From assembly GCF_002930645.1 (NCBI RefSeq), contig NZ_PSNW01000001.1, forward strand, positions 488,600 to 552,599: a stretch of DNA of 64,000 nucleotides. The letters are read 5' to 3'. Every line of letters begins with the position of its first letter. Position 1 is the first letter of the stretch. Positions 1 through 64,000 of this stretch are shown piece after piece. A model generated the notes under the pieces. It was not told the DNA's origin and made no database searches. It was given only the letters and a program-made list of their open reading frames with translations. Origin of the DNA: Solimonas fluminis. GTDB lineage: Bacteria; Pseudomonadota; Gammaproteobacteria; Nevskiales; Nevskiaceae. The translations under genes were made by a program, and so were the position numbers.

Positions 1-1
1 C

Positions 2-3000
2 GCCGTGCAGGGCCGCCGCGAAAAGGTGGCCAAGGAGATCGCCGGTTTCGCCGGCGTCACCATCGCCAACCACAACGCTCCCGAGCAGTGCGTGATCTCC
101 GGCCCCAAGGCCCAGGTCGAAGCCGCGGCGAAGAGGCTGGGCGAAGCCGGCCTGCGCGCGACGCTGCTGCCGGTGTCGGGCGCTTTCCACACGCCGCTGG
201 TCGCCAGCGCCAAGGCCGCACTGTCGGCGGCGATCCACGCGACGAAGTTCGCCGCTCCGCAGCTTGCCGTCTTCTCCAACCAGACCGCCAAGCCCTACCC
301 GGCCAAGCCCACCGCGATGCAGGCGCAGCTCGACGAGCACATGCTCAGCAGCGTCGAGTTCGTGTCCGAAGTAGAGGCGATGCATGCCGCCGGCAGCCGC
401 GTCTTCCTGGAGCTGGGCCCCAAGGGCATCTGCTCCAACATGGCCAGGCAGACCCTGGCGGGCAAGGATGCGCAGGCCATCGCCCTCGACGGCAACGGCG
501 GCGGCCTTCGCGGCCTGCTGCTGGGCCTGTCCGAACTGTTCACCGCCGGCGTGAAGTGGCAGCCCTCTGCCCTGTTCGCCCACCGCGACCTCGCCCTGCT
601 CGATACCCACCAGCTGACCGAGCTGGCCAAGCCGCGCGTCGTGCCCAAGCACATGTGGCTGCTCAGCGGCGGCTGTGCCCGACCGATCGACGATCCGCTG
701 ATGCGCACCGGCAGCCAGCCGGCACTGACGCAGGCCTCCGCCGAGGCCGCGCGCAAGGTGCAGCACGACAAGCTCGTCGCCTCGCTGCCGCGCCCGGCTC
801 CGACCGTGATCCACCAGCCTGTCGCCGGTGCCCCGCAGATGCCGGTCGCACCGGCGCTGGGCAACGAAGCCCTGGTCGCCTACCAGCAGACCATGCGCCA
901 GTTCCTGAGCCTGCAGGAGCGCGTGGTGCAGCAGTTCCTCGGCGGCGCCGCGCCCGGCGCGATGCCGACGATGCCGGTCGCCATGCCGCAGATGCCGGTC
1001 ATGCCCGCCCCCGCCGTGCCGGCGCCGGTGGTGCCGCTTGCCGCCGCTCCAACGGCGGTGCCGGTGCAGCGCGCGATGCCCGTCGCCGCCCCCGCCCCGG
1101 CCGCCGTGCAGGCCGCCGCGCCCGCCTTCGACGCCCGCGAGGCACTGCTGGCGATCGTCGCCGAGCGCACCGGCTATCCGACCGACATGCTCGGCATGGA
1201 TGCGGACCTGGAAGCCGATCTCGGCATCGACTCGATCAAGCGCGTGGAGATCCTCGGCGCCCTGCAGAAGGCGCTGCCCGGCAGCACCGGCGCGCAGATG
1301 CAGTCGGTAATGGAGCGCTTCACCAAGTCCAAGACCCTCAACGCGATCCTGGCCGAAGTGCAGCCGCTGCTGCCGGCGCAGGCCGCCGCACCGGTCGCTG
1401 TACAGGCAGGGGCTGCAGCCCCTGCCGCGCCGGCCATCGACTACAGCGCCGCGCTGCTGGCCATCGTCGCCGAGCGCACCGGCTACCCGGTGGAGATGCT
1501 CGGCATGGACGCCGACCTGGAAGCCGATCTCGGCATCGACTCGATCAAGCGCGTGGAGATCCTCGGCGCCCTGCAGCAGTCGCTGCCGGCCGCCGCCGGC
1601 TCGCAGATGCAGTCGGTGATGGAGCGCTTCACCAAGTCCAAGACGCTGTCGGCGATCCTCGCCGAACTGCAGCGCCTGGTTCCGGCCGCCGCGCCCGCCA
1701 CCGCCACCGCCACCGCCACCGTGACGGTCGCCGTCGCCGCGCCCGCCGCCGCGGCCAGCGACTACACCGCGACGCTGCTGGCGATCGTCGCCGAGCGCAC
1801 CGGCTACCCGGTGGAGATGCTCGGCATGGACGCCGATCTCGAAGCCGACCTCGGCATCGACTCGATCAAGCGCGTGGAAATCCTCGGCGCCCTGCAGCAG
1901 TCGCTGCCGGCCGCCGCCGGCTCGCAGATGCAGTCGGTGATGGAGCGCTTCACCAAGTCCAAGACGCTGTCGGCGATCCTCGCCGAACTGCGCCGCCTGG
2001 CACCCGCGCTGAGTACTGTGGTCACTGCTTCCGTCACTCAGCACTCAGCACTCAGCAATCAGAATTTCGTGGAGTTGCTGACCGCCATCGTCGCCGAGCG
2101 CACCGGCTATCCGCCGGAGATGCTCGGCATGGAAGCCGACCTCGAAGCCGACCTCGGCATCGACTCGATCAAGCGCGTGGAAATCCTCGGCGCGTTCCAG
2201 AGGGCCCTGCCCGCTGAACTCAGCGCGCAGATGCAGGCCGCCATGGAGCGCTTCACCAAGTCCAAGACGCTGTCGGCGATCCTTGCCGAACTGCGCCGCC
2301 TGGCACCCGTGCTCAGTGCTGAGGACTCGGCGCTGGGTACAGTGGTCACTGCTCCCGCCACTCAGCACTCAGCGCTCAGCACTCAGAACTTCGTGGAGTT
2401 GCTGACCGGCATCGTCGCCGAGCGCACCGGCTATCCGCCGGAGATGCTCGGCATGGAGGCCGACCTCGAGGCCGACCTCGGCATCGACTCGATCAAGCGC
2501 GTGGAAATCCTCGGCGCCTTCCAGAAGGCCCTGCCCGCCGAACTCGGTGCGCAGATGCAGGCCGGCATGGAGCGCTACACCAAGGCCAAGACGCTGAGCG
2601 CGATCCTCAGGGCGCTGGACGGCCTGCAGGCCCCGGCGGCCGCCGCGGTCGCGGCCAGCGTCGCCGCTGCACCGCAGTTGCAGGCTGCCGCCGCGGCCGC
2701 CCCGGCGGCCGCCACGCCACGCTATGTCATCAAGTCGCGGCTGGCACCGCTGCCGGCCGCCAGCGTCAAGCTGTCCGGCCTGGCCATCGTGCTCGGCGGC
2801 GCGCTGCCCGTGGCCAAGCTGTTGCTGGCCGAGCTGAAGTCGCGCGGCATGACTCCGGTGCACGTCAGCGACAGCGAGCCGGAGAAGCTGCGGGCCGCCA
2901 TCGCCGCCGCCCGCGCCAAGCACGGCCCGGCCAAGGCCCTGTTGCAGATCAACGGCCTGGATCGCCGCAAGATCGCCGACCTCGCCGCCTGGAAGGCGCG

Positions 3001-5182
3001 CTACTCGCTGGATGCCCTGAGCCTCTACCACGGCCTCAAGGCCCTGGCGGCGGACCTGGAAACGGCGCGTGTCATCGGCGCCAGCCGCTTCGGCGGCAGT
3101 TTCGGCCGCGATTCCGTGGGCAAGGGCGCCGCCTCCGGCGGCGCGCCGAACGGCGTCTTCAACTGCCTGCGCTACGAGTACCCGCAGGCGCTGATGCGCG
3201 CGGTGGACTTCGACGGCCAGTCCGACGAGGACATCGCCCGCCTGATGGTGGATGAACTGGCCTCCGACTGCCGCGAACCGGAAGTCGGCTATGTCGGCGC
3301 GCTGCGCCACGGCAGCGTCACGTCCAGCCAGCCGCTGACCGCCAGCCCCTTCCCCGCCTCGGTCATCCCCAGCGGCGACTGGGTGGTGCTGGTCACCGGC
3401 GGTGCGCGCGGCATCACCGCCGAGATCGTCGAGGAACTGGTGCGCCCCGGCATGCGCCTGGTGCTGCTGGGCCGCACCGCGGCACCGGGCCCCGAATCCG
3501 CCGAGACCAGAGCCCATGCCGACGCCGCGCAGCTCAAGGCCGCGCTGCTCAAGGCGCGCATGGCGCGCGGCGAGAGGCCCAAGCCGGTCGAGATCGACCG
3601 GGAGGTCTCGCGCATCCTGGTGGACCGCGAGATTCGCGCCAACCTGGCGAAACTGGCTGCCGCCGGCGCCCAGGTCGAATACCTGGCCTGTGACGTGCGC
3701 GACGAGGCCGCCTTCGGCGGGCTGATCGACGGGCTCTATGCCAAGTACGGCAACATCGATGCCGTGCTGCATGGCGCCGGCGTGATCGAGGACAAGCTGT
3801 TCGTCGACAAGACGGCGGAGTCCTTCGAGCGCGTGCTGGGCACCAAGCTCGATGCCGCTTTCCTGCTGTCGCAGCGCCTGAAGCCGCAGAACCTCAAGCT
3901 GCTGGCCTTCTTCACCTCGGTGGCTGGCCGCTACGGCAACCGCGGCCAGAGCGACTACGCCGCCGCCAACGAAACGCTCAACCGCCTCGCCTGGCAGCTT
4001 CACCGCGAGTGGCCGCAGACCCGCGTGATCGCCGTCAACTGGGGGCCCTGGGACGCCGGCATGGCCAGCGAGGGCGTGCGCCGTGCCTTCAAGGAACGCG
4101 GCATCGAAGCCATCCCGGTCCCCTCGGGCCGCCGCTTCTTCCTCGACGAGATCGCCTACGGCCCGCGCAACGACGTGGAGATCGTGGCCGGCGCAGGCCC
4201 CTGGTACAAGCCGGAGCAGGATGCCCCCGAGGCGGCTGTCGCCGCGCCTGCCGCCACGCCCAGCGGCCTGCCGCTGATGCAGACGGCGCCGCGCATGGGC
4301 CCGGGCGGCAACATGATGCTGGAGCACACCTTCTGCCTGAGCTCCGACCCCTACCTGCTCGACCACCGCCTGGACGGCAAGGGCGTGCTGCCCGCCACCG
4401 GCGCGCTGGAATGGATGGCGCAGTTCGTCACCGCCGCCTGGCCAGGCTGGCACGTGGTGGAGATGCGTGACCACCGCGCGCTCAACAGCGTGATGCTCGA
4501 CCCCGAGGTCAACGGCGGCAAGCGCACGGTGCAGCTGCGCGCCCGCGCCTCCTCGCATTCGGACCTCAACGGCCAGACCATCACGGTGGAGATCATCGAC
4601 CCTGCCAAGAAGCTGCCGCTGTACCGCGCCACCGCGGTCCTGGCGCAGACGATGCCCGAACCGCCGGCGGTGAACGTCGAGGCGCTGAGCGGCGCCAAGC
4701 CGTTTGCCGCCACCGACGCCTACGCCCACTTCCTGTTCCACGGTCCGCGCTTCCAGCTCGCCTCCGAGATTCCGGCGGTCGCCGAAGGCGGCCTCGACGC
4801 CCGCGTACGTCCGAGCCTTCCCGGCGAGTGGCTGGCCGATGCGCAGGGCGGCTGGCTGTTCGATCCGGCGCTGTGCGACGTGGCGCCGCAGATGGCCATC
4901 GTCTGGTCGCGGCTCAACCGCAACATGACGGCCCTGCCCTCCGCCTTCGCCTCGGTGCGCCGCTACGGCAGCGACCCGCTGCCGAAGACGCTGCGCCTGG
5001 CGCTGCGCCTGCTGCCGGCGCCGCACGAATCGGCGATGGTCTACGACGCGCTGTATCTCGACGACAGCGGCCGCGTGCGCGTGGAGATGCGCCACTGCGA
5101 AGCCACCATGAGCGCCGCGCTGAACCGCCTCGGCGGCCAGGCGGCGGCAACCGTGAAGAACCAGCCCTCGGACCGCGCCTGA
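2..5182 (+). CDS. Iterative type I polyketide/PUFA-like synthase, C-terminal part: AT-5xACP-KR-DH (5' truncated by window)
   Basis: Multidomain synthase that loads, carries, ketoreduces and dehydrates an acyl chain. The reading frame is open at the window edge, so the amino terminus, where a KS and the AT Ser would be expected, is missing. What remains starts in an acyltransferase (GAFHTPLV, His near residue 63 of the fragment). Five acyl carrier domains follow, each with LGIDSIKR; the Ser codons are at 1232, 1541, 1862, 2165 and 2489. Next comes a ketoreductase (GGARGIT; SDY with Tyr near residue 1319) preceded by a structural half-KR, then a hot-dog dehydratase (LDHRLDGKGVLP, His near 1455; possible Asp near 1626). 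KS-AT-ACPn-KR-DH is the known architecture of PfaA-type PUFA synthases. The stop is one base before the next start, so the two are co-translated. The product is unknown. A PfaD-like enoyl reductase is not in the window. Confidence 0.9.
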   Translation, partial: AVQGRREKVAKEIAGFAGVTIANHNAPEQCVISGPKAQVEAAAKRLGEAGLRATLLPVSGAFHTPLVASAKAALSAAIHATKFAAPQLAVFSNQTAKPYPAKPTAMQAQLDEHMLSSVEFVSEVEAMHAAGSRVFLELGPKGICSNMARQTLAGKDAQAIALDGNGGGLRGLLLGLSELFTAGVKWQPSALFAHRDLALLDTHQLTELAKPRVVPKHMWLLSGGCARPIDDPLMRTGSQPALTQASAEAARKVQHDKLVASLPRPAPTVIHQPVAGAPQMPVAPALGNEALVAYQQTMRQFLSLQERVVQQFLGGAAPGAMPTMPVAMPQMPVMPAPAVPAPVVPLAAAPTAVPVQRAMPVAAPAPAAVQAAAPAFDAREALLAIVAERTGYPTDMLGMDADLEADLGIDSIKRVEILGALQKALPGSTGAQMQSVMERFTKSKTLNAILAEVQPLLPAQAAAPVAVQAGAAAPAAPAIDYSAALLAIVAERTGYPVEMLGMDADLEADLGIDSIKRVEILGALQQSLPAAAGSQMQSVMERFTKSKTLSAILAELQRLVPAAAPATATATATVTVAVAAPAAAASDYTATLLAIVAERTGYPVEMLGMDADLEADLGIDSIKRVEILGALQQSLPAAAGSQMQSVMERFTKSKTLSAILAELRRLAPALSTVVTASVTQHSALSNQNFVELLTAIVAERTGYPPEMLGMEADLEADLGIDSIKRVEILGAFQRALPAELSAQMQAAMERFTKSKTLSAILAELRRLAPVLSAEDSALGTVVTAPATQHSALSTQNFVELLTGIVAERTGYPPEMLGMEADLEADLGIDSIKRVEILGAFQKALPAELGAQMQAGMERYTKAKTLSAILRALDGLQAPAAAAVAASVAAAPQLQAAAAAAPAAATPRYVIKSRLAPLPAASVKLSGLAIVLGGALPVAKLLLAELKSRGMTPVHVSDSEPEKLRAAIAAARAKHGPAKALLQINGLDRRKIADLAAWKARYSLDALSLYHGLKALAADLETARVIGASRFGGSFGRDSVGKGAASGGAPNGVFNCLRYEYPQALMRAVDFDGQSDEDIARLMVDELASDCREPEVGYVGALRHGSVTSSQPLTASPFPASVIPSGDWVVLVTGGARGITAEIVEELVRPGMRLVLLGRTAAPGPESAETRAHADAAQLKAALLKARMARGERPKPVEIDREVSRILVDREIRANLAKLAAAGAQVEYLACDVRDEAAFGGLIDGLYAKYGNIDAVLHGAGVIEDKLFVDKTAESFERVLGTKLDAAFLLSQRLKPQNLKLLAFFTSVAGRYGNRGQSDYAAANETLNRLAWQLHREWPQTRVIAVNWGPWDAGMASEGVRRAFKERGIEAIPVPSGRRFFLDEIAYGPRNDVEIVAGAGPWYKPEQDAPEAAVAAPAATPSGLPLMQTAPRMGPGGNMMLEHTFCLSSDPYLLDHRLDGKGVLPATGALEWMAQFVTAAWPGWHVVEMRDHRALNSVMLDPEVNGGKRTVQLRARASSHSDLNGQTITVEIIDPAKKLPLYRATAVLAQTMPEPPAVNVEALSGAKPFAATDAYAHFLFHGPRFQLASEIPAVAEGGLDARVRPSLPGEWLADAQGGWLFDPALCDVAPQMAIVWSRLNRNMTALPSAFASVRRYGSDPLPKTLRLALRLLPAPHESAMVYDALYLDDSGRVRVEMRHCEATMSAALNRLGGQAAATVKNQPSDRA

Positions 5183-5183
5183 G

Positions 5184-8100
5184 ATGACCCAGCCACTGGA
5201 TATCGCGATCGTAGGCCTAGCCGGCGTCTACCCGGGCGCCGGCAGCGCGCGGCACTACTGGCAGAACATCCTCGACAAGATCGACGCCACCAGCGAGGCC
5301 GACCCGGAATGGGTCGGCCCTTACTACGAACCCAACAGCACGCGCGAGGACCGCATCTACACCACGCGCGGCGGCTTCCTGGGCGAGCATGCGCGCGTCA
5401 ATCCGCAGGACTACGGCGTGATGCCGAACGTGGCCGCGGGCAGCGACCCGGACCATATGCTGGCCCTGAAGGTGGCGCACGACGCCCTGGACGACGCCGG
5501 CTACCTGCACAAGCCCTTCGACCGCGAGCGGGCCGGCGTGATCATCGCGCGCGGCACCTACGGCAACCGCGGCATGGCCGGCCTGATGTCCCGCAACTGC
5601 TTCCTGGACCAGGCCATGGACCTGGTGCGCGGACTGCGCCCGGACTTCAACGAGAACGACATCCTCCGGCTGCAGAATGCGCTCAAGGCGCAGCTGCCGC
5701 CGTTCAACGCCGAGCACATCGGCGTGCTGACGCCCAACGTCATCGCCGGCCTGATCGCCAATCGCCTCAACCTGATGGGGCCCAGCTACATCGTCGATGC
5801 CGCCTGCGCATCGACGCTGATCGCAGTTGAGCAGGCGGCGTCGGCGCTCAGCAGCGGCCGCTGCGACCTGATCATCACCGGCGGCTCCCAGGTGCATACG
5901 CCGCCGCAGCTGTTCATCCAGTTCTGCCGCATCGGCGCGCTGTCGCGGGACCGCATCCGCCCCTTCCAGAAGGGCTCTGACGGCACCCTGCTGGGCGAGG
6001 GCATCGGCATGCTGGTGCTCAAGCGCCGCGCCGACGCCGAACGCGACGGCGACCGCATCTATGCCGTGATCCGCGGCGTCGGCACCGCCAGCGACGGCCG
6101 TGCCAAGGGCCTGCTGGCGCCGCGCCTGGAAGGCGAGATTCTGGCCATGCGCCGCGCCTACCAGAGCAGCGGCATCGACCCGATGACGATCGACCTGATC
6201 GAGGCGCACGGCACCGGCACCGCGGTGGGCGACAAGACCGAGATCGAGGCGCTCACCCAGATCTACGGCGCCCGCGGCCACGACCCGCAGGTCGCCATCA
6301 CCGCGGTCAAGTCGATGATCGGCCATTGCATGCCGGCCTCCGGTGGCGCTGCGCTGATCAAGACCGCGCTGGCGCTGCACCACAAGGTGCTGCCGCCGAT
6401 GCTCTGCGACACCCCGGACCCGAACCTGGGCCTGGAGAAGACGCCGTTCTACCTCAACACCGAGACGCGGCCCTGGCTGCACGGCAAGGATCATCCGCGC
6501 CGCGCCGGCGTCAACGCCTTCGGCTTCGGCGGCATCAACGGGCATGTCATCCTGGAGGAGTACCGCGAGCATCGCCCGGTACAGATGCAGGTCCTGCATG
6601 CCCCCAGCGATTCCGAGCTGGTGGCGCTGGCGGCGGAGTCGCGCGAGGAGCTGCTGCAGCGTGCCCGCGCGGCGCTGGCGCACCTCAGGACCGCGACGCT
6701 TCCGGAGGTCGCCAAGGCCTGCGGCACCTACGGCCGCGGCCCCTTTCGCCTCGCCATCGTCTGCGCCGATGCCGCCGATCTGGAGCGCAAGCTGAACCAG
6801 GCGATCGAGAAGATCGAGCGCCCCGACGTCAAGCCCTTCAAGACCCGGGCCGGCATCAACTACGGCGCCGGCGAAGTGGCCGGCAAGCTCTGCCTGCTGT
6901 TCCCGGGCGAGGGCTCGCAGTACCCGAACATGCTGGCCGACCTCTGCGTGCACTTCCCGCAGGTGCGCGACTGGTTCGACTTCATCGAGCAGAACGCCAC
7001 CCGCCGCGGCAGCCCCTCGCGCGTGCCCGCGCTGCTGCCGCCCCCGACGGTGCTCAGCGAGGAGGCCCGCAAGCAGCTGGAGGAGCGCCTGTACGAGATG
7101 GACGTGGCGGCGGAAGGCGTGTTCGCCGCCAGCCTCGGCCTGCATGCGCTGCTGCAGGATCTCGGCTTCCAGCCGGATGCCATGCTGGGCCACAGCACCG
7201 GCGAGAACACGGTGCTGACCGCTGCCGGCATGAATCGCGTGCGCCACCGCGCCGAGACCGCCGACGCGGTGCAGGTGTTCAACCGCATCTTCAACGAGCT
7301 GGACGCCGCCGGGAAGATCGCGGAAGGCTCGCTGCTGACCATCGGCGGGCTGACGCCCTCGCTGCGCGCGGCGCTGCTGGCCGACCTCGGCGAGATGCAC
7401 CTGGCGATGGACAACTGCCCCAACCAGCTGGTGCTGTTCGGACCGCCGCAGGCCGCCCACAAGCTGCACGAGCAGCTCAGCGCCGAAGGCGCGATCTGCC
7501 AGGAGCTGCCCTTCGGCCGCGCCTACCACACCGCGCTGTTCAAGCCGCTGGCCGATGCCTTCCGCGGCTACTTCAAGACCCTGGACCTGGGCGCCGGCAC
7601 GACGACGGTCTACAGCGCCTCGACCTGCGCGCCCTTCCCCGCCGACGCCGACGGCATCCGCGAACTCGCGGCGCGGCAGTGGGAGCACCCGGTCCGCTTC
7701 ACCGAGACCATCCAGCGGCTCTACGAGGACGGCTACCGCGTGTTCCTGGAGGTCGGCCCCAGCGGCAACCTGACCTCCTTCGTCGGCGATACCCTGCGCG
7801 GCAAGGACGACGTGCTGGCGGTATCCAGCAACAGCCGCCGCAAGCCGGGCATGGCACACCTGCACCAGACCCTGGCGCAGCTGTTCGCCGCCGGCGTCAG
7901 CTTCGACCCCTCGCGCCTGTTCGCGCATCGCAAGGTCGCCGATCTCGACCTGCTGGGCGAACCGCGGGCCGCACCCAAGCCGCTGCCGCGCATGAAGCTG
8001 GTGAACCCGGTGTGGCAGCTGCCGGAGGAATGGAAGAAGCCGCTGCCGCAGGCCGTGGCTCCCACCGCCGCGCCGGCACCGGTTCCGGTTGCGGCTCCCG

Positions 8101-10007
8101 CGCCAGTCGCCGCCTCCGCCGCGGCAGCCGCGCCCGCCGATCCGCGGCTTGCGGCGCTGAACGCGCATTTCTCGCTGATGCAGGACTTCCTCGACAGCCA
8201 GGCCCGCGTGCTCGGCCTGGCCGGCGGCGGCGCGGCGATGCCGCCGGCGGCCGCCTCCCCGTCCGCCGCACCGGCGGGCTTCGACCCGGCCTTCCCGCTG
8301 CTGGGCCCGGTGGAACTGTCGGGCGGCAGGCTGTCGTCCGAACGCCGCTACACCCTCGAGCAGGACCTGTTCCTGCGCGACCACACGCTGGGCGACGCGC
8401 CCAGCGCGGCGGACCCGGCGCTGACCGGCCTGCCCGTGATCCCCTTCACCTACAGCATGGAGCTGATCGCCCAGGCTGCGGTGCGCCTGTCCGGCCGCGG
8501 CGACCGCGTGGTCAGCGCCATCGAGAATGCCCGCGGCAGCCGCTGGCTGTCGCTGGACGACGGTGCCATAACGCTGCGCGTGCTCGCCGAGGCGGCGCCG
8601 GGCAATCCCGATGCCGTCGCCTGCCGCGTGTTCCTGCTCGGCGAGGGCAGCACGCCCGGCGGCCTGCTGGTGTTCGAGGGCACGGTGCTGCTGGCGGCCG
8701 GATACCCCGCCGCGCCGGCGCCGCTGCCGCTGTCCCCTGCCGGCCTCCGGCCGCCGCACATCCACCTGCCCGGCCAGCTCTACCGGCACGGCATGTTCCA
8801 CGGCCCGCGCCTGCAGGGCGTGGCGCGCATCGACGGCTACGGCGAACAGGGCATCGTCTCCGAACTGGTGACGATCCCGGTGCACGACTACTTCGCCGGC
8901 ACCCCGGCGCCGCGCTTCCAGCTCGACGCCGCGCTGCTCGACGCCGCCGGCCAGCTGGCGGGCTTCTGGCTGCGGGAACGCAACCCGGGCGTGCCCAACT
9001 GCTTCCCGTTCCGCGTGAAGCGCCTGTCGCTCTATGCCCCGCCACCGCCGCCGGGCCAGCGCTACAGCTGCCATGGCGCGATCACCCTGCCCAGCCCCAC
9101 GGTGCTGGAAGCGCGCTGGGACGTGGTCGGCGCCGACGGCCGCCTGCTGCTGCGCGCCGAGGGCTGGGAAGACCGCGTGTTCAGCGGCGACGAGCGCTTC
9201 TTCGGCTTCCGCCTGGACCCGGCGCATGCGCGCCTGTCCGAGCCGGCGCTGTCCGGCCAGTTGCCGGCGGAACTCTGCCTGCGCCGCATCGAGCCCCTGC
9301 CCGAGGGCACGCTCGACGAGGGCGGCACCATCTGGAAGCGCATGCTGGCCCACATGGTGTTGAGCCGGCGCGAGCGCGCCGTGTTCAACGCCCTGCCGCA
9401 GCAGGGACCGCGCCGCGAGGAATGGCTGATGGGCCGCCTGGCTGCCAAGGACGCCGCGCGCGACTGGTACCGGCTGCGCACCGGCACCGAGCTGGCGCCG
9501 GCCGACGTGGAGATCGAATCCGACGCCAGCGGCCGGCCGCGGGTGCGCTGCCCGGCCCTGCCCCAGGTCGGCGCCCCGGTGCTGTCCATCGCCCATAGCC
9601 GGCGCTGGGCCTACGCCGTGGCCAGCGACCCGAGCGTGGCGCTGGGACTGGACTACCAGCGGGCCGACAACCTGCGCACCGAGGACGTGGCCGCCGGCGG
9701 CTTCTCCGCCGCCGAGCAGGTCTGGTTCCAGGGCACCGACAGCGCCGAGCGCAGCCGCATCGTGCTGGCCCTGTGGTGCGCCAAGGAGGCCGCCGCCAAG
9801 GCCGCGGGCACCGGCCTGAACGGGCGCCCGCAGGACTGGCAGGTGGTCGCCGCACAGCTGGACAACCGCCTCGGCGGACCGCAGATGGCGCGAGTGCGCT
9901 ACAGCGGTCAGGATTACGATGTCGCCCTGCATGCCGAGCCCGGCCAGGCCATGCTGGCGCTCTGCGTCACCGCCGCGCCGCGGGCCGAACAATGGCGGCC
10001 CGCCTGA
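5184..10007 (+). CDS. Type I polyketide/PUFA-like synthase KS-AT-DH with C-terminal 4'-phosphopantetheinyl transferase
   Basis: A 1607-residue protein combining chain condensation, dehydration and, by inference, activation of its own carrier domains. The ketosynthase (about 5-455) has the full triad: Cys208 in DAACAST, His342 in EAHGTGT and His381 in MIGHC. An acyltransferase follows with Ser671 in GHSTGE and His782 in GRAYHT. After an Ala/Pro-rich linker (about 960-1060) comes a dehydratase with His1067 in LRDHTLG and probable Asp1253 in LLDAAGQ. The last about 200 residues are a Sfp-type phosphopantetheinyl transferase: LGLDYQRAD (Asp1490) and WCAKEAAAKAAG (Trp1531, Lys1534, Glu1535). In Pfa systems the PPTase is usually a separate protein (PfaE) or sits elsewhere, so this fusion is notable. 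No second KS-like chain-length factor was found. Confidence 0.92.
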   Translation: MTQPLDIAIVGLAGVYPGAGSARHYWQNILDKIDATSEADPEWVGPYYEPNSTREDRIYTTRGGFLGEHARVNPQDYGVMPNVAAGSDPDHMLALKVAHDALDDAGYLHKPFDRERAGVIIARGTYGNRGMAGLMSRNCFLDQAMDLVRGLRPDFNENDILRLQNALKAQLPPFNAEHIGVLTPNVIAGLIANRLNLMGPSYIVDAACASTLIAVEQAASALSSGRCDLIITGGSQVHTPPQLFIQFCRIGALSRDRIRPFQKGSDGTLLGEGIGMLVLKRRADAERDGDRIYAVIRGVGTASDGRAKGLLAPRLEGEILAMRRAYQSSGIDPMTIDLIEAHGTGTAVGDKTEIEALTQIYGARGHDPQVAITAVKSMIGHCMPASGGAALIKTALALHHKVLPPMLCDTPDPNLGLEKTPFYLNTETRPWLHGKDHPRRAGVNAFGFGGINGHVILEEYREHRPVQMQVLHAPSDSELVALAAESREELLQRARAALAHLRTATLPEVAKACGTYGRGPFRLAIVCADAADLERKLNQAIEKIERPDVKPFKTRAGINYGAGEVAGKLCLLFPGEGSQYPNMLADLCVHFPQVRDWFDFIEQNATRRGSPSRVPALLPPPTVLSEEARKQLEERLYEMDVAAEGVFAASLGLHALLQDLGFQPDAMLGHSTGENTVLTAAGMNRVRHRAETADAVQVFNRIFNELDAAGKIAEGSLLTIGGLTPSLRAALLADLGEMHLAMDNCPNQLVLFGPPQAAHKLHEQLSAEGAICQELPFGRAYHTALFKPLADAFRGYFKTLDLGAGTTTVYSASTCAPFPADADGIRELAARQWEHPVRFTETIQRLYEDGYRVFLEVGPSGNLTSFVGDTLRGKDDVLAVSSNSRRKPGMAHLHQTLAQLFAAGVSFDPSRLFAHRKVADLDLLGEPRAAPKPLPRMKLVNPVWQLPEEWKKPLPQAVAPTAAPAPVPVAAPAPVAASAAAAAPADPRLAALNAHFSLMQDFLDSQARVLGLAGGGAAMPPAAASPSAAPAGFDPAFPLLGPVELSGGRLSSERRYTLEQDLFLRDHTLGDAPSAADPALTGLPVIPFTYSMELIAQAAVRLSGRGDRVVSAIENARGSRWLSLDDGAITLRVLAEAAPGNPDAVACRVFLLGEGSTPGGLLVFEGTVLLAAGYPAAPAPLPLSPAGLRPPHIHLPGQLYRHGMFHGPRLQGVARIDGYGEQGIVSELVTIPVHDYFAGTPAPRFQLDAALLDAAGQLAGFWLRERNPGVPNCFPFRVKRLSLYAPPPPPGQRYSCHGAITLPSPTVLEARWDVVGADGRLLLRAEGWEDRVFSGDERFFGFRLDPAHARLSEPALSGQLPAELCLRRIEPLPEGTLDEGGTIWKRMLAHMVLSRRERAVFNALPQQGPRREEWLMGRLAAKDAARDWYRLRTGTELAPADVEIESDASGRPRVRCPALPQVGAPVLSIAHSRRWAYAVASDPSVALGLDYQRADNLRTEDVAAGGFSAAEQVWFQGTDSAERSRIVLALWCAKEAAAKAAGTGLNGRPQDWQVVAAQLDNRLGGPQMARVRYSGQDYDVALHAEPGQAMLALCVTAAPRAEQWRPA

Positions 10008-10044
10008 TTGCCCTGACAAAATTCCCCCTCGAGAAGACACGATC

Positions 10045-11646
10045 ATGACCACGACCCTGTTCATTGGCCTCGACGGCTGCACCTTCACCGTGCTGGACGA
10101 AATGACGCGCGACCTGCCGGGAGAAGGCGTGACCATGCCCTTCCTGGCCTCGCTGATGGCCAAGGGCGTCCGCGCCAAGCTGCGCTCCACCCCCAATCCC
10201 CTGACCCCGCCGGCCTGGACCAGCATCATGACCGGCAAGGGCCCGGGCGAGCACGGCGTGTTCGAGTTCATCCGCGCCGAGGACCACGGTGCCGAGGTCT
10301 ACTGGACGCTGTACGACGCGCGCGACGTCGATGCCGAGACCATCTGGTCGATCGCCTCGCGCAAGGACAAGAAGATCGCGGCGCTGAACTTCCCCCTGAC
10401 CGCGCCGGCGCCCGAGGGCATCAACGGCTCGATCGTGCCCGGCTTCATCCCCGCCAAGCACCTGCGGCGCAACACGCATCCGCGCGAGCTGTTCGAGCGC
10501 ATCAAGACCGACGTGCCGGGCTTCGATCCCAAGGAGCTGGCCTGGGACTTCGACAAGGAGAAGCAGGCCATGGAGTCGCTCTCGGCCACCGAGACGGCCA
10601 AGTGGGTGCGCTACCACCTGCCCCGCGAGGAGCAGTGGTTCAAGGTGGCCGAGTACATCCTGGGCAGCGACAAGCCGGACCTGATGGCGGTGATGTTCGA
10701 CGGCACCGACAAGATCCAGCACCAGGCCTGGCCCTGGCTGGACAAGGACCTGCTGCCCAAGGACCCTCAGGGCCACGACAAGGAGATGCGCGAGGTCTGC
10801 CTCGAGTACTTCCGCAACCTCGACGGCTACATCGAGAAGCTGGTGACCATGGCCGGCCCGGACACGCAGGTGTTCTTCGCCTCCGACCACGGCTTCACCG
10901 CCAGCAACTTCGTGCTGCGCATCAATACCTTCCTGGGCGAGAAGGGCTACCTGACCTGGGGCAAGAACGACGGCAGCGAGCAGGCCGTGCGACGCGAGGC
11001 TTCCGACTTCGCCAACCTCGACTGGTCCAAGACCCTGGCCTACTGCCAGACGCCGTCGTCCAACGGCATCGTCATCCGCGTGGCCGAGAAGCCGGGCGAC
11101 GCCGGCATCAAGCCCGAGGAATACGAGGCCTTCCGCGAGAAGCTGATCGCCGACCTCTACACCATCACCGACCCCAAGACCGGCAAGCCGGTGGTGATCG
11201 ATGTGCTCAAGCGCGAGGACTGGTTCGCCGGCCAGCACATGAAGCGCGCGCCGGACCTGACCCTGGTGCTGAGCGACCATGGATTCGTGTCGATCCGCAA
11301 CTTCGAGCCGGTGGTGGCCCACCGCCCCGCCGCCATCGGCACGCACCATCCGGACGGCATCTTCATGGCCTGCGGCCCCGGCATCGCCGCCAGCGGCATG
11401 GTGGAACGCCGCCAGATCGTCGATGTCGCCCCGACGCTGCTGCACAGCCTCGGCCTGCCGATCCCGGCGGACTTCGAGGGCAGGCCGGCCGAGACCTTCT
11501 TCGAGGCCGGGTGGCTGGCCGCGCACCCGATCAAGAAGGGCGCGCGCACCAAGGCCCCGCAGAAGAAGGAACTCAAGGAAGAGATGGATTCGGGCGAGAA
11601 GCAGCAGATCATCGAGCAGCTGCAGATGCTGGGCTACATGGAGTGA
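10045..11646 (+). CDS. Alkaline phosphatase superfamily protein (type I phosphodiesterase/nucleotide pyrophosphatase-like)
   Basis: A 533-residue metal-dependent hydrolase of the alkaline phosphatase fold. Visible signatures are an early metal-ligand segment (LFIGLDGC, Asp10), the probable nucleophile stretch PPAWTSIMTG (Thr59 likely), FDGTDKIQH, SDHGFTAS and THHPDG near the end. These match the two-metal ligand set of type I phosphodiesterases. There is no signal peptide, so it is probably cytoplasmic. It starts 37 bp after the synthase gene, with GAGAAG upstream of the ATG, and its stop overlaps the next start (GTGA). Its place in the operon suggests it acts on the synthase product or on a phospho- or pantetheine-linked intermediate. 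The substrate cannot be read from sequence. Confidence 0.85.
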   Translation: MTTTLFIGLDGCTFTVLDEMTRDLPGEGVTMPFLASLMAKGVRAKLRSTPNPLTPPAWTSIMTGKGPGEHGVFEFIRAEDHGAEVYWTLYDARDVDAETIWSIASRKDKKIAALNFPLTAPAPEGINGSIVPGFIPAKHLRRNTHPRELFERIKTDVPGFDPKELAWDFDKEKQAMESLSATETAKWVRYHLPREEQWFKVAEYILGSDKPDLMAVMFDGTDKIQHQAWPWLDKDLLPKDPQGHDKEMREVCLEYFRNLDGYIEKLVTMAGPDTQVFFASDHGFTASNFVLRINTFLGEKGYLTWGKNDGSEQAVRREASDFANLDWSKTLAYCQTPSSNGIVIRVAEKPGDAGIKPEEYEAFREKLIADLYTITDPKTGKPVVIDVLKREDWFAGQHMKRAPDLTLVLSDHGFVSIRNFEPVVAHRPAAIGTHHPDGIFMACGPGIAASGMVERRQIVDVAPTLLHSLGLPIPADFEGRPAETFFEAGWLAAHPIKKGARTKAPQKKELKEEMDSGEKQQIIEQLQMLGYME

Positions 11647-12443
11647 GCGCGGAAGCCGCCAAGCCTTCCGACGACGGCACGCTGGATTCCAGGCAGCTGC
11701 TGGACCTCGGCATGGAGGCCATGGGGGCCACCGGCCTCTATGGCGTCATCGACTTCGAGCGGCCCAGCTACCTGTTCGCGCCCCGGCGCATCAAGAACTG
11801 CAGCTTCGGCGCGTTCTCCTACGTCAACGGCATGTACACCAGCAGCCTGTACGACACGCGCGTGGGCCGCTACTGCTCGATCGCCGAAGCCGCCATCGTC
11901 GGGCCCTACGAGCATCCGACCGACGGCCTGTCGACGCACACCTTCGCCTTCTGCTCGCCGGAGGATTTCCCGCCCTTCGCCGTGTTCCAGGAGTTCAAGG
12001 ACCTGACCACGGTGTCCAAGCGCGAGGTCAACCGCGAGTTCACCGAGATCGGCCACGACGTCTGGATCGGCGCCGGGGCCTTCGTCAAGCGCGGCGTGAA
12101 GATCGGCGACGGCGCCGTGGTGGCCGCGCACGCCCTGGTCACGCGCGACGTGCCGCCCTACGCCATCGTCGTGGGCCAGCCCGCCAAGGTCACCCGCCTG
12201 CGCTTCGACGAGAAGATCGTGGAGCGCCTGCTGAAGCTGCAGTGGTGGCGCTACAATCTCGCCCCGCACAAGAACGAGCTGGACTACAGCCGCATCGAGG
12301 CCTCCCTGGAGGGCCTGGAGCAGCGTCTCGCCGAGGGACGCCTGCAGGAGCTGCAGCCCGAGACCTGGCGACTGCACAAGGTGCGCTACCAGGTACGCTT
12401 CCGCCCCGAGCGGCTGCCGCAGCCGCTGTACCGCTGGCCTTGA
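11643..12443 (+). CDS. CatB-like hexapeptide-repeat acyltransferase
   Basis: A 266-residue left-handed beta-helix acyltransferase of the xenobiotic/CatB O-acetyltransferase type. The hexapeptide region runs from IKNCSFGAFSY to HDVWIGAGAFVKRGV and VVAAHALVTRDVPPYAIVVG; VGQPAK at the end of the helix is typical of the family. The carboxy-terminal about 80 residues are helical and charged. The start is a GTG at 11643 that overlaps the upstream TGA as GTGA, so it is translationally coupled to the phosphodiesterase gene. In this operon it may add an acyl group to the polyketide-derived lipid, or move the chain from the ACP encoded next door. That role is inferred from context only. Confidence 0.85.
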   Translation: MSAEAAKPSDDGTLDSRQLLDLGMEAMGATGLYGVIDFERPSYLFAPRRIKNCSFGAFSYVNGMYTSSLYDTRVGRYCSIAEAAIVGPYEHPTDGLSTHTFAFCSPEDFPPFAVFQEFKDLTTVSKREVNREFTEIGHDVWIGAGAFVKRGVKIGDGAVVAAHALVTRDVPPYAIVVGQPAKVTRLRFDEKIVERLLKLQWWRYNLAPHKNELDYSRIEASLEGLEQRLAEGRLQELQPETWRLHKVRYQVRFRPERLPQPLYRWP

Positions 12444-12497
12444 TTGCCGGCCGGGAACGCTGCCACTGAACACCACTACGACAACAGGCAAGAAGCC

Positions 12498-12782
12498 ATG
12501 AGCAAGTCCGACGTCTACGTCACCAAGCTGATCGAGCTGCTGAAGGATTTCACCCAGGACTGGGACAACGAGTTCGACGGCGAAATGGGCCGCGGCACCA
12601 AGCTGCTGGGCGACCTGAGCTTCGAGTCCATCGACATCATCCAGCTGATCGTGGCGATCCAGGAAGACATCGTCGGCGGCAAGCTGCCGTTCGAGAAGCT
12701 GCTGATGAAGGACGGCCGCTACGTGGACGACCTCTCCGTCGGCCAGATCGCCGAGTTCCTGGCCGCGAACATCCCGGGTTGA
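12498..12782 (+). CDS. Acyl carrier protein-like, stand-alone
   Basis: A 94-residue acidic protein with the acyl-carrier fold. The attachment Ser is probably Ser44 in DLSFESIDIIQL, a variant of the usual DSL motif with ESI. The helix before it (VTKLIELLKDF) and the later acidic helix (VGQIAEFLAANI) fit the family. The ATG at 12498 follows an in-frame ORF extension that looks non-coding. It is the last plus-strand gene of the synthase operon, 54 bp after the acyltransferase. Likely role: carrier for a starter unit or for the released chain before final transfer; this is inference. It should be a substrate for the fused PPTase. Confidence 0.82.
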   Translation: MSKSDVYVTKLIELLKDFTQDWDNEFDGEMGRGTKLLGDLSFESIDIIQLIVAIQEDIVGGKLPFEKLLMKDGRYVDDLSVGQIAEFLAANIPG

Positions 12783-12863
12783 GAGCTCGCCCGTGAACGC
12801 GACACGCATGCGTTGCCGCCGGCAACCGTGCCAGGCCAGGCCCTAGCCATGCAGCCGGCGCGG

Positions 12864-13685
12864 TCAGGCCTTGCGCGCCACCACCAGCACGTAGTCCTCG
12901 CCTGCGTCGATCAGGCCGCGCAAGCGCGCCACCGACTTTTCCACTTCGGCCGCCCGCGCGCCCTGCAGGCGCCGGCCGGCCCGTTCGAAGGCATCGACGA
13001 AGGGCCGGCGCGTCCAGTCGACGATCGATTCGATGCGGATGGCGCTGAAGCCGGCCGCCCGCAGGTGCGCGGCATAGGCGTCGGCGTCGTAGGCGTTGGC
13101 GGGATTGTCGAGGCAGACCCCGGTGCCGACCGCCGTGAGCCCCAGCAGGTAGGCCGCCGGATCGACGCCGCGGCGCGGAATCAGGTCCGTCAGGGCCAGC
13201 GTGCCGCCCGGCCGCAGCACGCGCGCCGCCTCGCGCAGGAAATCGGCGCGGGTATCGAAATGGAAGGCGCATTCGACCGACATCAGCTTGTCGAAGCTGG
13301 CGTCGGCGAACTCCATGCCCGTGGCATCGCCCAGGCGCAGGTCGACCTGGTCGGCGAAGCCTCGTTCGCGCACGTAGTGGCGCCCATGCTCCAGGCGGAG
13401 TTCGGTGACGTCGATGCCGACGATGGACTGCGGCTGGAAGCGGCGCATGCAGGACACCGCGCCGGCACCATAGCCGCAGCCGACATCGAGCAGCCGATCC
13501 CGGGCGGAGAGTCCGCAAGCGGAGGCCACCAGGATCGTCAGCGCCTCGGCAGCCTCTTCCATGGCCATGTCCGGCCGCGTCCAGTAGCCGTAGTTGGCGA
13601 AGGGCTGCTGGCCGAAGAGATCGCCCCGCTGCTCATGACGGCGCGTGTAGTGCCGCGCCACGTCCTGTGTGTGCGTCGTCTGCAT
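12864..13685 (-). CDS. Class I SAM-dependent methyltransferase
   Basis: A 273-residue methyltransferase. The SAM site is clear: DVGCGYGAGAVSC (motif I) near residue 67, then GIDVTELRLEHGR (post I), LRLGDATGMEFADASFD (motif II) and LRPGGTLALTDLIP (motif III). The amino-terminal NYGYW segment and overall layout resemble small-molecule C- or O-methyltransferases of the UbiE/RebM/sterol type. It is convergent with the ACP gene (81 bp apart) and divergent from the hydrolase gene with a 79 bp shared upstream region. It could act on the polyketide product, but the opposite orientation means it may be independent. The substrate is not determined. Confidence 0.85.
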   Translation of the reverse strand: MQTTHTQDVARHYTRRHEQRGDLFGQQPFANYGYWTRPDMAMEEAAEALTILVASACGLSARDRLLDVGCGYGAGAVSCMRRFQPQSIVGIDVTELRLEHGRHYVRERGFADQVDLRLGDATGMEFADASFDKLMSVECAFHFDTRADFLREAARVLRPGGTLALTDLIPRRGVDPAAYLLGLTAVGTGVCLDNPANAYDADAYAAHLRAAGFSAIRIESIVDWTRRPFVDAFERAGRRLQGARAAEVEKSVARLRGLIDAGEDYVLVVARKA

Positions 13686-13764
13686 GGCTTCCTGTCCCCG
13701 ATTGAATCACGACCCGGCGCGGAGCCATCGGCATGAACAACGACTGCCCCACGGAACACACGCC

Positions 13765-14601
13765 ATGACCACCCGCCCCAAACTGGCGCATCAGCAACTC
13801 GGCAGCGGGCCTGACGTCGTGCTGGTGCACGGCCTGGCTGCCAATCGCGCGTTCTGGTACCCCCTGGCGACCGCCTTGTCGTCGCAGTACCGCGTCACAA
13901 TCTATGACCTGCGCGGGCACGGCTACAGCGAACGACCGACCAGCGGCTACACGGCAACCGACCAAGGGCAGGACCTGCTGCAGCTGATGGACGATCTAGG
14001 CCTGGAAGAAGCCGCCGTCATCGGCCACAGCTACGGCGGCGCCGCCGCGCTCGAGGCCGTGCTGCTGCAGCCGCAGCGCTTCAGCCACCTGGCCCTGATG
14101 GATACCCGCATCCAGCGCCTGCAATCGGAATTGCGTTTGCACGATGTGGGCCAGCTCACCGCCTTCGAACAGGCCGTGGCCCACCAGGATGGTGGCGACT
14201 GGGCCAGCGAACCGGAAGTCGGCTTCCGCTTCCTGGAGGCCGCGGCACGCAACCGCGTCGCCGGCATCGAGCTGGAGGCGGGCGGCGAATTCGTTCCCTT
14301 CGGGGAAGGACGCGGCGCGCTGCGCGCCGCCAAGCAGTGGCTCGGCCTGCTCGAGGACACCAGCCTGCGCCAGGATTTCCGGGTGCCGGGCGGCGAGGCC
14401 GAGGCCTACGCGAGCATCCGCCAGCCGACGCTGCTGATGTATCCCAGCCACTCGCGCTCCGGCGCCACGGCCTCGCGCCTGCAGGCGCTGCTGCCGAACG
14501 CCCGGCTGGTGAACCTGCCGCAGTCCGGTCACTTCTTCCCGGTCACCCACCCGGCGCAGGTCCGTGCCGAGGTCGAGGCGCTGCTGCGCAGCTCGCAATA
14601 G
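13765..14601 (+). CDS. Alpha/beta hydrolase
   Basis: A 278-residue hydrolase with the standard alpha/beta fold. It shows VVLVHGLAANRAFW (oxyanion HG), YDLRGHGYSERP, the nucleophile elbow IGHSYGG and a late His in LPQSGHFFPV. The start chosen is the ATG at 13765, since the open frame upstream lacks family similarity. No signal peptide is visible, so it is cytoplasmic. The CoA-transferase gene follows after 14 bp, suggesting one transcript. Candidate activities are esterase, lactonase or C-C bond hydrolase; sequence alone does not decide. Confidence 0.85.
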   Translation: MTTRPKLAHQQLGSGPDVVLVHGLAANRAFWYPLATALSSQYRVTIYDLRGHGYSERPTSGYTATDQGQDLLQLMDDLGLEEAAVIGHSYGGAAALEAVLLQPQRFSHLALMDTRIQRLQSELRLHDVGQLTAFEQAVAHQDGGDWASEPEVGFRFLEAAARNRVAGIELEAGGEFVPFGEGRGALRAAKQWLGLLEDTSLRQDFRVPGGEAEAYASIRQPTLLMYPSHSRSGATASRLQALLPNARLVNLPQSGHFFPVTHPAQVRAEVEALLRSSQ

Positions 14602-14615
14602 ATACAGGAACGCTC

Positions 14616-16910
14616 ATGTCCAGCCTCGACCAGATCCGGGTGATCGAACTCAGCGGCCACGTCGCCGCCGCGTTCTGCGGCAAGCTGATGGCCGGCTTCG
14701 GTGCCGACGTGCGGCAACTGCCGGCGCCGGAATCCCTGCCCGGCTTTGCCTTGGCCGCGGATGAGCAGGCCTGGTTCCATACCGCCAAGCAGCGCCTGGC
14801 ACTTGACCCGGCGCGTGATGCCGAAGCCTTTGCCGCGCTGGTCCGAGGCGCCGACATCCTGCTCGACGGCTGGGGCCTGGGCGTCCTCGCGCAGGCAGGC
14901 TTCGATGCGGCGCGCCTGCAGGTGCTGAACCCGGGCCTGGTGCTGGTGCAGATCACGCCTTTCGGCCAGGACGGTCCGCAGGCCGCCTGGCAGGCCAGCG
15001 ACCTGACGCTCTACGGCCTCTCCGGTCTGATGCAGAGCACCGGCAGCGGCACGCGAGAACCGCTCAACGCGCGCCCTCGCATGGCGGAACTCACCGCCGG
15101 GATGAATGCCTACTGCGCCGCGATCATCGGCCTGCTGCGCCGCGAGCGCGACGGCTGCGGCGCGATCGTGGACCTGGCGATCCGCGAGGCCGCGATGGAG
15201 AACTACGAGGCCGCCATCGCCGAGTTCCTCAACGTCGGCAAGGTCGCGCGGCGCAACGGCGACGAGCACAACATGGTGCCCTGGCGTACCTATCCCTGCG
15301 CCGACGGCGAGGCCGCGATCATCGGCGGACCGATCCGCCACTGGCTGCGCGCCGCGCCGTTGTTCGAAGCCCCCGGGCTGCTGTCGGAGAAACTGCAGAC
15401 CATGGGCGGGCGCATGGCCAACCGCGCGGAGACGCAGGAACTGATGAAGCCCTTCCTGCAGCGCCACGGCAAGCGCGAGCTGTTCCACCTGGGACAGAAG
15501 CACCGCCTGGCCTGGTCCTACCTCGCCTCCATGCCCGAGGCGCTGGCCGAGCCGCAGCATGCTGCGCGCCGGTTCTTCATCGAGCAGCCCCGCGCCGATG
15601 GCGTCCCGGCGACGATGCCGGGCGCACCCTTCCGCTGCGCACGGGCGTCCTGGCAGGACCGCCCCGCTCCCGCGCGGGCCGTCGCCGCGCCGGGCTGGGA
15701 TGCGCGACCGGCCTGCACCGGGCGGCCGGCAGCCGCGCCGTTGGCCGGGATGCGCGTGCTGGATTTCACCCATGACTGGGCTGGCCCGCATGCGGCGCGC
15801 TTCTTCGCCGACTACGGGGCGGAGGTCATCAAGATCGAATACCCGCAGCGCCTCGACGGCATGCGCGGCGGCTACGTCGGCAAGGTCAACGAGCATCCGC
15901 GCTTCTGGCAGCTGCATCGCGGCAAGAAGTCCGTGACGCTGGACCTGAAGCGCCCCGAACATCGGGCCGTGCTGGACGAGCTGGTGCGCGGCACCGACCT
16001 GGTGCTGGAGAACTCCCGCGCCGGCGTGATGGAGGCCAAGGGCTACGGCTACGAGCGCCTGCGCCAGCTGAAACCCGACATCGTCATGGTCGCCATGTCC
16101 GCCTTCGGCGCCACCGGCCCCTATGCCGGGTACTGCGGCTACGGCGGCACCCTGGAGGCGATCAGCGGCCTGCAGTCGCTGACCGCCTACGACGGGCACG
16201 GCCCCGCCTACCGCGTGCGCGAGATGGACGTGATGAACGGCATCATGGGCATCTGCGCCGGCTTCACCGCGCTGTGGCAGCGGCAACGGGGCGGCGGCGG
16301 CCAATGGATCGACCTGTCCGAATGCGAAACCACCGCCTGGTTCGTCGGCGAGTTCTTCGCCGAGGTCGCCCGCAGCGGCCGCCAGCCGGAGGCGCTGGGC
16401 AACCGCCATGCCGACCATGCCCCGCAGGGCTGCTACGCCGGGCAGGGGCAGGACCGCTGGCTGCTGCTGAGCGTGCGCAGCGACGCCGAGTGGCAGGCCC
16501 TGGCCGGCCTGCTGGGCGGCGCCGCCCAGGACGCGCGTTACGCCAGTGCGTCGGGCCGACGCCGGCATCACGACGAGATCGACGCCCTGATCACGGCCTG
16601 GAGCCGGGACCGTGCGGTAGAGGCGGCGGTGGCGGAACTGCAGGCCGCCGGCGTGGCGGCCGGATTCGTCGCCAGCTCCGCCGACCTGGCCGCCGACCCG
16701 CAGCTGGCGGCACGCGGCTGGTTCCAGGATGCCGCCGGCACCCGCCTGCCGGGCCTGCCCTTCCGCATCGACGGCTTCACCCCGCGCATCGCGCGCCGGG
16801 GCCCGGACCTGGGTGCCGACAATGCCGGGTTCTTCGCCGCCGCCGGGGTGTCCGGCAGCGAGCCGGACCTCTCGCCGGAACAGCTCGGCACCGCGTACGC
16901 TCTGTATTAA
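14616..16910 (+). CDS. CaiB/BaiF family CoA-transferase, two-domain fusion
   Basis: A 764-residue protein made of two type III CoA-transferase units in tandem. The first runs about 1-370 (IRVIELSGHVAAAFCGKLMA to the MPEALAEPQHAARRFF segment). The second runs about 375-764 and begins LAGMRVLDFTHDWAGPHAARFFADYGAEVIKIE, closer to the consensus with intact YGAEVIKIE and LDLKRPEH segments. Normal family members are about 400 residues and act as dimers, so this is a natural duplication/fusion. In the first half the usual GADVIKVE equivalent is altered to GADVRQLP, which may mean it has lost activity. The reaction would be CoA transfer between carboxylic acids. It is probably co-transcribed with the hydrolase. 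Confidence 0.88.
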   Translation: MSSLDQIRVIELSGHVAAAFCGKLMAGFGADVRQLPAPESLPGFALAADEQAWFHTAKQRLALDPARDAEAFAALVRGADILLDGWGLGVLAQAGFDAARLQVLNPGLVLVQITPFGQDGPQAAWQASDLTLYGLSGLMQSTGSGTREPLNARPRMAELTAGMNAYCAAIIGLLRRERDGCGAIVDLAIREAAMENYEAAIAEFLNVGKVARRNGDEHNMVPWRTYPCADGEAAIIGGPIRHWLRAAPLFEAPGLLSEKLQTMGGRMANRAETQELMKPFLQRHGKRELFHLGQKHRLAWSYLASMPEALAEPQHAARRFFIEQPRADGVPATMPGAPFRCARASWQDRPAPARAVAAPGWDARPACTGRPAAAPLAGMRVLDFTHDWAGPHAARFFADYGAEVIKIEYPQRLDGMRGGYVGKVNEHPRFWQLHRGKKSVTLDLKRPEHRAVLDELVRGTDLVLENSRAGVMEAKGYGYERLRQLKPDIVMVAMSAFGATGPYAGYCGYGGTLEAISGLQSLTAYDGHGPAYRVREMDVMNGIMGICAGFTALWQRQRGGGGQWIDLSECETTAWFVGEFFAEVARSGRQPEALGNRHADHAPQGCYAGQGQDRWLLLSVRSDAEWQALAGLLGGAAQDARYASASGRRRHHDEIDALITAWSRDRAVEAAVAELQAAGVAAGFVASSADLAADPQLAARGWFQDAAGTRLPGLPFRIDGFTPRIARRGPDLGADNAGFFAAAGVSGSEPDLSPEQLGTAYALY

Positions 16911-16915
16911 GCTTC

Positions 16916-16938
16916 GATGCGGTAGCGTTTGCCGCATC
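16916..16938. other. Short inverted repeat between CoA-transferase and esterase genes
   Basis: Arms GATGCGG and CCGCATC (7 bp, perfect) enclose a 9 bp loop. No T-run follows, so it is not a classic terminator. It lies just upstream of the esterase ribosome-binding site (AAGGAG) and could be an operator or RNA hairpin. Confidence 0.35.
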
Positions 16939-16957
16939 CCGAACAAGGAGCCGTTCC

Positions 16958-17863
16958 ATGGTCGCTTCGCACCTCTCCCGCCCGCTGCGCAGCCTGGGCA
17001 TCGCCCTGCTCGCCGCCCTCGCCGCCTGCGGCGGCACCGGCGGGGTCGTTTCCTCGGCCCAGGCCGCCAGCTCGCAGGAATACACCCTCAGTTTCCAGGG
17101 CATGGAGCGCAGCTACCGGCTCTACGTGCCCGACGGCGGCGGCAACGGCTCGCGTCCGCTGATCGTCGCCCTGCACGGCGGCTTCGGTACCGGCAAGAAC
17201 ATGGAGGAGCTCACCGGCTTCGACCTGGTCGGCGGCAATGCCGGCTTCGTCGTCGCCTACCCGGACGGCGTCGGCCGCTCGTGGAACTCCGGCAGCTGCT
17301 GCGGCCCGGCGCTGAAGAAGAACGTGGACGACGTCGGCTTCCTGCGCGCCATGGTCGCCGACATCGGCCGCCGCACGCCGATCGACACCAAGCGCGTCTA
17401 CGGCACCGGCTTCTCCAACGGAGCCATGATGGTGCACCGCGTCGCCTGCGAGGCGCCGGACCTGTTCAAGGCCATCGCCGCCGCCTCCGGCGGCATCATG
17501 GTGCCGAACTGCAGCGCCCGCCAGCCGATCGCCGCCTTGCTGATCCAGGGCCGCGCCGATCCGCGAATCCCCTGGGACGGCGGCGACTTCGAAGGCAACT
17601 ACCGCCCGCCGGTGCGCGACGTCTTCAGCAAGCTGGCCTCCCGCAACCAGTGCGCCGCCAAGGAAGAAACCCAGCAGGACGGCTCGGCCAGCTGCGTCAC
17701 CCGCCGCGGCTGCGCCGGCGGCGCCGAGGTGAAGCTCTGCGGCATCGACGGCATGGGCCACCAGTGGGCCGGCGCCAAGGAACTGCTGCCGCGCTTGCTC
17801 GGCAAAGGCACCAGCAACTACAACGCCTCGCAGAAGGTCGTGCAGTTCTTCCAGCAGCACTAA
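16958..17863 (+). CDS. Secreted PHB-depolymerase/LpqC-like esterase
   Basis: A 301-residue exported alpha/beta hydrolase. The amino terminus is hydrophobic, with a probable lipobox or signal cleavage around LAALAACGG. The catalytic domain begins YTLSFQGMERSYRLYVP, followed by LIVALHGGFGTG, the nucleophile motif GTGFSNGAMM and a carboxy-terminal GMGHQWAG with the catalytic His. NSGSCCGPALKKNVDDVGF is typical of the poly(3-hydroxybutyrate) depolymerase/feruloyl esterase C group. The ATG at 16958 has AAGGAG eight bases upstream. The gene ends in a strong hairpin terminator and has a relative at 42671. Substrate (polyester, feruloyl ester or other) is open. Confidence 0.88.
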   Translation: MVASHLSRPLRSLGIALLAALAACGGTGGVVSSAQAASSQEYTLSFQGMERSYRLYVPDGGGNGSRPLIVALHGGFGTGKNMEELTGFDLVGGNAGFVVAYPDGVGRSWNSGSCCGPALKKNVDDVGFLRAMVADIGRRTPIDTKRVYGTGFSNGAMMVHRVACEAPDLFKAIAAASGGIMVPNCSARQPIAALLIQGRADPRIPWDGGDFEGNYRPPVRDVFSKLASRNQCAAKEETQQDGSASCVTRRGCAGGAEVKLCGIDGMGHQWAGAKELLPRLLGKGTSNYNASQKVVQFFQQH

Positions 17864-17873
17864 GCGGGTTCAT

Positions 17874-17913
17874 GCAAAGCCCGGGCTCGCTTGGCGAGGC
17901 CGGGCTTTTGCAT
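17874..17913 (+). terminator. Rho-independent terminator after the esterase gene
   Basis: GC-rich hairpin with arms containing AAAGCCCGG and CCGGGCTTT around a short loop, 11 bp after the stop codon and ending in a short T-run. Confidence 0.8.
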
Positions 17914-18021
17914 TCCTGACGCACGGTTCGTCATCAAAGCTTTACGAAGCTCCCCTAGCTTTCCGCGTTTATCCGGAAACAAAGCCGGCGACCCCGCGTC
18001 CGCCGGCATCCAGGGGGAACC

Positions 18022-20139
18022 ATGAGCCAAGCGTCCAGCAACGATCCCACCGCCTTCGCCGACATCCTCGCCCACCGCCTGTCGCGCCGCCGCGTGCTGG
18101 CCGGCAGCGCCGCCGTCGCCGGGCTGTTCACGCTGTCCGGCTGCGGACGCAGCGATCCCTACGACCGCCGCGCGGACGCGCTGCAGAAGCTCGGCTTCCA
18201 GGCCGTGCCCAAGTCGAAGGACGACCTCGTGCACGTGCCGCCCGGCTACCGCGCGCAGGTGCTCTACGCGCTCGGCGATCCGATCCGCGAGGGACAGGCG
18301 GCCTACGGCAACCAGGGCGCGGAGACCGACTTCGGCCAGCGCTCCGGCGACCACCATGACGGCATGTATTTCTTCGGCCTGTCCACCGGCGGCGGCTGGG
18401 ACCCGGCCATCTCGGAGCGCGGCATCCTCTGTCTGAACCACGAGAACATCACCGACGCCTACCTGCATCCCGCCGGCCCGAGTCGCGACGAGAACGGCGT
18501 GCGTCCCGCCGAGGAAGTGCGCCGCGAGATGGAGGCCCACGGCGTCAGCGTGATCGCCATCCGCCGCAGGGTCGATGGCGGCTACGAACTGGACCGCAGC
18601 TCGCCGCTGAACCGCCGCGTCACGCTGCTGACGCCGATGGAACTGGACGGCCCCGCCGCCGGCGACGCCATGCTGGCGACGAAGCTCTCGCAGGGCGGCA
18701 CCCGTGCCTTCGGCACGCTCAACAACTGCGCCAACGGCCACACGCCCTGGGGCACCTACCTGACCTGCGAGGAGAACTGGAACACCTACTTCCACCGCGG
18801 TGCGGACGAGCCGCAGCGCAGCGCAGCGGAGAACACCGCGCTGGCGCGCTATGCGCTGGCGCCGGATTCACAGGGCGACAACTACCGCGGCTGGAACACC
18901 GTGGCAGGCGACATCACGGAGCGCTTCGACTGCAGTGCGGCCGGAGCCTCGGCCGACGACGACTTCCGCAACGAGCCCAACCTGTTCGGCTGGATCGTGG
19001 AGATCGACCCCTTCGACCCGGCGTCCACGCCGCGCAAGCACACCGCCATGGGCCGCTTCTCGCACGAGGGCTGCGTGCCGGCACCGGTGCGCGCCGGCCA
19101 GCCGGTGGTGTTCTACATGGGGGACGATTCGCGCTTCGAGTACGTCTACAAGTTCGTCTCCGACCTGCCCTACGACCCCTCGCTGCAGGGCCTGGCCGGC
19201 AGCGCGCATCTGGCCAGCGGCACGCTGTACGTCGCCCGCTTCGACGCCGACGGCAGCGGCCGGTGGCTGCCGCTGCGCCATGGCGAGAACGGCCTGACCG
19301 CGGACAGCGAGGTCTACCCGTTCCAGAGCCAGGCCGACGTGCTGGTGCACGCGCGCCTGGCGGCCGACGCGGTCGGCGCCACGCGCATGGACCGGCCCGA
19401 GTGGACGGCGGTGGACCCGGTCACCGGCGAGGTCTACCTGACCCTGACCAACAACTCGCGCCGCACGCCGGACGACGTCGATGCCGCCAACCCGCGCAGC
19501 TACACCGACGGATTCACCAACGCCGACGGCAGCACCACCGAGAACAAGGGCAACGTCAACGGCCACATCATCCGCTGGCGCGAGCGCGGCGACGATCCGG
19601 CCGCGACGAGTTTCCATTGGGACGTGTATCTCTTCGGGGCCGAATCCGGCGCGCCAGCCTCGGTCAACCTTTCGGGGCTGACCGACGACAACGATCTCAG
19701 CAGCCCGGACGGCCTGTGGTTCGACCCTGCCGGCCTGCTGTGGATCGAGACCGACGACGCCGCCTATCTCGACCACAGCAACTGCATGCTGCTGGCCGCG
19801 GTACCGGGCACCCAAGGAGACGGCGGCGCGGTGACCGTGGACAACGGCGGCCAGAGCAAGGTGGTCACGCTGCGCGGCCGCAGGGCCACGCCGGACAACC
19901 TGCGGCGCTTCCTGGTGGGCCCGATGGAGGCCGAGATCACCGGCCTGGCGATGACGCCGGACCGGCGCGCGCTGTTCGTCAACATCCAGCACCCGGGCGA
20001 GAACGGTGAAACCGCATCGCCCTCCTCGCACTGGCCCGCCGCCAGCGGCGATGCCACGGCGGCCGGCGCCGCCGGCAGCCGCCCGCGCTCGGCGACGATC
20101 GTCATCACGCGCGAGGACGGCGGCGAGATCGCGGTCTAG
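18022..20139 (+). CDS. phoX: PhoX family alkaline phosphatase/phosphodiesterase (DUF839), Tat-exported
   Basis: A 705-residue protein of the PhoX family, calcium/iron-dependent phosphomonoesterases that scavenge phosphate outside the cytoplasm. The amino terminus has a twin-arginine motif (SRRRVL, residues 21-26), a hydrophobic stretch and a possible lipobox LSGC (Cys41). Family segments visible are LCLNHENITDAYLHP, GTYLTCEENWNTYF, RFSHEGC and the late SPDGLWFD. Length is normal for PhoX. The upstream gap (17914-18021) is AT-richer and has a weak Pho-box-like direct repeat near 17928-17948. It is a single-gene unit, convergent with the DUF4124 gene. Confidence 0.9.
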   Translation: MSQASSNDPTAFADILAHRLSRRRVLAGSAAVAGLFTLSGCGRSDPYDRRADALQKLGFQAVPKSKDDLVHVPPGYRAQVLYALGDPIREGQAAYGNQGAETDFGQRSGDHHDGMYFFGLSTGGGWDPAISERGILCLNHENITDAYLHPAGPSRDENGVRPAEEVRREMEAHGVSVIAIRRRVDGGYELDRSSPLNRRVTLLTPMELDGPAAGDAMLATKLSQGGTRAFGTLNNCANGHTPWGTYLTCEENWNTYFHRGADEPQRSAAENTALARYALAPDSQGDNYRGWNTVAGDITERFDCSAAGASADDDFRNEPNLFGWIVEIDPFDPASTPRKHTAMGRFSHEGCVPAPVRAGQPVVFYMGDDSRFEYVYKFVSDLPYDPSLQGLAGSAHLASGTLYVARFDADGSGRWLPLRHGENGLTADSEVYPFQSQADVLVHARLAADAVGATRMDRPEWTAVDPVTGEVYLTLTNNSRRTPDDVDAANPRSYTDGFTNADGSTTENKGNVNGHIIRWRERGDDPAATSFHWDVYLFGAESGAPASVNLSGLTDDNDLSSPDGLWFDPAGLLWIETDDAAYLDHSNCMLLAAVPGTQGDGGAVTVDNGGQSKVVTLRGRRATPDNLRRFLVGPMEAEITGLAMTPDRRALFVNIQHPGENGETASPSSHWPAASGDATAAGAAGSRPRSATIVITREDGGEIAV

Positions 20140-20173
20140 GCGCCCCGGAAACTGAAACCCCGCGGGCGCCGCC

Positions 20174-20680
20174 TCAGGGCTGCTTGCGGATCTCCATGAT
20201 CCGGTCGCCCTGGGTGTAGATGTCCAGGTCGTAGCTGCTGCGGAACACCCAGCGGGTGCGGGCACCCTCGGGACCGTTCTCGGGCTTCTGTGCATCCGGC
20301 GCCGCGTCGCAGACCTGGCGGAAGCTGGAGAACACGGTACCGACCAGCTTCTCGGCCTTGCTGCGCACGGCAAGGCAGCGCAGGTAGCGCTCGGCCTCGG
20401 CCTTCTCCTGTTCCTGCGCCGCACCGGCGCCCGCCTGCGGCCCGCTGGCTTCGCAGCGCGCGTCACCATAGGGGTACCACTGCCCGTCACCGCCCATGCA
20501 GCGCGGACCGCTGGCGCGGCGGCTGGAGGCCTGGTCGGCCGCGTCCTTGCAGGGGCGATCCTGGAATTCCACGGCGCCGCTGGCGTTCTTGCAGCGGAAG
20601 ACCTCGGCCGCCGCTTCCGGCGAAGGGCCCAGCAGCGCAGCCGCCAGCAGCAGGCCGGCAAGATTCCGGAACGGCATCAT
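20174..20680 (-). CDS. DUF4124 domain-containing exported protein
   Basis: A short secreted protein with an amino-terminal DUF4124 domain. After a signal peptide (FRNLAGLLLAAALLG, cleavage near AAAE) comes VFRCKNASGAVEFQDRPC, the family pattern with two Cys likely in a disulfide. The remainder has two further Cys (PRCMGGDGQWYPYGDARC) and a helical middle. The start at 20680 is chosen because GGGGAG lies nine bases upstream; the open frame continues 69 bases further without support. Function of DUF4124 is unknown, probably periplasmic. A second DUF4124 gene lies at 23695. Confidence 0.78.
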   Translation of the reverse strand: MMPFRNLAGLLLAAALLGPSPEAAAEVFRCKNASGAVEFQDRPCKDAADQASSRRASGPRCMGGDGQWYPYGDARCEASGPQAGAGAAQEQEKAEAERYLRCLAVRSKAEKLVGTVFSSFRQVCDAAPDAQKPENGPEGARTRWVFRSSYDLDIYTQGDRIMEIRKQP

Positions 20681-20770
20681 CTGAAGCATCTCCCCAAAGC
20701 CTGGTGTCGAGCATCCAGCAGACGCTCCCATGCGACCCCAGTGCATCATTTCATGCGAATGGCCGCCCGG

Positions 20771-22285
20771 CTACTGCAAGCCGGCCAGCGGCGCGGCGCA
20801 GCTCCAGAACGGGGCGTCGTAGCGCGAGCCCAGGCCCGCCGCCACCGCATTGGCGGCGCGCAGGCTGTCGGCATTGGTGTCCAGCAATCCCTGGACCGTG
20901 TCGCGGAAGGCCGCGGCCATCGGGCCGAGCGCCGCGGTGACGATCTGGCTCTCGTCGTCCTTGAGCGTGTGGAAGTACTGGTTGGTGCCGTTCATGCCCA
21001 CGCTGGGAATGCCCTTGGCATAGGGCCCCTGGTTCTCGCCGGGCGCCAACACGGACGGCGGGAACTGGTAGAAGGGCTTGATCGCGGCGCTGTCGAAGGC
21101 CGGGCGCGTGATGGCCGTGAGCATCGGGTTCTCGGATACCGACAGCGTGCGCACCTGCGACAGCCCGCCGGTGGCTTCCGGTTCCCCGTTCACGTCACGG
21201 TAGCCCTTGTAGACCAGGCCGGAGCCCAGGTGCACGTAGGCGACGGTCTTTTCCTTCGGGATGCAGGCCATGAAGCGGTTGAGGCCGTAGGCATAGACCT
21301 GATGCCCGCCGGAGGCGACGAAGTAGATCGAGTAGGGCAGCGGACCTTCCTTCCTGGCCTTCTCGGCGAAATGGCGCGCGAGGTAGACCAGCATGCCGAC
21401 GCCGGGACCGCGCTCGCCGGCGCTGAGGAACCAGCCGTTGACCGGCGTACCGACGACGATGATGTTGTCCGGGTCGCGGCCCGGCAGCAGCGCGGCGACG
21501 TTGCTCTCGGTGCCGGATTCGCGGTAGCTCGCGTCCACCACGATGCGCGCTCGCGCGCCCTGCTCGCGGATCGCCGCGGCGGCCTGCTTGCCGACGATCA
21601 CGGTCGGCAGCGTGCCGAGGCCATAGGTCGGCACGTCGCGGTTCTGCGCGGCGATCTCGTTGCCCGGCGCGTCGGTGGCGACGATGGCACCGGCCGCACC
21701 GCGCTCCGCCAGGGTCTTGAGTACGTCCTGCGCATTGCCGGATTCGCCGTTGAGCACCAGGCTGATGCGCAGCAGCGCGATCTTGCCCTGCAGGTTCTTG
21801 CCCAGCAGGTCCAGCGCGCCGCCCTTGTTGACGTAGACGATGTCGCCGGACACCCCTTCGGCCGGCGTGGTGCCCTGGAAGTACCAGGGGAAGGCCGGCA
21901 CCGGCGTCCTGCTGCCGTCGGCAGCCTCCACCTCCAGCCCGTAGCCGCGCAGCTGGAACACCGGGAAGCCGAAGCCCTGGCGCTGTACGGCAGTGAGGCC
22001 GGGGATCGCGCGGAACTGGTCCTCGGCCCAGCCGTACACAGCACCGGCGAGGGCACTGCCGGCCCGGGCGCCGCGCTCGCACTTGGCCAGCAGCGAGGTG
22101 CCGAAGCATTCGTCGAAGCGCGAGGACCCGCGGATCACCTCGAGGTAGGACTGCATCGCGGCTTCCGTCTCGGTGCCCGGATCGCCCACCGGCCCGCCGA
22201 CCACGGGAGAGGAACCTCCCCCGCCGCCACAGGCACAGAGCAAGGCCGCAAAAAGCACTGCCGCAGGCTTGGCATGCGAACGCAT
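20771..22285 (-). CDS. PA-domain/M28 peptidase-like lipoprotein with degenerate metal site
   Basis: A 504-residue lipoprotein (lipobox ending at Cys19, then GGGGGSS). A protease-associated domain covers about residues 135-250 (LLGKNLQGKIALLR, LAERGAAGAIVATDAPG). The following region has the M28 order (SNVAALLPGRDPDNIIVVGTPVNGW near 261-285) but the expected His/Asp metal ligands are replaced: VVGTPVNG instead of a GAHYDS-type stretch, and GERGPGVG instead of GADDNASG. It is therefore probably not an active zinc aminopeptidase. The start at 22285 is preferred because AAGGAGGAG lies six bases upstream. Adjacent to the MaoC gene; function unknown. Confidence 0.75.
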   Translation of the reverse strand: MRSHAKPAAVLFAALLCACGGGGGSSPVVGGPVGDPGTETEAAMQSYLEVIRGSSRFDECFGTSLLAKCERGARAGSALAGAVYGWAEDQFRAIPGLTAVQRQGFGFPVFQLRGYGLEVEAADGSRTPVPAFPWYFQGTTPAEGVSGDIVYVNKGGALDLLGKNLQGKIALLRISLVLNGESGNAQDVLKTLAERGAAGAIVATDAPGNEIAAQNRDVPTYGLGTLPTVIVGKQAAAAIREQGARARIVVDASYRESGTESNVAALLPGRDPDNIIVVGTPVNGWFLSAGERGPGVGMLVYLARHFAEKARKEGPLPYSIYFVASGGHQVYAYGLNRFMACIPKEKTVAYVHLGSGLVYKGYRDVNGEPEATGGLSQVRTLSVSENPMLTAITRPAFDSAAIKPFYQFPPSVLAPGENQGPYAKGIPSVGMNGTNQYFHTLKDDESQIVTAALGPMAAAFRDTVQGLLDTNADSLRAANAVAAGLGSRYDAPFWSCAAPLAGLQ

Positions 22286-22325
22286 CCGCTTCTCCTCCTT
22301 CATGGGCGGCCGCGCCCCGGGCCGC

Positions 22326-22796
22326 TCAGCGGCACAGCAGCACGACGATATCCGCCAGCAAGGCCGGGTCTCTTTCGCCTTCCACTTCCAGCGCGCAGGC
22401 GGAGATGGTCAGCAGGCGGTCCGGTCCGTTGGGCGTCACCGCGGCCAGTTTAACGCGGACGCGGATGCGGCTGCCCACGCGCACCACGCTCTTGAAGCGC
22501 ACGTTGTTGATGCCGGCGTTCAAGGCCAGGTTGGTGCCCTCCGGCATCAGCTTGAGGTCGTTCATCAGCTGCGCCAGCAGCGACAGCGTCAGGAAGCCAT
22601 GGGCGATGGGCACGCCGTAGGGGCTTTCCCGGGCGCAGCGCTCCGGATCGGTATGGATCCATTGGTCGTCGCCGGTGCAATGGGCGAACTCGTCGATGCG
22701 CCATTGCTCCAGTGTCATCCACTCGCTGACCCCCAGTTCCTGGCCGAGGAAGGCGGGGATGCGATCGAAGCGATAGTCGACGAGCTTATGACTCAT
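22326..22796 (-). CDS. MaoC-like (R)-specific enoyl-CoA hydratase
   Basis: A 156-residue single hot-dog protein. The hydratase-2 signature is complete: DEFAHCTGDDQWIHTD, with Asp and His as the catalytic pair, followed by SPYGVPIAHGFLTLSLL. Family members hydrate trans-2-enoyl-CoA to (R)-3-hydroxyacyl-CoA, feeding polyhydroxyalkanoate or lipid synthesis. Residues KSVVRVGSRIRVRVKL continue the fold. Cytoplasmic, no signal peptide. It lies 40 bp downstream of the M28-like gene on the opposite-facing flank of a 150 bp gap with no other recognisable element. Confidence 0.9.
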   Translation of the reverse strand: MSHKLVDYRFDRIPAFLGQELGVSEWMTLEQWRIDEFAHCTGDDQWIHTDPERCARESPYGVPIAHGFLTLSLLAQLMNDLKLMPEGTNLALNAGINNVRFKSVVRVGSRIRVRVKLAAVTPNGPDRLLTISACALEVEGERDPALLADIVVLLCR

Positions 22797-22948
22797 GCAC
22801 GGGTTCTTTGGGACAGGGCATCCAGGGCGCCGCCCGTCATTCTGGGGATCTGCGGCGCTCTGCCGCGGATGGGTCAGACATCTCTGGAACGCCGGAGCCT
22901 ACCAGCCGTGCTTTACAGCAACCATACAAGCCCGGTGGGAGAATTGGC

Positions 22949-23359
22949 CTACTTCGCGCCGGAGCCGGAAGGACCTATTTCGGCCGTCGGCACCGCCGGT
23001 GCCCGCAGCCCGCGCAGTTGTCCGCGCAGCCAGTCGGCACTGGGCCGAGGCGCCTGCGTGCCGCATTGCACCTGGTAGGGCTTGCCGGACACGCTGCTGC
23101 CGGTGCCGGCCTTGGCGATGAAGTCCTCCGTGCTGGCCAGCATGCCCTTGCCGCGCAGGTAGTCGAGCTTCTTGCCCAGGTGCTGGCGCGCGTCGGCGGC
23201 GGAATGCCAGCTGCCGTTGCGGTTGAAGCGGCAATCCGAATCCCCCAGGCGATCGAGCAGGCGGCCGATCTCGGCGGCGGCGGCGGGAGGCAATTCCGCT
23301 GCAGCGGCAGGGGCCGCCGCGAGGATCAGCGACAGGCCGATCGGCAGGACGCGCCGCAG
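22949..23359 (-). CDS. DUF5329 family exported protein, non-canonical start
   Basis: A small periplasmic protein of unknown function. The mature part matches DUF5329: DRLGDSDCRFNRNGSWHSA, HLGKKLDYLRGKGM, DFIAKAGTGSSVSGKPYQVQC and SADWLRGQLRGLR. A clean signal peptide (RRVLPIGLSLILAAAPAAAA) directly precedes it, but no ATG, GTG or TTG lies at its beginning. The nearest candidates are a CTG at 23359, used here, or another CTG at about 23409 that overlaps the TGA of the upstream lipoprotein gene. The only ATG is at 23518, inside that upstream gene. Family recognition is firm; the start is not. Confidence 0.7.
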   Translation of the reverse strand: MRRVLPIGLSLILAAAPAAAAELPPAAAAEIGRLLDRLGDSDCRFNRNGSWHSAADARQHLGKKLDYLRGKGMLASTEDFIAKAGTGSSVSGKPYQVQCGTQAPRPSADWLRGQLRGLRAPAVPTAEIGPSGSGAK

Positions 23360-23406
23360 GTCCGGGCGGCGGTGCCGGCGTGGACCGTCCGCCTGGCCTT
23401 CGGCGC

Positions 23407-23619
23407 TCAGTGGCCGGCTCCGGCGGCGGCTTCGGCGCGCTCCTTGCTGTACTCCGGGTATGGGGTACGCGCGCGCTGCTGACAGTCCGCGCGCTCGCGT
23501 GGCTCCAGTTTGTTGCATTCCTGGGCACGCAGTTCCGAGGTGCTATCGTAGACCTGCTGCGACGAACAGCCTGCCGTGGCCAGCGCCAGCAGCCCGAAGC
23601 CGATTGTCCTGATGCTCAT
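23407..23619 (-). CDS. Small lipoprotein, 70 residues
   Basis: A short lipoprotein with signal and lipobox IGFGLLALATAGC (Cys18), followed by SSQQVYDSTSELRAQECNKLEPRE split into charged segments and ending in YPEYSKERAEAAAGAGH. The mature protein is very hydrophilic and helical, with two Cys. Similar small Cys-containing lipoproteins are common in gammaproteobacteria without known function. The ATG at 23619 is supported by the signal peptide. It is divergent from the DUF4124 gene at 23695 (75 bp shared promoter region) and its stop abuts or overlaps the DUF5329 gene. Confidence 0.75.
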   Translation of the reverse strand: MSIRTIGFGLLALATAGCSSQQVYDSTSELRAQECNKLEPRERADCQQRARTPYPEYSKERAEAAAGAGH

Positions 23620-23694
23620 CCGCGTACACTCCCGGTCATGCTTACCTCCGGCTGACCCCGGAAAGCCTACAAGAGTTCGAAAGGCAGGCCCATC

Positions 23695-24183
23695 TTGCGT
23701 CACGAGCACTGCAGCTGGCTGATCCCCCTGTTGCTGCTGGCCATGCCGGCAGGCGCGCAGGTCTATCGCTGCGAAAATCCAGGGAAGCCCACCGTCTACC
23801 AGGACAAGCCCTGTGCGGGCGCACGCGGGGGAACGGTGACGCTGCCACCGCTGTCCGTGGTCCCCTCCCAGCCTGCCGCGGAAACGCCGGCGGCGCCCCC
23901 GGCTGCCGCTGCCGCCGGGAAGGCGTCCGCCGCCGCTGCCGGGCTCCCGCCCGCCCCCGCTCCGGCGGAGGTCCGCGCCGCGATCATCGCCAATCGCGTG
24001 CTGCCCGGCATGAAGGCGGACGAGGTCCTGGCCGCGGCGGGACGCCACACCGACCATTACACCGAGCAGGGCCTGGATGCGGATGGCCGCTACGAGTTGT
24101 GGACCTTCTCGCGGCGCCTGGACAGCTTCCCCTTCGTGGTGAAGCTGCGCCACGGCGTGGTGGTGGAGACGCGCGAACGCTAG
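23695..24183 (+). CDS. DUF4124 domain-containing exported protein with C-terminal extension
   Basis: A 162-residue exported protein. It begins with a TTG codon and a signal peptide (WLIPLLLLAMPAGAQ), then DUF4124 (VYRCENPGKPTVYQDKPC). An Ala/Pro-rich linker (about 55-95) leads to a compact domain with LPGMKADEVLAAAGRHTDHY and GRYELWTFSRRLDSFPFVVKLRHG, reminiscent of the SmpA/BamE-like lysine-gated beta sheet; that resemblance is tentative. It is convergent with the sulfotransferase-like gene (41 bp apart). Likely periplasmic, possibly cell-envelope related. Confidence 0.75.
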   Translation: MRHEHCSWLIPLLLLAMPAGAQVYRCENPGKPTVYQDKPCAGARGGTVTLPPLSVVPSQPAAETPAAPPAAAAAGKASAAAAGLPPAPAPAEVRAAIIANRVLPGMKADEVLAAAGRHTDHYTEQGLDADGRYELWTFSRRLDSFPFVVKLRHGVVVETRER

Positions 24184-24224
24184 GGCCTGCCGGCACGCGG
24201 CCGCGGCGGCCGCGCCGACAGGAG

Positions 24225-25124
24225 CTAGTAGCCGCAGTCCTGCGCCAGGCGGCGCACCTGGGCATCGAAGCCCATGCCATCGGCACGCCAGGGCAAGGGC
24301 GCTTCCAGGCTGCCGGCCGGCGCCTGCGCGGAGAGATCGGCGGGCCAGTCCATCAGCACGTCCGGCTCCAGGCCGCCCGGCGCCGCGGCGGGCCCCAGGC
24401 CCGCATAGGGCCAGCGGCCCGGATCGGCCATCAGCGCCAGCGTCGCAGGATCCGCGTCCACGCCCAGCCATTGGCAGAGCCCGGCCAGGGTCGCGTCGAA
24501 TTCCCGGTCCAGCGCCTCGGCGGTGATGCGGCGCAGCCTGGCATGCGCGGCGATGCGGTCGAGATTGATCTGCGCACGCAGCCAGGGCACCTGCGGCTCC
24601 ACCTGCGGCGGATCCTGCGAGTAGTCCTTGTAGTCCACCGGCACGAACAGGCGTTCCCGGCACCAGCTGCTCATCAGGCGGCCCTGCGTCCAGGGATGGC
24701 GCAGCAGCTGCACCACCGGCGACTGCGGCGTGAGCCGCAGCAGGCGCAGCAGTTCGTAGGAGCGCAACGCGGTCTCGGCATCCGGGATCACCAGGCGCCG
24801 CGGCGCCACGCGGGCGGCCAGTTCCTGCAGCAGCGCCCCCGTGCTCAGGCGGCGGCGCTGGTCCAGCCAGCCCCTGGCCGCCTCGATGCCGGCATCGCTC
24901 TGCCCGCCGCAGGCGATCTCGGCCACGGCGCGCAGCAGGCCGTGGCCGTGCTCGCCCTGGCTGGCGGCGAAGACTTCCAGCAGGTTGCCGACGTCGTCGG
25001 CCAGCGTCAGGTGCAGTTGCGGCGTGGCATAGAGCTGCGGATGCATGCCCAGCACGCCCGCCAGCCAGGTCACCCCCGAGAAGGGAGCGCCCAGCAGCCA
25101 GATCGGGGATGGCGCTTCAGCCAC
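24225..25124 (-). CDS. Sulfotransferase-like P-loop protein
   Basis: About 299 residues starting from a GTG at 25124, whose first codons overlap the stop of the propeller gene by 8 bp. The amino end, IWLLGAPFSGVTWLAGVLG, fits the 5'-phosphosulfate loop of PAPS-dependent sulfotransferases (usual form GxPRSGTTWL) with the SGVTWL core kept. QLLRHPWTQGRLM is the expected 3'-phosphate-binding region, RHP in place of RNP, and a helical carboxy terminus follows. It is the last gene of a four-gene minus-strand operon with an export complex. It may sulfate an exported metabolite or surface molecule; the acceptor is unknown. Confidence 0.68.
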   Translation of the reverse strand: MAEAPSPIWLLGAPFSGVTWLAGVLGMHPQLYATPQLHLTLADDVGNLLEVFAASQGEHGHGLLRAVAEIACGGQSDAGIEAARGWLDQRRRLSTGALLQELAARVAPRRLVIPDAETALRSYELLRLLRLTPQSPVVQLLRHPWTQGRLMSSWCRERLFVPVDYKDYSQDPPQVEPQVPWLRAQINLDRIAAHARLRRITAEALDREFDATLAGLCQWLGVDADPATLALMADPGRWPYAGLGPAAAPGGLEPDVLMDWPADLSAQAPAGSLEAPLPWRADGMGFDAQVRRLAQDCGY

Positions 25125-26592
25125 GGATCGCCGCCTCGCGGGCACCGGTCTTGCCGATCCACAGCTCGCAGCCGCCGCGCGGGTTGTCCACGTAGCCCCA
25201 GGCACCGTCGCGCTCCACCGCCACGCGCGGGCCGAAGGGATTGGCCGTGCCCACCATCAGGCCCTGCGGCGTGGAAGCCATCGTGCGGATGCCCCAGTTG
25301 TACTTGTTGCCGAAGCCGTTGCGCGTCACCGGCTCCCAGTGGACGCCGTCGTGCGTGCGCCAGAGCTGGCAGCCGCCGGTCTCGGCGAGGCGGTCCACTC
25401 CCAGGCGGCGGATCACGCCGTGCACGTCGGCCGGCCAGGCATGCAGCGGCAGGTAGGGCATCAGCATCGCCCAGGACATGGTGCTGGCGTAGAGCCAGTC
25501 CTCATGCACTTCCATGCGCCAGATATAGCCGTTGAAGATGTTGTCGAAGCCCGGCGAGTAGCCGGACAGCGGCACCTTGAGGCCCTGCTCGGTCATGCGC
25601 GGCTCGCCCACGATCAGGTCCCAGGAGTCGTCGGGCCAGATGCGCAGCATCTCGGCCGCGGCGGGGCCGATCTTGTATTCGCGATGGAAGCCGCCGTTGA
25701 CGATGGCGCAGGCGACGTAGAACGCGCCCTTGAACTCGCACATCGCGCCGGGGCCCTCGTTCTGCGGCCCGCGGCCGGCGCCGCGGTCGAACACGCGGGT
25801 CCACTTGTACGGCAGGTCCCCGCCCGGCGTCTTCCACAGCTCGCCGCCGCTGACGGGATTCATCACGCCGGCATAGAGATGGTCGTCGTAGACGCCCATC
25901 TCGAAGATCGTGACGTTGTTCTTGTCGCCGAAGCCTTCCTCGTTGGCCGGCGTCCACTTGCCGTGCTGCAGGTCGCCGTTGGCGTAGATCACCGCCTCGG
26001 AGCCGACGTCCTGGTTGTAGCCCTTGGCCGTGCCCGAGGCCGTGGGGCTCATGTGCACGCGGCCCTTGAAGGGCTGGAAGGTACGGCAGGCGCGCACCAC
26101 CGGACTCCAGGGCGGGCGCGGAATCCTGGTGAAGTTCACGCCGTCCTCGGTGCGCAGCACGTCGGGCGAATGCGCCAGGTGCGGCGACCAGGTGGAGACG
26201 TACAGGCAGGGCTTCGGGTCGTTGACGTCCTGGAAGACGTTCATGCCGCGGTAGCCGATGTAGCTCGGCACGTTGGGGCGGCCGTTGACGCCGGTGACGT
26301 AGGGCGAGCGGAACGCCAGGCGCCACACCGCCTTGACCGGGTCGTACTCCCAGATCTCGGCGCGGCGGTCGATGTCGTACAGGCCCGGCGGCGTCTCGAT
26401 CGGCCAGGGGTTCAGCGCCGGCACCGTGATGCCGAACTTGAGGCCCGCGAAGGCGCCGCGCGTGGTGCCGACATACACGCGGCCCTGGAACACCGCCATG
26501 CTGTGCGCATAGTGGTTCCAGCCGTCGCCGAAACCGCTGGGGGCGGTCAGGCGGAAGTCGGCCTCGCTGGGCGCCGGCGGCAGTTCGATCAC
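25117..26592 (-). CDS. Uncharacterised propeller-like protein of the TolC/HlyD operon
   Basis: A 491-residue protein with no name I can give. It contains recurrent Trp/Gly-rich strands of the kind found in beta-propellers: AHSMAVFQGRVYVGTTRG, AEIWEYDPVKAVWRLAF, SGGELWKTPGGDLPYKW, GYIWRMEVHEDWLYAST and GGCQLWRTHDGVHWEPV. The repeated LWRT/LWKT-DG-W unit is like that of sialidase-type and Kelch-like propellers. No signal peptide or membrane segment is seen, so it appears cytoplasmic despite lying in an export operon. Start: GTG at 26592, coupled to the upstream gene by GTGA. It may bind or modify the exported substrate. Confidence 0.7.
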   Translation of the reverse strand: MIELPPAPSEADFRLTAPSGFGDGWNHYAHSMAVFQGRVYVGTTRGAFAGLKFGITVPALNPWPIETPPGLYDIDRRAEIWEYDPVKAVWRLAFRSPYVTGVNGRPNVPSYIGYRGMNVFQDVNDPKPCLYVSTWSPHLAHSPDVLRTEDGVNFTRIPRPPWSPVVRACRTFQPFKGRVHMSPTASGTAKGYNQDVGSEAVIYANGDLQHGKWTPANEEGFGDKNNVTIFEMGVYDDHLYAGVMNPVSGGELWKTPGGDLPYKWTRVFDRGAGRGPQNEGPGAMCEFKGAFYVACAIVNGGFHREYKIGPAAAEMLRIWPDDSWDLIVGEPRMTEQGLKVPLSGYSPGFDNIFNGYIWRMEVHEDWLYASTMSWAMLMPYLPLHAWPADVHGVIRRLGVDRLAETGGCQLWRTHDGVHWEPVTRNGFGNKYNWGIRTMASTPQGLMVGTANPFGPRVAVERDGAWGYVDNPRGGCELWIGKTGAREAAIRG

Positions 26593-28937
26593 GGGATCCA
26601 GGACCACACTTCGACGAACAGGAAGCGGCCCAGCGCGCGGGTGAAGGCCAGGAACAGCGGATGCCATCCGCCCGAGACCTTGGCGTTGCCGGTGACGCCC
26701 GGCAGCAGCTTGTTGTTCGGGTCTTCCAGCGTCACCTGCACGCGCACGACCTTGCCGTACTCGCCGTCCTCGGCAGCCGGGGCGATGCTCGTCACCTTGC
26801 CGTCGAAGCCGGTGGCCGGGAAGGCCCAGGCCTTGGCCGTGACCGGGTTGTCGAGCTTGATCTCGCCGATGGTGTTTTCCGGCAGTTTCACCTCCGCGAT
26901 GCGCTGTCCGGCGTCCTCGATGGTGGCGAGCTGGTCGCCGCGGTTGAGGAAGCTGCCGCGCGAGAACATCAGCGAGCCGCTGACCACGCGGCCGGCGATC
27001 GGCGCGGTGATCTTGGTGTAGCTCAGGCGCTCCTGCTGGTATGCCAGTTCGGCGCGGGCTTCGTTGAGCTGGGCCTCGATGGCCTTGAGGCGCTCGCCCA
27101 CCGCCGGGCTCTGCACCAGGCCCAGGCGGCTCTTGGCTTCCTGCAGGGCCTTGGCGTCGACATCGGCCTGGCCCTTGGCGCGGTCGTAGTCCGCCGCGGT
27201 GACCGACTTCTTCTGGAAGGCGCCCTGCAGGCGGCGGGCCTGCGCGGCCGAGACGTCGGCGCGGGTCTGCGCGGTCTGCACCGCGCTCTCGGCCACCACC
27301 ACCTCTTCCGGCTTGCCGCCCTTCTTGGCCAGGGCCATGTCAGCCTCCAGCGCCGCCAGCCGCGCCTCGGCGGCGGCCACCAGGGCGCGCTGCTCGTAGT
27401 CGGAGATGCGGGCGATCACCTGCCCCGCCTTGACCAGGTCGCCTTCCTTGACCAGCACCTCGCGCACGTCGCCGGCGGTCAGCGCGCGCACGTCGGCACG
27501 GGCGCTCGGCAGCACGACGAAGTCGCCGCTGGCGCTGTAGCGGTAGGGCAGGACCAGGATCAGCAGGATGATGCCGACGATGATCCATTGCTTGCGGGAG
27601 AAGTCGGCCCAGAACTTCCACCACGGGCGTCCGGGGACACCCAGGCCGGTGTTGGCGGCGCCGCCGCGCGAGTTGCGGTATGACTGACTCACAAGAACCC
27701 CCATGAACGCGAGCACAAGAAGAAAACCGACACCACCCTGCCTTTCGATCACCCAGCGACCGGCAAAGGCAAGGAACAAGGACATCAGCGCGATCAGGCT
27801 GATCGCGCAGAGCACCAGATAGATCATCAGCGTGCGCAGTTCCAGGCGGCGCTGCTGCATCACCCAGCCGGTGCGCATGTAGCCCATCAGCGCCGCCATG
27901 GCCTGCTCGCGCAGGTCCGGCAGGTTGAGACGCTGGGCCAGCAGGTAGTAGCCGTCGCGCCGCGCCAGCGGATTGAGCCGCAGCAGCAGGGTGAACAGCG
28001 CGATCACCGCCACCCACAGCGCCACCGAAGGCACCGAGGTCTGGCTGCCGCGGCTGATCATCCAGAAGATCGCGGAGACCGAGAACAGCAGCGCCAGGCC
28101 GGTCATCGCCGAGGCGACGATGCGGCTGCGCTGGGCGCGGTCGGCGCGCTCGGCGGGGCCGGCCGTCTCGACGTAGGCCAGCGGCAGCACGAAGGGCCCG
28201 CGCATCAGGCCGATCTCCGGACGCAGGCCGGTGAAGTACTCGATGGCCGCCGCGCGTGCCGCCTGGCCGAAGACATGGATCAGCGTCAGGGCCAGCCACA
28301 GCGTGCCGGCCAGGCCCACCCAGGAGCGGATGCGCAGCAGGTCCACGGCCGCTTCCAGCCGCAGCTGCCACAGGCCGTAGAGGACGAAGGCCAGCAGGCC
28401 GGCCAGCGCGAGCCCGCCGGCGCGGCCGGTCAGCGGCCAGTTCAGCAGGCGGCCCAGGCGCAGCCAGGGCTGCGGATCGAGCTGCGCCCAGGTCCGGCGC
28501 GCAATGCCGCGACGATCGGTGATCAGGCCCAGCAGGCCGCCGAAAGTGCCGGGGCCGGCCAGCGAACCGGGCATCGTGGACGGCGGCATCGGCCAGGGCG
28601 CGGCGGGCCGCAGGCGCTCGGCCTGCGCGGAATCGGTGATGGCCGGTGACGGCAGCGGGTCCCACTCGCCGGCCTGCAGCTGTCCGGCGATGGCCAGGCG
28701 CGCCGCAAAGGCCTCCAGCTCCTCGCGGTCCAGCTCCAGCTTCAGTTCGCTGCGCGCCAGCGACAGGATGGCATCGGCATCGCGCCGGCCGTCATACAGC
28801 CGCGCCAGCGCCAGCTCGGTGGGACTGAAGGTCTCGTCCGTCACCGTCGGCGGCAGGCGGCGCGGCGCACGCAGCTCGCCCGGAGCCTCGACGGGCTCGG
28901 CCGTGCCAAAGCGACGATACGGGTGGCCGGACGACAT
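26589..28937 (-). CDS. M50-like membrane domain fused to HlyD-type periplasmic adaptor
   Basis: A 782-residue membrane fusion protein. The amino end (residues about 30-90) is a small helical domain resembling PqqD-like modules (FSPTELALARLYDGRRD). Residues about 170-470 hold six or seven membrane segments of the M50 type. The expected HExxH is HVFGQ (221-225), so the Glu and second His are lost; RRDGYYLL (326-333) keeps the second-site Asp. From about 480 there is an HlyD adaptor: lipoyl half (LTAGDVREVLVKEGDLVKAGQVI), a coiled coil (about 520-650) and return barrel (TKITAPIAGRVVSG). It starts 6 bp after the TolC-like gene. Likely inner-membrane to TolC conduit, protease activity unlikely. 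Confidence 0.85.
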   Translation of the reverse strand: MSSGHPYRRFGTAEPVEAPGELRAPRRLPPTVTDETFSPTELALARLYDGRRDADAILSLARSELKLELDREELEAFAARLAIAGQLQAGEWDPLPSPAITDSAQAERLRPAAPWPMPPSTMPGSLAGPGTFGGLLGLITDRRGIARRTWAQLDPQPWLRLGRLLNWPLTGRAGGLALAGLLAFVLYGLWQLRLEAAVDLLRIRSWVGLAGTLWLALTLIHVFGQAARAAAIEYFTGLRPEIGLMRGPFVLPLAYVETAGPAERADRAQRSRIVASAMTGLALLFSVSAIFWMISRGSQTSVPSVALWVAVIALFTLLLRLNPLARRDGYYLLAQRLNLPDLREQAMAALMGYMRTGWVMQQRRLELRTLMIYLVLCAISLIALMSLFLAFAGRWVIERQGGVGFLLVLAFMGVLVSQSYRNSRGGAANTGLGVPGRPWWKFWADFSRKQWIIVGIILLILVLPYRYSASGDFVVLPSARADVRALTAGDVREVLVKEGDLVKAGQVIARISDYEQRALVAAAEARLAALEADMALAKKGGKPEEVVVAESAVQTAQTRADVSAAQARRLQGAFQKKSVTAADYDRAKGQADVDAKALQEAKSRLGLVQSPAVGERLKAIEAQLNEARAELAYQQERLSYTKITAPIAGRVVSGSLMFSRGSFLNRGDQLATIEDAGQRIAEVKLPENTIGEIKLDNPVTAKAWAFPATGFDGKVTSIAPAAEDGEYGKVVRVQVTLEDPNNKLLPGVTGNAKVSGGWHPLFLAFTRALGRFLFVEVWSWIP

Positions 28938-28943
28938 GACGGG

Positions 28944-30326
28944 CTAAGGCGTCAGCTCACCGGCCTGAAGCTGTCGGTTGAGCCCGATCAGGTCCGCCGT
29001 CACCAGCGTGCCGGAGGCCGCCCGGAGCTGCACGCTCGCGTGCAGGATGCGGTAGCGGATCAACGCGTAGTTGCGCTCGGCGTCGTAGCGCGTGCCGATG
29101 GCCTGCAGCAGGTCCGCGTTGGTGCGCGTGCCGGCCTCGTAGGCGGCGCGCGTCGCCTGCTCCGCCGCATTGGCGGCGTCCACGGCGCGCTTCAGGCCCT
29201 GGGCCTTCAGCAGGCCGGTGGTGATCGTCAGGTAGGCCTGGCGGGTGGCCTGCACGGCCTCCGCGCGCGCCTGCTCCAGCAGGGCCTCGGCGCCGGTGAC
29301 GCCGGCCTTGTTGGCCTCGATCCTGGCGCTGACCTGGCCGCCGGAGTAGATCGGCAGGTCCAGCACCAGGCCGATGCGCTGCTCTTCTTCCTCGCGCTCG
29401 CCGACCACGCCACCGCCATGGTCGTCCCAGAAGGCCTGGCCCAGGGCATTGAGCCGCGGCCAGCGCTCGCGCCGGGCGCTGACCAGTTCCTTGCGGGCCA
29501 CTTCCAGCCCGGCCGTGCGCGCCAGCACGAAGGCGTTGTGGGTGCGCGCACGCTCGATCCACGCGTTCTCGTCCATCGGCTGCGGCAGTTCCAGCGCCAC
29601 GTCCGCGGGCAGCAGCTTGAGCGCGCCGTAGCGCTTGCCGGTGAGGCTTTCCAGCTGCAGCTTGGTGCTCTCGACCAGCGACCGGGCTTCCGCCTGGCGC
29701 GCCAGCGCCAGCTCGTAGGCGGCCAGCGCCACCTGCTTGTCGGCCTCCAGCGCCAAGCCGGCATCGGCGCGCGCGCTGGCCTGCTCGGATTCCTGCCGCA
29801 GCGTCTCCACCTCCGCATTGGCGTAGCGCAGGCCTTCCTCGGCCCCCAGCGCCGCGAAGTAGTTCTCCACCACCTGCACGCCCAGCGCATCCTGCCGCCC
29901 TTCCAGGGCAAAGCCGGCCTGGGCCACGCGCAGCCGGGCCGCATCGAGGTCGGCCCAGAGGGCGCCGTTGTAGATCACCTGCTGCAGCACGCCGCCATAG
30001 CCGTGGCGGTCATAGTCGTCGTCGAAGGAGAAGTTCTGGACGTTGTAGTACTGGCCGTCGATCTTTTCCCAGATGTGTTCGTAGCGCGCCCGCAGGCCGA
30101 TCTGCGGCAGCATCTTGCCGAAGGCCGCCGGGACCAGCTGCTGTGCCGCATGGTATTGCGCCGCGTCCGCGCGGTATTGCGGGTTGCGCTCGAGCGCGTC
30201 GCTGTACACCGCGAGCAGATCCGTCTGTCCCTGCGCCGAAGCCGTCGCCTGCAAACCCACCGCGAGCCACGCCCCCAGGACAGCCCGCGCAATCCTCCCC
30301 GCGCCGGGTGTCTTCCTCAAACGCAT
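28944..30326 (-). CDS. TolC family outer membrane efflux protein
   Basis: A 460-residue outer membrane channel protein. After a signal peptide (ARAVLGAWLAVGLQATASAQ) two repeats of the TolC-type layout follow: AVYSDALERNPQYRADAAQYHAA, and later EANKAGVTGAEALLEQARAEAVQ with long amphipathic helices. The ATG at 30326 is selected because GAGGA precedes it by seven bases; an in-frame upstream extension of 44 codons has no support. It opens the minus-strand operon with the M50-HlyD fusion. A 147 bp AT-richer gap upstream (30327-30473) probably carries the promoter. No ATP-binding transporter subunit is nearby. Confidence 0.88.
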   Translation of the reverse strand: MRLRKTPGAGRIARAVLGAWLAVGLQATASAQGQTDLLAVYSDALERNPQYRADAAQYHAAQQLVPAAFGKMLPQIGLRARYEHIWEKIDGQYYNVQNFSFDDDYDRHGYGGVLQQVIYNGALWADLDAARLRVAQAGFALEGRQDALGVQVVENYFAALGAEEGLRYANAEVETLRQESEQASARADAGLALEADKQVALAAYELALARQAEARSLVESTKLQLESLTGKRYGALKLLPADVALELPQPMDENAWIERARTHNAFVLARTAGLEVARKELVSARRERWPRLNALGQAFWDDHGGGVVGEREEEEQRIGLVLDLPIYSGGQVSARIEANKAGVTGAEALLEQARAEAVQATRQAYLTITTGLLKAQGLKRAVDAANAAEQATRAAYEAGTRTNADLLQAIGTRYDAERNYALIRYRILHASVQLRAASGTLVTADLIGLNRQLQAGELTP

Positions 30327-30473
30327 GTGTGTCCTCGTTGTCGTGCGGACCGGACTGCGGTCTCGTGATGGATCTTTATTGTTAGAGCTGCTGTTTCGCA
30401 TTATTTGTGCTTCGCCGTCAATAGCATAGCCAGCCCAATTCAAGTGAGGGCCGACCAATGGCCGAGCGTGCGT

Positions 30474-31382
30474 TCAGTCCAGCGGATCCAGGTGGGGGAC
30501 CAGGGTATCCGCCATCCATGACATGAAGGCCTGCACCCGCCTCGGCAGATGGCGGCGGTGGGCATAGAGCAGGGTCACCGGCATCGGCGCCGCCCGGTGC
30601 TGCGGCAGGATCTCGACCAGGGCGCCCTGGCCCAGCAGCGGCTGCAACCCCACCGCCGGCGCCTGGATGATGCCCAGCCCGGCCAGGCAGGCTCCCTGGT
30701 AGGCCTCGGCATTGTTGACGGTCAGCGCCCCGGCCATCGGCAGGCTGCGGCAGCCCTGCGCATCGCAGACCTCGAAGCCGTCCGGCCGGGCGCCCAGGAT
30801 CGGCACATAGTGGATCAGGCGATGTCCGGCCAGGTCTTCCAGGGTCTGCGGCGTTCCATGGCGGCGCAGGTAGGCCGGGCTGGCGACGTTGACGATGCGG
30901 AAGGCCCCCAGCGGCCGCGCGACCAGGCTGCCGTCCCCGAGCGCCCCCACCCGCAGCACGCAATCGAAGCCCTCGCGCACCAGGTCCACACGGCGGTCGG
31001 TGCTGCTCAGTTCCAGCTCCAGCCGGGGGTGGGCCTCCAGGAACTGCGGCAGCCGCGGCAGGATGAAGTTGCGTGCCACGCCGCCGGGCATGTCGACCCG
31101 CAGCCGCCCGCTCAGGGACTGGGCGCCCTGCTGGAACAGCGCCTGGAGCTCGTCCAGGTCCTCCAGCAGGTCCTTGGCCCGCTCGTAGAACGCGCGGCCG
31201 TCCTGGGTCAGCTCCACGCGGCGCGTGGTCCGGTGCAGCAGGCGCGCACCCAGCGCCGCTTCCAGCTGCTGGACCGCGGTGGACACGCTGGCCTTGGGCA
31301 GGTCCAGGCCCTCGGCGGCGCGGGTGAAACTGCCTAGCTCGGCCACTCTCACGAAGGTCTGCATCGCATCCAGGCGGTTCAT
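30474..31382 (-). CDS. LysR-type transcriptional regulator
   Basis: A 302-residue regulator. The helix-turn-helix is at about residues 19-50 (GSFTRAAEGLDLPKASVSTAVQQLEAALG), followed by RLLHRTTRRVELTQDGRAFYERA, the LysR linker. The rest is the effector-binding domain (GRLRVDMPGGVARNFILPRLP), subgroup similar to CrgA/DsdC-like LTTRs. It is divergent from the SDR gene at 31508, the usual arrangement for LysR and its target. A dyad with the T-N11-A pattern lies 13 bp upstream of its start. Confidence 0.92.
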   Translation of the reverse strand: MNRLDAMQTFVRVAELGSFTRAAEGLDLPKASVSTAVQQLEAALGARLLHRTTRRVELTQDGRAFYERAKDLLEDLDELQALFQQGAQSLSGRLRVDMPGGVARNFILPRLPQFLEAHPRLELELSSTDRRVDLVREGFDCVLRVGALGDGSLVARPLGAFRIVNVASPAYLRRHGTPQTLEDLAGHRLIHYVPILGARPDGFEVCDAQGCRSLPMAGALTVNNAEAYQGACLAGLGIIQAPAVGLQPLLGQGALVEILPQHRAAPMPVTLLYAHRRHLPRRVQAFMSWMADTLVPHLDPLD

Positions 31383-31394
31383 ATCGGCCTCATT

Positions 31395-31411
31395 GTTCGC
31401 TTAAGGCGAAC
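31395..31411. promoter_or_regulatory. LysR-type operator dyad in the LysR/SDR intergenic region
   Basis: GTTCGCTTAAGGCGAAC has perfect 6 bp arms and contains T-N11-A (TCGCTTAAGGCGA), the LysR half-site pattern. It is located 13 bp from the LysR start and about 97 bp from the SDR start, a place that fits autoregulation plus activation of the divergent gene. Confidence 0.55.
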
Positions 31412-31507
31412 ACAGAAATCTTTTCGACGCAATTTATCGCGCCGAATGCAGACAATAAAGTGACTCTCATCCGGGGCCCGCCCGCCCCCCCCTCCAGGAG
31501 ATTCCCG

Positions 31508-32278
31508 ATGAGCACACATCCCGACACCCCCATCGCCCTGATCACCGGCGGCAGCCGCGGCCTGGGCCGCAATGCCGCGCTGGCGCTGGCCGCCAAGGGC
31601 AACGACGTGATCCTGACCTACCGCAGCCGCCGCGACGAGGCCGATGCCGCGGTGGCCGAGATCGCCGCCCGGGGCCGCCGCGCCCTGGCCCTGCCGCTGG
31701 ACGTGGCCGACAGCACGGGCTTCGACGCCTTTGCCGCCCAGGTCCGCGAAGCCCTGCGGCGGCACTGGCAGCGCGAGCAGTTCGATTACCTGCTCAACAA
31801 TGCCGGCATCGGCATCCACGCCGGCTACGCCGACACCACGCCGGCGCAATTCGACGAACTGGTGAACATCCACTTCAAGGGCCCGTTCTTCCTGACGCAG
31901 AAGCTGCTGCCGCTGATCCGCGACGGCGGGCGCATCCTCAACGTCTCGTCGGGCCTCGCCCGCTTCGCCCTGCCCGGCTACGCCGCCTACGCCTCGATGA
32001 AGGGCGCGATGGAGGTGCTGACCCGCTACCAGGCCCGGGAAATGGGCACCCGGGGCATCGCCGTGAACATCATCGCCCCCGGCGCGATCGAGACCGACTT
32101 CGGCGGCGGCGCCGTGCGCGACAACGCCCAGCTCAACGCCTTCATCGCGTCCCAGACCGCCCTGGGGCGCGTCGGCCTGCCGGACGACATCGGCGATGCC
32201 ATCGCCCAGCTGCTGGCGCCGGAAAGCCGCTGGATCAACGCCCAGCGCATCGAGGTGTCGGGCGGGATGTTCCTCTGA
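31508..32278 (+). CDS. Short-chain dehydrogenase/reductase
   Basis: A 256-residue classical SDR. The cofactor loop is TGGSRGLGRNAAL (about residues 15-27), NNAGIGIH marks the central strand and YASMKG gives the catalytic Tyr-x3-Lys with the upstream Ser in NVSSGLARF. The Arg/Ser pattern after the second strand (TYRSRRDEAD) suggests NADP(H). The ATG at 31508 has CCAGGAG eight bases upstream. Divergent from a LysR regulator that probably controls it. Substrate unknown. Confidence 0.9.
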   Translation: MSTHPDTPIALITGGSRGLGRNAALALAAKGNDVILTYRSRRDEADAAVAEIAARGRRALALPLDVADSTGFDAFAAQVREALRRHWQREQFDYLLNNAGIGIHAGYADTTPAQFDELVNIHFKGPFFLTQKLLPLIRDGGRILNVSSGLARFALPGYAAYASMKGAMEVLTRYQAREMGTRGIAVNIIAPGAIETDFGGGAVRDNAQLNAFIASQTALGRVGLPDDIGDAIAQLLAPESRWINAQRIEVSGGMFL

Positions 32279-32322
32279 ACCCGCGGCGCAGGCCGGCCGC
32301 CGGGCCGACCTGCGCTGATCTC

Positions 32323-33081
32323 TCAGAAGCGCATCAGCAGGTTCAGGCTGAGTTCGTCGCGGGTGTAGAACAGCTCGCGGCGATACTGGGTGAAACGGTA
32401 GTCGATGCCCCAGCGCGGAGTCAGCCAGTGCGAGCCGCCGATGAACATCGCGTCGGCATCCGAGACCGCCACCTGGTCCGCGGTGATGCGTTCGGGCTGC
32501 TCGCCGGTGATGACGCCGATGCCGAGGGTGCCTTCGTCGTCCTCGCCGTAGACATAGTCGAGCTGGAAGAGCTGCGACCAGGCATGGCCGCTGTCCTGGA
32601 GGCTGCCGTAGAGCAGGCCCGCCGTCACCCGGAAGGGCCTGGGCATCCACTCCACCGACAGTTCGCCGCCATAGACCTTGTCGCCGGGATAGGTCGCCAG
32701 GTTGGCGGCCAGCGAGACGGACCACCGCTCCCCGAAGAAGCGGCTGAGCCCAAGGTCGTAGACCTGTTCGGCCAGCACGTCGGCGTCCGCGGTGTAACCC
32801 GCCTGGCCGTTGACCGACCAGTCCTGCGACAGCGGATAGGAGCCGCCCAGCATGAACTGGGTATCGTCCTGCTCGAAGCGGTGGGCCTGCAGCAGCGACA
32901 GCTCCCAGGACCCTTTCTCGAGGCGCCGCTTCCAGTGCGCCCGCAGGTCCTGCCACTCGGTGTAGCCGTCGCTGAGATTGGAAGGGCTGTACCCGATCCC
33001 CACCTCGTTGTCCGCCGCCAGCGCCGCGCAGGGCAGCACCAGCAACAGCCATCCGCCACTCCGGATCCCTGGAATGCGCAC
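32323..33081 (-). CDS. YaiO family outer membrane beta-barrel protein
   Basis: A 252-residue outer membrane protein. The amino end is a signal peptide (WLLLVLPCAALA), then a long run of alternating hydrophobic/polar strands (VGIGYSPSNLSDGYTEWQDL, WELSLLQAHRFEQDDTQF, AEQVYDLGLSRFFGERWSVS) ending in LNLLMRF with a terminal Phe, as in outer membrane barrels. The DGYTEWQ and ERWSVS segments match the YaiO family. Function of YaiO is not established. It stands alone between the SDR gene and a 288 bp gap. Confidence 0.8.
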   Translation of the reverse strand: MRIPGIRSGGWLLLVLPCAALAADNEVGIGYSPSNLSDGYTEWQDLRAHWKRRLEKGSWELSLLQAHRFEQDDTQFMLGGSYPLSQDWSVNGQAGYTADADVLAEQVYDLGLSRFFGERWSVSLAANLATYPGDKVYGGELSVEWMPRPFRVTAGLLYGSLQDSGHAWSQLFQLDYVYGEDDEGTLGIGVITGEQPERITADQVAVSDADAMFIGGSHWLTPRWGIDYRFTQYRRELFYTRDELSLNLLMRF

Positions 33082-33322
33082 TGGTTGTTCTCCACGGGCG
33101 TCCTTGCCCGGAGTAACGACCGGCAGGAACGGGACTCAGTTCCATCTGCGCCAGTCCCCGGCCTCGGGTATTCATCCCCTCGCCTGCCCCTGCGGAGGGA
33201 GAGGGCCAGGCGGTAGAGCCCGGCCTTCTCGGGGACCGTTCACCCTTCGACCGGCTCGGGACGAACGGTTGCATGGATGGCCCGCACAAGCTCCGCCGGA
33301 GTGAACCTGCAGGCCGCCCTTC
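33082..33322. repeat. Gene-free stretch with degenerate dispersed-repeat sequence
   Basis: No convincing gene. It holds an inverted-repeat element at 33235-33269 with ends ACCGTTC and GAACGGT around CCCTTCGACCGGCTCGGGA, similar to a dispersed intergenic repeat known from gammaproteobacteria such as Xanthomonadaceae. That resemblance is from memory, not a search. Confidence 0.4.
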
Positions 33323-33364
33323 GGACACAAAAAAGCCCTCGCTAGCGAGGGCTTTTTTGTGTCC
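33323..33364. terminator. Bidirectional terminator at the end of the tRNA cluster
   Basis: A perfect 42 bp palindrome centred on CGCTAGCG, with GC arms (AGCCCTCG/CGAGGGCT), flanking A-run and T-run of six, and outer GGACACA/TGTGTCC. It terminates the minus-strand tRNA transcript and would also work on the other strand. Confidence 0.88.
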
Positions 33365-33369
33365 AGCAA

Positions 33370-33446
33370 TGGTGCGCCCGGAAGGATTCGAACCTCCGAC
33401 CCCTTAGTTCGTAGCCAAGTGCTCTATCCAGCTGAGCTACGGGCGC
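33370..33446 (-). tRNA. tRNA-Arg (ACG)
   Basis: 77 bases on the minus strand including encoded CCA. Reading the minus strand, the acceptor stem starts GCGCCCG and ends CGGGCGC. The D arm is GCTCAGCTGGATAGAGC and the anticodon loop is CTACGAA with anticodon ACG. The T arm is GGAGGTTCGAATCC. Sequence identical to the copy at 33826. Confidence 0.96.
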
Positions 33447-33701
33447 ATGAAGCCTTGTTACCGCATCTACCTTTACAGCCCGCCCCAAGAACCGGCGGTT
33501 ACTGCGGACGACCCGGGCCCAGGGAGGGATGGCTGCGTGCCTGCGGCGCCTGCCCCTCGCCATGCTCGGGATCGCTCCTTCCGGAGCGACGCCGGTCCGC
33601 TACGCGGGCCGGTCGAACCCAATCTTTTGTTCATCGAGGGCTCGAACCCTTTCGCCACCCGATAAACCTGCGGCCCCTACGAAGACCCTCAGTGCCATGA
33701 T
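33447..33701. other. Spacer within the tRNA cluster with T-arm-like fragments
   Basis: 255 bp without a convincing gene. On the minus strand it contains two stretches similar to tRNA T arms (AAGGGTTCGAGCCCT and GGGTTCGACCGGCCCG) but no complete cloverleaf, so it may hold remnants of lost tRNA genes. Short frames here are artefacts of tRNA sequence. Confidence 0.35.
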
Positions 33702-33794
33702 TGGCGGACAGAGAGGGATTCGAACCCTCGATACGGCTTTAGACCATATACGCCCTTAGCAGGGGCGCGCCTTCGTCCACTCGGCCATCTGTCC
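33702..33794 (-). tRNA. tRNA-Ser (GCT)
   Basis: 93 bases on the minus strand including encoded CCA. Acceptor GGACAGA pairs with TCTGTCC. The anticodon loop CTGCTAA gives GCT, the long variable arm typical of serine tRNAs is present, and the T arm is GAGGGTTCGAATCCCTC. It sits between two tRNA-Arg(ACG) genes, the known order downstream of csrA in gammaproteobacteria. Confidence 0.95.
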
Positions 33795-33825
33795 GGGACT
33801 GCTGCTGACTCTCCAAAGCCTCGAA

Positions 33826-33902
33826 TGGTGCGCCCGGAAGGATTCGAACCTCCGACCCCTTAGTTCGTAGCCAAGTGCTCTATCCAGCTGAGCTACGGGC
33901 GC
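33826..33902 (-). tRNA. tRNA-Arg (ACG), second copy
   Basis: 77 bases on the minus strand including CCA, identical to the copy at 33370: anticodon loop CTACGAA, acceptor GCGCCCG. It is first in transcription order after csrA. Confidence 0.96.
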
Positions 33903-34011
33903 ATTTCGAAGCGAGGGTTGTCGCCCTCAAGAGGGGCGGGATTCTAACGGCCCGGGGGGCTAAGGTAAAGAAAAAACTGGCAGAAATCGCCGGGCAGATG
34001 CCGGCGAGGCT

Positions 34012-34221
34012 TCAGGAGCCGACGCGCGCCGGCCGCGGTGCGGGCGGCGGAGCCGCTTCGCCCTCGTTGATGCGCTTGAGAAGCTCCTCGCGGTGCACGG
34101 CGACGTTCTTCGGCGCCTGCACGCCGATCCGTACCTGGTTGCCCTTGATGCCAAGAACCGTGACGACGATGTCCTCGCCGATCATGACGGTTTCGCCTAC
34201 GCGCCGGGTCAAAATGAGCAT
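34012..34221 (-). CDS. csrA: Carbon storage regulator CsrA (RsmA)
   Basis: A 69-residue RNA-binding regulator. It starts [18 protein letters not shown] and continues [27 protein letters not shown]; the Leu4-Arg7 and Val42-Arg44 RNA-binding surfaces are conserved. The tail after IYQRIQ-equivalent [10 protein letters not shown] is longer, with [16 protein letters not shown] lies eight bases before the ATG at 34221. It binds GGA-containing leaders of mRNAs and represses or stabilises them globally. Order lysC-csrA-tRNA is the conserved gammaproteobacterial arrangement. Confidence 0.97.
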
Positions 34222-34339
34222 CCCGCTCTCTCCGTGTCCTGTCCGAGCAGTCTCGGTCGCCGGCCGGGGGGCGCGGTAGCCCCCAAAAAATCGCAGCCGC
34301 CTGTGGATAAGACCTTCTGGCGGCTGTATCCTACCGTTT

Positions 34340-34375
34340 GGCCCTGTTCCAGTCCCCAATGGCTAGAACAGGGCC
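34340..34375 (-). terminator. Hairpin downstream of lysC
   Basis: Perfect 10 bp arms GGCCCTGTTC/GAACAGGGCC around a 16 base loop, starting about 11 bp after the lysC stop on the minus strand. No clear T-run follows, so it may attenuate rather than fully terminate. Confidence 0.5.
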
Positions 34376-34386
34376 TCCGCCCTCGC

Positions 34387-35607
34387 CTACTTCTTCTCTT
34401 CCAGACCAAAAGCCTTGTGCAGAGTTCGCACGGCGAGCTCGAGGTAGTCCTGGTCGATCACCACCGAGATCTTGATCTCGGAGGTGGAGATCATGCGGAT
34501 GTTGATGCCGGCGGTGGCCAGCGCCTTGAACATCTGCGAGGCGATGCCGGCATGGCTGCGCATGCCCACGCCCACGATCGACACCTTGACGATGTCGGTG
34601 GCGCCGGCCACGCCCTTGGCCCCCAGTTCACCCGCCACGCGCTTGATGATCTCCAGCGCCTTGTCGTGGTCGCCGCGCGCCACGGTGAAGGTGAAGTCGG
34701 TGCTGCCGTCGGCGCCGACGTTCTGCACGATCATGTCCACTTCGACATTGGCGTCGCCCACCGGGCCGAGGATGGCCGCGGCCACGCCGGGCTTGTCCGG
34801 CACGCCGGTGACGGTGATCTGGGATTCGTCCCGGCTGAAAGCGATGCCGGAGATCAGGGGGTCTTCCATGCTGTTGTCCTCAAGCGTGATCAGGGTGCCC
34901 GGGCCATCCACGAAGGTGGACAGCACGCGCAGCGGGACCTTGTACTTGCCCGCGAATTCGACGGAACGGATCTGCAGGACCTTCGAGCCGAGGCTCGCCA
35001 TCTCCAGCATTTCCTCGAAGGTGATCTTGTCCAGGCGGCGGGCCTTGGGCTCGACGCGCGGATCGGTGGTGTAGACGCCGTCCACGTCCGTGTAGATCTG
35101 GCACTCGTCGGCCTTCAGCGCGGCGGCCAGCGCCACGCCGGTGGTGTCGGAGCCGCCACGGCCCAGCGTGCTGACGCTGCCGTCGTCGGTGATGCCCTGG
35201 AAGCCGGCCACCACCGGCACGATGCCGGCATTGCAGGCGGCCAGCAGCGCCTCGGGCTCGATCGACTGGATGCGCGCCTTCATGTGCGCACCGTCGGTGC
35301 GGATCGGCACCTGCCAGCCGGTGAAGGAGCGGCTCTGCACGCCCGCCTTCTGCAGCGCGATGGCCAGCAGGCCGATCGTGACCTGCTCGCCGGTGGCGGC
35401 GATCTGGTCGAACTCGCGCTGGCTGCCCTTGGGATCGATGGCCTTGGCCAGCTTGAGCAGGCGGTCGGTCTCGCCGGACATCGCCGACACCACGACCACG
35501 ACTTGGTGTCCCTGCTTGCGGAAGGACGCCACCTTGTTGGCGACATGCTCGATGCGCTCGACCGAGCCCATCGAGGTGCCGCCGTACTTCTGAACGATCA
35601 GTGCCAT
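34387..35607 (-). CDS. lysC: Aspartate kinase
   Basis: A 406-residue enzyme catalysing ATP-dependent phosphorylation of aspartate, the first step to lysine, threonine and methionine. It begins MALIVQKYGGTSMGSVERI, the kinase signature with KYGG. TLGRGGSDTTGVALAAAL (near 150-170) and YTDVDGVYTTDPR follow, and two ACT domains occupy about 265-406 (ITVTGVPDKPG, VSIVGVGMRSHAGIA). Length is that of the monofunctional alpha-type enzymes, which usually also encode a beta subunit from an internal start. 23 bp downstream of alaS. Confidence 0.97.
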   Translation of the reverse strand: MALIVQKYGGTSMGSVERIEHVANKVASFRKQGHQVVVVVSAMSGETDRLLKLAKAIDPKGSQREFDQIAATGEQVTIGLLAIALQKAGVQSRSFTGWQVPIRTDGAHMKARIQSIEPEALLAACNAGIVPVVAGFQGITDDGSVSTLGRGGSDTTGVALAAALKADECQIYTDVDGVYTTDPRVEPKARRLDKITFEEMLEMASLGSKVLQIRSVEFAGKYKVPLRVLSTFVDGPGTLITLEDNSMEDPLISGIAFSRDESQITVTGVPDKPGVAAAILGPVGDANVEVDMIVQNVGADGSTDFTFTVARGDHDKALEIIKRVAGELGAKGVAGATDIVKVSIVGVGMRSHAGIASQMFKALATAGINIRMISTSEIKISVVIDQDYLELAVRTLHKAFGLEEKK

Positions 35608-35630
35608 GACTCTTCGTGTGTTGGAGTGGG

Positions 35631-38255
<2,625 letters not shown>

Positions 38256-38405
38256 GGGCGGGGAAACGTGGTTCGGGGAACGTGGTTCCGGAAACGGGGA
38301 CCAAAAAGGGGCGATATGGTAGCCAAGCTGTTGACCTGCCGCCACAAAAGGGGGCGCTTCGGCCGGCTGAGGCTTGGCTCATAATGGTCCGGACAGGGGG
38401 TGCGC

Positions 38406-39737
38406 ATGATCACCGCGGCAGGCGAAACCAAGCGGCAGGACGGGGATACCGGCCTGCGCCAGCTGGGAAAATACGAAATCCGGGGGGAACTGGGCCGGGG
38501 CAGCTACGGCCGGGTCTACCGCGGCTACGACCCTTTCGTGCAGCGCGAGGTGGCGATCAAGGTGGCCGAGGGCCTGGACGGCGCCCCGGACGAACTGCAG
38601 AAGGCCTTCTTCGCCGAGGCCCGGGCCGCCGGGCGCCTGCACCACCCCGGCATCGTCACCCTGTTCGACGCGGGAACCGAGGGACACCTGAACTACCTGG
38701 TGATGGAGTTCGTGGCCGGCGAGACCCTCAAGCGCCCCTGCCAGCGCGACGCCCCCCGGCCCAAGACCGAGCGCGTGGCCGACCTGATGCTCAAGTGCGC
38801 CCTGGCCCTGGACTACGTCCACCGCAACGGCGTGCTGCACAAGGACATCAAGCCCGGCAACATCTTGGTCACCGAGGCCGGCCAGCCCAAGATCATGGAC
38901 TTCGGCATCGCCGCCCTGCTGGGGGCCGACCGTTCCGGCGGCATCAGCGGCTCGCCGCTGTTCATGTCGCCGGAACAGATCGAAGGGAAGACGCTCGGCC
39001 CGGCCAGCGACCTCTACTCCCTGGGCATGGTCATGTACCTGCTGCTGACCGGCGAACCGCCATTCATTGCCCGCACGACCCCGGCCCTGTTCGAGCGCAT
39101 CCTGCGCGAGCCGGCGCCGCCGGTGCAGAGCAAGCGCGGCGACCTGCCCGACCCGCTCTGCGAGATCGTCGACCGCCTGCTGGCCAAGGACCCGGCCGCG
39201 CGCCATGCCAGCGGCCGGCGGCTGGCCGAGGATCTGGCCCCGCTGTCGCAGGATCGCGGGCCGCGCCGCAAGTCCCTCAAGATGAGCCACGACTCCTTGC
39301 GCCGGCTGCAGTTCTTCCGGGCCTTCCGCAGCCCGGAACTGGCGGAACTGATGGATGCCAGCACCAGCGTCAGCTACCGCGCCGGCGACCCGATCATCCG
39401 CGAGGGCGAAACGGACAATTCGCTGTACATCCTGCTGATGGGCATCGCCGAGGTGCGCAAGAACGGCCAGATGATCGCCCTGCTGGAGAAGGGCGACTGC
39501 TTCGGCGAGATCGGCTTCCTCTACGCCGTGCAGCGCACCGCCAGCGTGGTGGCCGCCACCGACGTGCTGGTGCTGCAGGTCAACGCCGCGCTGCTGGACA
39601 GCATGTCGGACGAGTGCCAGCTGCGGTACTACCGCATCTTCTGCGAGAACCTGATCCTGCGCCTGACGGCGACCACCGAGAAGGCCTCGCAGCTGCTGCC
39701 CAAGTCGGACCTGGCGCTGGATTTCATATTGCCTTGA
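38406..39737 (+). CDS. Ser/Thr protein kinase with C-terminal cyclic-nucleotide-binding domain
   Basis: A 443-residue fusion. The Hanks-type kinase (about 20-285) is intact: GRGSYGRVYRG loop, AIKV lysine, HKDIKPGNIL catalytic loop, DFGIAAL metal site and SPEQIEGK activation end. From about 300 comes a cyclic-nucleotide-binding fold (FFRAFRSPELAELMD, YRAGDPIIREGE) with a well-kept phosphate-binding cassette GDCFGEIGFLYAVQRTASV. Binding of cAMP or cGMP could gate the kinase; that is inference. No membrane segment. The ATG at 38406 has a GGGGG-rich ribosome site; a GTG at 38400 is the alternative. Divergent from alaS, 150 bp gap. Confidence 0.9.
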   Translation: MITAAGETKRQDGDTGLRQLGKYEIRGELGRGSYGRVYRGYDPFVQREVAIKVAEGLDGAPDELQKAFFAEARAAGRLHHPGIVTLFDAGTEGHLNYLVMEFVAGETLKRPCQRDAPRPKTERVADLMLKCALALDYVHRNGVLHKDIKPGNILVTEAGQPKIMDFGIAALLGADRSGGISGSPLFMSPEQIEGKTLGPASDLYSLGMVMYLLLTGEPPFIARTTPALFERILREPAPPVQSKRGDLPDPLCEIVDRLLAKDPAARHASGRRLAEDLAPLSQDRGPRRKSLKMSHDSLRRLQFFRAFRSPELAELMDASTSVSYRAGDPIIREGETDNSLYILLMGIAEVRKNGQMIALLEKGDCFGEIGFLYAVQRTASVVAATDVLVLQVNAALLDSMSDECQLRYYRIFCENLILRLTATTEKASQLLPKSDLALDFILP

Positions 39738-39745
39738 GCCGTTCT

Positions 39746-39771
39746 CCCTCTCCCCGCTTTCGGGGAGAGGG
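39746..39771. terminator. Hairpin after the kinase gene
   Basis: CCCTCTCCCC and GGGGAGAGGG form a perfect 10 bp stem with a 6 base loop, 8 bp after the stop. No T-run. The same motif pair recurs around 59700, so it may be a dispersed repeat rather than a terminator. Confidence 0.45.
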
Positions 39772-39974
39772 CTGGCGAGGGCAGGACGCCCGAGGCAGGA
39801 CAACGCCTGGAGCGCTTGCCGAGGCGAGGGGCGGCTTTCGCCGCGAAGTAACGTACAGCCGTGACGCCATCCATGGCGGGGCGTCTGCTCCCACAACAGC
39901 CCCCCGGGGCGGCCATCCTTGGCCGCCTGTGCCCCGCCACGGCAACTTCATGCCGTCTTGCCTAGAATATCCCC

Positions 39975-40961
39975 ATGAATTCCCTGCCCTTCCTGCTGCG
40001 CGGCCTCGGCCTCGCCCTGCTGCTGTCACTGGCCGGCTGCACCACGCCCGCCCCGGTTCCGCCCCCGCCGGTGGAGCAGCCCCCTCCGCCGCCTCCCCCG
40101 CCCCCGCCGCCCAAGGTGGCCCTGGTGCTCGGCGGCGGCGGCGCGCGCGGCTTCGCCCATGTGGGCGTGCTGAAGATGCTGGATGCCCAGGGCCTGAAGC
40201 CGGACATGGTGGTGGGCACCAGCGCCGGCAGCGTGGCCGGCGCGCTCTACGCCGCCGGCTTCAACGGCTTCGACCTGCAGGAGATGGCCTTCGCCCTGGA
40301 CCGCGCCACGGTGGCGGACTGGTCCATGTTCGGCAAGGGCCTGATCCGCGGCGAGGCCCTGCAGAAGTTCATCAACGACGCGGTCAAGCAGAAGCCGATC
40401 GAGAAGCTGAAGATTCCCTTCGCCTGCGTGGCGGCGCGGCTCGACAGCGGCGAGGGCGTGCTGTTCCAGCGCGGCAACCTGGGCCAGGCGGTGCGCGCCT
40501 CATCCTCGGTGCCGGGCGTGTTCCAGCCGGTGCAGATCGGCGGCCACGAATACGTGGACGGCGGCCTGGTGAGCCCGGTGCCGATCCGCTACGCGCGCCA
40601 GATGGGCGCCACCTTCATCATCGCGGTGGACGTCTCCACCCCGCCGGCCGGCACCGCCAGCGAGGGCAAGTTCGACGTGCTGATGCGCACCTTCGACATC
40701 ATGGGCCAGTCGATCCGCGCGGCCGAACTGCCGCAGGCCGACATCATCATCAAGCCGGACCTGGGCCGCATCACCGCCACCGACTTCGAGAGCAAGCAGA
40801 TGGCGATCCTGCAGGGCGAGCGCGCCGCGCTGGCGGCGATGCCGCAGATCCGCGACAAGCTGGCGGCGCGCATGGCGGCGCCGGTGGTGCCGGCCCCGGT
40901 GCCGGCCGTGAACCCCGCCGTCAGTCCGGGTCCGTCTCCGGCTCCTGCGCCCCGCCCTTGA
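39975..40961 (+). CDS. Patatin-like phospholipase lipoprotein (RssA-like)
   Basis: A 328-residue lipoprotein lipase-type protein. Signal and lipobox LLSLAGC (Cys22), then an unusual polyproline linker (about residues 28-46, up to eleven consecutive Pro). The patatin domain follows: LGGGGARGFAHVGVL (oxyanion GGGxRG), GTSAGSVAGAL (nucleophile Ser in GxSxG) and DGGLVSPVP (catalytic Asp). This is the bacterial RssA/YchK class. The Pro linker probably extends it from the membrane. Its 3' end overlaps recX by 41 bp, tail to tail. Confidence 0.9.
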   Translation: MNSLPFLLRGLGLALLLSLAGCTTPAPVPPPPVEQPPPPPPPPPPPKVALVLGGGGARGFAHVGVLKMLDAQGLKPDMVVGTSAGSVAGALYAAGFNGFDLQEMAFALDRATVADWSMFGKGLIRGEALQKFINDAVKQKPIEKLKIPFACVAARLDSGEGVLFQRGNLGQAVRASSSVPGVFQPVQIGGHEYVDGGLVSPVPIRYARQMGATFIIAVDVSTPPAGTASEGKFDVLMRTFDIMGQSIRAAELPQADIIIKPDLGRITATDFESKQMAILQGERAALAAMPQIRDKLAARMAAPVVPAPVPAVNPAVSPGPSPAPAPRP

Positions 40962-41409
40962 GGGCGGCGCGGATCGGGCCGGATTCGAAGCCGCGCCCGG
41001 CCAGGTAACGGTACTGCTTCTGCCATTCGGCGGCGCCCGCGGGCGGACCGCCGAAGCGGCGGCGCTGCAGGCTGCAGGCCAGCCCGGTCCAGTCACACTC
41101 CGCCGCTTCCAGGGCCGCGGAGATGTCCTCGCGCGGCACCCGGGCCGCTTCCAGCTCCGCCACGATGCGCAGGCGGCCGTAACCCTGCTGCACGCGGTTG
41201 CGCACCAGCATCTCGGCATAACGGGAATCGGACTGCCAGCCGCGTTCGGACAGGCCCTCCACCACCTCGGCGGCGGTGTCGGCGTCGTGGCCGCGGCGCT
41301 TGAGCTTGGCCTGGAGTTCGGCGGCGGAATGCTCGCGCCGGCCGAGCGCCCGCAACGCGGAGTCGCGGGCGCCGGTGGCGTCGAGGGGCTTGCGCGGCCT
41401 GCCCGCCAC
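40921..41409 (-). CDS. recX: Regulatory protein RecX
   Basis: A 162-residue helical protein that modulates RecA filaments. Family segments: ALRALGRREHSAAELQAKLKRRG, VVEGLSERGWQSDSRYAEMLVRNRV, GYGRLRIVAEL and FGGPP...EWQKQYRYLAGRGF. The repeat of three-helix units is as expected. Located 47 bp downstream of recA in the same direction. Its last 41 bp overlap the end of the patatin gene. Confidence 0.95.
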   Translation of the reverse strand: MAGRPRKPLDATGARDSALRALGRREHSAAELQAKLKRRGHDADTAAEVVEGLSERGWQSDSRYAEMLVRNRVQQGYGRLRIVAELEAARVPREDISAALEAAECDWTGLACSLQRRRFGGPPAGAAEWQKQYRYLAGRGFESGPIRAALKGGAQEPETDPD

Positions 41410-41456
41410 GCCAGCCCCCTAGGAACCTATCCGTGCATCGGACACGGACAGGCTTA

Positions 41457-42512
41457 CTACTTGCTGCTCGCGGCCTTGCCGCTGGCGGGAGCGGCGGCAG
41501 CCGCCGCGGCGATGGCGGCCTTGGACGGGTTCAGCTTCTCCCGGATCGAGGCTTCCAGCCTGGCGGCGATCTCGGGGTTGTCGCGCAGATAGATGCGCGC
41601 GTTGTCCTTGCCCTGGCCGATCTTGTTGCCGTCGTAGGCGAACCAGGCGCCGGACTTCTCGACCAGGCCGTTGTCCACGCCCAGGTCGATCAGCTCGCCG
41701 AGCTTGGAGATGCCCTCGTTGTAGAGGATCTCGAAATGGGCCTCGCGGAACGGCGGCGCCATCTTGTTCTTGACGATCTTGACACGGGTCTCGTTGCCGA
41801 CGACCTCCTCGCCCTTCTTGATCGCACCGGTGCGGCGGATGTCCAGGCGCACCGAGGCGTAGAACTTCAGCGCGTTGCCGCCCGTGGTGGTTTCCGGCGA
41901 GCCGTACATCACGCCGATCTTCATGCGGATCTGGTTGATGAAGATCACCAGGCACTTGGAACGGGAGATGTTGCCGGTGAGCTTGCGCAGGGCCTGGGAC
42001 ATCAGGCGGGCCTGCACGCCGACCACGGAGTCGCCCATCTCGCCCTCGATTTCCGCCTTGGGCACCAGGGCCGCCACGGAGTCGATGACGATGATGTCGA
42101 CGCTGTTGGAGCGCACCAGCATGTCGCAGATTTCCAGGGCCTGCTCGCCGGTGTCCGGCTGCGAGATCACCAGTTCCTCGATCTTCACGCCCAGCTTCTG
42201 GGCGTAGTTCACGTCCAGGGCATGCTCGGCGTCGATGAAGGCGGCGACGCCACCGGCCTTCTGGCATTCGGCCACGGCATGCAGGGTCAGGGTGGTCTTG
42301 CCCGAGGATTCCGGGCCGTAGATCTCGACGACGCGGCCGCGCGGCAGGCCGCCGATGCCCAGGGCCGTGTCCAGGGTCAGGGAGCCGGTGGAAACCACCT
42401 CGACGTCCTTGGGACCTTCGCCCGGCGTCATCTTCATGATGGCGCCCTTTCCGAACTGCTTCTCAATCTGGGACAACGCGGCTTCTAGGGCTTTCTGGCG
42501 GTTCGGATCCAT
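41457..42512 (-). CDS. recA: Recombinase A
   Basis: A 351-residue recombinase. Walker A is [13 protein letters not shown], Walker [14 protein letters not shown], and the LNQ-like ssDNA loop [30 protein letters not shown] is split around residues 195-225. The carboxy tail is Ala/Lys-rich ([17 protein letters not shown]) and unusual in composition but normal in length. Start at MDPNRQKAL, as in relatives. No perfect CTGT-N8-ACAG LexA box was found in the 158 bp upstream; a CTGT half site occurs. Confidence 0.98.
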
Positions 42513-42670
42513 GGCGTTCGGGGCTCGGGGCGGTAGATAAATCAGAGTAGGCAATTATCCCACAGCACCTGGCGGCGTGGGACGACAGGGAAGCGTATAT
42601 CACGTCACGGCGGCGATCGCCGCCAGGACCTACAATATGGTTCAGTGTTCAGGTTTCCAGGGATGGGGTC

Positions 42671-43705
42671 ATGCGTCGTCTTTCTGCTGCCTTGCTGGCC
42701 TGCTGTGCCGCCTTCATGCCGGGCGCAGCCTCCGCCGATCTCGATCTCGGCGCCATCATCGGCGGCTGGTCCGACGGCCTGGGCCGGCTCGGGGAAGGCC
42801 TGGCGGAGGGCCTGGGCCGCGGGCTGGGGCTGTCCCTGCAGCACCTGAACCACCGCTACCTGTTCCCCACCGAAGGCACCGTCAGCTTCGAGGAAACCTT
42901 CACCTGGCAGGGGCGCGAGCGCAAGGTGCTGTTCATCCGGCCCGAGGCCGCCTCGGCCGCCCCGGCCCCGGCGGTGGTGCTGCTGCACTACAACGGCGGC
43001 ACCAGCCAGGTCATCGCCAACATGACCTATGCCGGCGAACTGGCCCGCGACGTCGGCGCCTGGGTGATCGTGCCCGAGGGCATCGGCAAGAAGTGGAACG
43101 ACGACCCCGCCGCCTGGAACCAGAGCGTGGACGACGTCGGATTCCTGGCCCAGGTCATCCAGTCCAGCGTGGCGAGGCATGGCCTGGACGGCAAGCGCGT
43201 CTACATGGCCGGCATGTCCAACGGCGGCTTCATGACCAGCCGCTTCGCCTGCGAGCGCCCCGACCTGATCGCCGCCGGCGCCTCGGTGGTGGCCACGATG
43301 CGACAGGGCCTCAACGCCTCCTGCAGCCCCTCGCGCGCCGTGCCGATGACCTTCATGCTGGGCACCGCCGACAGCCGCGTGAACTACTCGCGCACCAGCG
43401 CCTGGGTGCTGCTCTCCGGCCCCGATACGATGAAGCGCTGGATGGGCATCCACAACTGTGACGCCAGCAAGGTCGTGACCACGCCGCTGCCGGACCTGGA
43501 CCCCAAGGACAGGACCACCACCCAGCGCCTGCGCAACGATGTCTGCGCCTCGGGCGGCGCGGTGGAAATGTACGTGGTCGACGGCGGCGGCCATACCTGG
43601 CCGCAGGGCGACAGCCGCTACACGGTGGCGCTGGGCCGCACCGCCAAGGACTTCAGCGGCACCTTCGCCGCCTGGGACTTCTTCCAGCAGTTCACGCTGC
43701 CCTGA
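42671..43705 (+). CDS. Secreted LpqC/PHB-depolymerase-like esterase, second copy
   Basis: A 344-residue exported hydrolase. Signal peptide LLACCAAFMPGAASA then a helical stretch (LGAIIGGWSDGLGRLGEGL) absent from the paralogue at 16958. The catalytic region has VVLLHYNGGTSQ, the nucleophile elbow YMAGMSNGGFM and GGGHTWPQG with the His. KWNDDPAAWNQSVDDVGF is the family pattern seen in both copies. The oxyanion HG of the first copy is here HYNGG. It is divergent from recA and convergent with thpR, with a shared terminator. Confidence 0.87.
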   Translation: MRRLSAALLACCAAFMPGAASADLDLGAIIGGWSDGLGRLGEGLAEGLGRGLGLSLQHLNHRYLFPTEGTVSFEETFTWQGRERKVLFIRPEAASAAPAPAVVLLHYNGGTSQVIANMTYAGELARDVGAWVIVPEGIGKKWNDDPAAWNQSVDDVGFLAQVIQSSVARHGLDGKRVYMAGMSNGGFMTSRFACERPDLIAAGASVVATMRQGLNASCSPSRAVPMTFMLGTADSRVNYSRTSAWVLLSGPDTMKRWMGIHNCDASKVVTTPLPDLDPKDRTTTQRLRNDVCASGGAVEMYVVDGGGHTWPQGDSRYTVALGRTAKDFSGTFAAWDFFQQFTLP

Positions 43706-43712
43706 GCCCATG

Positions 43713-43752
43713 CAAAAAGCCCGCAGCGCATCTTCGCGCTGCGGGCTTTTTG
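43713..43752. terminator. Bidirectional terminator between esterase and thpR
   Basis: CAAAAAGCCCGCAGCGC and GCGCTGCGGGCTTTTTG form a 17 bp stem with a 6 base loop and A/T-runs on both sides, between convergent genes. Confidence 0.9.
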
Positions 43753-43765
43753 CTGTCCGGCGAAT

Positions 43766-44359
43766 CTAGAACAGGCCGAGCTGCTTCTGCGGCGGCGGCG
43801 CGGGCGGCTCGCCGTCGCCGTCCAGCTTCCAGCGCCCCAGGACCTCGTAGCTCATCGGCTTCTGGTCCAGGCGGCTGCGCAGCAGCACGAACTCGTCCAC
43901 GTTCCAGGCGATGGGCCTGATCGGCGTCACCGGCAGGGGCAGGTGCGCGTCGCGCAGGATCGTCAGGTGCGGCACGAACTTCATGCGCTCCGGCAGCACC
44001 CGCGCCGACAGCATCGCCTCGTTGATGCGCTCATGGAGCTGCGTCAACCCCGGAGGGGTTTCGCGCGGCCCCAGCCACCAGGGGATCTTCTTGTTGGCGC
44101 GGAAGCTGCTCGCCAGCTCCAGGTTCAGCGCGAACGGCGCCGACTTGACCCTGGCGGCGGCCCTCAGCGCCGCCTGCTCCGATTCCGGCGACACCGTGTC
44201 ACCCAGGAACAGCAGGGTGATGTGATAGCGCTCCGGGCTGGACAGGTAGCCGCCGGGCTGCATCTTCAGGCGCAGCTCGCGCGCGGCCTCGTCGCAGGCG
44301 CGGCGCTGGGCCTCGCCCGGCCACAGCGCGAAGAACAGGCGGTTGAGCTTGAGCATCAT
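43766..44359 (-). CDS. thpR: RNA 2',3'-cyclic phosphodiesterase (2'-5' RNA ligase family)
   Basis: A 197-residue two-histidine phosphoesterase. The two HxT motifs are HITLLFLG (near residue 46) and HLTILR (near 128), at the expected distance. It starts LNRLFFALWP, the family opening. The start overlaps the pncC stop as ATGA at 44359, so translation is coupled. It hydrolyses 2',3'-cyclic phosphate ends of RNA. Confidence 0.93.
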   Translation of the reverse strand: MMLKLNRLFFALWPGEAQRRACDEAARELRLKMQPGGYLSSPERYHITLLFLGDTVSPESEQAALRAAARVKSAPFALNLELASSFRANKKIPWWLGPRETPPGLTQLHERINEAMLSARVLPERMKFVPHLTILRDAHLPLPVTPIRPIAWNVDEFVLLRSRLDQKPMSYEVLGRWKLDGDGEPPAPPPQKQLGLF

Positions 44360-44847
44360 GCCGCCGACTCCAGCCGCTGCAGCAGGCCCGCGAGAGCCGC
44401 CTGCAGTGCCTGCTCCCGGATGGCTTCGCGGTCGCCGTCGAACAGGAAGTGCTGCGCTTCCGCCTTCACGCCGTCCGCCCCGCGGCGCGACCAGCCGATC
44501 CAGACCGTGCCCACCGGCTTGGCCGGCGTACCGCCCGAGGGACCGGCAACCCCGCTGACCGCGATGCCCCACTGGACCGGGCAACGGCGGATCAGGCCCT
44601 CGCCCATCGCCTCCACGGTCGGCCCGCTGACCGCCCCGTGAGCGATCAGCACGTCCTCGGGCACGCCCAGCAATTCGGCCTTGGAGCGGTTGGAGTAGGT
44701 GATGAAGCCGCGTTCGAACCAGGCGGAGGAGCCCGCCAGGTCGGTCAGGGTCTTGGCGATCAGGCCGCCGGTACAGGACTCGGCGCAGGCCAGCATCTCG
44801 CCGCGGCGCAGCAGGAGTTCCGCAATCTGTTCGACCAGCGTGGGCAT
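44356..44847 (-). CDS. pncC: Nicotinamide-nucleotide amidase (CinA C-terminal family)
   Basis: A 163-residue enzyme that converts NMN to nicotinate mononucleotide in pyridine-nucleotide recycling. The family signature is ACAESCTGGLIA with the catalytic Ser/Thr, then FITYSNRSKAELLGV and VSGVAGPSGGTPAKPVGTVWIGW. It is the stand-alone amidase, without the CinA amino domain. The usual pncC-recA linkage is preserved but separated by thpR and the esterase. Confidence 0.95.
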   Translation of the reverse strand: MPTLVEQIAELLLRRGEMLACAESCTGGLIAKTLTDLAGSSAWFERGFITYSNRSKAELLGVPEDVLIAHGAVSGPTVEAMGEGLIRRCPVQWGIAVSGVAGPSGGTPAKPVGTVWIGWSRRGADGVKAEAQHFLFDGDREAIREQALQAALAGLLQRLESAA

Positions 44848-44993
44848 GGCGGCATTTTAAGGATTCCGGGGTCGCCGTAGCGAGAAATCCTGCCCAGGAG
44901 CGGCAGCACCACACCCCCGGGTAGGTTGGCGCCGGCGCGGGGATGCGATAATGGCGGTCCCGTATCAGCAAACCAGCGCAGGATTCTTCTCCG

Positions 44994-46181
<1,188 letters not shown>

Positions 46182-46203
46182 GGCGGTAGACGCGGTATAA
46201 GAC

Positions 46204-46230
46204 AGGGGCGGCCACAGGCCGCCCCTTTTG
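46204..46230 (+). terminator. Terminator after thiolase gene
   Basis: AGGGGCGGCC and GGCCGCCCCT form a 10 bp stem around ACA, followed by TTTTG, 22 bp after the stop. Confidence 0.85.
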
Positions 46231-46270
46231 TTTGCGGGCACTAAAAGAATTTCAGAGCGGAGGAGAGCAC

Positions 46271-47260
46271 ATGCGGACGAGGACCTGGTCGGCCCTGGCG
46301 GCGGCCCTGCTGCTGGCGGGTTGCGGCGGCGGCAGCGGCGGCAGCGATGACAGCGGCGACGACGGCCGCAACGGCACGGTGGACCCCGCGACGCTCTGCG
46401 TCGAAAGCGGCTGCGGCGAGAAGACCGTGCTGCTGACCATCCCCGATGCCGAGAACCTGCTGTTCTCCACCGATGGCCGCCTGTTCGTCTCCGGCGGCAC
46501 CAACGTCTACGAGGTCACGCGCGACGGTGCGGAGTGGATGGCCACGCCGCTGCTGGACGGCAGCTGCAACTTCACCGGCCTGGCCATCCAGCGCGACACG
46601 CTCTACGCCAACTGCTTCGACAAGCAGCTCTATGCCGCGCGCCTCACGGCGCATCCGCGGCTGCAGCCGATCCACCAGTACGACATCGCGGCCCCCAACG
46701 GCCTCACCGACGGCCCCGACCATACGCTGTACCTGGCCAACGGCCCGCTGGCGACCAATGCCCTGCCCAATCCCCAGGTCCGCCGGCTGAAGCTCGACCC
46801 GCAGGATCCGATGAAGGTCGTGTCCGACGAGGTCTGGACGCGCCAGGGGCTGCTCGGCCCCAACGGCGTGCAGCGCAAGGACCGCACCCTCTACGTCAGC
46901 AATACCGGCCTCGGCGGCCTCGCCGAGATCCGTGCCTACGACATCCAGGCCGACGGCAGCGCCGGCCCCGGCCGGCAGGTGGCGAGCCTGCTGACGGTGC
47001 CGGACGACTTCAGCATCGTGCGCGACTCCTTCCTGGTGGCCGGCTTCGGCACCAGCCAGATCAGCCTGGTCGGCCCCGACGGCAGCATCTCCAGCACGGC
47101 GCTGCTGAGCTTCAGCTTCCCCTCGCAGGTGCGCGTGGGGCGGCCGCCGCTGTTCGCCCCCACCGACATCCTGGTCACGGAGAAGGGCATCCTGGGCGAC
47201 AATGTCTCCCCGATCGGCAACCGCCTCTCGGTCTTCCGACGCAAAGCCACCACACCATGA
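46271..47260 (+). CDS. SMP-30/strictosidine-synthase-like propeller lipoprotein
   Basis: A 329-residue lipoprotein (lipobox LLLAGC, then GGGSGGSDDSGDD spacer). The mature part is a six-bladed propeller of the SMP-30/gluconolactonase type: NLLFSTDGRLFVSGG, GLTDGPDHTLYLAN, PNGVQRKDRTLYVSN and ILVTEKGILGDNVS. A second family member is at 50780. Its stop overlaps the next start as ATGA. GGAGGAGAG precedes the ATG. Substrate unknown; probably periplasmic. Confidence 0.8.
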   Translation: MRTRTWSALAAALLLAGCGGGSGGSDDSGDDGRNGTVDPATLCVESGCGEKTVLLTIPDAENLLFSTDGRLFVSGGTNVYEVTRDGAEWMATPLLDGSCNFTGLAIQRDTLYANCFDKQLYAARLTAHPRLQPIHQYDIAAPNGLTDGPDHTLYLANGPLATNALPNPQVRRLKLDPQDPMKVVSDEVWTRQGLLGPNGVQRKDRTLYVSNTGLGGLAEIRAYDIQADGSAGPGRQVASLLTVPDDFSIVRDSFLVAGFGTSQISLVGPDGSISSTALLSFSFPSQVRVGRPPLFAPTDILVTEKGILGDNVSPIGNRLSVFRRKATTP

Positions 47261-48030
47261 TCAAGCGCAGCCTCGAAGTCGGCACCTCCGTCCTTGCCAG
47301 CACCCTGGCCGCCTGGCGCGGCACCATGACGCAGCGCCCGGCGGAGCGCCTGCCGCAGAAGCCGCTGGAACTCTATGAGTTCGAGGCCTGTCCGCACTGC
47401 CGCCTGGTGCGCGAGGCCCTGACCGAACTGGACCTGGATGCGCTGATCTACCCCTGCCCGAAGGGCGGCAAGCGCTTCCGTTCCCGGGTACAGACCCTGG
47501 GCGGCAAGCAGCAGTATCCCTTCCTGGTGGACCCCAACACCGGCGCGCGCCTCTACGAGGCGGCCGACATCGTGGCCTACCTCGGCAAGACCTACGGCGG
47601 GCCCGTGCGCAAGCCGCAGGGCCTGCGCCGCCGCCTGGTGCTGGCCGGCTCCATGGCCGCCACCGCCGCCCGCTCCTGGCGCGGCCCGCGCGGCCTGAGC
47701 ATGCGCGCCTCCAAGGCGCCGAAGAAGCCGCTGGAGCTGTACAGTTTCGAGTCCAGCCCCTATTCGCGCCTGGCGCGCGAGACGCTCTGCGAGCTGGAGT
47801 TGCCCTACCTGCTGCGCAACACCGGCAAGGCCCGCATGAGCGACATGGGCCCGCCGTCCTTCCGCGACCGGCTGTTCAAGGGCCCCAAGGACACCAGCCG
47901 CAACCGCAAGGCGCTGCACGAGCGCACCGGCCAGGTGCAGGTGCCCTACCTGATCGACCCGAACACCGGCGTGGAGATGTACGAGTCGGAGGCGATCGTG
48001 GGATATCTGGACCGGACCTACGCCGGGTGA
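47257..48030 (+). CDS. Protein with two glutathione-S-transferase N-terminal (thioredoxin-like) domains
   Basis: A 257-residue protein with two repeated GST_N domains and no GST_C. The first (about 37-118) has KPLELYEFEACPHCRLVREAL, a CPHC redox pair, and PFLVDPNTGARLYEAADIVAYL. The second (about 156-257) has KPLELYSFESSPYSRLARETL, where both Cys are Ser, and PYLIDPNTGVEMYESEAIVGYL. The VDPNTG-x-Y-E segment is the glutathione gamma-Glu site. Coupled to its neighbours by ATGA and GTGA overlaps. It is a double-glutaredoxin-like architecture known in bacteria and plants without clear function. Confidence 0.85.
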   Translation: MIKRSLEVGTSVLASTLAAWRGTMTQRPAERLPQKPLELYEFEACPHCRLVREALTELDLDALIYPCPKGGKRFRSRVQTLGGKQQYPFLVDPNTGARLYEAADIVAYLGKTYGGPVRKPQGLRRRLVLAGSMAATAARSWRGPRGLSMRASKAPKKPLELYSFESSPYSRLARETLCELELPYLLRNTGKARMSDMGPPSFRDRLFKGPKDTSRNRKALHERTGQVQVPYLIDPNTGVEMYESEAIVGYLDRTYAG

Positions 48031-48839
48031 GAGCCGTCGCGCCCGATCCGGCACTGCCCGCCGCCGCTGCCCTGCGCCGCGCGGCCCTGCAGGAACTGGA
48101 TGACGCGCAGGCCGCACTGCGCCGCGGCGACGCCCGCGGCGTGCACCAGGCCCGCAAGGGCAGCAAGCGCCTGCGCGCCCTTGGCCGGCTGCTGCGCGAC
48201 CTGCCGCTGCCGGCCTCCGCGGGCCGCGATGCACGCAAGATCAATTCCCTGCTGCGCCAGGCCGCGCAGGCCCTGGCAGCCCCGCGCGAAGCCGCCGTGG
48301 CGCTGGAGACCTTCCGCCGGCTGAAGCGGCCCGGCGGCATCCCCGTGGCGGACTGGCGCCGGCTGGGCCAGTCCTTGCGCCGCCGGGCACAGGTTGGACA
48401 GAAGGCGCCGGCACGCGCACTGGCCGCCGCCGGTGCGGCCCTGGGACAGGTCCGCGAGCTCCTCGCCGCCCTGCCCGATGCGCCGCTGAAGCCCGCCGAC
48501 CTCCGCCGCGGCCTGCGCAAGAGCCGCAAGCGCGCCCGCAAGGCCTTCCGCCACGCCCTTCCCGGCGACTCCGAGGCGCTGCACGAGTGGCGCAAGCGCG
48601 CCAAGCGCCTGGAGGCCGTGCAGGCGCTGCTCGAGCCGCTGCTGCAGGAGCCCGCGGTGGCGCCAAGGCGGCTGGAGGAACTGACCGATGTGCTGGGCCT
48701 GCATCACGACCTGCAACTGCTGCCGCTGCGGCCGGGGCTGTCGCGGCAGCAGCGGGAGTGGCTGGCGCAGGCGGCGCGGGCACCGGCGGCGGCGCTGGAG
48801 CGGCAGGCCAGGCGCAGAGGGGCGAGGCTGTTCGGGTAA
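48027..48839 (+). CDS. CHAD domain-containing protein
   Basis: A 270-residue helical, Arg/His-rich protein. CHAD motifs: GVHQARKGSKRLRALGRLL near residue 38 and EALHEWRKRAKRLEAV near 190, both with the His and basic residues that bind polyphosphate in characterised members; LTDVLGLHHDLQLL completes the family. The GTG start overlaps the previous stop (GTGA). Likely associated with polyphosphate granules. Third gene of a coupled operon with the propeller lipoprotein and the double GST_N protein. Confidence 0.88.
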   Translation: MRAVAPDPALPAAAALRRAALQELDDAQAALRRGDARGVHQARKGSKRLRALGRLLRDLPLPASAGRDARKINSLLRQAAQALAAPREAAVALETFRRLKRPGGIPVADWRRLGQSLRRRAQVGQKAPARALAAAGAALGQVRELLAALPDAPLKPADLRRGLRKSRKRARKAFRHALPGDSEALHEWRKRAKRLEAVQALLEPLLQEPAVAPRRLEELTDVLGLHHDLQLLPLRPGLSRQQREWLAQAARAPAAALERQARRRGARLFG

Positions 48840-48856
48840 CGCGTCCCGGCGGCCAT

Positions 48857-48894
48857 TTCTCACCCCGCTTCCGCAAACGGGAGCGGGGTGAGAA
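48857..48894 (+). terminator. Hairpin after CHAD gene
   Basis: TTCTCACCCCGCT and AGCGGGGTGAGAA form a long imperfect stem 18 bp after the stop. No T-run. Adjacent to an opposite-strand terminator. Confidence 0.6.
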
Positions 48895-48902
48895 CCAGAA
48901 AC

Positions 48903-48931
48903 AAAAAAGGCCGCCAGGAGGCGGCCTTTAT
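48903..48931 (-). terminator. Terminator of the acyl-CoA synthetase gene
   Basis: On the minus strand AAAGGCCGCC pairs with GGCGGCCTTT around a four-base loop and ends in a T-run of six, 12 bp past the stop. Confidence 0.88.
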
Positions 48932-48942
48932 CTGGCGAGGCC

Positions 48943-50589
48943 TCAAGCCTCCCAGGCGAGCTTGCTGCGCGTCTCCGCTTCCTTCTGGATCAGCGGCATG
49001 TAGCGCTCCTCCACCATGTTGCGCTTCACCTTCATGGTGGGCGTCATCATATTGTTGTCGATCGTCCAGGCCTCCTTCACGACCAGGATCTTGGCGATCT
49101 CCTCGTGCGGCTCCAGCGTCTTGTTGACCTCTTCCATGTCGGCCACCAGTTGCTTGCCGACTTCCTCGCGCGGCTTCTTCCAGGCCTCCGGCAACAGCGT
49201 CACCACCATGATCGGCTGCTTGAGGCCGGTGCCGACGAAGCACATCTGGTCGATGTCGGTATTGCGCGCCATGGCGCCTTCGATCGGGCCCGGCGCCACG
49301 TACTTGCCCTTGAGCGTCTTGAAGATGTCCTTCACGCGGCCGGTGATGTAGAGGTAGCCGTCCGCATCGACCTTGCCCTTGTCGCCGGTGCGCAGGTAGC
49401 CGTCGGCGGTGAAGGTCTCGCGGGTCTTCTCCGGTTCCTTGTAGTAACCGGCCATCACGCCCGGATGCTGGAAGAGGATCTCGCCCTCCTCGGACAGCTT
49501 CATGTTGGCGCCGGGCATCGGGCGGCCGACCGAGCCGATGCGGTTGGCACCCGGCAGGTTGGCGGTGGCGTAGATGTTGTTCTCGGTCATGCCGTAGCCC
49601 TGCAGCACGGTGATGCCGAGCTTCTGGAACCAGTTCAGCAGCGGGATCGGCATGGGGGCCGCGCCCACGAACAGGTAGCGCGCGTTCTGCAGGCCGGCGC
49701 CCTGCTTGATCTTGCGCTTGACGATGCCGGAGATGACCGGGATCTTCAGCAGCCGGTCGAGCTTCTGCTGGGGCATCTTCTTGAGCACGCCGGTCTGGAT
49801 GCGGCCATAGACCAGGGGCACGCCGAAGAAGCGCGTAGGCGCCACTTCCTTGAGCTGCTCGGCCAGCTTCTCGATGTGCTCGAGGAAGTAGACCTCCGCG
49901 CCGAAATAGATGCTCGCCACTTCCAGCGCGCCGCGCTCGAAGGCATGTGCCAGCGGCAGGTAGGAGAAGAAGCGCTCCTGGCCCTGCGCCGGCATCGCCT
50001 TCATCAGGCCGCCGGCGGCGAAGGAGAGATTCTCGCCGGTGATCATCACGCCCTTGGGATTGCCGGTGGTGCCGGAGGTGTAGATCAGCGTCCACAGCTC
50101 CTTGGGATCGGGCGCCGCGTAGCCGTTCATGGGCTCGTGCGACTTCACCAGTTCGTCCCAGGCGAGATCGCCCTTGGGCACGTCCGGGTAAGGGAAGCTG
50201 ATGCGGTCGATGCCGGCGGGCACGGCGCCCAGGAATTCCTCCAGGTCCATCGACGGGCCGACGAACAGCGCCTTGGCTTCGCAGTGGTTGAGGATGTACT
50301 TCACCGCGTCGGTGGACTGCTTGGGATACAGGCCCACGCTGATGCAGCCGGCCATGGCGATGGCGAGGTCGGCCATGAACCAGTGGGCGGTGTTGCGCCC
50401 CGAGATCGCGATGGCGGTGCCCGGCGCGTAGCGCGCCTTGAGGGCCGAGGCGATGCGGCGCACCTGGTCGGCCGCCTGGCCCCAGGTAATGCCCTGCCAC
50501 TCGCCGTGCAGCGGCTGGAACAGCCAGGGCTGGGTCGGTCGTTCCTGCTCCCAGTGCAGCAGCATTTCGACCGGGTTCCTCGTCGTCAT
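48943..50589 (-). CDS. Long-chain acyl-CoA synthetase (AMP-binding)
   Basis: A 548-residue adenylate-forming enzyme. The AMP signature is YTSGTTGNPKGVMITGEN (about 170-188), with FVGAAPMPI, QGYGMTENN, GYLRTGDKGKVDADGYLYITGR and the late GK-PxK region TPTMKVKR. These fit long-chain acyl-CoA synthetases (ACSL/VLCS type) rather than acetyl-CoA synthetases. It activates fatty acids for the beta-oxidation genes downstream in the window. Divergent from the propeller gene at 50780. Confidence 0.93.
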   Translation of the reverse strand: MTTRNPVEMLLHWEQERPTQPWLFQPLHGEWQGITWGQAADQVRRIASALKARYAPGTAIAISGRNTAHWFMADLAIAMAGCISVGLYPKQSTDAVKYILNHCEAKALFVGPSMDLEEFLGAVPAGIDRISFPYPDVPKGDLAWDELVKSHEPMNGYAAPDPKELWTLIYTSGTTGNPKGVMITGENLSFAAGGLMKAMPAQGQERFFSYLPLAHAFERGALEVASIYFGAEVYFLEHIEKLAEQLKEVAPTRFFGVPLVYGRIQTGVLKKMPQQKLDRLLKIPVISGIVKRKIKQGAGLQNARYLFVGAAPMPIPLLNWFQKLGITVLQGYGMTENNIYATANLPGANRIGSVGRPMPGANMKLSEEGEILFQHPGVMAGYYKEPEKTRETFTADGYLRTGDKGKVDADGYLYITGRVKDIFKTLKGKYVAPGPIEGAMARNTDIDQMCFVGTGLKQPIMVVTLLPEAWKKPREEVGKQLVADMEEVNKTLEPHEEIAKILVVKEAWTIDNNMMTPTMKVKRNMVEERYMPLIQKEAETRSKLAWEA

Positions 50590-50779
50590 TTCCTTCCCCT
50601 ATCTAGTAGATCGTTATGGCCAGGGGCCGCAGGCCCCGGCTAGGACTGGACGGAGTGTAGCCAAAGCGGCCCTTTCCGAGACAGGGCCGTACAGACAATC
50701 AGGCATTTATTACCAGTCGGCGATCAGATTGGCGCAGAATCCGCGACATTCGAAACTTTTCCAGGAGGAGACCCGGATC

Positions 50780-51844
50780 ATGAAGAAACTGCTGCTGCTG
50801 CTTGCGGTGCTGCTGGCGGGCGCTGCCGGCTGGGCCGCGCTGGCCCCCTCGCCCATCGATCCGCAGGCCTGGAACCCGCCGCAGGCGCCGGCGCTGGAAG
50901 GGGTCTACGCCAGGAACGACCGCCTCCAGGCGATCCAGAAGCTGGCGGTCGGCGCCGGCAACGGCCCCGAGGGCGTGGCGCTGGACCGCGAGGGTCGGGT
51001 GTATGCCGGCTACCTCGACGGCCGCGTGGTGCGGCTGGATATCGCCAGCGGCAAGCTGGACGAACTGGGCAACACCGGCGGACGCCCGCTGGGCGTGGCG
51101 ATCGGCCCGGGCGGCGAAGTCTACGTGGCCGACGCCGACAAGGGCCTGGTGCAGATCGAGAACGGCCAGGTAAAGGTGCTCTCCACCACCGCCGGAGGCA
51201 AGCCCTTCCGCTTCGTCGACGACGTGGACGTTTCGGCCGACGGCAACTCGCTGTACTTCTCCGACGCCTCGGCACGCTTCGGCATCCACGAACTGATGAA
51301 CGATGTGCTGGAGCATGGCGGCAGTGGCCGTCTGCTGCGCTATGACCGCAGCACCGGTGAAACCACGGTGCTCAAGGATGGCCTGCATTTCCCCAACGGC
51401 GTCGCCCTGGGGCCCGGCGAGGACTACCTGCTGTTCGACGAAACCGCGCGATACCAGGTCAGCCGCCTGTGGCTCAAGGGCGAGAAGGCCGGCACCGTGG
51501 AGCGCCTGATCGAGAACCTGCCGGGCTTCCCGGACAACCTCAGCTTCAACGGCAGCAACCGCATCTGGGTGGCGATCTACGCGCCGCGCCTGCCGGACCT
51601 GGATCGCGCGCTGCCCTACCCGACGCTACGCAAGATCATCCAGCGCCTGCCGGAATCCCTCCATCCGCAGCCGAAGATCCAGTCCTTTGCCCTGGGCCTG
51701 GACCTGGATGGCAAGGTGGTGGAAAACCTGCAGTACGACGGTCCCGGAGCCTATGGTCCGATCACCAGCGTGGAGCAGCGCGGCGAGTGGCTGTACCTGG
51801 GCAGCCTGTCCTACCCGGCCTTCGGCCGCGTGAAGGCTCCCTGA
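50780..51844 (+). CDS. SMP-30/strictosidine-synthase-like exported propeller protein
   Basis: A 354-residue protein with an amino-terminal signal or anchor (KKLLLLLAVLLAGAAGWAAL). The propeller has GPEGVALDREGRVYAGYLDG, RPLGVAIGPGGEVYVADADKG, FVDDVDVSADGNSLYFSDAS, FPNGVALGPGEDYLLFDET and PGFPDNLSFNGSNRIWVAI. These match strictosidine synthase-like proteins (adipocyte plasma-membrane-associated type). CAGGAGGAGA lies nine bases before the ATG. Probably periplasmic hydrolase or lactonase. Confidence 0.88.
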   Translation: MKKLLLLLAVLLAGAAGWAALAPSPIDPQAWNPPQAPALEGVYARNDRLQAIQKLAVGAGNGPEGVALDREGRVYAGYLDGRVVRLDIASGKLDELGNTGGRPLGVAIGPGGEVYVADADKGLVQIENGQVKVLSTTAGGKPFRFVDDVDVSADGNSLYFSDASARFGIHELMNDVLEHGGSGRLLRYDRSTGETTVLKDGLHFPNGVALGPGEDYLLFDETARYQVSRLWLKGEKAGTVERLIENLPGFPDNLSFNGSNRIWVAIYAPRLPDLDRALPYPTLRKIIQRLPESLHPQPKIQSFALGLDLDGKVVENLQYDGPGAYGPITSVEQRGEWLYLGSLSYPAFGRVKAP

Positions 51845-51874
51845 GGCGGGGTTGGTCCGCCTGCCAGGCAGCGG

Positions 51875-52723
51875 TCATCTGGCCGGACTGGAGGCTTCTT
51901 CCAGCAAGCGCTCGATGTCCGCCGCCTGGTAGGTGGCCTGGATCTGCGGGTCGTTTCCGTCCTGGCGCAGGTTGTGGCGGTTGAGACTGCCTCCCTGCGT
52001 CAACGGAATCAGCGGGAAATGCAGGGGCTCGTCCTGGATCTGGCGGATGCGAAATCCGCTCCTGATCGCGATGGCATGCAGCCAGATGTCGTCGGCGCGC
52101 GGACAGCAGGCTCGAAAACCCCGCCCTTCCGCCTTCAGTATCGCCAGCAAGGCCGGCGGATAAATTACCCCTGACACACCCGTGGCGAAATTCAGGTAGC
52201 TCGGCCGTGTATCCGTGCACCGCCCCCACTTGCCGTACCGGGCGAGTTTCCCGTCCTCCAAACGCACGCGGTGCGCCCGGTAGCAGTTGACGAACTCCGG
52301 TGCTTCTCCGAATGCAACGGCCAGGCGCTCGAGCCAGGACACCGGATAGATCAGGTCGTCGTCCGCGGTCGCCAGCGGCAAGGGAAAAGCCGCTTCCCCC
52401 TCGACGAACGGGAAGTACTTGGTGTGCGGTCCGAAATTCTCGCTGCGCCGGATCTCCAGGCCGCGCGCCTGCAATCGCCGGAGGCTGCGGGGCGGATGAG
52501 CCAGCAGCGCGGGATCGTCCAGCCAGAGGATCATACGCGACGGCAGCAAGCGGCCCGCCGCGATCGATTCCACGGTCAGGAAAACCGTGCGGATGCGCCT
52601 GCCGTGAGTCGTCAGGGACACGACAGGCCCGCCTGGCGCCACCAGACGCCGACGCGAAAAGACGTTACGCAACAGGAGCCCGCATACAAACCAGGCCAGC
52701 GCGGGAAACCTGAGGACCCGCAT
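51875..52723 (-). CDS. Putative glycosyltransferase (GT-A-like), membrane-anchored
   Basis: A protein of about 282 residues (or 292 from an ATG at 52753). The start at 52723 is preferred since AAGGAAAAGG precedes it. One amino-terminal membrane segment (FPALAWFVCGLLL), then a GT-A-like region: PVVSLTTHGRRI, IILWLDDPALL and TADDDLIYPVSWLERL, where DDD is the likely metal/nucleotide-sugar site. DDIWLHAIAIRSGFRIRQI is the usual acceptor-side end. Base composition is lower in GC than the neighbours, a possible sign of transfer. The sugar and acceptor are unknown. Confidence 0.7.
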   Translation of the reverse strand: MRVLRFPALAWFVCGLLLRNVFSRRRLVAPGGPVVSLTTHGRRIRTVFLTVESIAAGRLLPSRMILWLDDPALLAHPPRSLRRLQARGLEIRRSENFGPHTKYFPFVEGEAAFPLPLATADDDLIYPVSWLERLAVAFGEAPEFVNCYRAHRVRLEDGKLARYGKWGRCTDTRPSYLNFATGVSGVIYPPALLAILKAEGRGFRACCPRADDIWLHAIAIRSGFRIRQIQDEPLHFPLIPLTQGGSLNRHNLRQDGNDPQIQATYQAADIERLLEEASSPAR

Positions 52724-52865
52724 GAGCCTTTTCCTTGCCTTTCCCTTTTTCATGCTGCCGCGACGGACTCCCCTGGAATGTGCATAAGACTAAGGCAATT
52801 TCCTCCCCGCCCACTACCGGGCAGAAGCTCCGGCGCAGCGGGAAGCGGAACTCCGCGCAAAAGAA

Positions 52866-52889
52866 GAAGCCCCGGCGGACCGGGGCTTC
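52866..52889 (-). terminator. Terminator of the acyl-CoA dehydrogenase gene
   Basis: GAAGCCCCGG and CCGGGGCTTC form a perfect 10 bp stem with a 4 base loop. A T-rich stretch follows on the minus strand, 19 bp past the stop. Confidence 0.85.
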
Positions 52890-52908
52890 CTTTGACTCAG
52901 GCGGGCGA

Positions 52909-55164
52909 TCAGCCGTTGGCGGCCAGCCTGAAGCCGCGACCCGCCTCGGCATTGGCCGTGGCGAAGAACGCTTCCGGCTTGAACACATCCACCTCGATCG
53001 CTTCCAGGCGCGCGGCCTGGGCCTCGCCCACCAGCCTTGCCTCCTGCGCGCTGATCAGGCCCAGTTCCGCGGCCTTCGGCGCCACCTCCGCGGCGGCGCC
53101 GCGGGCCAGTTTCTTCTCGCGCTGGGCACGGGCGATGCGCGACAGCGCGCTCTCGGCCTCGGCCAGCAGGCGGAAGGCCTGCAGCAGGCGGCTGGAGGCG
53201 GTCTTGCCCCCGGCCGGCACGAACACGCCTTCGGTCAGGCGGCGGTACTGCGCGTCGTAGCGCTGGATGGTCTGGGCGGCAGCGGCGGAACGGTCGTCGG
53301 CCGGCAGCTTGCCCACCGGGTTCAGGCGCAGCCACCAGGAGCCGACGGTCCGCATGACCGCACCCAGCACCGGCGCGTTGAAGTTGGCATAGATGCCTTC
53401 GAAGGCCTTCTGCACCTGGGCCAGCGAGTATTCCACCGAGTAGCGCACGAGCGGCAGGTCCTCCGGACGGCGGCCCTCGGCCTCGAAGCGGCGCAGGGCC
53501 GAGAAGGCCAGCAGCTGCCAGGCCAGCGCGTCGGCGTAGCGGCCGGTGAGCTTGCCGCGCATCTTCAGCTTGCCGCCGATGAAGAACATGGCCAGGTCCG
53601 TCAGCAGGCCGAAGCGCGCCGCCGACCAGCCGAGGCGGCGGTAGTAGCCGCGCGTCTCCACCGCCACGTCGGGCACGTTCACCGTCAGGCCGCGGGTCCA
53701 GCCGCGCACCGCGCTGCGGACGATGCCGGCGATGAAGTGGCCGATCCAGCCCACCAGGTTCCGGCGGAACAGCGGCACGTTGTCGGTCTCGACGCCCTCC
53801 ACCACCTTCAGCGCGTACGGATGGCAGCGGGTGGCGCCCTGGCCGAAGATCATCAGGGTGCGCGTCATGATGTTGGCGCCTTCCACGGTGATGCCCACCG
53901 GGGAGGAAGAGAAGCCCGAGCCGAGGATGTTGTTCGGCCCCTGCATGACGCCGGCGCCGGAGAACACGTCCATGGCGTCGGTGATCAGCTCGCGCGAAAG
54001 GTCGGTGGTGTAGCACTTGAGCACGCCGGAGGTCACCGGCGGCTGGATGCCGCGATCCACCGCCGAGCAGGCGAACACGCGCGAGCCCTCGCACATGTAG
54101 GTCAGCGCGGCGATCTTGCCGATCTTGTCCTGCACGCCTTCCATCTGGCCGATGGACATGCCGAACTGCTGGCGCACGACGGAGTACGGGCCGACCACGG
54201 CGGCGGCCTGCTTCATGCCGCCGATGGCGCCCGCCGGCAGCGAGATGGCGCGGCCGCCGGCGAGCTGTTCCATCAGCATCTTCCAGCCCAGGCCGGCGTA
54301 CTCGGCCCCGCCGATGATGTTGTCCACCGGCACCACCACGTCCTTGCCGATCAGCGGGCCGTTGTAGAACGGCTCGCCGATGGGCAGGTGATGGTCGCCG
54401 TTGGCGAACCCGGGCGTGCCCTTGTGCACCATCACCACGGTGATGCCCGGGTGCTGGCCCTTGCCCAGCAGGTTCTGCGGATCGTGCAGCTGGCAGGCGA
54501 TGGAGCAGAGGTTGGCCACCGGCGCCAGCGTGATGTAGCGCTTGCGGAAGTTGAGGCGGATCTTCGCCTGGCCATCCGCGTCCCTGAACACTTCACCTTC
54601 AGCCCTGATGCTGGCGGCATCGGAGCCGGCGGTCGGCTCGGTCAGGCCGAAGCAGGGCACGTATTCGCCCGAAGCCAGGCGCGGCAGGTAGTGCTGCTTC
54701 TGCGCGTCGGTACCGTAGTGGTGGATCAGCTCGCCGGCGCCCAGCGAGTTCGGGATCACCACGAACACGCTTGCCACGAAGGAGTACGGACTCAGCGTAT
54801 GCATGATGGTGGACACGGCAAGGCGCGAGAACTCCTTGCCGCCGTATTCCTTGGGGATGATCAGCCCCATGAAGCCCTGCTTCTTGATGAACTCGATGGC
54901 CTCGGGCGGCACCACGCGGGTGCGGGCGATCTCGTAGGGATCGAGCATGCGGCAGAGCTCGGCCAGCGGACCGTCGATGAAGGCCTGTTCCTCGGCGCTG
55001 AGCTGGCCGTAGGTTTCCTTGAGCATCTTCGCGAAATCGGGATTGCCGCCGAAGAATTCGCCGTCGATCCAGACACTGCCGGCCTCCAGGGCCTGCCGCT
55101 CCGTATCGGAGATCTGCGGCAGCATCTTCCGGGCCTGCATCCACTTCATCAACAAACCAAACAT
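52909..55164 (-). CDS. fadE: Acyl-CoA dehydrogenase, FadE-like with C-terminal extension
   Basis: A 751-residue flavoenzyme, longer than the usual 380 residues, as in the FadE/DUF1974 class. FGLTEPTAGSDAAS is the FAD/substrate signature, then LAGGRAISLPAGAIGG and GRG-like GVMQGPNNILG; the FadE carboxy domain is about 470-751 (LRRFEAEGRRPEDL). It introduces the 2,3-trans double bond in fatty acyl-CoA. The start at 55164 has GGAG six bases upstream. First step of the beta-oxidation pathway; FadB- and FadA-like genes lie upstream on the same strand. Confidence 0.93.
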   Translation of the reverse strand: MFGLLMKWMQARKMLPQISDTERQALEAGSVWIDGEFFGGNPDFAKMLKETYGQLSAEEQAFIDGPLAELCRMLDPYEIARTRVVPPEAIEFIKKQGFMGLIIPKEYGGKEFSRLAVSTIMHTLSPYSFVASVFVVIPNSLGAGELIHHYGTDAQKQHYLPRLASGEYVPCFGLTEPTAGSDAASIRAEGEVFRDADGQAKIRLNFRKRYITLAPVANLCSIACQLHDPQNLLGKGQHPGITVVMVHKGTPGFANGDHHLPIGEPFYNGPLIGKDVVVPVDNIIGGAEYAGLGWKMLMEQLAGGRAISLPAGAIGGMKQAAAVVGPYSVVRQQFGMSIGQMEGVQDKIGKIAALTYMCEGSRVFACSAVDRGIQPPVTSGVLKCYTTDLSRELITDAMDVFSGAGVMQGPNNILGSGFSSSPVGITVEGANIMTRTLMIFGQGATRCHPYALKVVEGVETDNVPLFRRNLVGWIGHFIAGIVRSAVRGWTRGLTVNVPDVAVETRGYYRRLGWSAARFGLLTDLAMFFIGGKLKMRGKLTGRYADALAWQLLAFSALRRFEAEGRRPEDLPLVRYSVEYSLAQVQKAFEGIYANFNAPVLGAVMRTVGSWWLRLNPVGKLPADDRSAAAAQTIQRYDAQYRRLTEGVFVPAGGKTASSRLLQAFRLLAEAESALSRIARAQREKKLARGAAAEVAPKAAELGLISAQEARLVGEAQAARLEAIEVDVFKPEAFFATANAEAGRGFRLAANG

Positions 55165-55370
55165 GGGGGGACTCCAATGTGAAAGGACTTCCATCGGCCC
55201 ATGGCGACAAATCGCTCACCCCGAGTCGCATCGCGAAGCATCGCGTATCGAGGGGCCCCGGCAGGGGACTCGATGCGCACGCTCGCCACGCTCACGAGGC
55301 TGCTCGCCATGAACGCAAGGGCGGCGCCTGCATGAAACAGGTCACCGCCCCCAACTGCATTACTCGTGCC

Positions 55371-57500
55371 TTACTCGAAGCGCCTGCCTTCCTTGGCCAT
55401 CTTCACCAGCAGCTTCGCCGGCTTGAAGCGCTCGCCGTATCTCTTTTCCAGCTCCTTCGAGCGCTTCACGAACTGGGCTACGCCGACGGCGTTGATGAAC
55501 TGCAGCGCGCCGCCCTGGTGCGGCGCGAAGCCCCAGCCGAAGATCGAGCCGATGTTGGTGTCGCCCACGGCCGTGACGACGCCCTCCTCGTAGCACTTGG
55601 CCGCCTCGTTGGCCTGCGCGTACAGCAGGCGATCGATCAGCTCCTGCTGCGGCAGTTGCTCCTTCAGCGGGAACTGCTCGGCCAGGCCCTTCCACAGCGA
55701 CTTCTGGCCGCCGGCCGGGTAGTCGTAGAAGCCCTTGCCGGCCTTCTTGCCCTGGCGGTCCAGCACCTTGACCATCTTTTCGACCACCGCGACGCCCGGG
55801 TGTTCCGGCGCCGTCTTGCCCTCGGCGGCGAAGTCCTTGCGCGTCTGCTCCAGCACGTGCAGCGACAGCGACAGCGAAACCTCGTCCTGCACCGCCAGCG
55901 GGCCCACCGGCATGCCGGCCTGCAGGCCGGCCATCTCGATGGACCGCGGGTGCTGGCCCTCGGCCAGCAAGGTCATGCCCTCCATCGGGTAGGTGGCGAA
56001 GCAGCGCGAGGTGTAGAAGCCGCGCGAGTCGTTGACCACGATCGGCGTCTTCTTGATCTGCTGCACGTAGTCGAAACCGCGCGCCAGCGTTTCCTTGCTG
56101 GTCTTCTTGCCGACGATGATCTCGACCAGCGGCATCTTGTCCACCGGCGAGAAGAAGTGCAGGCCGATGAAGTTCTTCGGGCGCTCGCTGGCTTCGGCCA
56201 GGCCGGTGATCGGCAGCGTGGAGGTGTTGGAGGCGAACACCGCGGTCCTGGCCAGCTGCGCCTCGGCCTTCCTGGTGACGTCCGCCTTGATCGCGCGGTC
56301 CTCGAACACGGCTTCGATGACCAGGTCGCAGCCCTTGAGGTCGTCGTAGCTCGTGGTGGCCTTGATGCGGGCCAGGAACTGGTCCTTGCCCTCCGGCGTC
56401 AGGCGGCCCTTCTTCAGGTCCTTGTCGAGCAGTCCGCTGGAGTAGGCCTTGCCGCGGTCGGCGGCCTCCTGTGTCGTGTCGAGCAGCACCACCTCGATGC
56501 CGACCTTGGCGGAGCTGTAGGCGATGCCCGCGCCCATCATGCCGGCACCCAGGATGCCGAGCTTCTTCACCGTGGAACGCTCCACGCCCTCGGGTCGCGA
56601 GCTGCCCTTGTTGATGGCATTGAGCTGGAACCACAGCGTGCCGATCATGTTCTTCGACACCTGCGAGACCACGCAGTTGGCGAAATAGCGCGATTCGCTG
56701 CGGCAGCCGGTGTCGAAGTCGGTGATGCCGCCGTCGAACACGCTGGCCATGATGTTGATCGGCGCCGGATAGTTGCCGTAGGTCTTGGCATTGGCCATGG
56801 ACGGGGCGATGGCCCAGAGCTGGCCATTGGCGGGCGCCTTGGCGTCGCCGCCCGGCCACTTGAACTTCTTGTCGTCCCAGGGCTGCACCGGCTTGGGATT
56901 GGCCAGGCACCAGGCCTTGGCCTGCGCCAGCAGGTCCTCGCGGTCGCGGGCCAGGGCATGGATGATGCCGGCGTTCTTCGCGTCGGAAGCCTTCAGCTCC
57001 TTGCCTTCCAGCATCAGCGGCAGCGAGGGCTGGATGCCGATCAGGCGCGGCAGGCGCTGCGTGCCGCCGCCGCCGGGCAGCAGGCCCAGCTTTACCTCCG
57101 GCAGGCCGAACTGGGCCTTGGGATCGTCGATGGCGATGCGATAGTGGCAGGCCAGCGCCAGTTCCAGGCCGCCGCCCAGCGCGGTGCCGTTGAGCGCGGC
57201 CACGACCGGGCGGCCGCAGAGCTCCAGGCGGCGCAGGAAGCCCTTGTAGTCCTCGGCCAGCTTGAAGGCGTCGGCCGGATCGGTGATGGCGAACACCTTC
57301 TCGATGTCGGCGCCGGCCAGGAATTCCTTCTTGCCGGAGGTGACGATCACGCCCTTGATGGAGGCATCGCCCTCGATCCTGCCGATGGCCTCGGCCAGCG
57401 GCTGGCTCAGTTCGTCGTTGAGCACGTTCATCGAACGGCCCGGCATGTCCAGCGTGAGGGTAACGATGCCGTCGTTGTCTTTTTCGAAATTGACGCTCAT
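55371..57500 (-). CDS. Bifunctional enoyl-CoA hydratase/3-hydroxyacyl-CoA dehydrogenase (FadB/FadJ-like)
   Basis: A 709-residue two-activity enzyme. Amino part: crotonase fold (GKKEFLAGADIEKVF; LNGTALGGGLELALACHY; FGLPEVKLGLLPGGGGTQRLPR with the catalytic Glu pair). Carboxy part from about 315: LGILGAGMMGAGIAYSSA (NAD-binding), DLVIEAVFED, ASNTSTLPIT, GLHFFSPVDKMPLVEI and a final C-terminal domain (WGFAPHQGG). This is the alpha subunit of the fatty-acid oxidation complex, FadJ- or FadB-type; sequence does not separate them. 85 bp downstream of the FadA-like gene, with a REP-like element between. Confidence 0.95.
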   Translation of the reverse strand: MSVNFEKDNDGIVTLTLDMPGRSMNVLNDELSQPLAEAIGRIEGDASIKGVIVTSGKKEFLAGADIEKVFAITDPADAFKLAEDYKGFLRRLELCGRPVVAALNGTALGGGLELALACHYRIAIDDPKAQFGLPEVKLGLLPGGGGTQRLPRLIGIQPSLPLMLEGKELKASDAKNAGIIHALARDREDLLAQAKAWCLANPKPVQPWDDKKFKWPGGDAKAPANGQLWAIAPSMANAKTYGNYPAPINIMASVFDGGITDFDTGCRSESRYFANCVVSQVSKNMIGTLWFQLNAINKGSSRPEGVERSTVKKLGILGAGMMGAGIAYSSAKVGIEVVLLDTTQEAADRGKAYSSGLLDKDLKKGRLTPEGKDQFLARIKATTSYDDLKGCDLVIEAVFEDRAIKADVTRKAEAQLARTAVFASNTSTLPITGLAEASERPKNFIGLHFFSPVDKMPLVEIIVGKKTSKETLARGFDYVQQIKKTPIVVNDSRGFYTSRCFATYPMEGMTLLAEGQHPRSIEMAGLQAGMPVGPLAVQDEVSLSLSLHVLEQTRKDFAAEGKTAPEHPGVAVVEKMVKVLDRQGKKAGKGFYDYPAGGQKSLWKGLAEQFPLKEQLPQQELIDRLLYAQANEAAKCYEEGVVTAVGDTNIGSIFGWGFAPHQGGALQFINAVGVAQFVKRSKELEKRYGERFKPAKLLVKMAKEGRRFE

Positions 57501-57518
57501 GGTGCTTTCCTTCTTTTC

Positions 57519-57574
57519 GTAGGAGCCGGCTTGCCGCGATTGCCGGGGCAGTGTCGCCGGCAGGCCGGCTCCCA
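57519..57574. repeat. REP/BIME-like inverted repeat between the FadA- and FadB-like genes
   Basis: GTAGGAGCCGGCTTGCCGCG and the inverse CGCCGGCAGGCCGGCTCCCAC pair about a short spacer, giving two facing copies of a GGAGCCGGC core, the style of Pseudomonas REP elements. Confidence 0.7.
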
Positions 57575-57585
57575 CAGGAGTTCGG

Positions 57586-58791
57586 TTAGAGACGCTCGAT
57601 GATGGTGGCGATACCCATGCCCGCGCCGACGCAGAGCGAGGCCAGGCCGAACTGCTTGTCCTGGCGCTCCAGTTCGTCGAGCAGGGTGCCGAGGATGGCG
57701 CAGCCGGTGGCCCCCAGCGGATGGCCCATGGCGATGGAGCCGCCGTTGACGTTGACCTTGGCCGGATCGATGTCCAGGTCGCGCTGCGCGCGCAGCACCA
57801 CGGCGGCGAAGGCTTCGTTGATCTCGAACAGGTCGATGTTGCCGGCATTCATGCCGGCGCGGGCCAGGGCCTTCTTCGAGGCCGGGCCGATGCCGGTGAG
57901 CATGATGGTGGGTTCCGAGCCGATCACCGCCGTCTGCACGATGCGTGCGCGGGGCCTCAGGCCCAGCTTCTTGCCGATCTTCTTGCTGCCGACCAGCATC
58001 AGCGCGGCACCGTCGACGATGCCGGAACTGTTGCCGGCGTGGTGCACGTGGTCGATCTTCTCGACGGTGGTGTACTTGCGCAGGGCGGTCGCGTCGAAAC
58101 CCATCGCGCCCATCTGCTCGAAGGAGGGCTTGAGGCCCGCCATGCCCTCGACCGTGGCCTCGGGACGGATGAATTCGTCATGGTCCAGCACGACCATGCC
58201 GTTGAGGTCGCGCACCGGCACCAGCGACCGGGCGAAGCGGCCCTCGGCACGAGCCTTGGCGGCCTTCTGCTGCGACTGGACGGCGAAGGTATCGACATCC
58301 CTGCGCGAGAAGCCTTCCAGCGTGGCGATCAGGTCGGCGCCGATGCCCTGCGGCGCGAAGCCGGTCAGGTGGTTGACGCGCGGGTCCATGGCCCAGGCGC
58401 CGCCGTCGGAGCCCATGGCCCAGCGCGACATGCTCTCGACGCCGCCGGCCACCACCAGGTCTTCCATGCCCGACATGACCTTCTGCGCGGCGATGTTCAC
58501 CGACTCCAGGCCCGAGGCGCAGAAACGCGATTGGGTGACGCCCGCGACGCTCTCGGCCCAGTTGGCGTAGAGCACGGCCACGCGCGCGATGTCCGCGCCC
58601 TGCTCGCCCACCGGCGTGACGCAGCCCAGCACCACGTCGTCGACCTTGGAGGTGTCGAGGTTGTTGCGCTGCTGCAGCGCCGTCAGCAGGTTGCCGACCA
58701 GGTGGATGGGCGTGACGCCGTGAAGGCTGCCGTCCTTCTTGCCCTTGCCGCGCGGCGTGCGCACCGCGTCGTAGATGAATGCTTCGCTCAT
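57586..58791 (-). CDS. Acetyl-CoA C-acyltransferase (FadA/FadI-like thiolase)
   Basis: A 401-residue thiolase, beta subunit of the fatty-acid oxidation complex. [15 protein letters not shown] holds the nucleophile Cys, [11 protein letters not shown] the His and [11 protein letters not shown] the second Cys. Length and the [17 protein letters not shown] opening match thiolases paired with FadB-like enzymes. A perfect 18 bp palindrome lies 20 bp upstream of its start, in the shared region with the TetR gene. Confidence 0.95.
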
Positions 58792-58811
58792 GGAGACCTC
58801 GTTGCGGCGAC

Positions 58812-58829
58812 TGGTAATTTAAATTACCA
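58812..58829. promoter_or_regulatory. Palindromic operator upstream of FadA-like gene
   Basis: TGGTAATTTAAATTACCA is a perfect 18 bp palindrome between the divergent FadA-like and TetR genes. It is AT-rich in a GC-rich context and fits a TetR-type operator controlling the fad operon and the regulator. A second weaker inverted pair, AGTAA/TTACT, lies at 58961-58976. Confidence 0.75.
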
Positions 58830-58988
58830 TCAGCCGATCGGGAACGTGGATTGGCATGGCAGGGCAGAAGGCCCTGCCGGCTGGATTGAAAGCGGCCCGA
58901 GCTTACTGGCGTGCTCCCGCCCGGTCAATACGGCTGCGTATGGTGCACAGGCGTTTCCCTAGTAACAACCATTACTGAACAGTCGTAT

Positions 58989-59615
58989 ATGCGCAGAACC
59001 GAATCCGTGGTGGCCGACCGCGCGGGACTCGACCCCGAGACCCGCGCCCGCATCGAGCAGACCGTGCTCGACATCTTCTCCGAGCGCGAATTCCACCGCG
59101 TGGGCCTGATCGAGATCGCCCGCGGCGCCAATGTCTCCCTGCAGACGCTCTACAAGTACTACGGCAGCAAGGAAGCCCTGCTGTTCTCCTGCCTCGACGT
59201 CTGGCTCCAGATGCTGGCCGTGCGCATGCTCGATCACCTGCAGGGCATCGCCGACTACAAGGAGCGCCTGCGCAAGGTGTTCTGGGTGAGCCTGGACTTC
59301 TACGAGAAGAATCCCAAGGTGATGCAGTTGCAGATGAGCTCGGTGTACGTGAACACCTGGCGCAAGCAGGAGCACTACCACAACCCGGAGCTGTTCCACA
59401 CCTTCATCAAGGTGCTGGCCGAGGGCCGCGAGCGCGGCATCCTGGCCGACGACGTGGACGAGAAGTACCTGCTCGACTTCGTCATGGGTTTCACCAACCG
59501 CCTGGTGCAGATGTACATCCACCGCGGCATGAAGGAATCGCTGACGGCCAATGCCGCACCCTTGTTCGAGATGATGTGGCGGGCGCTGGCGAAGCCCAGC
59601 CCGGAGCAGCGTTGA
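58989..59615 (+). CDS. TetR family regulator (probable fatty-acid degradation repressor)
   Basis: A 208-residue TetR protein. The helix-turn-helix covers about residues 12-60: FSEREFHRVGLIEIARGANVSLQTLYKYYGSKEALL. The ligand domain is aromatic-rich (VFWVSLDFYEKNPK, MYIHRGMKESL), suited to an acyl-CoA or other lipid. The start at 58989 is the first ATG with family alignment. Divergent from the FadA-like gene, so it likely binds the palindrome at 58812 and responds to acyl-CoA. That last point is inference. Confidence 0.9.
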   Translation: MRRTESVVADRAGLDPETRARIEQTVLDIFSEREFHRVGLIEIARGANVSLQTLYKYYGSKEALLFSCLDVWLQMLAVRMLDHLQGIADYKERLRKVFWVSLDFYEKNPKVMQLQMSSVYVNTWRKQEHYHNPELFHTFIKVLAEGRERGILADDVDEKYLLDFVMGFTNRLVQMYIHRGMKESLTANAAPLFEMMWRALAKPSPEQR

Positions 59616-59699
59616 GGGGATCCGGCGTCGCGGGTGGGCGGCGGGAGTCAGCCGGCCCATCAACCTCCCGCCGGCATGGCCCCCAACGGTCGGAAGGCT

Positions 59700-59747
59700 C
59701 CTCTCCCGCTGGCGACTGCAGGAAGTCACCGTGGTATGAGGGAGAGG
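59700..59747. repeat. Inverted repeat CCTCTCCC/GGGAGAGG
   Basis: Arms at 59700-59707 and 59740-59747 with a 32 base spacer. The same motif pair forms a tight hairpin at 39746, so it may be a member of a dispersed family. Confidence 0.4.
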
Positions 59748-59778
59748 TGCCGGCATGTCCCGCGATATCGCAGGGCCC

Positions 59779-59807
59779 TTGATTCCATTGCATGACGCCC
59801 ATAATAT
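59779..59807 (+). promoter_or_regulatory. Predicted sigma70-type promoter of the SDR-thiolase-TetR operon
   Basis: TTGATT at 59779-59784, a 17 bp spacer and TAATAT at 59802-59807. It lies about 33 bp before the ATG, so the leader is short. The -10 hexamer runs into the palindrome at 59806. Confidence 0.65.
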
Positions 59808-59819
59808 GATGATCATCAT
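59806..59819. promoter_or_regulatory. Palindromic operator overlapping the SDR promoter
   Basis: ATGATGATCATCAT, perfect 14 bp palindrome placed over the end of the -10 and the likely transcription start. Expected binding site of the TetR protein encoded two genes downstream. Confidence 0.65.
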
Positions 59820-59840
59820 CCAAAGAGCAGGAGCGTCGCC

Positions 59841-60536
59841 ATGAAGATCAAGGGTTCCGTCGCGCTGGTCACCGGCGCCAACCGCGGTCTGGGACTGGCT
59901 TTCGCCAAGGCGCTGCTGGCCGGCGGGGCGAAGAAGGTCTATGCCGCCGCCCGCGACCCTGCCACGGTCACCCTGCCCGGCGTGATCCCGGTGAAGCTCG
60001 ACGTGACCAAGCCCGAGGAAGCCGCGGCGGCAGCGGCCGCCTGCAGCGACGTCAGCCTGCTGATCAACAACGCCGGCATCTTCCTGGGCGACGGCGACAA
60101 CGCGGTCGAGGCCGAGGCCAATGCCCGCCGCCAGATGGACACCAACTACCACGGCATCGCCCACACCACGAGCGCCTTCGCCCCGGTGCTGGCCGCCAAC
60201 GGCGGCGGCGGCATCATCAACATGCTGTCGGTGCTCAGCTGGGTCGCCCTGCCCGGCACCGGCGGCTACAGCGCCTCCAAGGCCGCGGCCTGGGCGCTGA
60301 CCAACGCCACCCGCCTCCAGCTCAAGGCACAGGGTACCGCCGTGGTCGGCGTGCACGCCGGCTACATCGATACCGACATGGTGGCCGGCGTGGAGGCTCC
60401 CAAGGCCTCGCCCGCCGACGTCGCCGCCAGCGCCCTCGCCGCGCTGGAAGCCGGCCAGATCGAGGCCCTGGCCGACGACATCAGCCGGCAGGTGAAGGCG
60501 GGCCTCAACGCCCAGCCCCCGAGTTACGCCGGTTAA
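59841..60536 (+). CDS. Short-chain dehydrogenase/reductase
   Basis: A 231-residue SDR. TGANRGLGLAFAKAL is the cofactor loop, NNAGIF the central strand, MLSVLSW and YSASKAAAW give the catalytic Ser and Tyr-x3-Lys. HAGYIDTDM follows as in classical members. First gene of an operon with a thiolase and a TetR regulator, about 21-34 bp after the predicted promoter and operator. Candidate substrate: a 3-oxoacyl or hydroxyacyl intermediate. Confidence 0.9.
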   Translation: MKIKGSVALVTGANRGLGLAFAKALLAGGAKKVYAAARDPATVTLPGVIPVKLDVTKPEEAAAAAAACSDVSLLINNAGIFLGDGDNAVEAEANARRQMDTNYHGIAHTTSAFAPVLAANGGGGIINMLSVLSWVALPGTGGYSASKAAAWALTNATRLQLKAQGTAVVGVHAGYIDTDMVAGVEAPKASPADVAASALAALEAGQIEALADDISRQVKAGLNAQPPSYAG

Positions 60537-60564
60537 CCCCCTTCCCCTTGCAGGAGAAACAGCC

Positions 60565-61722
60565 GTGACCCACGCCGTCATTGCCGGCTATGTCCGCACC
60601 CCCTTCCAGTTCGCGCGCAAGGGCCGCCTCGCCGGCGTGCGCCCGGACGACCTCGCCGCCGTGGCCATCAAGGCCCTGGTGGAGCGCTCCGGGCTCGACC
60701 CCGCCCTGATCGAGGACGTCGTCATGGGCTGCGCCTATCCCGAGGCCGAGCAGGGCAGCAACATCGCCCGCATCGCCGGCCTGCTGGCGGGCCTGCCGCA
60801 GTCGGTCGGCGGCGCCACCGTCAACCGCTTCTGCGGTTCCTCGATGAACGCCATCCACATCGCCGCCGGCCAGATCGCCATCGGTGCCGGCGAGGCCTTC
60901 ATCTGCGCCGGGGTGGAGTCGATGACCCGCGTGCCGCAGGGCGGCTTCAACGCCTCCCCCAACCCGCGCTTCCGCCAGCCGGGCGTGGAGCAGCCGGAGT
61001 TCGAGGCCGAGGCCTACATCACGATGGGCGAGACCGCCGAGAACGTGGCCCAGCGCTACGGCGTAGCGCGCGCGGAGCAGGAGCAACTGGCGCTGGAGTC
61101 GCAGCAGAAGGCAGCGGCGGCGCAGGCACAGGGGCGCCTGGCCGGCGAGATCGTGGCGGTGCAGACCGCGGAGGGCGTCGTCGACAGCGACGGATGCCTG
61201 CGCCCGCAGACCACGCTGGAGGGCCTGGCGGCACTCAAGCCCGCATTCCGCGCCGACGGCAGCGTCACTGCCGGCACCGCCTCGCCGCTGACCGACGGCG
61301 CCGCCGCGGTACTGGTCTGCTCCGAGGACTTCGCCAAGAAGCATGGCCTGGAGATCCTGGCGCGCATCCGCGCGGTGGCGGTGGCGGGCTGCGGCCCCGA
61401 GGTGATGGGCATGGGCCCGGTGCCGGCCACGCGCAAGGCGCTGGAGCGGGCCGGCCTTTCGGTCGAGGACATCGACATCGTCGAGATCAACGAGGCCTTC
61501 GGCAGCCAGGCCGCAGCCTGCCTGCGCGAGTTGGGCATCGACCGCTCGAAGGTGAACCTGGACGGCGGCGCCATCGCCCTGGGCCACCCCCTGGGCGCCA
61601 CCGGGGCGCGCATCACCGGCAAGGCGGCGCAGCTGCTCAAGCGCGAGGGCAAGCGCTACGCGCTGGCCACGCAGTGCATCGGCGGCGGCCAGGGCATCGC
61701 CACGATCCTGGAAGCGGCCTGA
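60565..61722 (+). CDS. Acetyl-CoA C-acyltransferase (thiolase)
   Basis: A 385-residue thiolase. NRFCGSSMNAIHIA has the nucleophile Cys, [13 protein letters not shown] the His, CIGGGQGIATI the second Cys. It differs from the other two thiolases in the window (only moderate resemblance by eye). Second gene of the SDR-thiolase-TetR operon, 28 bp after the SDR gene, with AGGAG upstream of the GTG at 60565. Confidence 0.93.
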   Translation: MTHAVIAGYVRTPFQFARKGRLAGVRPDDLAAVAIKALVERSGLDPALIEDVVMGCAYPEAEQGSNIARIAGLLAGLPQSVGGATVNRFCGSSMNAIHIAAGQIAIGAGEAFICAGVESMTRVPQGGFNASPNPRFRQPGVEQPEFEAEAYITMGETAENVAQRYGVARAEQEQLALESQQKAAAAQAQGRLAGEIVAVQTAEGVVDSDGCLRPQTTLEGLAALKPAFRADGSVTAGTASPLTDGAAAVLVCSEDFAKKHGLEILARIRAVAVAGCGPEVMGMGPVPATRKALERAGLSVEDIDIVEINEAFGSQAAACLRELGIDRSKVNLDGGAIALGHPLGATGARITGKAAQLLKREGKRYALATQCIGGGQGIATILEAA

Positions 61723-61746
61723 GGATACCGCGGGTAGGATCAGCCG

Positions 61747-62337
61747 ATGCGCTACGACGCCGAACACAAGGAACGCACGCGCGCGCTGCTGCTGAAGGAG
61801 GCAGCGCGCGCGATCCGCGCCCAGGGTCCGCGAGGCGTCAGCGTCGCCGCCATCATGGGAAAGGCCGGGCTCACCCACGGCGGCTTCTACGCCCACTTCA
61901 AATCCAAGGACGAGCTGGTCGCCGAGGCGATGAAGGCGATGTTCGCGGACATCGAATGCAAGATCGACGAGTACACCGGACAGAAGCCGCCCGGCGAGGC
62001 GCTGGCAGGCTACATCGGCTTCTACCTGTCGCGACGCCACCGCGACGACCGCGCCCATGGCTGCCCCATTCCCGCGCTCTGCGCCGAGGCGCCGCACCTC
62101 TCCGGTGCCGCGCGCTCCGCCTTCGCGGCGGGCATCGAGGCGGTCTGCGCCCGCATGGCCGCCTTGCTGCAGGGGATCGGCACCCCCGCCCCGCGGCAGG
62201 CCGCCGCCTCACTGCTGGCCGAAATGGCGGGGGCACTGGGCATGGCGCGCGCCATGCCCACGGCGGAGCAGTCGGAGTTCCTGCTGGCCACCTCGCGCCG
62301 CTCGCTGCTGCTGCGTTTCGGGCTGCCGCCCCCCTAG
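61747..62337 (+). CDS. TetR family regulator of the SDR-thiolase operon
   Basis: A 196-residue TetR protein. The amino DNA-binding domain is ALLLKEAARAIRAQGPRGVSVAAIMGKAGLTHGGFYAHFKSKDEL, the subgroup with GGFYAHF. CPIPALCAEAPHL is in the ligand domain. It is 24 bp downstream of the thiolase gene in the same operon, so likely autoregulates through the palindrome at 59806. Confidence 0.9.
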   Translation: MRYDAEHKERTRALLLKEAARAIRAQGPRGVSVAAIMGKAGLTHGGFYAHFKSKDELVAEAMKAMFADIECKIDEYTGQKPPGEALAGYIGFYLSRRHRDDRAHGCPIPALCAEAPHLSGAARSAFAAGIEAVCARMAALLQGIGTPAPRQAAASLLAEMAGALGMARAMPTAEQSEFLLATSRRSLLLRFGLPPP

Positions 62338-62384
62338 GGGCGGCCAGCAAGGTACAGTGGCGCCGGATCCGAGCCCAAGGCGCC

Positions 62385-62783
62385 ATGACCCCGCTGACCT
62401 ACTCCACCCCCGGACTGCTGTTCCCGGCCATTTCCCTGCTGATGCTGGCCTACACCAACCGGTTCCTGGGACTGGCGAGCCTGGCGCGCCACCTGATCGC
62501 GCGTTACCGGGAGGAGCCGCATCCGCGCCTGCGCCTGCAGGTGGAGAACCTGCGGCTGCGCCTGGCGCTGCTGCGCCATACCCAGGCCCTGGGTGTGATG
62601 AGCCTGCTGGCCTGCACGGCCAGCCTGTTCGGAGTCCTGATCGATCACCAGCCCCTGGCGGTCGGCCTGTTCGCTCTGGCACTGCTGCTGATGCTGGCCT
62701 CGCTGGCGCTGTCGCTGCGCGAGATCCAGCTGTCGGTGCGCGCCCTGAACGTGGAACTCGACGACCTGGTCGAGCGAAGCTGA
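62385..62783 (+). CDS. DUF2721 family membrane protein
   Basis: A 132-residue integral membrane protein. About three membrane segments: FPAISLLMLAYTNRFL, ALGVMSLLACTASLFGVLI and LAVGLFALALLLMLASLALSL. The charged RYREEPHPRLRLQVENLRLRL between them and SVRALNVELDDL at the end are typical of DUF2721. Function unknown. It stands alone between a TetR gene and a transporter. Confidence 0.82.
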   Translation: MTPLTYSTPGLLFPAISLLMLAYTNRFLGLASLARHLIARYREEPHPRLRLQVENLRLRLALLRHTQALGVMSLLACTASLFGVLIDHQPLAVGLFALALLLMLASLALSLREIQLSVRALNVELDDLVERS

Positions 62784-62912
62784 AACAGCAAGGTGCAGGA
62801 CGGCACGCAAACGGTGCCCTCCTGCACCGCCATGTCGGTGCGCGGCGCACCTGCGCGGTGCGGCGGCGGAAAGCCACGGAGGCTCCCGCAGACTCAGGGC
62901 TGCTTCACAAGC

Positions 62913-62931
62913 TTCTGTCTTGAAACAGGAA
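62913..62931. other. Inverted repeat CTGT-N6-ACAG upstream of the transporter
   Basis: TTCTGTCTTGAAACAGGAA, 80 bp before the transporter start. Its N6 spacing differs from a LexA site (N8). Possible regulatory dyad. Confidence 0.4.
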
Positions 62932-63010
62932 ACGCCAACATGGCAGGGACTTTTCCAGATTTGGCATAAGCATTGCGTCAGGCCGGTGCAAACCTCGCAT
63001 CGAGCCTGCC

Positions 63011-64000
63011 ATGATCGCTTCAGCCAAAGCCACCCGCATCAACCTCTTCAGCTTCGGCTCGCCGCAGATGCGCGCCTTCCATCTGACCTGGATGGCATTC
63101 TTCGTCTGCTTCTTCGCCTGGTTCGCCATCGCGCCGCTGATGCCGGTGATCAAGGGCGAGTTCGGCCTGACCAAGGACCAGATCGCCAACATCAACATCG
63201 CCGCCGTCGCGGTGACGATCATCGTGCGCCTGATCATCGGGCCGCTCTGCGACAAGTTCGGACCGCGCAAGGCCTATACCGGCCTGCTGCTGGTAGGGTC
63301 GATCCCGGTCCTGGGCGTCGCCTTCGCGCAGAACTACGAAACCTTCCTGTTCTTTCGCCTGTGCATCGGTGCGATCGGCGCCAGCTTCGTCATCACCCAG
63401 TACCACACCTCGGTGATGTTCGCGCCGAACGTGGTCGGCACCGCCAACGCGGCGGCTGCCGGCTGGGGCAACTCCGGCGGCGGCGTGACCCAGACGGTAA
63501 TGCCGCTGGTGCTGGCGGCCATCCTCAGCTTCGGCGTGGAAAAGGCCTTCGGCTGGCGCCTGTCGATGCTGGTACCCGGCGTGCTGATGCTGGTCATGGC
63601 CTTCCTCTATTGGCGATACACCCAGGACTGCCCGGAGGGCAACTTCCAGGAACTGCGCGCCCAGGGCATCGAGATCACCGGCGGCAAGGGCGGCGGCTGG
63701 GCCAGCTTCAAGCAGGCCTGCGCCAACTACCGCGTCTGGCTGCTGTTCGTCACCTATGGCGCCTGCTTCGGCGTGGAGATCTTCATCCACAACATGGCGG
63801 CGCTCTACTACGTGGACAAGTTCGAACTGGACCTGAAGACCGCAGGCCTGGCGGCCGGGAGCTTCGGCCTGCTGGCGCTGTTCGCCCGCGCCCTGGGCGG
63901 CATCGTGTCCGACCGCGTGGCCAAGGCCAAGGGCCTGGACGGCCGCACCCTCCTGCTGTTCGCCCTGATCGTGGGCGAGGGCCTGGGCCTGCTGTGGTTC
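63011..64000 (+). CDS. NarK-type nitrate/nitrite MFS transporter, 3' truncated by window
   Basis: First 330 residues of a major facilitator family protein. FHLTWMAFFVCFFAWFAIAPLM, GPLCDKFGPRKAY (MFS motif A), FRLCIGAIGASFVITQYHTSVMFAPNVVGTANAAAAGWGNSGGG (nitrate signature region, here quoted only as landmarks: Arg in FFRLCIG, GWGNSGGG) and WRYTQDCPEGN. These are characteristic of NarK/Nrt nitrate-nitrite transporters. The gene continues past the window end. The 227 bp upstream holds an inverted repeat at 62913. Confidence 0.9.
   Translation, partial: MIASAKATRINLFSFGSPQMRAFHLTWMAFFVCFFAWFAIAPLMPVIKGEFGLTKDQIANINIAAVAVTIIVRLIIGPLCDKFGPRKAYTGLLLVGSIPVLGVAFAQNYETFLFFRLCIGAIGASFVITQYHTSVMFAPNVVGTANAAAAGWGNSGGGVTQTVMPLVLAAILSFGVEKAFGWRLSMLVPGVLMLVMAFLYWRYTQDCPEGNFQELRAQGIEITGGKGGGWASFKQACANYRVWLLFVTYGACFGVEIFIHNMAALYYVDKFELDLKTAGLAAGSFGLLALFARALGGIVSDRVAKAKGLDGRTLLLFALIVGEGLGLLWF

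Follow-up and report, generated by a model that had tools for sequence, protein, structure and literature searches.

What is made by a large fatty-acid/polyketide-type synthase that carries its own PPTase and is followed at once by genes for a phosphodiesterase and a hexapeptide acyltransferase? This question is raised by a locus in the 4.67-Mb draft genome of Solimonas fluminis, in which we analyzed a window of 64,000 nucleotides (the whole stretch of DNA under study, G000:C1:488600-552599). A preliminary description made from the letters of the window had reported AT-5xACP-KR-DH, KS-AT-DH-PPTase, a phosphodiesterase, a hexapeptide acyltransferase and a free ACP in tight coupling, and all of these were found in that order (Table 1). 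They lie on the forward strand, and from gene 1 through gene 2, the phosphodiesterase and the hexapeptide gene to the ACP gene, the successive spacings are 1 base, 37 bases, a 4-base overlap and 54 bases. No separate PPTase gene adjoins the synthase, and no enoyl reductase was found among the flanking genes scanned, which make up part of the flanks. The closest named cassette-bearing genomes among those found are from Solimonas sp., with 90% identity in the best gene 2 segment. We consider it likely that the locus encodes an iterative type I fatty-acid/polyketide synthase of the secondary-lipid class, which consists of two polypeptides and, together with head-group enzymes, makes a polar lipid of the Nevskiaceae. 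The domain content and order support the secondary-lipid-type iterative synthase that had been suggested. To our knowledge, few secondary lipids have known structures.

Table 1. Features of the S. fluminis synthase locus (window positions unless a contig or locus is named)
Feature	Position	Strand	Basis or remark
Gene 1, whole, 3107 aa	G000:C1:484458-493781	+	genome reading beyond window edge
Gene 1, C-terminal 1726 of 3107 aa	1..5182 (coding frame from window base 2)	+	Pfam, NCBIfam, active-site residues
AT1 end	to about 556	+	domain of gene 1
Five ACPs	about 1130-1345, 1439-1654, 1760-1975, 2063-2278, 2387-2602	+	domains of gene 1
KR	about 3377-4129	+	domain of gene 1
DH1	about 4265-5128	+	domain of gene 1
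Gene 2, KS-AT-DH-PPTase, 1607 aa	5184..10007	+	domain matches, catalytic motifs, AcpS/Sfp structure matches
KS2	5193-6566	+	domain of gene 2
AT2	6885-7877	+	domain of gene 2
DH2	8430-9212	+	domain of gene 2
Sfp-type PPTase	9303-9929	+	domain of gene 2
Phosphodiesterase, 533 aa	10045..11646	+	PF01663, E 2.3e-42
Hexapeptide acyltransferase	11643..12443 (GTG start overlapping phosphodiesterase stop)	+	PF00132
Free ACP, 94 aa, motif LSFESID	12498..12782	+	conserved serine; weak NCBIfam match
SAM methyltransferase, between ACP and hydrolase	12864..13685	-	domain match; membership doubtful
Alpha/beta hydrolase, GHSYGG	13765..14601	+	PF00561
Sulfatase/STM4013-like gene, 293 aa	L004:12944-13825, ends 33 bases before gene 1		Pfam/NCBIfam matches

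Gene 1 is cut by the window edge, and the 1381 residues outside the window (G000:C1:484458-488600) contain two nitronate-monooxygenase/FabK-like barrels, KS1 and a portion of AT1. Reading upstream, which had been suggested as a way to see a PfaA amino end and any PfaD, therefore revealed the amino end of gene 1 with two FabK-like barrels and KS1; a PfaD-type ER was not found there. Residues 1-684 matched nitronate monooxygenase in Pfam and FabK in NCBIfam, and the first barrel alone scored 23.4 bits against the Pfam nitronate monooxygenase model, under its cut-off of 28. In the second barrel, ER(b), the catalytic His was present in 33/34 aligned rows with one gap, while ER(a) has Trp at this position in S. 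fluminis and His in 0/31 rows. ER domains of thraustochytrids have been described to pair as a heterodimer in which the conserved His of an xEAGGH motif is catalytic (PMC13311796, 2026, in part). Since its catalytic His is missing, ER(a) looks non-catalytic and is probably a structural partner.

The model of the 684-residue ER region from the Solimonas SE-A11 orthologue has a mean pLDDT of 91.7, and FabK-type chains took ranks 1-14 when it was compared with the PDB (TM 0.84-0.86 by target length, 0.38-0.42 by query length). PfaD ranked below FabK, with E 4e-9 and weaker and a TM of 0.40-0.42 by target length, PfaD chains being longer. The ER was closest to FabK by sequence too: the PDB sequence matches were FabK/NMO, with no PfaD among them at E 0.001, and NCBIfam returned FabK alone.

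Catalytic motifs were present across the synthase domains except in ER(a). The Cys-His-His residues were found in 31/31 aligned rows for both KS1 and KS2, and the Ser/Tyr/Asn residues of KR in 30/30. For DH2, the Asp was present in 31/31 rows and the His was invariant in 19 rows; for DH1, the catalytic His and Asp fell in gaps in 4/16 loci, those of the Panacagrimonas/Stagnimonas group, either because the residues are lost or because the hits were trimmed. Because both KS domains have Cys, neither is a CLF. The DH stretches matched PKS-type DH models, and DH1 also gave a weak match to the ApeP dehydratase that stayed below the cut-off (E 0.0044); no FabA-like model was among the matches to E 10, a range in which most matches above E 0.1 are filtered out by the program. 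These results bear on whether the locus encodes a genuine PUFA synthase of the EPA/DHA type with rearranged genes. The DH of PfaC (KS-CLF-DH2) is FabA-like. TIGR02813 PfaA was the best NCBIfam match for gene 2 and for the window portion of gene 1, the whole gene 1 frame scored above its cut-off (1434.4 versus 1010.1 bits), and the tandem ACPs also fit a PUFA synthase; however, gene 2 alone reached 569.5 bits, under the cut-off, and the DH, CLF and PfaD tests all went against it, the ER matching FabK ahead of PfaD. We therefore rejected the PUFA synthase in the strict sense, which was part of the initial assignment, as very unlikely.

In malonyl transferases such as FabD, an Arg holds the malonyl carboxylate, and by comparison with FabD we take the corresponding alignment position in AT1 and AT2 to be this residue. 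The synthase carries two different ACYLTRANSFERASES: the malonyl Arg was found in AT1 in 31/31 rows and in AT2 in 0/38, where another residue stands in 24/38 rows and a gap in 14/38, in an alignment that is gapped around there. Ser and His were kept in 31/31 rows each for AT1 and AT2, and in the 38 rows of AT2 both were kept in 38/38 and the His of GHSxG in 37/38. As the malonyl Arg is absent and Ser and His are retained, AT2 probably moves an acyl group other than malonyl. The PfaB protein of PUFA synthases is reported to be a terminal acyltransferase with Tyr replacing His in GHSxG (PMC12895367, in part). Because AT2 has His where PfaB has Tyr, the likeness would be one of function, and the transfer role suggested for AT2 is only an analogy with PfaB.

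Both halves of the PPTase domain of gene 2 matched AcpS/Sfp structures, and its motifs are intact in S. fluminis (AHS, GLD and WCAKEAAAK); as had been described, the domain is fused to KS-AT-DH. The motif class is P1a + P1b' without P1b, with SGRP (xGxP) and LSIAH (hShxH) motifs. This class is reported for Types M, N, O, P, R, S and T (Shulse and Allen, PMC3098273, in part) and, being common to all of these, is not specific to Type M. Intact fused motifs were found in 37/45 family genomes (36 by script, plus G031, which the script scored as degenerate for a K to R change in its last motif but which we count as intact because the glutamate is kept). The domain was degenerate in 8/45, all from genus g6, with the AHS-type motif changed to SEH or SAD and WxxKE to xxxKR, and the rest of the cassette stays in these genomes; one of the eight (G026) reaches a contig end before the last PPTase motif. 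The notion, taken from PF01648 frames, that the fused PPTase is absent from some g6 genomes was rejected, since the domain is present but degenerate.

A separate Sfp-type PPTase was found in 7/8 genomes with a degenerate domain (the eighth genome is 88% complete) and in 20/33 classified genomes with an intact domain, with none among the PF01648 hits of the other 13/33; the difference between 7/8 and 20/33 is not significant (p 0.23). The classification covers PF01648 hits only and follows a motif rule, not phylogeny; G005, G032, G033 and G034 were left out as undetermined by this rule, with hits resembling AcpS in G032, G033 and G034. The S. fluminis genome also has a separate Sfp-type PPTase, which at E 1e-5 had matches in 2/10 genomes (S. 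fluminis and one congener) and none in the eight degenerate g6 genomes, so that it is not the gene present in those genomes. It could be argued that the fused domain is not the activator at all, a separate PPTase doing this work and the domain being structural or active in acyl transfer. The degenerate yet retained domain of the eight genomes, seven of which have a separate enzyme, agrees with this; the motifs kept in the 37 genomes, the 13 intact-domain genomes in which no separate enzyme was found and the lack of a significant association between decay and the separate enzyme speak against it, and we regard it as unlikely. Activation by the fused domain is the reading we prefer. The self-activation of five carriers that had been proposed appears likely, and it would be dispensable in the eight g6 genomes, because their fused motifs are lost and their cassette is kept. 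Judging by the motifs, then, in some genomes no Sfp-type enzyme was found besides the fused PPTase, while others can do without the fused one. Since close relatives differ in whether this domain is intact or decayed, they provide a natural test of why the activator is fused.

The protein encoded behind gene 2 resembles type I phosphodiesterase/nucleotide-pyrophosphatase of the alkaline-phosphatase superfamily. Its Thr54 and its Asp/His positions were invariant in 14 rows, with a mean column identity of 85%; the Asp/His positions are presumably metal ligands, the roles of these and of Thr54 being assigned by analogy with the superfamily. In each compared locus that has it, its likeness to the window's copy exceeded that of every synthase segment, and so by sequence comparison the phosphodiesterase is more conserved than the synthase itself. 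Its AlphaFold model was poor (mean pLDDT 57.8), and PDB sequence searches with the phosphodiesterase and with the upstream sulfatase-like protein gave no matches. The hexapeptide enzyme is a left-handed beta-helix acyltransferase whose nearest solved relatives are CatB/Vat acetyltransferases. The roles given here to the phosphodiesterase and to the hexapeptide acyltransferase are guesses. The upstream sulfatase-like gene is counted as a cassette member because it is conserved with the cassette, and the downstream alpha/beta hydrolase, which the preliminary description had left out, is counted as a member too; membership of the SAM methyltransferase is doubtful, since among loci L010-L034 it was matched only at L010, L011, L015, L021 and L022.

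The serine of the free ACP was present in 23/23 aligned rows; its NCBIfam ACP match was weak (E 0.001), Pfam models gave no match at E 0.1, and PHROGs gave nothing useful. In the alpha/beta hydrolase, the Ser was found in 31/32 aligned rows and the His in 21/32, with gaps in the remaining 11. This hydrolase adjoins the same synthase architecture in other lineages and is a candidate chain-release or proofreading thioesterase. Free ACP and hydrolase were both present in a Streptomyces plasmid (L089, also annotated so), in Abyssibacter (L020), in G331 and G399, which are distant members of the class, in G056 and in the second cluster of S. fluminis; one of the two was present in L025, L027, L086, G063 and G080, and neither in L084 and G176. 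The distinct release step that had been postulated is plausible: AT2 is not malonyl-like, and hydrolase and free ACP recur in several lineages. Occurrence of the phosphodiesterase, the hexapeptide enzyme and the sulfatase-like gene upstream is linked to the Nevskiaceae, and in this lineage-specific accessory set the suggested lineage-specific variant finds support. None of the three had a match in Abyssibacter or on the short contig of L019. In G331, a phosphodiesterase with 58% identity lies directly behind the KS-AT-DH-PPTase frame, and no hexapeptide match was found within the stretch read.

The DH-PPTase profile matched 48/58 family genomes at E 1e-20 and had no match in 10/58. The match spanned at least 453 of 569 positions in one piece in 46 of the 48; G018 has the DH-PPTase in two frames, and G021 has a contig-end fragment of the DH part only. 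G054 and G056 have a second kind of cluster only, and in G038, G040, G043 and G047 one TGA was read through within the match, the PPTase motifs being intact. The phosphodiesterase was found in 45/58 family genomes at E 1e-60 and lay within 1.2 kb of the DH-PPTase in 44/45, the exception being G026, in which the two are on two contigs. In an even sample of the class, with three candidates scored per genome, 9/370 genomes matched the DH-PPTase profile, including S. fluminis and one other family member; the phosphodiesterase was found at E 1e-15 in 3/276 genomes of the class sample (S. fluminis, G331 and G116, the last having only a 28-30% relative). The cassette is old and stands in most sampled members of the family.

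We compared 74 synthase-like loci, of which 49 (L035-L083) match mainly through KS. The KS-AT-DH-PPTase frame was found in 15/15 loci from Nevskiaceae and near relatives (L010-L024), which places the arrangement beyond chance, and in 7/7 Streptomyces loci (L025, L026, L029-L031, L033 and L034). Desulfoluna (L027) has a PPTase remnant without motif, and no PPTase was found at the Desulfobacter locus (L028); the genome with L014 carries a second copy, L032. In a KS tree of 75 rows, KS1 and KS2 formed two clades with the same lineage groups inside each, Nevskiaceae cluster 1 standing against Streptomyces, Desulfoluna/Desulfobacter and the second cluster of S. fluminis. L086 (a Rhodobacteraceae plasmid, on a long branch) lies beside the Nevskiaceae KS1, and Type P rows make a third KS1 group, in a tree with some open forks and some long branches. 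Because the same groups recur in KS1 and KS2, genes 1 and 2 have probably been inherited together for long.

Taken together, these results suggest the following route for the iterative secondary-lipid synthase. The five ACPs, and perhaps the free ACP as well, would receive phosphopantetheine from the fused PPTase; AT1 would load malonyl units, and chain extension would be the work of KS1 and KS2. Reduction, either complete or in some rounds, would fall to KR, DH1/DH2 and the FMN-dependent, FabK-like ER(b), with ER(a) as the probable structural partner. The product would be a long, mostly saturated and perhaps hydroxylated acyl chain, not a cis-PUFA. AT2 may then shuttle the finished chain (or a starter) between the free ACP and the five in tandem, and release or editing of the chain may be the task of the alpha/beta hydrolase. 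The hexapeptide acyltransferase and two alkaline-phosphatase-superfamily enzymes may act on the head group, building or trimming it, to give a polar lipid that would be a standing trait of the Nevskiaceae. More tentatively, we propose as a possibility that in most Nevskiaceae a synthase that activates itself makes a polar long-chain lipid of an undescribed class, with a head group made by the phosphodiesterase-type enzyme and a hexapeptide O-acyltransferase, and an exit through the non-malonyl AT2 onto the free ACP, and that the decayed PPTase of g6 is structural. That one accessory enzyme is so rigidly linked to a cassette found family-wide points to a single missing lipid, which can be tested for, and several cassette-bearing bacteria have named type strains.

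The synthase can be set beside several known systems. In heterocyst glycolipid synthesis (hgl), a glycosyltransferase is involved. The hgl synthase (Type F) has an HglC-type KS-CLF-AT (PMC3098273, in part); neither a CLF nor a glycosyltransferase was found among the cluster 1 genes scanned, the hgl criteria being judged by description. With the Pfa PUFA synthases (Types A/B), gene 1 shares the KS-AT-tandem ACP-KR core, and it follows the PfaA layout KS-MAT-ACP(4-6)-KR with the ER fused in front and a DH behind; besides the CLF, FabA-like DH and PfaD-type ER, S. fluminis differs from them in having no separate PPTase pfaE. The enediyne PKSE CalE8 is, like the S. fluminis pair, an iterative type I enzyme with a PPTase domain in the synthase, and it also has KS, AT, ACP, KR and DH (PMC3107222, in part). 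This would suit a polyene or enediyne-like iterative PKS making a pigment or antibiotic, but ER is not among the domains listed for CalE8 in that source, whereas S. fluminis has two proteins, five ACPs and an ER with its catalytic histidine. A cassette that is family-wide, with the phosphodiesterase adjacent in 44/45, is also unlike a sporadic antibiotic cluster, and we find such a product quite improbable.

Type P, the ars phenolic-lipid synthase of Azotobacter under which Beijerinckia is also listed (PMC3098273, in part), is represented here by Beijerinckia L084, which shares with S. fluminis a tandem ER-KS-AT-ACP2-KR protein and a fused DH-PPTase, and which also encodes a glycosyltransferase, an ABC exporter and, by annotation, two KAS III-like proteins; no description of ArsA/ArsD domains was found in PMC12358690 (in part). 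The locus might on this basis make the alkyl chain of a phenolic lipid and feed it to a type III PKS. However, two type III PKS genes are part of Type P, and the type III PKS model PF02797 had 0 matches in the S. fluminis genome, a model that rings in 3/14 control genomes; S. fluminis also has a second KS-AT, and the Beijerinckia DH-PPTase, unlike gene 2, has no KS-AT in front. For want of a type III PKS match in this genome, we set the phenolic-lipid synthase aside as highly improbable and retain the polar-lipid synthase.

The preliminary description had regarded the fusion of the PPTase as unusual, and this did not stand. Shulse and Allen (2011) defined 20 secondary-lipid types, with Renibacterium salmoninarum, Frankia and Streptomyces avermitilis as Type M, and noted one Pseudoalteromonas with a PPTase inside pfaC (PMC3098273, in part). 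Fused pfaDA and pfaBC-PPTase have been described in Aquimarina and Flavobacterium and likened to Renibacterium, Type M (PMC13291983, 2026, in part), and further fusions are those of Streptomyces and the DH-PPTase of Type P. Compared by the published wording, the Aquimarina-Flavobacterium pair and Type M have the same fused pfaDA and fused pfaBC-PPTase as S. fluminis, and the PPTase motif class P1b' of Type M is also that of gene 2; relative to both, gene 1 of S. fluminis has five ACPs and a second DH. The neighboring genes differ, being NRPS/PKS genes in Aquimarina and Flavobacterium and phosphodiesterase, hexapeptide and sulfatase-like genes in S. fluminis. In a KS tree without the named Type M sequences, the Streptomyces loci that share this architecture are placed in clades apart from S. 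fluminis cluster 1. No literature on this cassette in Solimonas, Nevskia or Hydrocarboniphaga was found, in a coverage that leaves most subscription journals outside. As for whether this exact domain order belongs to a common, characterized cluster, the order proved widespread, and no characterized cluster was found. Because the fused pfaDA/pfaBC-PPTase has been described, the architecture reported at the outset is already in print, and the cassette is a family-level version of a known, uncharacterized kind of synthase. Features that look new in comparison are the accessory set and the constancy of its linkage, the division of roles between AT1 and AT2, the tandem ER of FabK type and, in one genus, a fused PPTase that has decayed.

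The 857-residue frame downstream of the main cassette has relatives in the same position in seven loci of Nevskiaceae and near relatives (L010, L011, L012, L015, L021, L022 and L024). Among loci with a domain reading, the number of tandem ACPs detected in gene 1 differs, ranging from 1 to 5. In locus L016, gene 1 is made up of two frames, and in genome G018 the DH-PPTase is broken between its DH and PPTase portions; each split may be a frameshift, a sequencing error or a real fission. Within the family, the phosphodiesterase does not adjoin 12 DH-PPTase copies, a count that leaves out genome G026, whose contig is cut.

Coordinates of the features discussed
Feature	Location	Remarks
857-residue frame, two CoA-transferase family III stretches	window 14337-16910	directly behind the alpha/beta hydrolase
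Second S. fluminis synthase	G000:C34:139765-151265 (= L008:1766-13266)	layout as main cassette; same genome as the window
Gene 1 in two frames	L016:2241-10843	
Broken DH-PPTase	G018:C176:8245-9949	

In Hydrocarboniphaga effusa AP103, the entire cassette seemingly occurs twice on one contig (L014 and L032 on G006:C1), at about 27 kb and 231 kb, with a spacing of about 203 kb and identical match statistics. Either the cassette is genuinely duplicated in this genome, or the second copy was produced by the assembly.

Searches with PF01648 found no AcpS-type holo-ACP synthase in S. fluminis (G000) or its congeners G048, G049 and G050; the only find outside the synthase was one separate Sfp-type enzyme in each genome, which may have primary fatty-acid synthesis as a further task.

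The second S. fluminis synthase was read as an ER-ER-KS-AT-2xACP-KR protein and a KS-AT-DH-PPTase protein. Nearby are an ACP and an alpha/beta-hydrolase match, a glycosyltransferase, an outer-membrane efflux protein, two MacB/FtsX permeases and two proteins with condensation-domain matches, both below the cut-off. Judged from its gene content, this second cluster looks like one for glycolipid production and export.
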